Part shown: positions 1 through 32,181 of the stretch, in pieces
Numbering within the stretch: position 1 is the stretch's first letter
Layout of the letters: each line of letters starts with the position of its first letter
Assembly: GCA_913062595.1 (NCBI GenBank)
Contig: CAJXWT010000018.1
Span: 1 to 32,181, forward strand
Length of the DNA: 32,181 bases
Source of the DNA: an uncultured Fidelibacterota bacterium
GTDB lineage: Bacteria > Fidelibacterota > Marinisomatia > Marinisomatales > TCS55
Reading direction: 5' to 3'
The notes under the pieces: generated by a model
The model's database searches: none
What the model saw: the letters and a program-made list of their open reading frames with translations, nothing else
Told to the model about the DNA's origin: nothing
Translations under genes and position numbers: made by a program

Positions 1-126
1 GGTCCCAGTATTGAAGCCTGGGATTTACGTACATATAATAACCAGGAAGTATCGTTTGGGGTATACGTTTTCCACGTTATCTCAAATAATCAGGAATTCA
101 CAGGAAAACTTGCGGTGATAAAATGA
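1..126 (+). CDS. C-terminal end of a secreted protein (partial)
   Basis: Frame 1 is open from the window edge to a TGA at 124-126 and encodes 41 residues ending GKLAVIK. This pattern (a ...GVYVFHV... strand followed by a short GKLAVIK end) resembles the last beta strands of C-terminal sorting or FlgD-like domains of proteins exported by type IX-like systems in FCB bacteria. The stop overlaps the ATG of the downstream PorV-like gene (ATGA, 123-126), so the two are probably translationally coupled. The body of the protein lies outside the window, so its function cannot be named. The coding status rests on the intact frame, the residue pattern and the coupled stop/start. Confidence 0.6.
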   Translation, partial: GPSIEAWDLRTYNNQEVSFGVYVFHVISNNQEFTGKLAVIK

Positions 127-1220
127 AGAAAAATATGATCATAGCTGTTATTTCTATTAACTGTTGTTTGTTTGCACAGTTTGATAACACAGGTACATCC
201 GCCGCTAATTTTTTAAAGATCGGTGTAGGCAGCAGAGCCATGGCACTCGGTGGTGCCTTTACAGCTAGCGTAAGCGATGCTTCTGCCCTGCACTGGAATC
301 CTGCTGGCATTGCCCATGCCACGGATATACAGATTTTACTGACCCAGTATAATTGGATCGCAGATATGAAACACAGTTATTTCGGGCTGGTTATACCAGT
401 GGGCTCGATCGGCAATCTTGGTATAAGTCTGAATAACTTGGATATGGGAGAAATGAAAAAGACTACTGAGCTTGACCAAGATAGCAAAGTCGTTTTCCGC
501 GCATCTGATGTGGCGCTAGGCTTAGGATTTGGCCGAAAAATTTCGGATCGGTTCACAGTCGGTATACATGGGAAAATAATTCGAGAAACTATTTCCTTTT
601 CCAGTGCTACCGCTTTTGGTTTCGATGTTGGTTCGCAATACCAAACGGGTTTTTCCGGGTTAATAATTGGTATGGCAATTTCAAATTTTGGAACGAAAAT
701 GCAACTCAAAGGCACCGATTTAAAAGTTGACACAGATGCCTATGAAGATCAAGATGCTAACCCGGATGTGATTGCACAACTTCAAACGGAAGAATGGTCC
801 TTACCCATGACTTATCGCGCTGGGTTCGCAATAACGCCTGTTGGGCCGAATGCTATTGTGAAAAATGATGCACTTGAAGCCACTGTTAGTATTGACTATT
901 ACGACCCAAGAGATTATAACCCATATTATGCTGGTGGTGTTGAAGTTAAAGTAATGGGCGGACTTTATCTGCGCGCTGGGTTAGAAAACAAATTTATTCA
1001 GTTTAATGATGATAATGATGACAGTATTAAATCTGACGATTTGTCTGATATGCTTGACAAAGATAATGCGCATGGATATAGCAATAAAGCAGCCTATGGT
1101 TTTGGCCTTTCATCAGCTATGTTCCCGCTTATCCCTTATAACTTTAGCGTAGATTATTCTGTATCTGATATGGGTGTCTTAGGGCAAGTCAATAGACTAA
1201 CATTTTCGATCGGGCTTTAG
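123..1220 (+). CDS. PorV/PorQ-family outer membrane beta-barrel protein
   Basis: This 365-residue protein has a signal peptide at residues 1-18 (MKK..., hydrophobic core, LFA before Gln19). It then carries the family signature: GVGSRAMALGGAF at about 36-48, followed by SALHWNPAGIA. This matches the PorV/PorQ (UPF0164) barrel family, whose members in Bacteroidetes act in type IX secretion, for example by shuttling cargo to the surface attachment machinery. The rest alternates short amphipathic strands, consistent with a barrel, and ends in a typical strand with terminal aromatic and hydrophobic residues (RLTFSIGL). It overlaps the stop of the upstream secreted protein by 4 bp, which fits a cargo/secretion-factor pair. 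The family call is firm; a specific PorV function is inferred. Confidence 0.85.
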   Translation: MKKNMIIAVISINCCLFAQFDNTGTSAANFLKIGVGSRAMALGGAFTASVSDASALHWNPAGIAHATDIQILLTQYNWIADMKHSYFGLVIPVGSIGNLGISLNNLDMGEMKKTTELDQDSKVVFRASDVALGLGFGRKISDRFTVGIHGKIIRETISFSSATAFGFDVGSQYQTGFSGLIIGMAISNFGTKMQLKGTDLKVDTDAYEDQDANPDVIAQLQTEEWSLPMTYRAGFAITPVGPNAIVKNDALEATVSIDYYDPRDYNPYYAGGVEVKVMGGLYLRAGLENKFIQFNDDNDDSIKSDDLSDMLDKDNAHGYSNKAAYGFGLSSAMFPLIPYNFSVDYSVSDMGVLGQVNRLTFSIGL

Positions 1221-1237
1221 TAGTCTTGTATTATTTG

Positions 1238-1271
1238 AAAAGGGCCTTCAATTAGAAGGCCTTTTTTTTTT
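1238..1271 (+). terminator. Rho-independent terminator after the PorV-like gene
   Basis: A perfect 7-bp stem, GGCCTTC (1243-1249) and GAAGGCC (1255-1261) with loop AATTA, is followed by a run of about ten T. An A-rich run precedes the stem. It lies 18 bp after the stop at 1220 and only about 30 bp before the next ATG, so it separates the two transcription units. Confidence 0.9.
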
Positions 1272-1300
1272 AATTTAAAAAACATATTAATATACACTAG

Positions 1301-4300
1301 ATGAATAACCCGCAATCAACCCATTCTCAATACCTTGAACGCCTATTTGATACTCAACCTACAGCTAATGATCTTTTTGCAAAAGCGAGTCAGATAAAAG
1401 ATTCAAACCCTAATCAGAAGGAACTACACGATTTTCTAGAATTAGGGCATTTATCGATCGTAAATAAAACTATTTCCGAAGCAAATAAAATTGAAGAATG
1501 GTTCGAGATAATTCACGAATTAATACTTGAATCTAAATTAACAGTCGGCCATTTGATCAACCAGCGAGTGCGATATTATGGGGATAAAACATGTTTCCAG
1601 GTAATTGATGGAAATCAATTACGCAAATTCACTTACCAGGGAATATGGAACCAAATCATTCAAATTGGTCAGGCACTTTGCGCTATAGAATCAATATCAG
1701 ATAAAAATACAACGATTGGTATATTTACAGAGAATTCGATTCGTGGTGCGCTGATTGACTTAGCTTGCCTTTCATTTCATATACCGATAGTGCCGATACC
1801 AGTTACAACTACTCCAGATCATCTGGCATTCATTATTGAGAATTCAACCATTACTCAATTATTTATTGGTGAACTATCGGTGCAGGCTATTCTTAGAGAA
1901 TCAAAGGTTGAACAAAAATCGTTGGATATATATCACCTCGATGACCCTGCAGAAGCTATTATCTTTGCTAAATCCTGGGAAAGTTTCATCTCACAAGCGG
2001 TTGATTTTGATGATATAAATGTGCTAAAACGTATCAACCAGTGCACTATGAATGATCTTGCCACAGTGATGTATACCTCAGGCACAACTGATGAACCAAA
2101 AGGAATTATTTTCACCCAAGAAAACATAGTAACCAAACGTTTTGCCCGTGCCTTGGCACTCCCCGATTTTTCATGTGACGATATATTCCTTTGCTTTCTA
2201 CCATTATACCATACATTTGGCAGATACTTTGAGCTATTGGGGTCTATTTTTTGGGGCGCAACCTATACATTCGCTGAATCTCCATATTTTAAATCACTAT
2301 TAAAGGACTTTCAGCTGACAAAACCTACCATTTTTATTAGTGTACCAAAAAGATGGATACAATTGATGGAACACACAGATTCAATTAAATCTGTTGGTCA
2401 TGGAGAAGATCAAGAAATCAAAAATATCGTGAACCAAATTACGGGCGGAAACTTGAAATATGGACTTTCGGCTGCTGGTTATTTGGACCCTGATGTATTT
2501 CATTTTTTTCAGGGCAACGGAATCAACCTTTTAAGTGGCTATGGTATGACCGAAGCAACTGGTGGTATCACGATGACGCCTACCAATGATTACCAGCCTG
2601 ATTCCGTAGGTGTACCATTACCCGGAATAAAACTTGCTTTAGGTGATGATGGAGAATTACTTATCAATGGGCCGTATGTATCATCGTCATATTTTGGAAA
2701 ACAAAACTACTCTAGTCTAGTCAATGGTTGGTTTCACACTGGAGACATATTTAATAAAAAACATGATCATTATTATATAATTGACCGTAAAAAAGAAATC
2801 TACAAAAATAGTCGCGGTCAAACCATCTCACCGCAAAAAATTGAAAACATGTTTCAAGATTTTGATGGAATAAAATCAGCATTCCTCGTGGGGGATGGTT
2901 TAGAATTCAATACTTTGCTTATTCATCCAGACTCAGACAGCCTGCCTATGGATATTTCCAATGCAAGCTTAGTTACAATTCGCGAATACTATAGTTCTCT
3001 GATTCAATCGGTGAATAGTTTCCTTACGCCATTTGAACGCGTGATCAATTATGCAATAATTAAACGTGATTTTAATTCAGATGAAGAACTGACACAAAAG
3101 GGAACGTATAAACGAAAACAGATTTTGAAGAATTTCCACGAGATAATTAATCCCATGTACCAGAAAAATCATATCACCTTATCATATAAAAATTATCAGG
3201 TCCATATCCCAAATTGGCTCCTGCGGGAAAAAGGTGTCAGTAGAAATGATGTAAAATGGAATGGTTCGAAAATATCCATTAAAAATAATAAGATCAGTCT
3301 AAAGTTATCATGGGAGAATTCCAGGCTGGTAATTGGTGATTTTACTTATCATACGCGGGAAGACAGTCTCGACCTCCAGGAATTACTCCTGAGTCCAGAA
3401 TTATGGTTAGGCAACAACACGTTCGCAGACTTCATAGGCAAGAGTGCATTTCGATTAACAAAATTTGAACCAATAAAAAATCTGCAGCTGGCATTTCCAT
3501 CAATGATCGTCAATGCTGATAAAGATATACAAAATATTGTGGATTCAGTCAGTTTGCCTGATCTTGGCGATCTGCATAAAGCAACCAGACAATTATATGC
3601 TGGGCATTTAAGCGGTTTTATACCATTTAACTATTTACTGGCATCTAATTATGGTGACCTCACTAGAATTGCATTCAATATTTTATTAAGCTTTAGAAAT
3701 CATTCTGATCCATCTTTTCGTATGAAAGCTATGGAAGCGATGCTACCGGAATTATCAGGAGAACTATTTTTTGAATTGTTATCTGGGGCTCACCAGCGGC
3801 ATTATGAAGACAAATCAAAAAATGGATTCACAGTAAACGTAGAATTATTAAAAGACAATCATTTTGAGGCCATTTTGTCGAAACTTGATCAATTCAGGAA
3901 GGATATTGACAGTATCATAAAAGAGCAATTCTCCTTCATCCAGATATTATTACCAATTGTTGCGAACTATGGCCTTCAACACCCCACAAAATATATCTGG
4001 GCTCGATCAGAATTATATTGGTGGCAAATTTCAGATTGCCCAAAAAGAATCATTTCATACGCTCAAAAAGCACAATATAACCTGGTAAACGGTTTTCGAT
4101 CCTGGATCGGACCAAACCGAAAGTTGGCCATCAACCGTGAAAATAGTACTGAATATACTTGGAAAGATGTAATTGTATTTGACGAACTGGTAAAACCTGA
4201 ATTACGAGAAATGATAGTATCAGCGGTAACCAATACAGCTGTTATCAGAGAATCAATATTTCTTTTCTATGATCATCGTTTAATAGAATTAAACGATATA

Positions 4301-5920
4301 CAACCAGATGGTGTATGGATCACCTTCCTGGGGAAAAACCATGGTAAAAGCGTATTGCGTATTTTGGTTCAAACCAGAGATGATGAAGCGTATAATTTTG
4401 CCATCAATATAAATGAAGAACATGAAAAAAAATTCATGGAAGAGGAGATTAAATGGCTGGTAATAATGGGATCATCTATTCATGGACAAAAATTTGTTGA
4501 AGAATTTGGCGGTTATTGGCCCGAATATAATCTATATACCGAAGAATATATTCCCGGAGAAACTCTCCACCAATATCTCGAACGAAATAGAAATGAAATC
4601 GAGGAAAATTCGGCTCCAGATCGCTGGCAAATGCGTTGGCTTCATTTTATATGGAGTGGTGCAGCTGCTTACATCAATTTCTGGTGGCGTTCTGATAAAA
4701 AGGTTAGAATTGGTGATCCTTCTCCAAAAAACTTGATTATTCCTGAACACGATTATGCATCCGGAACAAGGTTGATTTCGATTTCTAATCGAAAAAATAC
4801 AACGGGAATTGCAAATCTACTTTTTAGTATCTATGGAGAATTTATTGAAGACACAGAAAATCATTACCCCGGTTTAAAACGAATGGCTGATTGGGAATTA
4901 ATCTTCTCGGTAATATTACAAGTAGCAAAAGTCAAATATGGAATACCTATAATTGCACAGTTTAAAGAAGAATTAAACAAAGACAAGACCAAACACAGGA
5001 AAGCCAAGGAATATGGTTTAACTAATGATCGAATTGATGATTTTGTCCATGAAGTGAATAATGATGGAGTACTGACTAAACGAATGGTTTTCGCCGCATT
5101 GCGATACGAGCGCTGGCTAGATCTAAACCAAAACGCAACATTACAAGCACGGACAACTATATTGCAGGAATTGTACCAGGATTATAACCTTGGTGACCTG
5201 TTATTAGAATATCCTGAAACTCGGGTAAGATTTTTTCTTATGACCTGTTTGAAAGATTCACGCCCGGAATTAAAGGATTTATTATGGGAATTACTGCGTG
5301 ACTTGCGCGCCAGAAAAGTAACCGAAGATAGTTTACAGAATAGACTTCATCACATCCATGAAAATTTAAAAGTGAACGATGAAGAACAATATTTTCTTAC
5401 TCACCTGGTGTTTAAGCATCTGGCGGCTGCAGATTTTATTGAGCTAGTAACAATGGATAAAGGAGAACGTGGCCGTATTGATCTGGTTATGTTGTGTGAA
5501 GATAATGAAGGCAATGGTTATAGAATACGGCCACCTTTTCACCCCAAGGAGATCGCCCGTTTCCATTCCTTATTAATTAAATCAAACCTTGAGCCTGTAT
5601 TTCAGGGAAATCATGAATTCCTGCTGATATTCGACATGAAAGATCGACTAGTTGGAGGCGTATATTGGAAAGAATCAGAAAAAACTAATATTGTTCATTT
5701 TGAGTGGATTGTTATTCGCTCAAAATATAGAAATAAACATTTAAGTAACCAGCTTATGGATGAACTAATGAGCAGGTTAAGGAATAAAGGTGTTCAATAC
5801 GTTATAGTTGGATTCTTCCAAGAAGAATTTTTCTATAAACACGGTTTTAAAATAGATAAAAATTTTGGTGGTTTGGTTAAAGATATTCAGCTGGGCGTTC
5901 AAGCAACATCACCAGTATAA
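1301..5920 (+). CDS. Giant fusion: acyl-CoA ligase-like + kinase-like + GNAT acetyltransferase
   Basis: This is a single 1539-residue frame with no signal peptide, so presumably cytoplasmic. Residues about 75-620 are an ANL-family adenylating enzyme like long-chain acyl-CoA synthetases. The P-loop YTSGTTDEPKG starts at 258, the A5 motif YGMTE at 414-418, HTGD at 479-482, and IIDRKKE follows. At the A10 site the sequence is KGTYKR (600-605), with Thr where the usual Lys sits three before Arg. Residues about 620-980 are unrecognised and partly helical. Residues about 985-1230 resemble an aminoglycoside-phosphotransferase/kinase fold: EEYIPGETL, then GDPSPKN (1138-1144) like the HGDxxxxN loop, but no clear metal-binding Asp follows. 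Residues about 1405-1539 are a GNAT domain (KYRNKHL at 1475-1481, FYKHGF at 1511-1516). Substrates are unknown; joint acyl activation and transfer is inference. Confidence 0.8.
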   Translation: MNNPQSTHSQYLERLFDTQPTANDLFAKASQIKDSNPNQKELHDFLELGHLSIVNKTISEANKIEEWFEIIHELILESKLTVGHLINQRVRYYGDKTCFQVIDGNQLRKFTYQGIWNQIIQIGQALCAIESISDKNTTIGIFTENSIRGALIDLACLSFHIPIVPIPVTTTPDHLAFIIENSTITQLFIGELSVQAILRESKVEQKSLDIYHLDDPAEAIIFAKSWESFISQAVDFDDINVLKRINQCTMNDLATVMYTSGTTDEPKGIIFTQENIVTKRFARALALPDFSCDDIFLCFLPLYHTFGRYFELLGSIFWGATYTFAESPYFKSLLKDFQLTKPTIFISVPKRWIQLMEHTDSIKSVGHGEDQEIKNIVNQITGGNLKYGLSAAGYLDPDVFHFFQGNGINLLSGYGMTEATGGITMTPTNDYQPDSVGVPLPGIKLALGDDGELLINGPYVSSSYFGKQNYSSLVNGWFHTGDIFNKKHDHYYIIDRKKEIYKNSRGQTISPQKIENMFQDFDGIKSAFLVGDGLEFNTLLIHPDSDSLPMDISNASLVTIREYYSSLIQSVNSFLTPFERVINYAIIKRDFNSDEELTQKGTYKRKQILKNFHEIINPMYQKNHITLSYKNYQVHIPNWLLREKGVSRNDVKWNGSKISIKNNKISLKLSWENSRLVIGDFTYHTREDSLDLQELLLSPELWLGNNTFADFIGKSAFRLTKFEPIKNLQLAFPSMIVNADKDIQNIVDSVSLPDLGDLHKATRQLYAGHLSGFIPFNYLLASNYGDLTRIAFNILLSFRNHSDPSFRMKAMEAMLPELSGELFFELLSGAHQRHYEDKSKNGFTVNVELLKDNHFEAILSKLDQFRKDIDSIIKEQFSFIQILLPIVANYGLQHPTKYIWARSELYWWQISDCPKRIISYAQKAQYNLVNGFRSWIGPNRKLAINRENSTEYTWKDVIVFDELVKPELREMIVSAVTNTAVIRESIFLFYDHRLIELNDIQPDGVWITFLGKNHGKSVLRILVQTRDDEAYNFAININEEHEKKFMEEEIKWLVIMGSSIHGQKFVEEFGGYWPEYNLYTEEYIPGETLHQYLERNRNEIEENSAPDRWQMRWLHFIWSGAAAYINFWWRSDKKVRIGDPSPKNLIIPEHDYASGTRLISISNRKNTTGIANLLFSIYGEFIEDTENHYPGLKRMADWELIFSVILQVAKVKYGIPIIAQFKEELNKDKTKHRKAKEYGLTNDRIDDFVHEVNNDGVLTKRMVFAALRYERWLDLNQNATLQARTTILQELYQDYNLGDLLLEYPETRVRFFLMTCLKDSRPELKDLLWELLRDLRARKVTEDSLQNRLHHIHENLKVNDEEQYFLTHLVFKHLAAADFIELVTMDKGERGRIDLVMLCEDNEGNGYRIRPPFHPKEIARFHSLLIKSNLEPVFQGNHEFLLIFDMKDRLVGGVYWKESEKTNIVHFEWIVIRSKYRNKHLSNQLMDELMSRLRNKGVQYVIVGFFQEEFFYKHGFKIDKNFGGLVKDIQLGVQATSPV

Positions 5921-6451
5921 CATAAAATAAATTATCACCCCGGTCACAGAAACATAAAGCCATAGGGGTAAAGTGATCCTGGCAATTTTTCTATGTTTAC
6001 CAATATTATTATTCCATCCGCGATATAAGGTGATAAGTGCTAACGGCACAATAATAGCTGCTAATAGAATATGGGAAATTAAAATGAAGTAATATAATGT
6101 TGTCCAATCACCTGTATACAACTTTGGACCACTTTTAAACCAATGGTAAATAACGTAACTAATTAAAAATGCGGTTGATGTACCAAAAGCTGACAACATA
6201 ACATTTTTATGCTGCAGTCGCTTCTTTTGTCTAATTAAACTATATCCAACAATTAATAGAACAGTCGTTACGCCATTTAAAGTTGCATTTAGGATTGGCA
6301 GAAAGGATACATCCAGAGATCCTTCAATTCCTACTGGTCTTGGACCAAGAATTAGAAACGCTACTGCACCTGATATTATAACAGAAACTATATATATTAT
6401 TCTCAGCCAGAAACTATCAGTGTTGGCTGTCAACATATTAAGGTATATCAT
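5909..6451 (-). CDS. DUF420 (CtaM/YozB-like) membrane protein, oxidase assembly
   Basis: This 180-residue polytopic protein has about five membrane segments. Its pattern is that of the DUF420/COG2322 family: LPILNATLNG near residue 50, the spaced histidines YHW and SHILLAA, then a C-terminal WLYVSVTGVIIYFMLY block. Members such as Bacillus/Staphylococcus CtaM are needed to make active heme-copper oxidase. It is the last gene of the respiratory cluster, after sco, which supports that role. The ATG at 6451 gives a 14-bp overlap with the sco stop. A second in-frame ATG at 6436 would begin 1 nt after that stop and is a reasonable alternative (175 residues). No clear ribosome site distinguishes them. 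Its 3' end overlaps the convergent fusion gene by 12 bp. Confidence 0.8.
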   Translation of the reverse strand: MIYLNMLTANTDSFWLRIIYIVSVIISGAVAFLILGPRPVGIEGSLDVSFLPILNATLNGVTTVLLIVGYSLIRQKKRLQHKNVMLSAFGTSTAFLISYVIYHWFKSGPKLYTGDWTTLYYFILISHILLAAIIVPLALITLYRGWNNNIGKHRKIARITLPLWLYVSVTGVIIYFMLYW

Positions 6452-7019
6452 TTATTAAAGATTGAATATCACGCGTCAAAATTTCATGTTCTGCTGGCTC
6501 TGTGCCAGAATAATAACCACGAAGATTCCCTTCATGATCAACCAAAGCAAAACGTGTACTATGAAAAACAATTTCCTCTACATCACCCATTTTAAAACCT
6601 TCCACAATTAATTCCTGAATTTGTTCATATTTTCCAGTCACAAAAGACCAGGAACCAACATCTGCATCGAATCGTTGCGCATATTTTTTTAGTATCTCCG
6701 GCGTATCATAATCCGGATTAACAGTAAAGGAAACAAATTTTAATTTATCAATATCGTGTAAATCATGTTGAACCATACCCATTCGTTCTGTCATAATTGG
6801 ACAAGGACCAGAACATGTCGTAAAAATAAAATCCGCTAACCATACATTACCTTTTACATTATCGAGAGTAAACCGGTCACCATCTTGATCAACGAGGCTG
6901 AATGCTGGTATTTCACCAATAACTGGGAGCTGTTCCCCTTCCGTCTCAGGTTGCATAACCGCAATCAAAGCTATAATCACAATCAAAGCCAATACATATA
7001 CCCATGGTCTGAAAAACAT
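6438..7019 (-). CDS. sco: Sco1/SenC/PrrC-family copper chaperone
   Basis: This protein of about 193 residues has one N-terminal membrane anchor (residues about 5-22) and a periplasmic thioredoxin-like domain. The copper-binding motif CSGPCP places cysteines at 69 and 73, and the third ligand is His153 in VFHSTRF, as in functional Sco proteins that load the CuA site of oxidase subunit II. I start at the ATG at 7019. An upstream in-frame TTG (7025) is possible, but AAAGGA (7028-7033) sits 8 nt before the ATG and only 2 nt before the TTG. The gene begins 2 nt after the ctaB stop, and its end overlaps the DUF420 gene by 14 bp. All three ligands are intact, so I expect an active chaperone. Confidence 0.92.
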   Translation of the reverse strand: MFFRPWVYVLALIVIIALIAVMQPETEGEQLPVIGEIPAFSLVDQDGDRFTLDNVKGNVWLADFIFTTCSGPCPIMTERMGMVQHDLHDIDKLKFVSFTVNPDYDTPEILKKYAQRFDADVGSWSFVTGKYEQIQELIVEGFKMGDVEEIVFHSTRFALVDHEGNLRGYYSGTEPAEHEILTRDIQSLINDIP

Positions 7020-7021
7020 GC

Positions 7022-7903
7022 TCAAATTCCTTTATCAATGATAATGATCACCATCAATAATGGTAAATAAAGAACAGACGCCTTAAGTATTCGGGAAGCA
7101 TTCTTGGACGATTTTTCCTTTAGCATTGGAATGGCAGATAAAAAATACAATAATGTTAATATTGTTGTACCAAATAGATAAATATTACCACTCATACCTA
7201 TGATAAATGGTAAGAAACATACTGGAAATAAGAGGCTAAGGTGCAAAAATATCTGACGGATCGTTCGTGAACCATTAGGTTCAATTACCGGTAACATTTT
7301 AAAACCTGCTTTTTGATAATCATCTTTACACATCCAAGCGATCGCAAAGAAATGTGGATGCTGCCATAAGTAAAGAATGGCAAATAGAATCCACGCACCA
7401 GAATCAACATTACCTGTCGCAGCTGTCCATCCCCCTAGCGGCGGCAGTGCACCTGGGATTGATCCTAATGATGTATTCAACCAAGTTAATTTTTTCATAG
7501 GCGTGTAGATTAATACATACATAAAAGCGGTTAATAATGATAGAAATCCTGTTAGGGTATTTATCTTCATAACTAGAATTATACTTCCCATAATTACAGC
7601 GGATACACCAAATAATAACGCATTCTGAGGTTGTATGATGCCAGCCGGTATGGGCCGATTACATGTGCGCTCCATCAGTTTATCTTGGTCGCGCTCTAAA
7701 TATTGGTTTAGTGCACCAGCGCCGCCTGCTGATAAGCCTGTTCCCAATAATGTCCAGATCAGCCTGATCCATGACATTGCACCCTCATTGCCCAAATAAT
7801 AACCTAAAAGAGTGGTAATGAGTACCATAATCAAAATACTCGGTTTCATAAGCTCTATATAAGCCCGAGTTATTAATAAAATATTGTTAAAGCCCTTATT
7901 CAT
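7022..7903 (-). CDS. ctaB: Heme O synthase (protoheme IX farnesyltransferase)
   Basis: This 293-residue UbiA-superfamily prenyltransferase has about eight or nine membrane helices. The first prenyl-diphosphate motif is NQYLERDQDKLMERT (66-80), the form seen in CtaB/COX10, with Glu at the first acidic position. A second conserved block, WQHPHFFAIAW with the following KDDY, is also typical of heme O synthases. It adds a farnesyl group to heme B, the first step to heme A. It lies directly after ctaA (10-bp gap) and before sco. A TTG one codon upstream (7906) is in frame, but the ATG at 7903 is preferred. No unusual residues are seen. Confidence 0.95.
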   Translation of the reverse strand: MNKGFNNILLITRAYIELMKPSILIMVLITTLLGYYLGNEGAMSWIRLIWTLLGTGLSAGGAGALNQYLERDQDKLMERTCNRPIPAGIIQPQNALLFGVSAVIMGSIILVMKINTLTGFLSLLTAFMYVLIYTPMKKLTWLNTSLGSIPGALPPLGGWTAATGNVDSGAWILFAILYLWQHPHFFAIAWMCKDDYQKAGFKMLPVIEPNGSRTIRQIFLHLSLLFPVCFLPFIIGMSGNIYLFGTTILTLLYFLSAIPMLKEKSSKNASRILKASVLYLPLLMVIIIIDKGI

Positions 7904-7913
7904 CAAATTAAAT

Positions 7914-8915
7914 CTACCATGATACTTTTGCTGGTGACACCCGTAAAATCAGCAGAGTACTTACGCCAAGAATTACTGCACCGTTAAAAACATGGATGCT
8001 GGTTATAAATGGTTCCTTGACTGACCAAATTGTAAAGGCACCTAATGTGATTTGAATAATTAGAAGTGTGATTAAAAATCCTGCTAATCGATATATTCTT
8101 TCATTACTGATCTTCGATTGAATAATTTTCCATGTTAGCCACCCAATTGATATCGCCACAGCTAACGCACCAATACGATGAAAATAATGAATAATAATCT
8201 GACTCAATGTAACAAATGGTAATCCTGACTCAAATTGCATCGATTGAATTGTATTTAGCATTTCTTGGTTAAAAGTTGGGATTATATACCCACCAGATAA
8301 CGGGAAATCAGGAATTGCCAATCCAGACTGCGTATGCCGCATCAGTGCTCCAATAATTAATTGTATATACACAAGACTGGTAACTAAGTATGTAGGGAAT
8401 CTCAGAACCTTATAATCAGTTCTTTCATTTAGTATGCGATTCGCTCTTTCATTTGATAATCCATAGGCGATCAAAACAGTAACCATTAGAAATGTTTGGG
8501 CTAGTAGAGCATGAATTACAGAAACAGGTGTCGGTAAAAATAAAAGGACGGTTAACCCACCAAAAAGTCCTTGAATGACCACCAAACAAAGGGCGAAAAA
8601 AGCTGTCCTTATTAACCATAGTCTTTGACCAGTATAATATATCGTAAATGCCAAAATTAGTGTCATAAGACCGACCATAGTTGCTATCATACGGTGGCCA
8701 TGCTCATAGAAAATGCCACCAATCATATCTGAAAGAGGGAAAGCAAACATCTGGTAACCATAAGATGTGGGCCAATCTGGTACCGACAAACCAACTTCAT
8801 GGCTTTTGACCAAGGCACCGGTAAAAATTAATAACAGAGTTGAAATCACCAATAATTTGGATAAGCGGCGTACCCAAACGGTAGCGAATTGATCGCTGTA
8901 ACTAATTTCCCCCAT
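7914..8915 (-). CDS. ctaA: Heme A synthase
   Basis: This 333-residue membrane protein has about eight helices in two homologous halves, as in CtaA/COX15. Family signatures are GLSVPDWPTSYG in the first half and the related GLAIPDFPLSGG in the second. Conserved histidines lie in EHGHRMIA, VIHALLAQ, HYFHRIGA and IHVFNGA, the expected heme ligands. It oxidises the methyl group of heme O to give heme A for the oxidase encoded upstream. Together with ctaB it makes the locus self-sufficient for heme A. It starts 42 bp after coxB. No ribosome site is evident before its ATG. Confidence 0.95.
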   Translation of the reverse strand: MGEISYSDQFATVWVRRLSKLLVISTLLLIFTGALVKSHEVGLSVPDWPTSYGYQMFAFPLSDMIGGIFYEHGHRMIATMVGLMTLILAFTIYYTGQRLWLIRTAFFALCLVVIQGLFGGLTVLLFLPTPVSVIHALLAQTFLMVTVLIAYGLSNERANRILNERTDYKVLRFPTYLVTSLVYIQLIIGALMRHTQSGLAIPDFPLSGGYIIPTFNQEMLNTIQSMQFESGLPFVTLSQIIIHYFHRIGALAVAISIGWLTWKIIQSKISNERIYRLAGFLITLLIIQITLGAFTIWSVKEPFITSIHVFNGAVILGVSTLLILRVSPAKVSW

Positions 8916-8957
8916 TTAATATTACAGTAGCAATAAATGCTAATAATAGAGGTCTAT

Positions 8958-9800
8958 TTACCAGTCGTCCTCATCGCCCCACTCATCTTCTTCACTATCT
9001 TCTTCGAGATATTGAGCCTGTAATTCTAACCAGAGATTATAATCATCTTCTGTATCTATGGTTAGGTACCCCCGCATTCGATAATGCCCTAGGCCACACA
9101 ACTGAGCACAGGCTATTTCTAATCCTTTGCCTTCCCGAGGAGTACCTGTCATTTTTTGTAGAAATTCCTCTGATGTCGTATTTGCTTCAAAATGAACTGG
9201 TATACTCATGCCCGGTATAGCATCTTGCCCTACCCGAAGTTCTGGAAGTTTGAAGCTGTGGATCACATCCTTAGTTGTAAGATCGATGCGGATTTTCTTA
9301 TTGACTGGTATATGCATTTGATTGATTGTATAAAAGTCATCATCTGCGCCTGGACTGGAACGGTCCAACCCAATAGGATTATTTACCTCATCTACAAGTT
9401 CTGGTTTTGAACTACCGAATATTCCATCTGCACCTGGGTAGTGAATATTCCATACATACTGTTGGGCAACGACCCGTATGTATACCGCTCCGTCTCCGGA
9501 AGTCGGTACATCATTTACCCGATTTGCCCATATTGGGAACGCAAAGCCAATTAATAATACAATTTCTACTACAGCCACAGCAACTTCGAGAACAGAAGAA
9601 AGATGGGATTTTACACCCATATGATCTGCATCTGGATTTTTTGATGCCCTAAACTTTACAAGTGATATAATAAAAAAAGCACCCCAACCAATAAATAACA
9701 CTAACATTAGCCAGTGCGTCAAAACGATAATTTCATCAATACCAGGACCAGCCTCTGAAAGACTGATCGGCAGTCCGTAATTCTGCAGAAATTTTAGCAT
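8958..9800 (-). CDS. coxB: Cytochrome c oxidase subunit II (CuA subunit)
   Basis: This 280-residue protein has two N-terminal membrane helices (about 25-45 and 70-95) followed by a cupredoxin domain with a CuA site. The ligands are His181 in DVIHSFKLP and C231-A-Q-L-C235-G-L-G-H239-Y-R-M242, with Gln as the backbone-carbonyl residue instead of the more common Glu. There is no C-terminal CxxCH, so this is an aa3-type rather than a caa3-type subunit II and needs an external electron donor. The aromatic stretch QQYVWNIHYPG is the usual electron-entry region. The C-terminus is a long acidic tail ending EDEWGDEDDW, very like the tail of the octaheme cytochrome in the same cluster. It sits 3 bp after the small CATCYG protein gene. 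Confidence 0.95.
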   Translation of the reverse strand: MLKFLQNYGLPISLSEAGPGIDEIIVLTHWLMLVLFIGWGAFFIISLVKFRASKNPDADHMGVKSHLSSVLEVAVAVVEIVLLIGFAFPIWANRVNDVPTSGDGAVYIRVVAQQYVWNIHYPGADGIFGSSKPELVDEVNNPIGLDRSSPGADDDFYTINQMHIPVNKKIRIDLTTKDVIHSFKLPELRVGQDAIPGMSIPVHFEANTTSEEFLQKMTGTPREGKGLEIACAQLCGLGHYRMRGYLTIDTEDDYNLWLELQAQYLEEDSEEDEWGDEDDW

Positions 9801-9803
9801 AAA

Positions 9804-10055
9804 TTACCTATTATCCATTATATCTGTGTTTGACAACTGTAACGGATTTGATTTTGATCTTTTGTATAAGGAAACAGTTGCGATAATTATAAATGATAAT
9901 ATACTTCCTGTAAAAGCCAGTAGAACAAGAATAGCCATATTTAACCCCTGGGTAGCCGGGGTATCGGGCGCTCCATAACAGGTCGCACATGCCATTAACA
10001 ACTTAGGAAAGCCAATAATTAGAATAAGAAATACTAATCTAATCAATTTAATCAT
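9804..10055 (-). CDS. Small CxxC membrane protein of the oxidase cluster
   Basis: An 83-residue protein with an N-terminal signal or anchor segment (residues 5-22), a CATCYG motif at 23-28, one further membrane helix (about 40-62) and a short basic cytoplasmic tail. LMAC at 20-23 also resembles a lipobox, so lipidation at Cys23 is possible. The motif lacks the His of CxxCH and is not a heme c site. Its ATG overlaps the upstream stop (ATGA at 10052-10055), and coxB begins 3 bp after its own stop, so it is translated with the oxidase subunits. I do not know a characterised family. A metal-binding or assembly role is inference from the paired cysteines and position. Confidence 0.7.
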   Translation of the reverse strand: MIKLIRLVFLILIIGFPKLLMACATCYGAPDTPATQGLNMAILVLLAFTGSILSFIIIATVSLYKRSKSNPLQLSNTDIMDNR

Positions 10056-10249
10056 ATGGTTTTGAATTTCTGCATTATACGAAAAAAATAGATCATTAAA
10101 GCGCCTCCAATAATAAAAGAAAATACAGCAAATATCACTGATACAATTCCTGGGTTGGAAGGTGTTATTAATTCAAATATACCATATCCAATAGTTAGTA
10201 TTATGGCTAAACCAATGAAAAATAAATGGAATGTTTTAAGAGATATCAT
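10052..10249 (-). CDS. Small two-helix membrane protein of the oxidase cluster
   Basis: A 65-residue hydrophobic protein with two predicted membrane helices (about 8-27 and 34-56), a basic C-terminal end (MQKFKTI) and no cysteines or histidines suggesting cofactors. It is coupled on both sides by ATGA overlaps: its start overlaps the subunit IV stop (10246-10249) and its stop overlaps the start of the CATCYG protein. That tight coupling supports it as a real gene despite its size. It could be a small accessory or assembly subunit of the oxidase; no sequence feature shows which. I do not recognise the family. Confidence 0.65.
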   Translation of the reverse strand: MISLKTFHLFFIGLAIILTIGYGIFELITPSNPGIVSVIFAVFSFIIGGALMIYFFRIMQKFKTI

Positions 10250-10554
10250 CCAACTTGAGCCTGGTCAATAAATGATGCCATTGGTATAAACATGAGTACA
10301 AAAAAGAAACCAGCGGTAAGCATCAGTATCCACGTAATTAATGCTCTCTCAGATATAAGATGCATGAAATAACTCGCCACCAATGATCCTTTAACAGAAG
10401 CAATAGTCAAGGCAAGCAAAATCCCTTCACCTGTACTTAGGTCCAGGTAAGATGCTGCAACGGTTATTATAGTCAAAGCAGCTAATGCTGCAAAAACCGT
10501 CATATATACTTTAATATGGCTTTGAATATCTGCTGTACTGTGTCCACTACTCAT
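10246..10554 (-). CDS. Cytochrome c oxidase subunit IV (COX4_pro-type)
   Basis: This 102-residue protein has three membrane helices. It matches the bacterial oxidase subunit IV/CyoD-like family: an N-terminal HIKVYMTVFAAL helix, then ALTIASVKGSLVASYFMHL, the most conserved block of the family, then a final helix. Such subunits stabilise the catalytic core, particularly around subunit III. It follows coxC by 12 bp and has the strongest ribosome binding site in the cluster. It begins the run of three genes joined by ATGA overlaps. Confidence 0.88.
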   Translation of the reverse strand: MSSGHSTADIQSHIKVYMTVFAALAALTIITVAASYLDLSTGEGILLALTIASVKGSLVASYFMHLISERALITWILMLTAGFFFVLMFIPMASFIDQAQVG

Positions 10555-10562
10555 GAATTATG

Positions 10563-10568
10563 CCTCCT
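10563..10568 (-). promoter_or_regulatory. Consensus ribosome binding site of oxidase subunit IV
   Basis: AGGAGG lies on the minus strand 8 nt before the ATG at 10554. It is a full anti-Shine-Dalgarno match, unlike most starts in this cluster, which have weak or no site. It fixes the subunit IV start and suggests strong initiation feeding the coupled small genes behind it. Confidence 0.75.
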
Positions 10569-11163
10569 AAAGCAGGTAAAGAACTGGAAAAAGAAAAATC
10601 CACACTAAATCAACAAAATGCCAATACAGGCCAGCAATCTCAATACGGTTCGTAAATTGTTCTGGTTTTGAATCCCACATTTTACTACCTGGTATCCAGA
10701 AATAAAAAAGAACGATCATGCCCCCAATAATGTGCAATCCATGGAGTCCGGTAAGCGTAAAGTAGATTGCATAAAATGTATTGGTACTGGGGTAGATATG
10801 GTGATCAAACTTCGCAGTATATTCTATATATTTTATTATCAGAAATCCCAAAGCACATAATAAAGTTAACCCCATATAAAGTTTGTATTTTTTGAAGTCA
10901 TTTAGCTTGAGAGAAGCCCAAGACATTACCATAGTTACACTGGATGAAATCAAGATCAGTGTATTTAATGTAGCCAGGGGTATATTAAGTTCCTGCCCCC
11001 ACTCATGAAACGCACCTACTGGTGCACCGTACCGTAAAAATATATAAGCGGAAAAAAGACCGCCAAAAAGCATTACTTCAGATGCTAAGAATAACCAAAC
11101 ACCCAATTTCGCATTAAATAACCCCGTATCAGGCCTTTCTTCTACCGTATAGGGAATGTCCAT
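10567..11163 (-). CDS. coxC: Cytochrome c oxidase subunit III
   Basis: This 198-residue protein has five membrane helices, the short bacterial form that lacks the first two helices of the mitochondrial type. Conserved features are KLGVWLFLASEVMLFGGLF near the start, with the family's Glu in the first helix, the TGLHGLHIIGG block around 135-150, and the terminal HFVDLVWIFLFP segment. Subunit III keeps the proton-pumping core stable. It lies 9 bp after coxA and 12 bp before subunit IV. A modest site (AAAGGA) lies upstream of the ATG. Confidence 0.95.
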   Translation of the reverse strand: MDIPYTVEERPDTGLFNAKLGVWLFLASEVMLFGGLFSAYIFLRYGAPVGAFHEWGQELNIPLATLNTLILISSSVTMVMSWASLKLNDFKKYKLYMGLTLLCALGFLIIKYIEYTAKFDHHIYPSTNTFYAIYFTLTGLHGLHIIGGMIVLFYFWIPGSKMWDSKPEQFTNRIEIAGLYWHFVDLVWIFLFPVLYLL

Positions 11164-11172
11164 GATTTTTCT

Positions 11173-12891
11173 TTATCCTTTTTTTGGTTCTGTTTGCGGT
11201 GTGAAATCCCTTTTACGACCTGGTACACTATACTCATAAGCTACCCGGTGTACTTCTGGTATCTTTTCGAAATTAACATGAGGCAGTGGTGGCGAGGGCG
11301 CTGTCCATTCTAATGTGGTAGCACCCCAAGGGTTTTTATCAACTTTTTCGCCGCGCTTTAAACTGTAAAAAATATTAAAAATAAATGGTAGCTGAGCTAG
11401 GCCGAGTAACCATGCAGAAATTGACATAAATTCATTCCAATGCAACACACCGGAAGCGTGGGCATACTCGAGTCCACCATCCCAAAGTCGGCGTGATACA
11501 CCTGCCAAGCCCTGGATAAACATGGGCATAAAAACACCATTCATGAATATCAGGGAAGGCCAAAAATGTAGTTTACCTAATAGCTCACTCATTTTTCTAC
11601 CAGTAATTTTTGGATACCAGTAATAAATACCGGCAAATAGGCCAAAAATCGTACCCGGTGCAACAACATAATGAAAGTGTCCAATTACATAATAAGTATC
11701 ATGCAGATAAATATCTGCTGCTGCAAAACCCAGAGGTAAACCAGTTAAGCCACCAATGCCGAACATTGGTAAAAATGCCAAGGCGAATAGCATGGGTGTA
11801 TTAAAACGGATTGAGGCCCCCCAAAGCGATATGAAAAATGCTGATAATATTATTATCGAAGGGATGGAAATTATCATGGTTGTGGTCTGGAAAAATGCAC
11901 TCATGGCTGTGCCCATTCCGGTTATAAACATATGGTGGGCCCAGACAATAAAGGACATGAAACCAAGAAAAACCACAGCGAATACTAAAGAATTATAACC
12001 CCATAATGGTTTACGAGTGTTGTTTGCAATCACTTCAGCTATAATACCCATGGCTGGTAAAATCAATACATAAACTTCAGGATGAGCTAAGAACCAGAAA
12101 AGGTGCTGCCATAAAAGCGGGCTACCACCACCGCTAACACCTAATACTTCGCCAGAAACAACTAGACCGCTGGGTAAAAAGAAACTGGTGCCAGCTACAC
12201 GATCCATCAGCTGTAAAACAGCGGCCGCTTCCAGTGGTGGAAACGCCAAAACCAATAAAAATGATGTGACGAATTGAGCCCAGACGAAAAATGGTAGCCG
12301 CATCCAGGTAAGTCCAGGTGCACGTAATTGGATGATGGTTGTGATAAAATTGATAGATCCAAGCAAAGAGGATGTAATTAGAAAAATCATTCCAATAAGC
12401 CACATTGTTTGTCCTACCTCAATATCTGCCAATGGCGGATAGGAAGTCCACCCTGATCTGGCAGCTCCCTCAGCAGTAAAAAAACTGCTCATCATTACAA
12501 CACCACCAACAAAATAACACCAGTAGCTTGCGGCGTTTATTTTTGGAAAGGCCATATCAGGGGCGCCGATCTGTAGCGGGACTATATAGTTACCAAAAGC
12601 ACCTACTGCCAGCGGCACAATACCAAGAAAAATCATAATTGTACCATGCATTGCACCTAATGAATTGTAGATCTCTGGCAATAACATTCCATCTTCTCCA
12701 AATATTGATCCGACTAGCGGTACTGCTGATTCAGGATATGCTAATTGCCAGCGCATGATCATCATCAATGAGAATCCAATTAAAAGAAAAATCAAAGAAG
12801 TGATTCCATACTGTAACCCTATGATTTTGTGATCAGTAGACCAGATATATTTTCTATAAAATGGCTCTTCGTGGTGATTATGGGAATCCAT
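11173..12891 (-). CDS. coxA: Cytochrome c oxidase subunit I (A1-like)
   Basis: This 572-residue protein has twelve or more membrane helices. All metal ligands are visible: His82 (heme a) in AMHGTIM, His270 in HPEVY (CuB, presumably cross-linked to Tyr274), His319 and His320 in WAHHMF (CuB), and His405 (heme a3) and His407 (heme a) in GHFHYV. Glu272 in HPEVY is the D-channel glutamate diagnostic of A1-type oxidases, so a proton-pumping aa3 enzyme is expected. The N-terminus is His-rich (SHNHHEE). AAGGA lies 6 nt before the ATG. It is preceded by the cupredoxin gene (48-bp gap) and followed by coxC. Confidence 0.97.
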   Translation of the reverse strand: MDSHNHHEEPFYRKYIWSTDHKIIGLQYGITSLIFLLIGFSLMMIMRWQLAYPESAVPLVGSIFGEDGMLLPEIYNSLGAMHGTIMIFLGIVPLAVGAFGNYIVPLQIGAPDMAFPKINAASYWCYFVGGVVMMSSFFTAEGAARSGWTSYPPLADIEVGQTMWLIGMIFLITSSLLGSINFITTIIQLRAPGLTWMRLPFFVWAQFVTSFLLVLAFPPLEAAAVLQLMDRVAGTSFFLPSGLVVSGEVLGVSGGGSPLLWQHLFWFLAHPEVYVLILPAMGIIAEVIANNTRKPLWGYNSLVFAVVFLGFMSFIVWAHHMFITGMGTAMSAFFQTTTMIISIPSIIILSAFFISLWGASIRFNTPMLFALAFLPMFGIGGLTGLPLGFAAADIYLHDTYYVIGHFHYVVAPGTIFGLFAGIYYWYPKITGRKMSELLGKLHFWPSLIFMNGVFMPMFIQGLAGVSRRLWDGGLEYAHASGVLHWNEFMSISAWLLGLAQLPFIFNIFYSLKRGEKVDKNPWGATTLEWTAPSPPLPHVNFEKIPEVHRVAYEYSVPGRKRDFTPQTEPKKG

Positions 12892-12939
12892 AAATTTCCT
12901 TCAGTAATTAAAGCCTGATCGAGGGTTGCGGGCTAGTCT

Positions 12940-13653
12940 TTACTTCTTTTTCGGTTTTTTCGGTTTTGTAAAAGTAAAATTCGCTGCACTATCACCTACC
13001 GTTACATTTGCTGTTTGTGATCCGAGTTTTTCATGCCATGCCTCAATAACATAAACCCCCGGTTCCAAACCGGAGATTACATAGCTGCCGTCATCGCCAG
13101 TTACCGCAAAATAGGGATGGTCAAATACACCTATAAAAGCACCCATCCAGGGATGGACATCACATTTTACCTTAAATGGTGCTTCTGATTTATCAAACTG
13201 TACTGTCATTCGTTTTTTAGAGCGCGGCATTGCTTTGTTGAATTCCTTATTTACCTTTGGAAGAGCATGGATATTATGCATTGTGCCATCACTGTTTAAA
13301 ATATCCAGCTTCTGACCAACCATCACGCCCAGCACATGGGGTACATACATACAACCATTTTGATCAATAACTGCAGGGTTCTCAGTCGGATTAAAGTCAC
13401 CTGCCAGTGACCCGGTCGAACTTTCTTTTACAAATACCAGAACATTCTTCAAACCATTATTCTCATCGAGTATTAACCACTCTTTTCGTGGTGCTACTTC
13501 ATTATTAGCAACACATACTGGATCAGCGTCCATTCGTAGCAATTTCATTTTTGGTGCTTTGCCATCAAAGGTTATTTTCCCTTGAATATCTCCTGCAAAA
13601 CCAAAGGTCAAAACAGATGACAGAATTAATATTTTAATTATATTATTATTCAC
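12940..13653 (-). CDS. Secreted cupredoxin with a carboxypeptidase-regulatory-like domain
   Basis: A 237-residue exported protein. I start at the GTG at 13653, because GGAGG lies 5 nt upstream and this start gives a clean signal peptide (MNNNIIKILILSSVLTFGFA). An ATG at 13680 would add nine non-signal residues. The core has type-1 copper ligands: His126 or His129 in MHNIHAL, then Cys164, His167 and Met170 in KCDVHPWM. A short CarboxypepD_reg-like beta domain follows (GDDGSYVISGLEPGVYVIEAW), and the C-terminus is Lys/Pro-rich. Similar proteins are annotated as cupredoxin or methylamine-utilisation-like. Its position between the octaheme cytochrome and coxA suggests an electron carrier or an accessory subunit; that is inference. 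Confidence 0.82.
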   Translation of the reverse strand: MNNNIIKILILSSVLTFGFAGDIQGKITFDGKAPKMKLLRMDADPVCVANNEVAPRKEWLILDENNGLKNVLVFVKESSTGSLAGDFNPTENPAVIDQNGCMYVPHVLGVMVGQKLDILNSDGTMHNIHALPKVNKEFNKAMPRSKKRMTVQFDKSEAPFKVKCDVHPWMGAFIGVFDHPYFAVTGDDGSYVISGLEPGVYVIEAWHEKLGSQTANVTVGDSAANFTFTKPKKPKKK

Positions 13654-13658
13654 AATTT

Positions 13659-13663
13659 CCTCC
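13659..13663 (-). promoter_or_regulatory. Ribosome binding site deciding the cupredoxin GTG start
   Basis: GGAGG on the minus strand is 5 nt upstream of the GTG at 13653. The longer ATG start at 13680 has no comparable site and puts charged residues ahead of the signal peptide, so the GTG is preferred. Confidence 0.7.
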
Positions 13664-13734
13664 GTATAAATCCATACCATTTAAAGTTTTAATTTTGCCA
13701 ATGCATGTTATAAATCCAATAGCAAAATAAATTA

Positions 13735-16700
13735 TTACCATTCTTCATCTTCCCATTCGTCTTCATCTTCAGTTATAAAACCATAGCCCTGGCTTTCAAT
13801 ATGAGCCTTTACAATCGCTGAAACATCTTCTACCCCTTCAAGCCCCCACATCCAATCCACAAGGGTATATAACATCGCTGTAGTGTCCCCAACAAAGGTA
13901 GCAACCTCGGTACCCCAGTATTCTATAACATCATTAATGGGCTCATCAACAGGAATGTATGGAGCAGGCATTTTCGTGCCAGGCATAACAGATTGTGGAT
14001 TATTAAACCATTCAATCAGCCAATCTGGTCGCAGGCGTTCTTTGGTCAACACCAGGTTTGGTGCCCAGGTGAGGGCATCTTGCCGCGGTTTCATGGCTCC
14101 ATAGAAATGACAGTTTATACAAGCACCTTCTTCTTGAACTTTTTGACCAGCTAAATATGAATTAGAAGCTTGTGAAAAACTGTGAGGATTCTCATAGGTG
14201 AGGGACAGACCATCTTTTGATTGAAAATAATCAATTACACCATTCCATTCCTGATGGGTAAAATCATAACTAGGCATCCGCACCTGTAAATGCGGTCGTA
14301 TCATCGATACATTTTGGAACCAATCCAATAACCAGTCCGGCTGAACTTTCCGACCTTCGGTATTCAATAATGGAGGGCTAAAACTCTGTACCAGGCTTAT
14401 ATCTTCGGAATTTTCAGATCCCGCAACTTCCCCAAGCCAAGCTGCAGTTGCCGTCCAAATTGCGCCACCTTCACCATCAATTTTATGGCAACCAAGACAA
14501 TTATTTGTATGTATGAATCGTTCACCTTTTGTTACCGCTAAATAAGCAGGTGTTTTTTCTGGAAGTTTACTCTCGGGGATTTCATCTTTTACCAGTCCCA
14601 TTATCAAGGTTACTAAGGCATCGATTTCTTTATCCGTTAACCCGTAATGTGGCATCCGAGACTTATCTAATGAAGGTAATTCCTTAACTGCATAAGTACC
14701 ATCGTCATTTGGTATGAGGTCGAAAGTTTCCGGCTTATCAACCTTAGCATAAAACCAGTCCCATTTTGTATGCGGTATTTCATCATGCCAAAACGCAAAA
14801 TCAAGCTTAGAGATTAATTTACTCCCTTCAACATTGAGGGAAGTCCCAATTGGTTTTTTACCTTCAAATCCAGCAATATTATGGCAGGAGTAGCAACCAT
14901 AATTCCCAATAAGCTTCTCACCAGCATAATTGAGCTTTTCAGAAATTTCCATATCTTCCAACCGGCGAGCAACCTGATCTTGGCGTAATAACTGGGAAAG
15001 AAAATCTGCAGAAATCCGATCAACTATTGATTCGTTGACACTGGGTACAGCTAATTGATCAAACGTTTTATTTTTATCAGCTAATAAATATGCAGCAATA
15101 TCGGCAGCTTCCTGGTCACTTAATCGCAGATTCGGCATCTTTGTATCTGGATGATAACTGTAAGGATTCTTCAACCAACCTAATAGCCATTGTCTATTTA
15201 CTTTTGATCCCAAACTTATGAGGTTTGGCCCCTGTTCAGTTCGTATAGCGTCAACAGATGGATCATATTCAGAATCTGGTTCGGGCTGAATTTGATGACA
15301 ACCTTTGCATCCCAGAGAATTAACCAGAACCCTGCCCTTTTCTTGGTCTCCGGCATAATCAACGTTAGCTGTTTTATATGGTGTTGCTGTAGAGAATAAG
15401 TATTCGGTCATTGCGAGAACTTCTTGCTCAGTTCGTTTTAGGTCTTCAGGATCACTATTATTTCCTTTCTTAAAAAAATGCGGCATCCAGGTGTTATGTC
15501 TGAATGAACGTGGCTCAAAGATCCATTTATATGTCCAATCTTTATTTGTCTTTGAAGCCAAATGGTAAAGACTAGGCCCCGGTTTTGGTAAATCATTCCA
15601 ACGGTCAACCTGATGACAAGCATAACAACCTGCTTTTTCAAAAACAGACAAACCAAGACTTAATGTTTCTGCTTCTTTAAGCGGCATATTACCACTATGA
15701 CATTTATAACAACCTGCTTCTGTATACCTTTTAGGCAGCATGGGGTTTTCCCAGTAATGCATTGGTTCCCAGCCTAATTCTTTTTCCCAACGATGGGCCG
15801 TTTCTTGATCATTTGGACTATGAGCTGTTGTATAGAATCTAGTTCCTCTTCCTCTTCCTGCATGACATGACGTGCACCCAAATTCACTTAGCGGGTGCGC
15901 TGAACTAGGTCCAACAATAAAATCCAATTTGGGGTGGGTTTTGTATGGCTGAGGTGCATCTTCGAAACCAGCTTTATCAATTCCTACATGACAAGTCATG
16001 CAACGATCCACCTTTGGCATACCCATGTAAATTAGGTCTTCTTCCAGGCCCTTAACTACGACCTGCTTTACCTCATAATAGGGATCAATAAAATCGATTA
16101 CAGGTAAATCACGTACTATGTTTCCAATTTTGTTTGCGAAAGACATTGCTTCTGGGTCAACCTTTGTCAACCTTCGTTTTAAAAGACTGTTCTCGCGTGT
16201 TAACGTTGTTAATGAATTTTTTGCTTCATCAATATATTTTCTAATTTTCCGCTCTTGGCTTTTGACAGTTTCAATTCTACTCTCCGTTTCTTGTACATCT
16301 AAGTAGTACTTATTCACATGTATGTTTAAACCGCCATATTCTTCACCTGCATTTTCACTGCCTCCATGACCAAATTGACTTTTTTCATATTCATATTTCA
16401 AAACATCCAAATCAGCCTTGGCAAATTGATAGAGTTGATTATTTTTATAAAGCTCTGCATCCAGTATTTCCAATTGCTGAACAATTTCATCTAATTCGTT
16501 CTGACGGACAGTCAATTTCTTTTCTGCTGCAGATAGCTCTTCAACCAGCTGATTGTAATTAGAATTTTTTTCAAGGGCAGCTGACTCTGCATATAAATCC
16601 TGGCGGATTTTTTCTATTTCCAGTTTACGAAATTCTATTTGGTATTTTTTCCAAGGTCTTTGAAAATCATAAACAAATACCAGTATCCAAACAGCAAAAA

Positions 16701-16773
16701 ATACTAAACTTGAAATTGCAAAAGCGCGATTGAGCTTGAGTATATTATAGTGTCTTTCCTGATTATCCGCCAT
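13735..16773 (-). CDS. Membrane-anchored coiled-coil octaheme cytochrome c
   Basis: A 1012-residue protein. Residues about 15-36 form one membrane anchor. Residues about 45-205 are strongly heptad-like and charged (coiled coil). The rest is periplasmic with eight CxxCH heme sites, first Cys at 258, 300, 355, 383, 489, 627, 759 and 885. The later ones sit in cytochrome-c-like modules with downstream Met-containing segments (for example DTKMPNLRL, GTKMPAPYIP). The C-terminus is acidic and ends EDEWEDEEW. It begins 9 bp after the cytochrome b C-terminal-half gene, in the position of cytochrome c1, which is otherwise missing. It probably takes electrons from the Rieske protein and passes them to the oxidase. 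Large multiheme cytochromes accompany bc complexes in several phyla, but I do not recognise a named family with this stalk. Confidence 0.9.
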   Translation of the reverse strand: MADNQERHYNILKLNRAFAISSLVFFAVWILVFVYDFQRPWKKYQIEFRKLEIEKIRQDLYAESAALEKNSNYNQLVEELSAAEKKLTVRQNELDEIVQQLEILDAELYKNNQLYQFAKADLDVLKYEYEKSQFGHGGSENAGEEYGGLNIHVNKYYLDVQETESRIETVKSQERKIRKYIDEAKNSLTTLTRENSLLKRRLTKVDPEAMSFANKIGNIVRDLPVIDFIDPYYEVKQVVVKGLEEDLIYMGMPKVDRCMTCHVGIDKAGFEDAPQPYKTHPKLDFIVGPSSAHPLSEFGCTSCHAGRGRGTRFYTTAHSPNDQETAHRWEKELGWEPMHYWENPMLPKRYTEAGCYKCHSGNMPLKEAETLSLGLSVFEKAGCYACHQVDRWNDLPKPGPSLYHLASKTNKDWTYKWIFEPRSFRHNTWMPHFFKKGNNSDPEDLKRTEQEVLAMTEYLFSTATPYKTANVDYAGDQEKGRVLVNSLGCKGCHQIQPEPDSEYDPSVDAIRTEQGPNLISLGSKVNRQWLLGWLKNPYSYHPDTKMPNLRLSDQEAADIAAYLLADKNKTFDQLAVPSVNESIVDRISADFLSQLLRQDQVARRLEDMEISEKLNYAGEKLIGNYGCYSCHNIAGFEGKKPIGTSLNVEGSKLISKLDFAFWHDEIPHTKWDWFYAKVDKPETFDLIPNDDGTYAVKELPSLDKSRMPHYGLTDKEIDALVTLIMGLVKDEIPESKLPEKTPAYLAVTKGERFIHTNNCLGCHKIDGEGGAIWTATAAWLGEVAGSENSEDISLVQSFSPPLLNTEGRKVQPDWLLDWFQNVSMIRPHLQVRMPSYDFTHQEWNGVIDYFQSKDGLSLTYENPHSFSQASNSYLAGQKVQEEGACINCHFYGAMKPRQDALTWAPNLVLTKERLRPDWLIEWFNNPQSVMPGTKMPAPYIPVDEPINDVIEYWGTEVATFVGDTTAMLYTLVDWMWGLEGVEDVSAIVKAHIESQGYGFITEDEDEWEDEEW

Positions 16774-16782
16774 ATTATTAGA

Positions 16783-17901
16783 TTAGAAATTGAAAAAATA
16801 TTCTGGGATAGCGATTATATACTTTAGGTTAAACATCCAGCGTAGATACATTTTTATTGGCAGTGTTATAGCAATAAGTATTAGTACTATAAAAACAGAA
16901 TAACGTACTGAACCTAATCGTGCATACATATCTTTCAGGAATGTTTTTGCGAGGAGGGGTGGTAGAATGAGAAAGTAACCTAGTAATATTGATATACCCC
17001 AAATCTCACGTATAATAATGCTATCTGGTAATCCTTTGTTTAGCCATTTTATATAAATTATTTCAGAAACGTTTATGTTGGTTAGCGCTTCTAATTTGTG
17101 GATATCCCAATATTCGAATGGACCGAAGATATTCCAGTTAGGACCTCTTAAAAATGTGCCAACAATGATAAGCATTAACCATAGCACGAGCCAACCAAAC
17201 ATAAATACAGAAATTGCTAATCGGCGACGGTTGTAGCTAAAAAATCCGGAATTTTCAGGATTGCGATCAATGTATGGTATGGCCATTAAACCTACAAGAA
17301 TTAGACTTGGAATTACCACACCAGCCATCCAAGGATCAAAATACACCAGCATCTCTTGCAGGCCCAAAAAATACCATGGCGCTTTTGCTGGATTTGGCGA
17401 TTCCGTGGGGTTGGCGGGTTCTTCAATTGGAGCAGGAAGCCCTATTGACCAGACAAGCAAAAAAGCAGAAGCAATAATTAATGATATTAGCTCAACATAG
17501 ACTAAATCCGGCCAAACCAGTACTTTATCATTGGGCGCTTCAAAATATTCATTGGGTTTTTCTCCAGCATTAAGCCTTTCATCGTTTTTATATGCTTGGT
17601 TCATGGCTAACCAGGTAAAAAATGCCACCAGAAATATCAGACCTGATATGGGTACATTATCTGGTTTTAGTACAATCTTTTGAAAGTTGTAATCACCAAG
17701 TCCATACATGAAAAACGCCACCATGCCAAGCATCGCAATGACGATAAATTTTGTACCCCATAAATGATGTAATCCTAGGCGCCGGTGCCATTTTTCAAAC
17801 CAATCACTTGGAGGAAAGATAAATGGAAAAACTAAAACAACTGTTGTAAACAGTATTGTCGGGTTTGATATATAATTTACAATTTCCTTAAAGGAGTCCA
17901 T
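16783..17901 (-). CDS. Cytochrome b C-terminal half (subunit IV-like, extended)
   Basis: A protein of 372 residues, more than twice the length of PetD (about 160). Two or three extra N-terminal membrane helices (FIVIAMLGMVAFF, ISGLIFLVAFF) precede the core helices that form the quinol oxidation site. The Qo motif reads A-P-W-Y-F (P175, W176, Y177) where PetD has P-E-W-Y-F, so the Glu is replaced by Pro. More helices follow, ending near FNLKYIIAIPEYFFNF. I use the ATG at 17901, 2 nt after the cytochrome b stop; a TTG at 17946 is in frame but would overlap cytochrome b by 43 bp. With the preceding gene it forms a split cytochrome b of the b6/IV kind. The substituted Qo motif may tune it for a low-potential quinol such as menaquinol (inference). 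Confidence 0.9.
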   Translation of the reverse strand: MDSFKEIVNYISNPTILFTTVVLVFPFIFPPSDWFEKWHRRLGLHHLWGTKFIVIAMLGMVAFFMYGLGDYNFQKIVLKPDNVPISGLIFLVAFFTWLAMNQAYKNDERLNAGEKPNEYFEAPNDKVLVWPDLVYVELISLIIASAFLLVWSIGLPAPIEEPANPTESPNPAKAPWYFLGLQEMLVYFDPWMAGVVIPSLILVGLMAIPYIDRNPENSGFFSYNRRRLAISVFMFGWLVLWLMLIIVGTFLRGPNWNIFGPFEYWDIHKLEALTNINVSEIIYIKWLNKGLPDSIIIREIWGISILLGYFLILPPLLAKTFLKDMYARLGSVRYSVFIVLILIAITLPIKMYLRWMFNLKYIIAIPEYFFNF

Positions 17902-17903
17902 TA

Positions 17904-18698
17904 TCAAACTGGTGTTGAGATGCCACCATCTTTTCTTACCCGCCAAAAATGTATCGACATGAAAATCATTATTATAAAAGGTAAGCCAATGCAGTGCAGC
18001 ACATAGAATCGAAGTAATGCAGCCTCACCCATAAAACGCCCGCCAATTAATGCAAATCGCGCATCACTAGCCATGGTGATGAAATTAATATCTCCTATTG
18101 CTAGTAAAGAGGCTCCAGGTCCTTCATGACCTAGAAATGGTGCTGCGCGAGCCATATTTGAACCTACTGTAATGGCCCAGATTGCCAGCTGGTCCCATGG
18201 TAATAAATAACCGGTAAAACTTAACATAAGAGTCAACAACAAAAGGATGACGCCAACCGTCCAATTGAATTCCCTTGGCGGTTTATACGAACCTGTCATA
18301 AACACTCTAAACATATGCAGCCAAACAGTAATAACCATGGCGTGAGCACCCCAACGATGTAACTCACGCATAATGCCAAAGGGCACCTGTTCAGCAAGAT
18401 CAATAATATCCGTATAGGCATATTCAATTGTTGGGCGGTAATAAAACATGAGCAGAATACCTGATATCGTAAGAATCAGGAAGATGAAGAAAGAAAGACC
18501 ACCCATACACCAGGTAAATTTCAGTTTAACGGCATGTTTAGGCAGTCGCACTGGGTGAAGATGGAGAAACACAGAATTCAATACGGACATCATGCGCTGG
18601 CGTCGATTTCGTGGTACGCCTCCACCACGGAAAATAGATTTCCACACTTGTGATTCTGCTGCTTTTTCTAAAAATGATTTTTTTGTTTGTTCAGCCAT
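17904..18698 (-). CDS. Cytochrome b, b6-type (N-terminal half)
   Basis: A 264-residue protein with four core membrane helices. Two bis-His heme pairs are visible: His114 and His128 (HRWGAH ... WLHMFRV, spacing 14), and a second pair in LHCIGLP ... SIHFWRV with spacing 15, the b6-type spacing. The signature SFTGYLLPWDQ and the end VRKDGGISTPV match cytochrome b6. Cys64 in WCMGG aligns with Cys35 of cytochrome b6 (YCLGG), the covalent attachment site of heme ci/cn. I use the ATG at 18698; an in-frame GTG at 18710 directly after the Rieske stop is possible, and neither has a clear ribosome site. The basic N-terminal extension (GGGVPRNRRQR) is cytoplasmic. Confidence 0.95.
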   Translation of the reverse strand: MAEQTKKSFLEKAAESQVWKSIFRGGGVPRNRRQRMMSVLNSVFLHLHPVRLPKHAVKLKFTWCMGGLSFFIFLILTISGILLMFYYRPTIEYAYTDIIDLAEQVPFGIMRELHRWGAHAMVITVWLHMFRVFMTGSYKPPREFNWTVGVILLLLTLMLSFTGYLLPWDQLAIWAITVGSNMARAAPFLGHEGPGASLLAIGDINFITMASDARFALIGGRFMGEAALLRFYVLHCIGLPFIIMIFMSIHFWRVRKDGGISTPV

Positions 18699-18710
18699 AT
18701 TTTTTATCAC

Positions 18711-19277
18711 TTAGACTCTTAAAAAGGCTTCGGGATCTGACCATTGTCCTTTTTCTTGTTGATATTTTTGTGTTTTGTCAACGATGATTTCACCATCGTC
18801 TGCTAACACAATACGATACCTTTCCAATGGTCTTGGTGCAGGCCCTTCAAAATTAATCCCCGTTGATTTGAACCCACTTCCATGACAGGGGCATTTAAAT
18901 TTCCTAGCAGATGCTAACCAGTTAGGTGTACAACCAAGATGTGTACATACAGTAGACAACGCATAAATACCCTCACGATTTCGAATAATCCAAACGCCAT
19001 ATTTATCCTTCCATTTTGTGTCTACTTCGCCAATAATATAATCATCTGGATAACCCGCTCGAAATGTTTGCACGGGTTCAAAAAGGACATTTGGAAAAAA
19101 GAATCTGAGCATCATTGTAAAGAAACCACCCGTTGAAGCTACAAACCCTATCCAGCCCAAAGACAGCCAGGAAAAGAAAGATCTTCTGCTGACCTCGTTG
19201 TCCTTTACGGTTTCCCCTAATGCTGCAGGCGCTTTACGAACCGGTGGTTTGGTTGCTGTTTTTTTCCCCTCTAGCAT
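18711..19277 (-). CDS. Rieske iron-sulfur protein
   Basis: A 188-residue protein. The N-terminus is cytoplasmic and basic, then SRRSFF (30-35) matches the twin-arginine export signal, followed by the membrane helix (about 38-60). The [2Fe-2S] site is complete: C111-T-H113-L-G-C116 and C129-P-C131-H132-G-S-G, so both disulfide cysteines and both His ligands are present. It takes electrons from quinol at the Qo site of the adjacent cytochrome b and delivers them to the c-type cytochrome. It starts 15 bp after the HEAT-repeat gene and its stop nearly abuts cytochrome b. The family is certain. Confidence 0.96.
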   Translation of the reverse strand: MLEGKKTATKPPVRKAPAALGETVKDNEVSRRSFFSWLSLGWIGFVASTGGFFTMMLRFFFPNVLFEPVQTFRAGYPDDYIIGEVDTKWKDKYGVWIIRNREGIYALSTVCTHLGCTPNWLASARKFKCPCHGSGFKSTGINFEGPAPRPLERYRIVLADDGEIIVDKTQKYQQEKGQWSDPEAFLRV

Positions 19278-19292
19278 GGTTTAATAAAGTGT

Positions 19293-20165
19293 TTATTTAA
19301 GTGTGTTTCTAGCCGCCTGGCGAACTTTCATATTTAAATCGTTTTCCATCAAATCCATCAACACTTGCCGCAATTCATCATCCAAAATATTCCTACTTGC
19401 TCTTATAGCTGCTAATATCGCTTGATTTTGCTCAACTGCATCAATATTAGGAAATGAATCTAGATATTTTCTGTCCATAAGGTCTAATAATATTCTACGC
19501 CCACTATCGTCTTTTTGCTTTGCTAATGCAATGGCTGCATCCCATCTAACGTTTGGTTCAAGATCATGTAAAGCCTGTTTTAAAACAGTCTTGACATGAT
19601 CGCCATCATAATTGCCCAAGGCCACTACCACCTGATGTCGCACTCTTGCAGATTCATGTTCAAACATATGTAACAATTGTTCAAGACTGGTTGGACTGTT
19701 AATCAATCCTAGTGAATAAATTACGGCAGCTAGGATTTCTTCATTTTCAGCATTCAATGTTTTTTCTAAAATGGTCGCATATCTCAAATCCTTTGTTCTG
19801 CCCATAGCTAAAGCTAAATAGATACGAATTCGATCATCGCGTTCTTTCTCAGAATACTCGAATGTTGATATCAGATCATTCACAAATCTTTCTTCTCTTG
19901 GGATCATTCCAGGATTCGCTAATATCTTAGATAACTCAAAGGCTCCCTGCCAGCGCTTGGTGGTACCACCAATTTTTACATCATGTAAATAATCCTGAGC
20001 AGTTCTGGGTTCAATCGTAAGGATACGAAGCATAAGAAAAATCAATACTCCAAAAATCGCTATTATAAAAGGCACAACAAAAAAGCTATGAATCACTACT
20101 CTAAGGAGTGACTTTTTTTCGGCCGGAAAGTCGTTTGGCAGATTTTCGCTATTTTTTATAGCCAT
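19293..20165 (-). CDS. Membrane-anchored HEAT-repeat protein
   Basis: A 290-residue protein with a short cytoplasmic N-terminus, one membrane helix (about 24-48) and then about 230 residues of helical pairs. The repeats read like PBS-lyase-type HEAT units: ILAAVIYSLGLINSP, VRHQVVVALGNYDG, VRWDAAIALAKQKD, MKVRQAARNTLK. There are about five or six. It is the first gene of the respiratory cluster and ends 15 bp before the Rieske gene. HEAT repeats bind other proteins, so it could be a scaffold or assembly factor for the bc complex or a bc-oxidase supercomplex; nothing in the sequence proves this. No cofactor motifs are present. Confidence 0.82.
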   Translation of the reverse strand: MAIKNSENLPNDFPAEKKSLLRVVIHSFFVVPFIIAIFGVLIFLMLRILTIEPRTAQDYLHDVKIGGTTKRWQGAFELSKILANPGMIPREERFVNDLISTFEYSEKERDDRIRIYLALAMGRTKDLRYATILEKTLNAENEEILAAVIYSLGLINSPTSLEQLLHMFEHESARVRHQVVVALGNYDGDHVKTVLKQALHDLEPNVRWDAAIALAKQKDDSGRRILLDLMDRKYLDSFPNIDAVEQNQAILAAIRASRNILDDELRQVLMDLMENDLNMKVRQAARNTLK

Positions 20166-20202
20166 ATGTATTGCTTCTTGGTAGACAATAAAATATTTGA
20201 AG

Positions 20203-20286
20203 TGCCGCGGAAAGGACTCGAACCTTCACGCTCTTACGAGCACCAGATCCTAAATCTGGCGTGTCTACCAGTTCCACCACCACGGC
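20203..20286 (-). tRNA. tRNA-Leu (anticodon UAG)
   Basis: The minus strand folds as a class II tRNA of 84 nt. The acceptor stem is GCCGTGG with CCGCGGC (one G-U pair) and discriminator A. The anticodon stem is CCAGA/TCTGG with loop TTTAGGA, giving anticodon TAG, which reads CUN leucine codons. There is a long variable arm (GCTCGTAAGAGC) and a T arm with GGTTCGAGTCC. CCA is not encoded. The HEAT-repeat gene starts 37 nt downstream on the same strand with no terminator between. Confidence 0.95.
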
Positions 20287-20356
20287 CTCAATTTTCAATT
20301 CATTAATTATTCAAAAGTTCAGCTGGGGAAATTAATCAAATGTGTTTCTTACACGA

Positions 20357-20384
20357 AATAAAAAAGGGCAGGATGAACCTGCCC
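20357..20384 (-). terminator. Rho-independent terminator of the cohesin-like surface protein
   Basis: On the minus strand, GGGCAGG (20378-20384) pairs perfectly with CCTGCCC (20366-20372) over a 5-nt loop, followed by a T run interrupted by one A. It lies 25 bp past the stop at 20409 and separates that gene from the tRNA and respiratory cluster. Confidence 0.9.
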
Positions 20385-20408
20385 TCAATCACGTAAAAAT
20401 CTTTATGT

Positions 20409-23400
20409 TTACTTAACTAAAATCATCTTTTTCGAATCAATATAATTATCCGTCTTCAATTGATAAATATATACGCCGGCACCCATTTTATTACCCATAC
20501 CATCTCTCGCATCCCATACAATTGTCTTTAATCCTGGCGCCTGTGATTCGTTCACCAGACTTCGGACCTGGCGGCCAGCAAGATCATAAATGGTTAATTT
20601 TACTTTTGATTTTTCTGGTAAATCATACTGAATCACTGTTACAGGATTAAATGGATTCGGATAATTCTGGTATAGTGTATATCGATTTGGCAAGGCAATA
20701 TCATCGATGGTTCCTAATGCAATACTGAACACACCATATCCTGTGGCGCCAACTGTTACTTCATCTGTATTTTCATCTCTGGCAGTTACATCACCAAAAA
20801 ACAATCCGAGATGGCCACCAAAATAGTTCTTTCTTTGTACACTTAGCTCTAATACTGGGCCAGATCCTGCAGGGATAGCTGATCCGACCGTGTAACCAAA
20901 TATGAAGCAATTCCCATATTCGTCTTCACCGGAATTATCCAAGAGTAAACCACCAACATCCGCAAACCGGCCCGCGGGATTTACAGCCGTAACAAGCAAA
21001 CCATCAGGCATATCAATTAATAGCATTTCAAAAACAGAAATGGGTAGGATATTATCAAGACTGATTGTGACAGTTTCCGTGGCATATCCCGACATAGTTA
21101 TATCTGCATCGAGAGAAAAATGTGCCATTGGTGTGCCAACAAATACACTTGGTGAGATCACTTCAGTATACATTGGTATACTATTCGCATCCGCTACAAT
21201 CTTATCTATTTCAATAGAAACACTGTTACCTACTGGCGCTGTAGGTTCAACATACAGATAAATGTCAGCAATATGTCCCATCCCGGCTAAAATTGGATTA
21301 CTAAGCGTCAAGTCAGTAATAATAATATTATACTGGTTTCCTTCCTGATTTCCACCGAAGTACCAATCATTAAAATCCATATAATCGGTTGGTATAACAG
21401 TTACTCCACTCACATAATTTGCTTCACTGCTGAGCGAAAGTTGAATTGCTGAAACTGGTTGGGTATTGCTGATCATAAGCGGTACTGTAATTCCATCTCC
21501 AGGATTTGCCACCGCATTTGGTATCGCTAGAACCTGGGTTTCAACACTCACCTCAAAATCTGCATCAGAACCTGTCCAGTTCATTTCAACATCATTGAAA
21601 TCTTTGATATTGCAAAAAGTGAATTCCACATCTACCATACTTGGTTCCATGCTCGCGCCGCGTACAATCACTTTACACACTGGATCACTGCCAGAAGCAA
21701 TATAACTGCTTGTGCCCCACCCTGTGACTACCATAACACCACTGGCCTCAGTAACATCAAGCGTCCATCCTTGAGTACGATTTGTCGGCAGTATTGACTC
21801 CGCAATGATATAATCAGGTTCATCAGTTATTTCAATATAGAAAAAACTTATTTCGGCCTCATTATTAATAGATATGTCAAGAGTATCAGTGTGACCAGAT
21901 AATGCACTACCATCGCTTATAGATAATTCCACCCATTCAACTGGTGTAGCATCGGCGATATTACTAGGCCCCGACTCCGTGCCTTCAGGGGAATAATCTG
22001 TTGTTACATGGTAGTAATAGGTAACACCATTCATCACTTCACTGTCAGTATATTCATATACATCTGCGCCAACACTAGCAATAAGCTGATACTCTGCAGC
22101 ATCTGCAGAGCTGCGGTATAAATTGTAACCAGAAACTGCAGGCATACTTCTATGGGACGGATAATCCCTTGATTCATCAATATCATCTTCTTGATCACGC
22201 ACATTTATTATACCCGCATCTACGAAAAATGGTAGAGATAAAGTAAAATCTTCTCGATCCTCGTAAGTAGATAATTCTTTTTCAATCGGCATGGAATTTA
22301 AATAGCTGTATTGAATAATATTGAATCGACCGTCAGATGTATTGAATGTTACGCTTTCAGATGCTTCAAATTCTCCGCCAGTTGCTATTTCAGTGCCATT
22401 GAGAACTATACGATAGTATCCTTCGCCCCAACCGCAGCATATGCCATCACCAAAACTATCATAAATTGTAAATATATACCCTCCGGATGGTATATTTAAG
22501 TCCCAGGTGTATAATGTAGCCTGGTCGACTAATTCCCCTGTAAAAATACTGGCTACTATACTATCACCATCTATATGCACCAGATCCCAACTAGTTTCAC
22601 CCGGATAATTATCAGTTAATATTTCAATGGTTAACGGTACTGTAGGAGGAATGGGTCCTACAGGTGGGTCCCAGTTTAAAGGCACTTCTCCATCCAACCC
22701 AGATACCGCGATCAAATTATGAGGTTCTTCCATGTAACCAGGGAACACTGTGACCTTACCAGTATCTAATGTTGAAATCCAATATATACCACCAATGCTG
22801 TCAGAAACGGTGACTGCATTAAAATTAATTAATACGTCACCACCATAAGCATCATTATGTATAAGGTATCTCACGTTTAAAATTGGGCCTGCACCCGGCG
22901 CTACATCATTGTTCATATCACTGTATAAAAGAATTCTGGTACCACTACCGACATCAGTAGTTGAAATTGTAAAACCAGTGGTACGGTCTGTTGCCCATAG
23001 ACTATCTATAGATATATAGTCTGGCTGATCTAGAAGATCAAACTGCACCCCACCTACTGTACCATTGTTATCCATACTCACCTGTAATGTATCCATTTCA
23101 GATACATCGCTGGTGTCTGAACTCATGCTCAGGCCTACGACATAACCGATCGAGACCATCCCATTGCCACTCATCGCACCCAAATTGGATCCACTGCTGT
23201 CGGTTACAATCAGTTCGGACATTACCAGATCAATTACAGCAGACGCAATAGCAGATCCATCAAAATGAATGGTCATTACAGTATCCGAATTAGCTGGAAT
23301 CGAAGCCGCATTACCAGCATTAAAAAGTAAAATTCGATAGGCACCAGAAGAAAGCTGGTTCATATCCGCAGCAAATCCAGCGGGAGAACCGCCAGCATTA

Positions 23401-23666
23401 ATTGAAGAAGGTGATATAATATCTGGATCAACCATCATATCGAACTGCATTCCCGATATAGTATTATTTGGGTTATTTACAATTACAGGAACTTCTATAT
23501 CTGAAGCGTATCCTGGATACTCTACTGTCCCTAATGTTACCGTTAATTGTGCGTGTAGGGCACCAATCAAAAAAGTAATGTAAAACATTAGATTCTTACT
23601 GAGTATATTGGGACAGTACATTTTTAATTTATAAATATTTACCATATTATTAATTTTTGAATGCAT
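20409..23666 (-). CDS. Secreted multidomain protein: cohesin-like repeats, nested FN3, T9SS-type C-terminal domain
   Basis: A 1085-residue protein. A long n-region precedes the signal core FYITFLIGALHA, with cleavage expected before Gln40. Five divergent cohesin-like beta-sandwich modules lie at about 41-172, 175-308, 577-700, 705-848 and 850-985. They share patterns such as PDYI followed by TxRTxGWTL. Between modules 2 and 3 an FN3 domain starts at 313 (NLIAVSGLDGEVPLNWDPP) and resumes at about 508-575 (SGYNLYRSS ... GPSNIADATP); the gap holds a domain with YDSFGDGICCGWG (Cys410, Cys411). Residues 992-1085 are a sorting domain (YPNPFNP, GAGVYIYQL, KMILVK) of the type IX/FlgD-like class. AAGGA 5 nt before the ATG supports the start. 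It is presumably surface-displayed; the ligand is unknown. Confidence 0.88.
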   Translation of the reverse strand: MHSKINNMVNIYKLKMYCPNILSKNLMFYITFLIGALHAQLTVTLGTVEYPGYASDIEVPVIVNNPNNTISGMQFDMMVDPDIISPSSINAGGSPAGFAADMNQLSSGAYRILLFNAGNAASIPANSDTVMTIHFDGSAIASAVIDLVMSELIVTDSSGSNLGAMSGNGMVSIGYVVGLSMSSDTSDVSEMDTLQVSMDNNGTVGGVQFDLLDQPDYISIDSLWATDRTTGFTISTTDVGSGTRILLYSDMNNDVAPGAGPILNVRYLIHNDAYGGDVLINFNAVTVSDSIGGIYWISTLDTGKVTVFPGYMEEPHNLIAVSGLDGEVPLNWDPPVGPIPPTVPLTIEILTDNYPGETSWDLVHIDGDSIVASIFTGELVDQATLYTWDLNIPSGGYIFTIYDSFGDGICCGWGEGYYRIVLNGTEIATGGEFEASESVTFNTSDGRFNIIQYSYLNSMPIEKELSTYEDREDFTLSLPFFVDAGIINVRDQEDDIDESRDYPSHRSMPAVSGYNLYRSSADAAEYQLIASVGADVYEYTDSEVMNGVTYYYHVTTDYSPEGTESGPSNIADATPVEWVELSISDGSALSGHTDTLDISINNEAEISFFYIEITDEPDYIIAESILPTNRTQGWTLDVTEASGVMVVTGWGTSSYIASGSDPVCKVIVRGASMEPSMVDVEFTFCNIKDFNDVEMNWTGSDADFEVSVETQVLAIPNAVANPGDGITVPLMISNTQPVSAIQLSLSSEANYVSGVTVIPTDYMDFNDWYFGGNQEGNQYNIIITDLTLSNPILAGMGHIADIYLYVEPTAPVGNSVSIEIDKIVADANSIPMYTEVISPSVFVGTPMAHFSLDADITMSGYATETVTISLDNILPISVFEMLLIDMPDGLLVTAVNPAGRFADVGGLLLDNSGEDEYGNCFIFGYTVGSAIPAGSGPVLELSVQRKNYFGGHLGLFFGDVTARDENTDEVTVGATGYGVFSIALGTIDDIALPNRYTLYQNYPNPFNPVTVIQYDLPEKSKVKLTIYDLAGRQVRSLVNESQAPGLKTIVWDARDGMGNKMGAGVYIYQLKTDNYIDSKKMILVK

Positions 23667-23671
23667 TTATT

Positions 23672-23676
23672 TCCTT
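23672..23676 (-). promoter_or_regulatory. Ribosome binding site supporting the long signal-peptide start
   Basis: AAGGA on the minus strand lies 5 nt before the ATG at 23666. It decides for this ATG over the internal Met8, Met16 and Met27, although it leaves an unusually long stretch ahead of the hydrophobic signal core. Confidence 0.6.
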
Positions 23677-23907
23677 ACCTCGATCGTGTCGGTAATTAAG
23701 CCATGAAAATACATATATTGGTAAGATTATCCACTGGATTTATAAATCCTTATGATCTATATCACATTATAATAAATATATACTAAGCTGAAGAAAAAAT
23801 TTTATCAGATTGGACAACATCAAGGTTCTATAATCCAAATTATAATCGTAGCAAATCATTGATCAAATATTATATGTTCGACAGAACCAGGTTTAAAGGA
23901 TATAATA

Positions 23908-26900
23908 CTAGGCTTGAGTATATCCGCGGTTTAGATAATCCTGGAGTTTTTTGTACTTTACTGTTTCCCGATTACCGCTTGGACTGATTACCTCTATTTT
24001 TTCATTTCGCCCAATCTTTTTGTCTGCGGTTATTGGTTTTCGTATTGCTTGCTGAGGACGATTTTGAGCTTGAGCAGCCTCTGGTGGACCTGTAAAACCA
24101 AGATTAGTTGAATCTTGGTGCTTCATTTGCACATTGCGGGCTTGACTGGTCTGCACTTGCGGGGCCTGGTCCATACCTTGAATCTTCGTCCGAAACAACC
24201 GCTGTAATGTTATTTGGGTCGTGTCGGCCATCATTTCCTTGAACATATAGAAACCCTCTGACTTATACTCCAGTAGAGGATTCTTCTGACCGTAAGCTCT
24301 GAGGTTGATTCCTTCTCTAAGCTGATCCATTGCGTATAAATGGTCTTTCCATTTTTCATCAATGGTTCGCAATACCACGAATCGCTCAAAACCCCGCATT
24401 ACATCCTCAGGCAATAATGACTCTCGAGCAGAATATAAATACATGGCTTCATCAACAATTTTTTTCTTGAAATGTTCAGCGTCATATTCATTATCGAATT
24501 TTTCGTGATCAATTTCAGTCAACAGAACCGATGAAAAAATCTGTTCCAAACCCTCCCAATCCCATAATTCATGGTTTTCTTCATCTTGACCGCCTAATTC
24601 ATCATCAACAAAATCGGAAATTAATTCTGGAATAGTATTATGCAAATTTTCTCCCCGTAACGCATTATTGCGAATATCGTAGACTACCTGCCGCTGTTGG
24701 TTCATCACATCATCATATTCTAAGAGATGTTTCCGAATACCAAAATTTCTTCCTTCTACTTTTTTTTGCGCATTTTGTATGGCCCTGGTCACCATCTTGT
24801 GCGTGATTACTTCTCCCTCTTCAATCCCCATACGATCCATTATTGATGCAACTTTTTCGGAATTGAATAGACGCATCAAGTCATCTTCAAGACTCAGATA
24901 GAATCTTGATGAACCCGGATCACCTTGACGTCCAGAGCGGCCTCGTAACTGCAAGTCTATCCGGCGTGACTCATGCCGTTCGGTACCTACGATGTGCAAA
25001 CCGCCTAATTCCTGTATACCCTTGCCAAGTTTAATATCAGTTCCCCTGCCTGCCATATTTGTCGCAATGGTAACAGCCCCTTTTTGGCCAGCACGCGCTA
25101 CAATTTCTGCTTCGCTCTTGTGTTGTTTGGCATTTAGTACATTATGGGGAATCCCACGTCGCTTTAACATTCGTGATAATAATTCAGAAGAATCGACAGT
25201 TACAGTTCCAACGAGTGTAGGTTGACCATTCTTATAACATTCGGCAATTTCTTCTATCACTGCAGCATACTTCTCACGTTTTGTTTTATAAATCAAATCG
25301 TCTCGATCGTCTCTTATGACACTACGATGGGTGGGGATTGCTACTACATCCAAATCATAAATGCTGCCCAGTTCTTCCGCTTCTGTCACTGCAGTACCAG
25401 TCATGCCGGCAAGTTTGTCATACATACGAAAGTAATTTTGGATTGTAATTGTTGCCAGCGTTTGAGTTTCGCGTTCAATCGTAACATTTTCTTTCGCTTC
25501 CAGAGACTGGTGAAGACCATCGCTGTAGCGTCGACCAGCCAGGATTCGACCTGTGAACTCATCCACAATCTGTACTTTGCCATCTTGAAGGACATATTCA
25601 ACATCCCGTTCATATAATGTGTAAGCACGCAACAATTGACTGATGTTGTGTATTCGAGCGCTTTGCTCTGCATGCTGCTGATGCGCTTTTTCTTTTTCCT
25701 GTTTGATTTCTAAAGTGCTGAGGTTTTCTTTTACATCTATTTCATGCAACGTTTCGCCAAGATCCGGTATGACAAACATATCCGGATCATCGGGCGCTAA
25801 AGATTTCCGCCCCTTTTCAGTGATATCAATTACATGGGTTTTTTCTTCAATGCTAAAGTATAGATCCTCATCTACCTCATGGAGTTTTTTGTCACGCATA
25901 TATTCCGATTCAACATCGTGAGCCAATTTTTTTGTACCCTTTTCTTGAAAAATCTTAAGCAGTTTTGGATGTTTCGGCATACCTCTGTTGGCCTGCAATA
26001 GTTTCAAACCCGCTTCATCATTGTTCTCTTCATCAATAAAACGTGTCGCTTCCACCACCATTTCTGTCACTAAACTATTCTGTCTTTTGACAAGATTTTG
26101 GACCATTGGCTTGAGTTCTTTGTAGGTTGTATCAACTGGTGCATCAACGGATCCAGAAATGATTAATGGTGTCCTTGCTTCATCAATTAAAACACTATCT
26201 ACTTCATCGACAATGACAAAAGCATGGTCCCGTTGAACTTGATCTTCCGGTGCTAGGGCCATATTGTCACGTAAGTAATCAAATCCATATTCGTTGTTCG
26301 TTCCATAAGTAATATCACAATTATACTCCGCTTGTCTTTCCCTGTTATCCATTGTATTCAATATAAAGCCAACCGTCAAACCAAGGCGTTTGTATATCTC
26401 ACCCATCCATTCTGCGTCGCGCTGTGCCAAATAATCATTAACAGTTACCAGATGGGCACCACGGCCAGAAAGAGCATTCAGATACAACGGCATTGTAGCA
26501 ACCAGGGTTTTTCCCTCACCCGTTTTCATCTCAGTAACTTTGCCGCTATGAAGTACAATCCCGCCTAATATCTGAACGTCGTATGGTATCATATCCCAGG
26601 AAATTTTCTGCCCCATAATGCGCCATGATTTTCCCATAGTGCGTCTACATGCTTCTTTGACCATGGCAAATGCTTTGGGTAATATTTCATCGAGTTTTTC
26701 ATGCTCTGCATTTAGTACATATTTATCAGCTTCCTCATTGTCAGAAATATTTTCTTTGGTATATTTTTGGGCAACTTCACGAGCAGATGCTACCTCTAAT
26801 TTGAATTCCCCTGTGCGACTGATCAAATCATCGTCTGATTTTGTTTGTAGTGTCTCATAGATCGCATTGATTTCCTCCACGATAGGAATTAATGCCTTTG

Positions 26901-26952
26901 TATCGCGATCAGATTTAGTCCCGAAAACTTTTGTTAAGATTGACTCTAGCAT
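23908..26952 (-). CDS. secA: Protein translocase ATPase SecA
   Basis: A 1014-residue SecA. Walker A is GEGKT at 145-149 and Walker B is VDEVD at 248-252, followed by SVLIDEARTPLIISG. The helicase region includes TNMAGRGTDIKLG and the LRGRSGRQGDPG motif, and the helical scaffold LRTIDEKWKDHLYAMDQLRE is intact. It drives preprotein export through SecYEG. The C-terminal tail starts KIGRN as usual, but the zinc-binding CxCx8C(H/C) segment is missing, replaced by a Cys-free tail (EVISPSGNRETVKYKKLQDY). It is the last gene of an operon after nusB (15-bp gap). No clear terminator follows in the 241 bp downstream. Confidence 0.98.
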   Translation of the reverse strand: MLESILTKVFGTKSDRDTKALIPIVEEINAIYETLQTKSDDDLISRTGEFKLEVASAREVAQKYTKENISDNEEADKYVLNAEHEKLDEILPKAFAMVKEACRRTMGKSWRIMGQKISWDMIPYDVQILGGIVLHSGKVTEMKTGEGKTLVATMPLYLNALSGRGAHLVTVNDYLAQRDAEWMGEIYKRLGLTVGFILNTMDNRERQAEYNCDITYGTNNEYGFDYLRDNMALAPEDQVQRDHAFVIVDEVDSVLIDEARTPLIISGSVDAPVDTTYKELKPMVQNLVKRQNSLVTEMVVEATRFIDEENNDEAGLKLLQANRGMPKHPKLLKIFQEKGTKKLAHDVESEYMRDKKLHEVDEDLYFSIEEKTHVIDITEKGRKSLAPDDPDMFVIPDLGETLHEIDVKENLSTLEIKQEKEKAHQQHAEQSARIHNISQLLRAYTLYERDVEYVLQDGKVQIVDEFTGRILAGRRYSDGLHQSLEAKENVTIERETQTLATITIQNYFRMYDKLAGMTGTAVTEAEELGSIYDLDVVAIPTHRSVIRDDRDDLIYKTKREKYAAVIEEIAECYKNGQPTLVGTVTVDSSELLSRMLKRRGIPHNVLNAKQHKSEAEIVARAGQKGAVTIATNMAGRGTDIKLGKGIQELGGLHIVGTERHESRRIDLQLRGRSGRQGDPGSSRFYLSLEDDLMRLFNSEKVASIMDRMGIEEGEVITHKMVTRAIQNAQKKVEGRNFGIRKHLLEYDDVMNQQRQVVYDIRNNALRGENLHNTIPELISDFVDDELGGQDEENHELWDWEGLEQIFSSVLLTEIDHEKFDNEYDAEHFKKKIVDEAMYLYSARESLLPEDVMRGFERFVVLRTIDEKWKDHLYAMDQLREGINLRAYGQKNPLLEYKSEGFYMFKEMMADTTQITLQRLFRTKIQGMDQAPQVQTSQARNVQMKHQDSTNLGFTGPPEAAQAQNRPQQAIRKPITADKKIGRNEKIEVISPSGNRETVKYKKLQDYLNRGYTQA

Positions 26953-26967
26953 TTCAGAGCTTAATGA

Positions 26968-27390
26968 TTACGCGGTTTCATCATTGGCCAGTTTACTTTT
27001 GTATATCGCATCTAGTACACCATTTACAAAACTTGAACTATCCTCGGTACTATACAATTTTGCAATTTCAATCGCCTCACTGATAGACACCTTAGGTGGA
27101 ACATCATCAGTAAAATAAATTTCATTTACTGCTATTCGCATAATCAATTGATCTAGTGTGGCTACCCGCTCCAGTTTCCAGTTATCAAGGTTATCAGAAA
27201 TTAATTGTTCCGCCCAGATTTTATTATCTACAATATTACCATAAAGTTCAGTGATAAATGCTTTTGATTCTCCATCGTAACTGTTTCTTTCAAATAAATC
27301 ATCTAAAACCTTTTCTTTTGTTTCACCAGTTAGTTCCAAAGCATATAGGGCAGACAAAATACCCTCTCTAGCAAGACGACGCGGATGCAT
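26968..27390 (-). CDS. nusB: Transcription antitermination factor NusB
   Basis: A 140-residue, all-helical protein of the usual NusB length. The N-terminal arginine-rich segment (MHPRRLAREGILSALYALE) is the RNA-binding face. The C-terminal block matches the family core: VNEIYFTDDVPPKVSISEAIEIAKLYS followed by SSFVNGVLDAI; both parts are seen in sequence. With S10/NusE it binds boxA in rRNA leaders and supports antitermination. It starts 6 bp after the aminotransferase stop and ends 15 bp before secA. Confidence 0.95.
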   Translation of the reverse strand: MHPRRLAREGILSALYALELTGETKEKVLDDLFERNSYDGESKAFITELYGNIVDNKIWAEQLISDNLDNWKLERVATLDQLIMRIAVNEIYFTDDVPPKVSISEAIEIAKLYSTEDSSSFVNGVLDAIYKSKLANDETA

Positions 27391-27396
27391 GTTACA

Positions 27397-28416
27397 CTAC
27401 TCTTTTATTGGATATAACCAACCAAATTCGTCAGGTATATCCTCGTGCTGAATACCGGTGATCATTTCTTTTAATTTAGATGTCAATCGGCCCATTTTTT
27501 CATCCGCAATTCTATGTTCGCCATCCAAATCAGTAATACTACCAACCGCCGTTACAACAACAGCAGTTCCAGTACAAAAAACTTCATCTGCATCATAAAG
27601 TTCAGTTAACGTAACATCAGTTTCTAGCATTTCAAGTCCTAATTTTTCCTTTGCCAAGGCTATAATTGAATCACGAGTTACGCCAGGCAGTATACTGCCT
27701 GACAGTCTTGGTGTTATTAATGTATTACCCTTTAATGCAAATAAATTAGCCGAACCGACTTCTTCAACAAATTTTTCATTTTTAGCATCAAGATATATAA
27801 CCTCATCAAAGCCTCTATTTTTCGCTTCGGTAAGCGGGTACAAGGAAGCTGAATAATTACCGATGGCCTTAGCGTCACCTATTCCTTTAGGCGCAGCACG
27901 GTGATAATCATTACTTACTATTAAACGTAAAGGTTTCCCACCACCTTTGAAATAGGGTCCAACGGGAGACACAAATACCATAAAAGTATATTCTTCCACA
28001 GGCCTCACACCAATAGCTGGTGACGTTCCCCAAACGATCGGCCTTATATATAGACTGCCTTTATTATAGGGAGGAACATAATCAATATTGTCTTTTAAAG
28101 TTTCTTCTACTGCTTGCAAAAAAAACTCTTGATTCATTTCAGGGATACATAACCGTCTGGTAGACATAACCATCCGTTTAGCATTCATTTCAGGTCGAAA
28201 CAGGACCACTCGATCTTTGGCTGTCTGATAGGCTTTGGTCCCCTCAAAACAACCCTGGCCGTAATTCAATACACCAGCAGCAGGCGATAACTTGATTGTT
28301 CCATATGGAATCAAACCACCTGACTTCCAGGGTTCTCCTTGTCTGCACCTTGCCTTGTACATACTACGTGTTTCCACTACATTAAATCCAAGATTGTCCC
28401 AATCTATTTTTGCCAT
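27397..28416 (-). CDS. ilvE: Branched-chain amino acid aminotransferase
   Basis: A 339-residue fold-type IV PLP enzyme. The catalytic lysine is Lys183 in GDAKAIGNYSAS. Other landmarks are LNYGQGCFEGTKAY, YIRPIVWGTSPAIGV and the phosphate-binding EEVGSANLF and LPGVTRDSI stretches. Its length and the FEGTKAY/GNY pattern fit the longer, eukaryotic-like (BCAT) class of IlvE rather than the roughly 300-residue E. coli class. It interconverts leucine, isoleucine and valine with their 2-oxo acids. It starts 2 bp after the acyl-CoA dehydrogenase stop. The pairing with fatty or branched acyl-CoA enzymes hints at a catabolic as well as biosynthetic role. Confidence 0.94.
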   Translation of the reverse strand: MAKIDWDNLGFNVVETRSMYKARCRQGEPWKSGGLIPYGTIKLSPAAGVLNYGQGCFEGTKAYQTAKDRVVLFRPEMNAKRMVMSTRRLCIPEMNQEFFLQAVEETLKDNIDYVPPYNKGSLYIRPIVWGTSPAIGVRPVEEYTFMVFVSPVGPYFKGGGKPLRLIVSNDYHRAAPKGIGDAKAIGNYSASLYPLTEAKNRGFDEVIYLDAKNEKFVEEVGSANLFALKGNTLITPRLSGSILPGVTRDSIIALAKEKLGLEMLETDVTLTELYDADEVFCTGTAVVVTAVGSITDLDGEHRIADEKMGRLTSKLKEMITGIQHEDIPDEFGWLYPIKE

Positions 28417-28418
28417 AA

Positions 28419-29558
28419 TTAATTCTCCATTATTTCCCTTGCGATTACCATTTGCTGTATTTCAGTTGTACCCTCGTAGATTTGTGTAATTTTTGCATCA
28501 CGCATTAATCTTTCAACACCATATTCTTGCATGTATCCATAACCACCAAAAATTTGCACACAATCAATAGTTGCATCCATGGCTGTTTGCGATGCAAAGC
28601 TCTTAGCCATTGCAGCAGCTTTGGTATAGGGTTTATGCGCATCTTTTAGAACAGCCGCTTTTTGTATCAATAACCGTGACGCTTCTACATTTGTACCCAT
28701 TAAGGCAATCTTTTCCTGTATCGCACCAAAACTGCCGATGGTTTTTCCAAATTGTTTTCTTTCTTTTGCATACTGCACAGATTTATCCAATGCTGCCTGG
28801 GCAATTCCTAATGCTTGTGCGGCTATGCCAATTCTACCACCATCAAGTGTGGCTAAGGCAATACGAAATCCTTGACCTTCTTTATCAATAAGATTCTCAA
28901 TTGGAATGCGGCAATTATCAAAATACAGTTCACATGTATCCGAGCCGCGAATACCAAGTTTATCTTCCTTTTGACCTACCAAAAAACCATCTAGGTCTTT
29001 TGGTACTATGAATGTAGATATACCATTATAACCTGCTGATTTATCCGTTAGAGCCATTACAATTACTACATCTGAATTGATACCACTGGTAACCCAGTTC
29101 TTCGTGCCATTAATTATATAGTACTGCCCACTTTTTTCTGCAACAGTGTGGAGGTTACTGGCATCAGAACCGGACTGCGGTTCACTTAAAGAAAAAGCAC
29201 CCAATTGCCGGCCACCAGCTAACTTTTTTAAATAGGTTTCTTTCTGCCAATCATTACCATAATTGACAATTATCTGGCAAACAAGGCTATTATTCACAGA
29301 TACAATTACACCTGCAGATGCGTCTACTCTTGATAATTCTTCAATAATTAGAGTATAACTAATTGTATCCATGCCAGCGCCATTCCATTTTTCCGGAACC
29401 ATGATACCCATAAATCCAAGTTCACCCATCATTTTTACCTGTTCAAATGGAAACTCCGCATTTTCATCGCGTTCGATCACACCAGGTTTAAGATGTTTTT
29501 CAGCAAATTTCCGGGCTGTGTTTCGTACTAATTCCTGTTCTTCAGAAAGGAAGTGCAT
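28419..29558 (-). CDS. Acyl-CoA dehydrogenase (short/branched-chain type)
   Basis: A 379-residue FAD enzyme with standard three-domain architecture. Seen in sequence are the FAD-contacting [24 protein letters not shown] and the C-terminal [12 protein letters not shown]. The catalytic base is Glu362 in IYEGTTEIQ, the position used by short-chain and medium-chain enzymes. It oxidises an acyl-CoA to the 2-enoyl-CoA and reduces an electron-transfer flavoprotein. The exact chain (butyryl, 2-methylbutyryl or other) cannot be read off. It overlaps the thiolase stop by 1 nt (TAATG), and ilvE follows after 2 bp. Confidence 0.95.
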
Positions 29559-30745
29559 TATATCCTTTCAACAATCATAGCTGACGCTTCACCACCGCCA
29601 ATACATAAGGTTACCAAGCCTGTCGTAAGATCTTGTGATTTCAAAGCATGGATGAGGGTGGTTAAGGTACGAGCACCACTTGCACCAATTGGATGGCCGA
29701 GAGCAATAGCCCCACCATTTACATTTACTTTACTATGATCCAGGTTAAAGTCATCCATGACGGCCATGGCGACCGGCGCAAAGGCCTCATTAATTTCCCA
29801 TAAATCTATGTCAGCAACTTCCATCCCAGCTTTTTCAAGCACCTTACTAATTGCTTTAATTGGCGCTGTTGTGAACCATTCAGGTTCCTGTGCTGCAGAA
29901 GCCTGACTGTGAATACGTACCAATGGCGTAAACCCCAATTCTGTAGCCTTGGTTTCACTCATTAATAATACACCAGCAGCTCCATCATTGATTTTAGACG
30001 CATTGCCTGCGGTTACCGTACCATCCTTTTCAAATGCTGGGCGCAATTTGTCCATTTTATCAAAATTCGCTCGGCCAGGTTCTTCATCGATATTTATCGT
30101 GACCGTATTCCTTTTTCTGTCCGTTACATCTACCGCTAGTATTTCATCATTAAATGCTCCAGTTTTCTGAGCATCTAGCGCACGCGTATAAGATTCTTTC
30201 GCAAAGTCATTTTGATCTTCTTTGCTATAATGGCGATCCCGCGCACAAATTTCAGCACAATTACCCATATGAGTATCATTATAGACATCCCACAAACCAT
30301 CTGTTATCATGCTATCGATCAACTCCCCATGGCCTAGCCGATATCCATCCCTTCCTTTGGATAATAGGTATGGTGCTTGACTCATATTTTCAAATCCACC
30401 CGCAATAATTATATCAGCATCACCCACTTGAATAGCCTGTGTCGCCAGCATAGCAGCTTTTAAACCAGATCCACACATTTTATTTATGGTGATGCATTCT
30501 ACAGTATCTGGCAGACCAGATCCTAATGCAGCTTGTCTTGCTGGCGCTTGGCCTAATCCTGCTGCTAATACATTACCCATTATCACCTCATTCACCGATG
30601 CCGGATCAAGCATCGTTTCTTCCAAAATCCCACCAATTACTTTAGCGCCCAAGTCAGGTCCACTTACTGAAGAAATCGATCCTTGAAACGCCCCTACAGG
30701 AGTTCGCTTCGCAGCGGCAATAACTACATTTTGTATTTTTTCCAT
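29558..30745 (-). CDS. Acetyl-CoA C-acyltransferase (thiolase)
   Basis: A 395-residue thiolase II-like enzyme. The catalytic residues are Cys91 in [10 protein letters not shown], His351 in LGHPIGASG and Cys381 in CIGGGEA. Its length and loops (no long mitochondrial-type insert) fit acetoacetyl-CoA or short-chain 3-ketoacyl-CoA thiolases. It may run either the degradative or the condensing direction. It is the first gene of the operon that continues with acyl-CoA dehydrogenase, ilvE, nusB and secA. No ribosome site is evident at the ATG; AT-rich TATAAT-like boxes lie just upstream but without a convincing -35. Confidence 0.95.
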
Positions 30746-30980
30746 CAGTATTAATTATAAATTATAATAGAGAATATATGACCCCGGTCGTCGATGAATT
30801 TTCCGCAAATAAAAATCAATTTCTACTATCCAAAAAGCCATTAACCATCGATTAGCACCTATTCTAACAGCTGATGAAATATTAAATGCTAACCAGTAAT
30901 TATTTCACTTATAATATTCGGTAAAATTAGTATCAATGGACACTGGAATCATAGCATTTCGAACTTCAGGAAATGGTTAA

Positions 30981-31931
30981 TCACTTCTTTTTCATTTTGT
31001 TTGTTTTATCATAGGCACGAATGATATCCTGCACCAATTTATGTCTGACCACATCACTTTCATTTAATTTTACCAATCCAATACCATCGATTCCCTTCAG
31101 AATATTCACCACTTGAATCAAACCTGAATCACTGCTCTTTGGTAAATCAATCTGCGTAATATCACCTGTAATAATTGCTTTTGAATTAACGCCAAGCCTA
31201 GTAAGAAACATCTTCATTTGCATCGGTGTAGCGTTCTGGGCCTCATCTAGGATCATGAACGCATTATTCAAAGTACGACCACGCATATAAGCCAAAGGAA
31301 TTATTTCAATTGAACCATCAGATAAAACTCTTTTCAACTTTGTTTTTGGCATAATATCACTGAGGGCATCGTATAAAGGTGTAAGATACGGGTCAACTTT
31401 TTCTTTTAGATCCCCGGGTAAAAACCCAAGGTTTTCACCAGCTTCCACAGCTGGCCGACACAACGCTATGCGATCCACTTCGTGATTTTCAAGTGCAGCA
31501 ATTGCGAAAGCAACAGCAATATATGTTTTTCCTGTACCCGCAGGTCCAATAGTCAAAACAATGTCATTTTTCTGAACAATATTAATGTATTCTTGCTGAC
31601 CATCTGATCGGGCAATTATTGCTCCTTTTCTGCCATAATGAATAACATCCCTCGGTACTTGGTTATCATGGCCATTATCAATTGTTACAACTTCGATCAA
31701 CTGGCGTACATCTTTCGCTGTCAAAGATCCTTTACGAGCCAACGTTTGTTTCATTTCATGAATGACTTCTTTCGCCAAATCAAGCTGTATATCATCGCCC
31801 TTAAGTTTAATGTTATCGTTTCGGACAACAACATTAACTGCAAAAGATCCTTCAATTAATCGCAGATGGGCATCCGCTGCTCCAAAAAGAGTCGCCAGGT
31901 CGATACCTTTTATATCAAGTGTCTTTTCCAT
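30981..31931 (-). CDS. PhoH-family ATPase
   Basis: A protein of about 316 residues. The N-terminal region (about 1-100) is the KH-like/leader part of PhoH (YbeZ) proteins, followed by a P-loop ATPase domain. Walker A is GPAGTGKT with Lys135, and Walker B is FMILDEAQN, followed by ITGDITQIDLP. The C-terminus is Lys-rich (NKMKKK). YbeZ-like PhoH proteins are linked to RNA metabolism and ribosome maturation, usually with YbeY. I use the ATG at 31931 rather than the upstream in-frame TTG at 31946; no clear ribosome site favours either. It is divergent from the lipoprotein gene to its right. Confidence 0.92.
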   Translation of the reverse strand: MEKTLDIKGIDLATLFGAADAHLRLIEGSFAVNVVVRNDNIKLKGDDIQLDLAKEVIHEMKQTLARKGSLTAKDVRQLIEVVTIDNGHDNQVPRDVIHYGRKGAIIARSDGQQEYINIVQKNDIVLTIGPAGTGKTYIAVAFAIAALENHEVDRIALCRPAVEAGENLGFLPGDLKEKVDPYLTPLYDALSDIMPKTKLKRVLSDGSIEIIPLAYMRGRTLNNAFMILDEAQNATPMQMKMFLTRLGVNSKAIITGDITQIDLPKSSDSGLIQVVNILKGIDGIGLVKLNESDVVRHKLVQDIIRAYDKTNKMKKK

Positions 31932-32026
31932 CTTGTTGATTTTCAATATTAATTTTGTACTATATTTTACATCAAGAATCAGGAGTTAATCCATTGCATA
32001 GCGAATTTTACATAACCAGAGGTCAC

Positions 32027-32181
32027 ATGCGACCAAAAAATATTTATTTAGTCTTCGGTTGTTTATTGATATCCATGGGCTGCGGTTACTTAAACACGAC
32101 ATCGAATGCAAATAGGTTGAATTATGAGTATCTTATTAAAGAGGGGAAATTGTATTGGGAAAAGCGAGCCAATCCAAAGAG
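32027..32181 (+). CDS. N-terminal part of a lipoprotein (partial)
   Basis: A frame open to the window edge, giving 51 residues. Residues 1-19 form a type II signal peptide (basic MRPK, hydrophobic core, then ISMGC with Cys19 as the lipidation site). The mature part begins GYLNTTSNANRLNYEYLIKE and continues with LYWEKRANPK, a pattern like the first repeat of TatT/TPR-type lipoproteins; with so little sequence this is only a hint. AGAGGT lies just upstream of the ATG. An in-frame TTG at 31994 with AGGAG 8 nt upstream is an alternative start that would lengthen the n-region by 11 residues. It is divergent from phoH, with the shared promoter region at about 31932-32026. Confidence 0.7.
   Translation, partial: MRPKNIYLVFGCLLISMGCGYLNTTSNANRLNYEYLIKEGKLYWEKRANPK

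Follow-up and report, generated by a model that had tools for sequence, protein, structure and literature searches.

The best precedent for the system described here is the Kustd1480-1485 complex of the anammox bacterium Kuenenia stuttgartiensis, in which a b6-like cytochrome b and an enlarged subunit IV are joined by a large multiheme cytochrome whose long helices wrap the complex (PMC12954380). Rieske/cytochrome b clusters are also paired with multiheme cytochromes in Geobacter (the ExtO-S cluster; PMC5877670) and in Methanoperedens (PMC4683180). A comparable locus lies in the window, by which we mean the whole analysed stretch of 32,181 nucleotides (contig CAJXWT010000018.1 of assembly GCA_913062595.1) from an uncultured Fidelibacterota bacterium. 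Here a Rieske/cytochrome b operon includes the gene for an octaheme cytochrome, and genes for a cupredoxin and an A1-type oxidase lie alongside (Table 1).

Compared by its published description, the Kuenenia complex resembles this system in the b6-like cytochrome b with an enlarged subunit IV, in a hexa- or octaheme cytochrome replacing cytochrome f, and in the transmembrane helix and long helices of that large multiheme subunit. It differs in possessing an NAD(P) oxidoreductase module, for which there is no gene among the ORFs of the window's operon, and in serving anammox metabolism, whereas the window system has a HEAT subunit, a cupredoxin, an aa3 oxidase and charged C-terminal tails. The likeness to the Geobacter proteins lies in the cytochrome b halves, which match ExtP with 266.8 bits (cut-off 290) and ExtQ with 60 bits (cut-off 150), both below cut-off; ExtO/ExtP/ExtQ/ExtS, in contrast, are linked to metal or selenite, accompany other multiheme proteins and belong to an anaerobic context. 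With the b6f complex and the Bacillus menaquinol:cytochrome c reductase the window complex shares the split cytochrome b, the position of the heme cn cysteine and a b6f-type Rieske protein, and the acceptor of b6f is likewise a cupredoxin (plastocyanin); it departs from b6f in the octaheme protein taking the place of cytochrome f, the additional HEAT subunit and an APWY instead of a PEWY motif. The actinobacterial bcc-aa3 system also couples a multiheme c subunit to an aa3 oxidase without soluble cytochrome c, but its QcrC is diheme, as against eight hemes and a cupredoxin in the window system. Finally, cytochrome c1 and ActA of alternative complex III are p-side c-type cytochromes feeding an oxidase; the former is monoheme, while ActA yields weak heme-domain matches only and belongs to an NrfD-based core, unlike the Rieske/cytochrome b core seen here.

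Table 1. Features of the octaheme cytochrome locus and the adjoining oxidase genes (positions in the window)
Feature	Position	Strand	Basis
HEAT-repeat protein, membrane-anchored, one TM, first gene of the complex operon	19293..20165	-	PF13646
Rieske iron-sulfur protein, CTHLGC...CPCHGSGF	18711..19277	-	PF00355, motifs
Cytochrome b6-like N-terminal half, Cys68 at 18507-18509	17904..18710	-	PF00033, b6/ExtP models
Subunit IV-like cytochrome b C-terminal half, about 8 predicted TM	16783..17946	-	PF00032, cytb6_f_IV
Octaheme c-type cytochrome, 1012 aa, in place of cytochrome f/c1	13735..16773	-	eight CxxCH
Single transmembrane anchor, residues 17-35 (best hydrophobic 19-mer)	16669..16725	-	hydropathy
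Long helix 1, residues 41-133, first arm of the proposed hairpin	16375..16653	-	AlphaFold secondary structure, periodicity
Long helix 2, residues 139-205, second arm of the proposed hairpin	16159..16359	-	AlphaFold secondary structure
Triheme module, hemes 1-3, residues 258-375	15649..16002	-	Pfam, conserved columns
Five class-I cytochrome c domains, hemes 4-8, residues 376-955	13909..15648	-	PF00034, invariant columns
Acidic-Trp tail of the octaheme protein, ...TEDEDEWEDEEW	13738..13773	-	disordered in model, pLDDT<50
Cupredoxin, 246 aa, Cu ligands H135, C173, H176, M179	12940..13680	-	invariant ligands, fold
Lys-rich cupredoxin tail KPKKPKKK	12943-12966	-	sequence
Cox1, A1-type oxidase subunit I	11173..12891	-	PF00115
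Rest of oxidase operon: Cox3, Cox4, CtaA, CtaB, Sco-like, DUF420	5909..11163	-	CtaB, Sco-like named from sequence
Cox2, CuA ligands, acidic-Trp tail	8958..9800	-	PF00116, CoxB
Acidic-Trp tail of Cox2, EEDSEEDEWGDEDDW	8961-9005	-	sequence pattern

The gene order HEAT, Rieske, N-terminal and C-terminal halves of cytochrome b, octaheme is kept in 26 complete loci, one of them in an Acidobacteriota MAG (L012; 35% identity), and the Rieske and cytochrome b genes thus sit in one conserved operon, as is typical of bc-type complexes. The octaheme proteins diverge in step with the other four subunits (r 0.85-0.94 between the distances), and wherever a locus has enough flanking DNA the linkage to bc genes is retained. 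The b6-like half carries its Cys68 in 32 of 33 sequences; its match to the PRK03735 profile begins at query residue 63 and profile position 38, with Cys68 falling near profile position 43, which we take to be the position of the cysteine that covalently binds heme cn/ci in b6/QcrB. The subunit IV-like ORF likely starts at an ATG near 17901, and its Qo motif reads APWY (17371-17382) rather than PEWY, as do all 49 subunit IV-like sequences. The core therefore shows the b6f-type split of cytochrome b together with the heme cn cysteine, with the octaheme protein instead of cytochrome f as the exit subunit; it is unlike canonical bc1, where a single cytochrome b of 7-8 helices is joined by a monoheme c1. 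The sequence-only reading had placed the octaheme protein in the cytochrome c1 position. Its role as a substitute for the c-type exit subunit in a Rieske/cytochrome b complex stands, yet because the core is b6f-like the position that it occupies, judging from these homologies, is that of cytochrome f. The HEAT-repeat protein is likely an unrecognised subunit or assembly factor of the complex. The same genome encodes a second, compact bc complex (L074, G000:C44:225-2341) made up of a 176-aa Rieske protein, a 404-aa fusion of cytochrome b with one class-I cytochrome c, and a small protein with two hemes.

The octaheme ORF, as first read from the sequence, is confirmed; it opens with an ATG 9 bp after the preceding gene, and its single membrane helix is borne out by hydropathy. 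Confirmed too are the eight CxxCH sites spread over about 630 residues: they begin at residues 258, 300, 355, 383, 489, 627, 759 and 885 (span 258-889), against 0.007 expected from residue composition, and all eight are kept in 47 distinct family sequences of more than 900 aa, the window's protein included. Apparent heme losses in three sequences (L052, L053, L019) were rejected, as they stem from X residues at ambiguous bases. Pfam PF00034 (class-I cytochrome c) matches in four stretches of the protein, and cytochrome c7/c3-like models match near hemes 2-4. In an alignment of 40 sequences, three histidines beside hemes 1-3 (H280, H293, H318) are invariant, as is a methionine after each of hemes 4-8 (M430, M546, M707, M833, M935). 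We propose from these columns that hemes 1-3 form a bis-His triheme module and hemes 4-8 five His/Met class-I domains, the ligands being predicted from conservation. An HAO-like octaheme enzyme was considered and dropped: hemes 4-8 lie in separate class-I cytochrome c domains and not in the compact HAO/OCC octaheme fold. PDB sequence searches recovered no whole-protein relative, only heme-domain matches, and a plasmid search gave nothing beyond short cytochrome c matches. One genome (G170) has two full-length octaheme copies (C3:17769-20798 and C44:810-3839), each with a tail.

Across a sample of 199 genomes of the phylum, octaheme matches at E <= 1e-3 occur in 87, and the 78 genomes with strong matches were counted as carriers; A1-type Cox1, with a cut at about 1e-140 and one fragment added, is present in 75. 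The two are found together in 72 genomes, with six having only the octaheme protein and three only the oxidase (Fisher 7e-43, a p-value that overstates independence, the genomes being related). The tie to the oxidase supposed at the outset thus holds in 72 of 78 carriers. One genome scored as lacking Cox1 (G048) has a tailed Cox2 on another contig, and some of the exceptions are therefore incomplete assemblies.

The cupredoxin gene lies between the octaheme gene and cox1, and most loci have it close to the octaheme gene. Its four copper ligands are invariant in an alignment of 35 sequences, and its AlphaFold model (pLDDT 91) matches amicyanin, pseudoazurin and plastocyanin in Foldseek, so that type-1 copper ligands and a predicted cupredoxin fold coincide. 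It is a single-copy gene without another close relative in the genome, where the second cupredoxin hit is a weak partial match within a 970-aa frame.

The reading that we favour, with moderate confidence, is that the octaheme protein serves as exit subunit on the p side of a b6f-type Rieske/cytochrome b complex, and that electrons pass from the Rieske protein through it to the cupredoxin and on to CuA, with the tails serving in docking and a helical hairpin resting on the core. It builds on directly supported observations, namely gene content, conservation, co-inheritance, co-occurrence with the oxidase, the predicted cupredoxin fold and the sharing of tails. The octaheme protein would consist of a transmembrane anchor, an antiparallel hairpin and eight heme sites, three of them in a bis-His-type module and five in class-I His/Met domains. 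By homology, quinol, probably menaquinol, would be oxidised at the Qo site; the Rieske head would hand electrons to one of the octaheme hemes, which would pass them outwards; and the cupredoxin would ferry them to CuA of the aa3 oxidase, docked or captured through its Lys-rich tail by the acidic-Trp tails of the octaheme protein and Cox2. Such a path, with an octaheme relay and a cupredoxin in lieu of cytochrome c, would provide a concrete link from complex III to complex IV for an abundant and mostly uncultured marine phylum, and would bring the octaheme Rieske/cytochrome b complex, earlier known from anammox bacteria, into an aerobic chain with a HEAT subunit. We found no paper describing this octaheme complex in Neomarinimicrobiota, which is weak evidence of absence as most subscription papers lay outside the search.

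What is new here is that the octaheme protein and Cox2 end in a common acidic-Trp tail (...DEDEWEDEEW and ...EEDEWGDEDDW, respectively) and that the cupredoxin has a Lys-rich one. In the whole 2.37 Mb genome exactly two sites fit the DNA pattern for [DE]3-W-stop, namely the ends of the octaheme and cox2 genes; of the 109 matches listed from a subset of 45 genomes that carry the octaheme gene, octaheme ends account for 28 and cox2 ends for another 28. Other matches that were inspected include two more cox2 genes (L088, L097), a c-type cytochrome (L085) and two long molybdopterin-enzyme-like ORFs (L080, L083). The L085 case (1842-2438, G136) is a cytochrome-like protein of 198 aa ending in SDEEEDEDW. 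The terminal Trp was also considered as an outer-membrane beta-signal, a candidate dropped in view of the acidic character and the lack of an alternating pattern.

The Lys-rich tail terminates the cupredoxin in most loci. Family f19 lacks both acidic tails and has a weak cupredoxin tail; family f18 is intermediate, without a tail on the octaheme protein but with one on Cox2. In the other lineages the mean net charge of the last 12 residues is -7.8 for the octaheme protein, -7.6 for Cox2 and +3.6 for the cupredoxin. Tail charges of the octaheme protein and the cupredoxin correlate at only -0.57, and the co-variation, uncorrected for phylogeny, comes from one or two evolutionary events (f19 and partly f18). 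The odd tails of two loci (L006, L020) were set aside as ambiguous or frameshifted ends. More tentatively, and with somewhat less than even confidence, we suggest that one private acidic-Trp tail was acquired by both the octaheme exit cytochrome and Cox2, matched by a complementary Lys tail on the cupredoxin, and that a tail-captured copper carrier would shuttle between the octaheme b6f-like complex and the aa3 oxidase. Through these tails, the docking of a mobile carrier to donor and acceptor alike can be put to a direct test. The Lys tail of the cupredoxin could instead bind lipid. It also seems rather unlikely, if still worth weighing, that the two acidic tails are a recognition tag, whether for one maturation or assembly factor common to both proteins, for lipid or for calcium, with no part in electron transfer, the path being otherwise as we favour it: the tail is present on Cox2 variants with rather different bodies (L052, L053, L059, L060), but in f19 the basic cupredoxin tail is weak or lost along with the acidic ones.

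The sequence-only reading also envisaged the heme chain as a wire reaching the oxidase. In its fullest form this would be a III-IV supercomplex in which a terminal heme of the octaheme protein reduces CuA directly and the acidic-Trp tails bind a common scaffold. The close co-occurrence with the A1 oxidase, the single operon in the window and the privacy of the tails to the octaheme protein and Cox2 accord with such an arrangement, for which the mycobacterial bcc-aa3 without soluble cytochrome c is a precedent (PMC4505504). A small soluble cytochrome c was found by neither PF00034 nor PF13442 in this 90%-complete genome, where it could be missing from the assembly. This negative speaks for the direct transfer and for the cupredoxin path alike. 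Outside the oxidase and complex operon, these models hit a fusion of cytochromes b and c, a diheme protein whose N-terminal part has a hydrophobic segment, and two ORFs, one of 722 aa that is quinoprotein-like and one of 1132 aa. We nevertheless judge the direct transfer unlikely: a conserved cupredoxin with an oppositely charged tail is encoded between the genes, two acidic tails would repel and not bind each other, and in many genomes the oxidase genes lie elsewhere in the assembly. Since the gene of this cupredoxin, with its complementary tail, lies between those of the octaheme protein and the oxidase, a continuous heme wire is not needed, and the copper carrier is the likelier last step. 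That the octaheme protein is a branching hub feeding further acceptors such as nitrate, metals or sulfur compounds, with the oxidase as one outlet, is very unlikely: its eight hemes are of two kinds and the multiheme subunits of the anammox, Geobacter Ext and Methanoperedens R/b complexes do work in non-oxygen chains, but its co-occurrence with an aerobic oxidase is near one-to-one and no other reductase genes were seen in the window.

The region after the membrane helix had been read as about 160 residues of coiled coil forming a stalk. A helical and proline-poor region is indeed there, residues 45-204 being proline-free in 39 of 47 family sequences, but it consists of two helices (41-133 and 139-205) and not of a single coil. 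The AlphaFold model (pLDDT 75, pTM 0.61; residues 223-319 of very low confidence and hemes 1-3 poorly modelled) places a Gly-rich hinge at residues 134-138, and among homologues the Gly-rich break (134-150) differs in length and sequence. Foldseek gave no match below E 0.001 for this model; its top PDB hits are uniformly weak (best E 0.09) and fall mostly on coiled-coil segments such as those of Smc, SH3BP5, PI3K iSH2 and EmrA, which we take to be antiparallel. On the strength of the break and of these mainly antiparallel, if weak, matches, the model makes an antiparallel hairpin likelier than a straight stalk. A parallel coiled coil that fixes a distance from the membrane, oligomerises the complex and keeps the hemes off the membrane is accordingly very unlikely; it would suit helices poor in proline and rich in Glu, Lys and Leu, the first with a hydrophobic period of 3.4 residues (reached by 35 of 5000 shuffles), but it conflicts with the variable break, with the nearest structural neighbours and with the report that the Kustd1485 helices wrap their complex (PMC12954380). 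The hairpin would probably lie against the Rieske/cytochrome b core, running along it or around it, instead of acting as a mast that lifts the hemes.

The remaining genes of the window include those for a PorV-like protein (123-1220, plus strand), a 1539-aa protein (1301-5920, plus strand) with an N-terminal AMP-binding (acyl-CoA ligase-like) domain, a long middle part and a C-terminal GNAT domain, and a protein that has a cohesin domain together with a C-terminal sorting domain of type IX secretion (20409-23666, minus strand).

Follow-up and report, generated by a model that had tools for sequence, protein, structure and literature searches.

The window, by which we mean the whole stretch of 32,181 nucleotides analysed here, is one whole contig (G000:C18) from an uncultured Fidelibacterota bacterium. 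The gene under study encodes a protein of 1085 residues and lies between secA on one side and HEAT-repeat, Rieske and cytochrome b genes on the other. The features referred to below are as follows.

23908..26952, minus strand: secA, the upstream synteny anchor, found next to the gene at 50 of the 55 loci fetched from orthologues
20409..23666, minus strand: gene of the predicted 1085-residue surface protein (cohesin-like domains, split fibronectin type III (FN3) domain with nested DGICC domain, C-terminal T9SS-type sorting domain), from the open reading frame and domain matches
23196..23543, minus strand: cohesin-like domain, residues 42-157, the better of two stretches matched by PF00963
22662..22739, minus strand: first piece of the FN3, strands A and B, residues 310-335 with Trp332, from AlphaFold2 (AF2) strands, VIA alignments and the excision test
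22143..22661, minus strand: exchangeable insert in the FN3 B-C loop, residues 336-508, nested domain plus linker, from the comparison of orthologues
22341..22643, minus strand: DGICC beta-sandwich, residues about 342-442, eight predicted strands, pLDDT 93.3, from AF2 of the domain alone
22446..22613, minus strand: acidic quartet D352, E357, D403 and D407, a putative Ca2+ site, from family conservation
22434..22439, minus strand: vicinal cysteines C410-C411, from family conservation
22143..22340, minus strand: linker, residues about 443-508, acidic, non-repeated and of low model confidence, from AF2 and composition
21927..22142, minus strand: second piece of the FN3, strands C to G, residues 509-580, from AF2, VIA alignments and the excision test
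20412..20663, minus strand: T9SS type A sorting domain, residues 1002-1085, from TIGR04183
17904..20165, minus strand: HEAT-repeat, Rieske and cytochrome b genes, the downstream synteny anchors, from the gene neighbourhood

The two ends of the protein are assigned by family scores, with PF00963 met at 52.6 bits against a cut-off of 24.1 and TIGR04183 at the C-terminus met at 47 bits against a cut-off of 23. From the latter we infer export by a type IX-type signal, for which there are no export data. The same C-terminal sorting domain occurs in more than 60 other proteins of this genome, so that T9SS-type export appears to be heavily used in it. A Pfam scan of the native 1085-residue protein detects no FN3 and no RTX family. 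The downstream HEAT, Rieske and cytochrome b genes are also present in those relatives with enough flanking sequence. When the gene context was inspected for a system, it was shown to hold, besides secA and the HEAT, Rieske and cytochrome genes, genes of ordinary metabolism, and no partner was seen. Elsewhere in the window, positions 13735-18710 hold a Rieske gene, a split cytochrome b and a 1012-residue multi-cytochrome-c open reading frame with FixO-like and c7-like stretches, together an unusual bc-type respiratory cluster, and positions 1301-5920 hold a 1539-residue open reading frame in which an AMP-binding enzyme is fused to a C-terminal GNAT acetyltransferase.

A first-pass annotation of this DNA had proposed that a DGICC-type domain is nested inside the FN3, and had suggested structure prediction of residues 300-580 as a check. 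The positions that it named are right: Trp332, the motif YDSFGDGICC at residues 402-411 with the vicinal cysteines 410-411, and SGYNLYRSS at residues 512-520. The arrangement is borne out by the AF2 model, by the superposition of FN3 structures across the gap and by an excision test. In the model of residues 300-580, built on 44 sequences, one domain lies inside another and the two do not stand in tandem; FN3 strand A comprises residues 316-320, strand B residues 328-333, and strand C starts from residue 510, with the DGICC domain and the linker between. The pLDDT exceeds 90 in most residues of the FN3 and DGICC parts and is poor in the linker. Single solved FN3 structures of about 95-105 residues are aligned by VIA to model residues 9-13 through 275-281, and these superpositions cover 88-103 residues with Z of 13-14.3 and rmsd of 1.6-3.0, meeting the criterion for a seven-strand FN3 fold. 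With no more than about 72 residues in strands C to G, such coverage requires the upstream hairpin to take part in the match, a step that is reasoned without coordinates.

The excision test leads to the same arrangement. The native split region of the window protein gives no match to Pfam fn3 (PF00041), while with the insert excised 2-81 of the 84 profile positions are matched at 17.8 bits (gathering score 25). The excised relative L021 reaches 29.9 bits, and three of five excised proteins with a match or near-match still fall below the gathering score. We then used a custom FN3 profile, for which 86 uninterrupted FN3s were taken from the same set of proteins. Excision yields a full-length FN3 match in all 50 insert-bearing orthologues (median 49.0 bits), against none of the 50 native forms (30.4 bits) and one of 50 when the A-B hairpin is shuffled (33.1 bits); the C-part alone scores 32.3 bits. 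A conserved tryptophan in strand B is a hallmark of FN3 domains. Trp332 is invariant in the 20 nested regions aligned (set A1), and the strand-B tryptophan is found in the upstream piece only.

These data also bear on the possibility of two independent tandem domains, in which the A-B-like stretch would belong elsewhere and the FN3 would begin in the linker. Such a layout could draw on the copies whose linker resembles an FN3 A-B hairpin, with the HMM extending into the linker in 14 of 98 phylum copies, and on the gathering score missed after excision in three of five proteins. It is at odds, however, with the alignment of single FN3s from model residue 9-13, with a restored FN3 in 50 of 50 excised orthologues against one of 50 shuffled, with the position of the strand-B tryptophan, and with the short-linker copies L021, L022 and L025, where the chain runs from the nested domain directly into strand C. 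We give it next to no credence, and it is rejected on the model, the excision test and the short-linker copies. The nesting of the DGICC domain in the FN3 can be regarded as real and confirmed far beyond chance, within what a predicted model and sequence comparison can establish.

The linker had been described as a repeated acidic one. The acidity is upheld, with 15 D/E and 6 K/R among 66 residues, while the repetition is not, since the only repeated 3-mer is SMP. Among relatives the acidity is weaker, with 5-11 D/E in 12 other DG-type linkers that were delimited by script (two more were left undelimited). A separate observation is that in L023, L039, L040, L201, L207, L211 and L213 the linker after the DGICC domain resembles a decayed FN3 A-B hairpin (P.NI..L.IIE...R.L..YNIYR). 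On sequence resemblance, such a linker could be a fossil of the origin of the nesting.

The inserted domain had also been taken to be beta-rich, and AF2 indeed folds it alone as an eight-strand sandwich (pLDDT 93.3, pTM 0.85). Residue D352 is kept by 192 of 194 full-length family copies, E357 by 193, D403 by all 194 and D407 by 193. This conservation suggests a metal site, probably for Ca2+, the metal binding itself being inferred. The cysteine pair is complete in 150 of the 194 copies, absent in 32 and reduced to one cysteine in 12, where independence predicts 61 single ones; this expectation ignores the relatedness of the copies.

Searches for a known family of this domain gave little. It has no match among PDB sequences at E up to 10, and a profile of the whole region matches only the FN3 parts of PDB chains. 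At E up to 0.1 the window copy matches nothing in Pfam, PHROGs or NCBIfam, and 66 members searched against the same collections at this threshold give only scattered weak matches; the PHROG matches of the members in set A3 are weak and scattered. No CBM36 or CBM60 appears among the family matches of the 66 members (E up to 0.1), although profiles can miss distant members. The best folds found by VIA for the model are CBM60 (Z 7.1) and CBM36 (Z 6.8), over 91 and 85 residues at 13-14% identity. This resemblance is borderline, as a Z of about 7 is also reached by unrelated models, and the fold search also gave MmpS5 and other sandwiches with no clear winner. A literature search for the DGICC or GDGICC motif found no description of it. 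On the whole, DGICC is a widespread domain family for which curated families give no usable match: it is detected in 63 of 245 phylum genomes, and at least 580 of 588 candidate stretches scanned contain it.

Among 98 distinct copies from the phylum, 44 are followed by an FN3 without strands A-B and 14 by an FN3 whose start the profile places further upstream, in many cases within the linker. The corresponding numbers are only 1 and 8 for the 113 copies found in other records, most of them Bacteroidota. The nesting is accordingly a habit of Fidelibacterota, and outside this phylum the domain is, on these counts, mostly free-standing.

Several other occurrences of the domain were noticed. In L205, L210, L032 and L056 the DGICC domain lies inside a different Ig-like domain (ISNSGGSNLDFDIE...[DGICC]...DDWITMNPLSGTV), so that the FN3 may not be the sole split host. 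A second protein of the same genome, L010 (G000:C36:7828-8109), shows two half-domains in succession, the C-terminal half of one DGICC domain and then the N-terminal half of a second, which gives the impression of truncation or permutation, and similar N-terminal arrangements are seen in L234, L236, L237 and L248. In viral contigs, 199 of 220 candidate stretches (L121-L200) encode a relative of the domain; in one of them, L141, the protein concerned has 765 residues and is encoded a few genes from an endolysin-like gene. Cultured phage records searched for the domain gave no match.

To compare orthologues, the genomes were searched with the cohesin part, which with an E cut-off of 1e-6 gave matches in 105 of the 245, and 55 loci were fetched. 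G111, G144, G138, G132 and G082 (at a contig edge) were not fetched, nor were any of the weaker cohesin matches. The relatives are represented by one genome per species, mostly as incomplete assemblies. In the phylum (Fidelibacterota/Marinimicrobia), the gene adjoins secA in 50 of the 55 fetched loci, and this synteny can be read directly from the contigs. Sought in homologues as the first-pass annotation had advised, an insertion is present in the same FN3 loop of 50 orthologues, and an uninterrupted, full-length FN3 match is found in two with a 2-residue loop (G183 and G184).

The domain in this loop is by no means always the same. Of 54 classified orthologues (G121b, the G121 gene on a second contig, and G142, whose contig ends within the insert, are left out), 31 carry a choice-of-anchor-J/MAM jelly roll, 11 a DGICC domain, 4 a DG variant without the cysteines, 3 an unnamed "VDDD" domain of 243-267 residues and 1, G148, another unnamed domain, while in 4 the loop is empty (2-19 residues). 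NCBIfam names choice-of-anchor J for 31 of 49 inserts scanned (set A4, without the window and G121b); these 31 were not matched one by one with the 31 of our own classification, whose J class includes weak members (G113 at 14 bits, G081 at 20, G213 at 21 and G080 at 25). Some inserts match Cleaved_Adhesin or MAM. The VDDD and G148 inserts have no match in Pfam, and neither is a known binding fold. The insert starting with LLVDDD, without Pfam match at E up to 0.01, lies in the same FN3 loop of three distant orthologues (L322, L323 and L326). Among the four empty orthologues, only G191, with a 14-residue loop, adjoins secA. The types are mixed even within genera, with three DGICC and three J inserts in genus g8, and J together with the DG type without cysteines in each of g30, g31, g33 and g36. 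Judged by these comparisons, the inserted domain is exchanged between orthologues at one loop, and a loop of a common scaffold accommodates entire domains that belong to at least four unrelated kinds.

Assembly or binning chimeras might be invoked for such differences, as the genomes are mostly fragmented assemblies. Yet the reading frames are unbroken across the junctions, and the DG type without cysteines is met repeatedly, in four genera (g30, g31, g33 and g36) that belong to one family; an artefact of this kind is scarcely credible.

The history of the exchange can be followed on trees. The gene tree built without the insert requires at least 13 type changes (least possible 5; shuffled mean 21.7), and a SecA tree of 48 genomes, which leaves out G145 and others with too little SecA sequence, requires 9 (least possible 4; shuffled mean 16.8). 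Mosaic flanks may account for some of the 13 changes. The DNA of G106 and G108 is nearly identical up to the codons of W-D-A-P-F-G-P and unrelated beyond; the gene tree pairs the two, whereas the SecA tree puts G106 with G105 and G110, which makes the G106 gene a mosaic. In the pairs G128/G129, G145/G146, G133/G135 and G147/G148 the flanking protein is 71-87% identical and the inserts, at only 22-29%, are unrelated; close relatives thus differ chiefly in the cassette. At four-fold sites of G107/G109, 130 of 135 positions are identical in the FN3 and cassette against 133 of 233 outside (p 2e-18), with the edges of the high-identity stretch about 45 codons before and about 60 after the insert; for G129/G145 the cassette has 50 of 60 identical against 60 of 181 elsewhere (p 8e-12). 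The same-type control pairs G000/G076 and G105/G110 have no difference between inside and outside (p 0.55 each). Neither do the four-fold sites of G107/G108, G109/G108 and G107/G030, and no recent transfer is seen in those cassettes. The mosaic silent-site identity is a direct observation, and it shows, at the level of sequence comparison, that cassettes move between species.

The same observations weigh on an explanation by old paralogy, with ancestral copies bearing different inserts and differential loss leaving one in each genome. A few genomes do have further, weaker cohesin-region matches, as such a history would leave. But the gene is found at one place, adjoining secA in 50 of 55 loci, and silent-site mosaicism within one gene needs recombination, not loss. 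We hold this history to be quite improbable.

Split FN3s are not confined to this gene. Across the loci compared, a hairpin at least 55 residues upstream makes 78 of 120 FN3 pieces without strands A-B full-length again, compared with 0, 0, 3, 1 and 1 in five shuffled controls. The loci of this survey were picked because they contain such domains and do not form an unbiased sample. Roughly sorted, the 78 inserts comprise 19 DG, 18 PPC-like, 14 J, 9 of an 'ANAFYF' type and 18 others; the PPC-like and ANAFYF labels are patterns of our own analysis, and among the 18 others those that span an intact FN3 are doubtful. We lean towards a general reading: the FN3 B-C loop would be a socket provided by nature in the surface proteins of Fidelibacterota. 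Beside secA, recombination between conserved FN3-coding flanks would have reloaded it with unrelated domains at least 9 to 13 times, and elsewhere in the phylum other proteins would have DG, PPC-like, jelly-roll and further domains in this loop. It would be a built-in means of changing binding.

As to the role of the protein in the window, we consider it likely that the FN3 loop works as a socket in which ligand-binding modules can be exchanged, after the manner of the split domains in RTX adhesins, with the ligand binding inferred. In the mechanism that we propose, the surface protein would be exported via its type IX-type sorting signal. Its FN3, split at the B-C loop, carries a whole second domain, here the DGICC beta-sandwich, and would make this domain project laterally from the rod as a ligand-binding module. 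The loop would serve as a socket, filled by unrelated domains or none at the same locus in related species, and cassettes would be exchanged by recombination using the conserved FN3-coding flanks. A swap would change the bound ligand, most likely glycans, an inference made because of the jelly-roll and CBM-like folds, and would leave export, rod and anchor unchanged. That the DGICC insert is a presented binding module, as had been suggested for it, is plausible without having been shown; there are no binding data, and selection for changed specificity is likewise inferred. As a guess, the exchange might be driven by new partners or by escape from phages or grazers. One cultured representative of the phylum is reported to subsist on fragments from the cell walls of other bacteria (PMC11652737), and for such a life binding the polymers of other cells would make sense.

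A loop that is merely tolerant, with neutral or selfish passengers that do not decide binding, would also accept several unrelated folds, one of them not lectin-like, and would leave empty forms. However, only 4 of 54 loops are empty, the inserts remain open reading frames with conserved motifs (each residue of the quartet in 192-194 of the 194 copies of the DG family), and between families the J cassettes are better conserved than the backbones (G107/G030, 70% against 48%). Mere tolerance is in our opinion unlikely. With an exchangeable socket as the preferred reading, the locus amounts to a natural experiment with many species, one gene and one place, where the nested module alone changes on the same rod and export signal, giving a different head. 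With it, one can test how surface proteins change partners in a marine phylum that is widespread and almost uncultured.

Among known systems, the gingipain-type Cleaved_Adhesin, choice-of-anchor J and MAM jelly rolls supply the module in the loop of most orthologues, while the DGICC insert of the window matches none of these families. The Ca2+-dependent carbohydrate modules CBM36 and CBM60 are the best VIA matches of the DGICC model, but with borderline Z and no sequence family match. In animals, the insulin receptor has an insert domain in its FnIII-2 and integrin beta an I-like domain inside its hybrid domain. Both are likewise long insertions within a beta-sandwich domain; they differ in being animal receptors with a fixed insert and no cassette exchange. 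Monobodies are engineered FN3s with a varied BC loop, so that the same FN3 loop bears the variable binding part; their loops are short and engineered, whereas in Fidelibacterota whole domains are exchanged by evolution.

The closest comparison is with RTX adhesins, in which ligand-binding modules in split Ig-like domains are shown by experiment, according to the available parts of the reports (PMC12077191, PMC10865825). As described there, AhLap of Aeromonas hydrophila, FrhA of Vibrio cholerae and MpIBP have a split Ig-like domain with the module budding sideways and both its ends on one side. The window protein meets the RTX-like criterion of a module nested in a split Ig-like domain, with the differences that its host is an FN3 split at B-C and that its signal is of the T9SS type, not RTX/T1SS. 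With a T9SS sorting domain at its C-terminus and no RTX family, it would work like an RTX adhesin, but it is not one. Its orthologues exchange the module, whereas for the RTX adhesins exchange is not mentioned in the accessible portions of PMC12077191 and PMC10865825, the former having no occurrence there of "recombination" or "swap". No such exchange was found in the literature on FN3 insertion, the BC loop, domain replacement by recombination and Marinimicrobia T9SS, as far as these sources were open to us. Nested ligand-binding modules are thus known from RTX adhesins; at the locus beside secA, as the orthologues indicate, it is in the same gene and at the same place that the nested module is changed.
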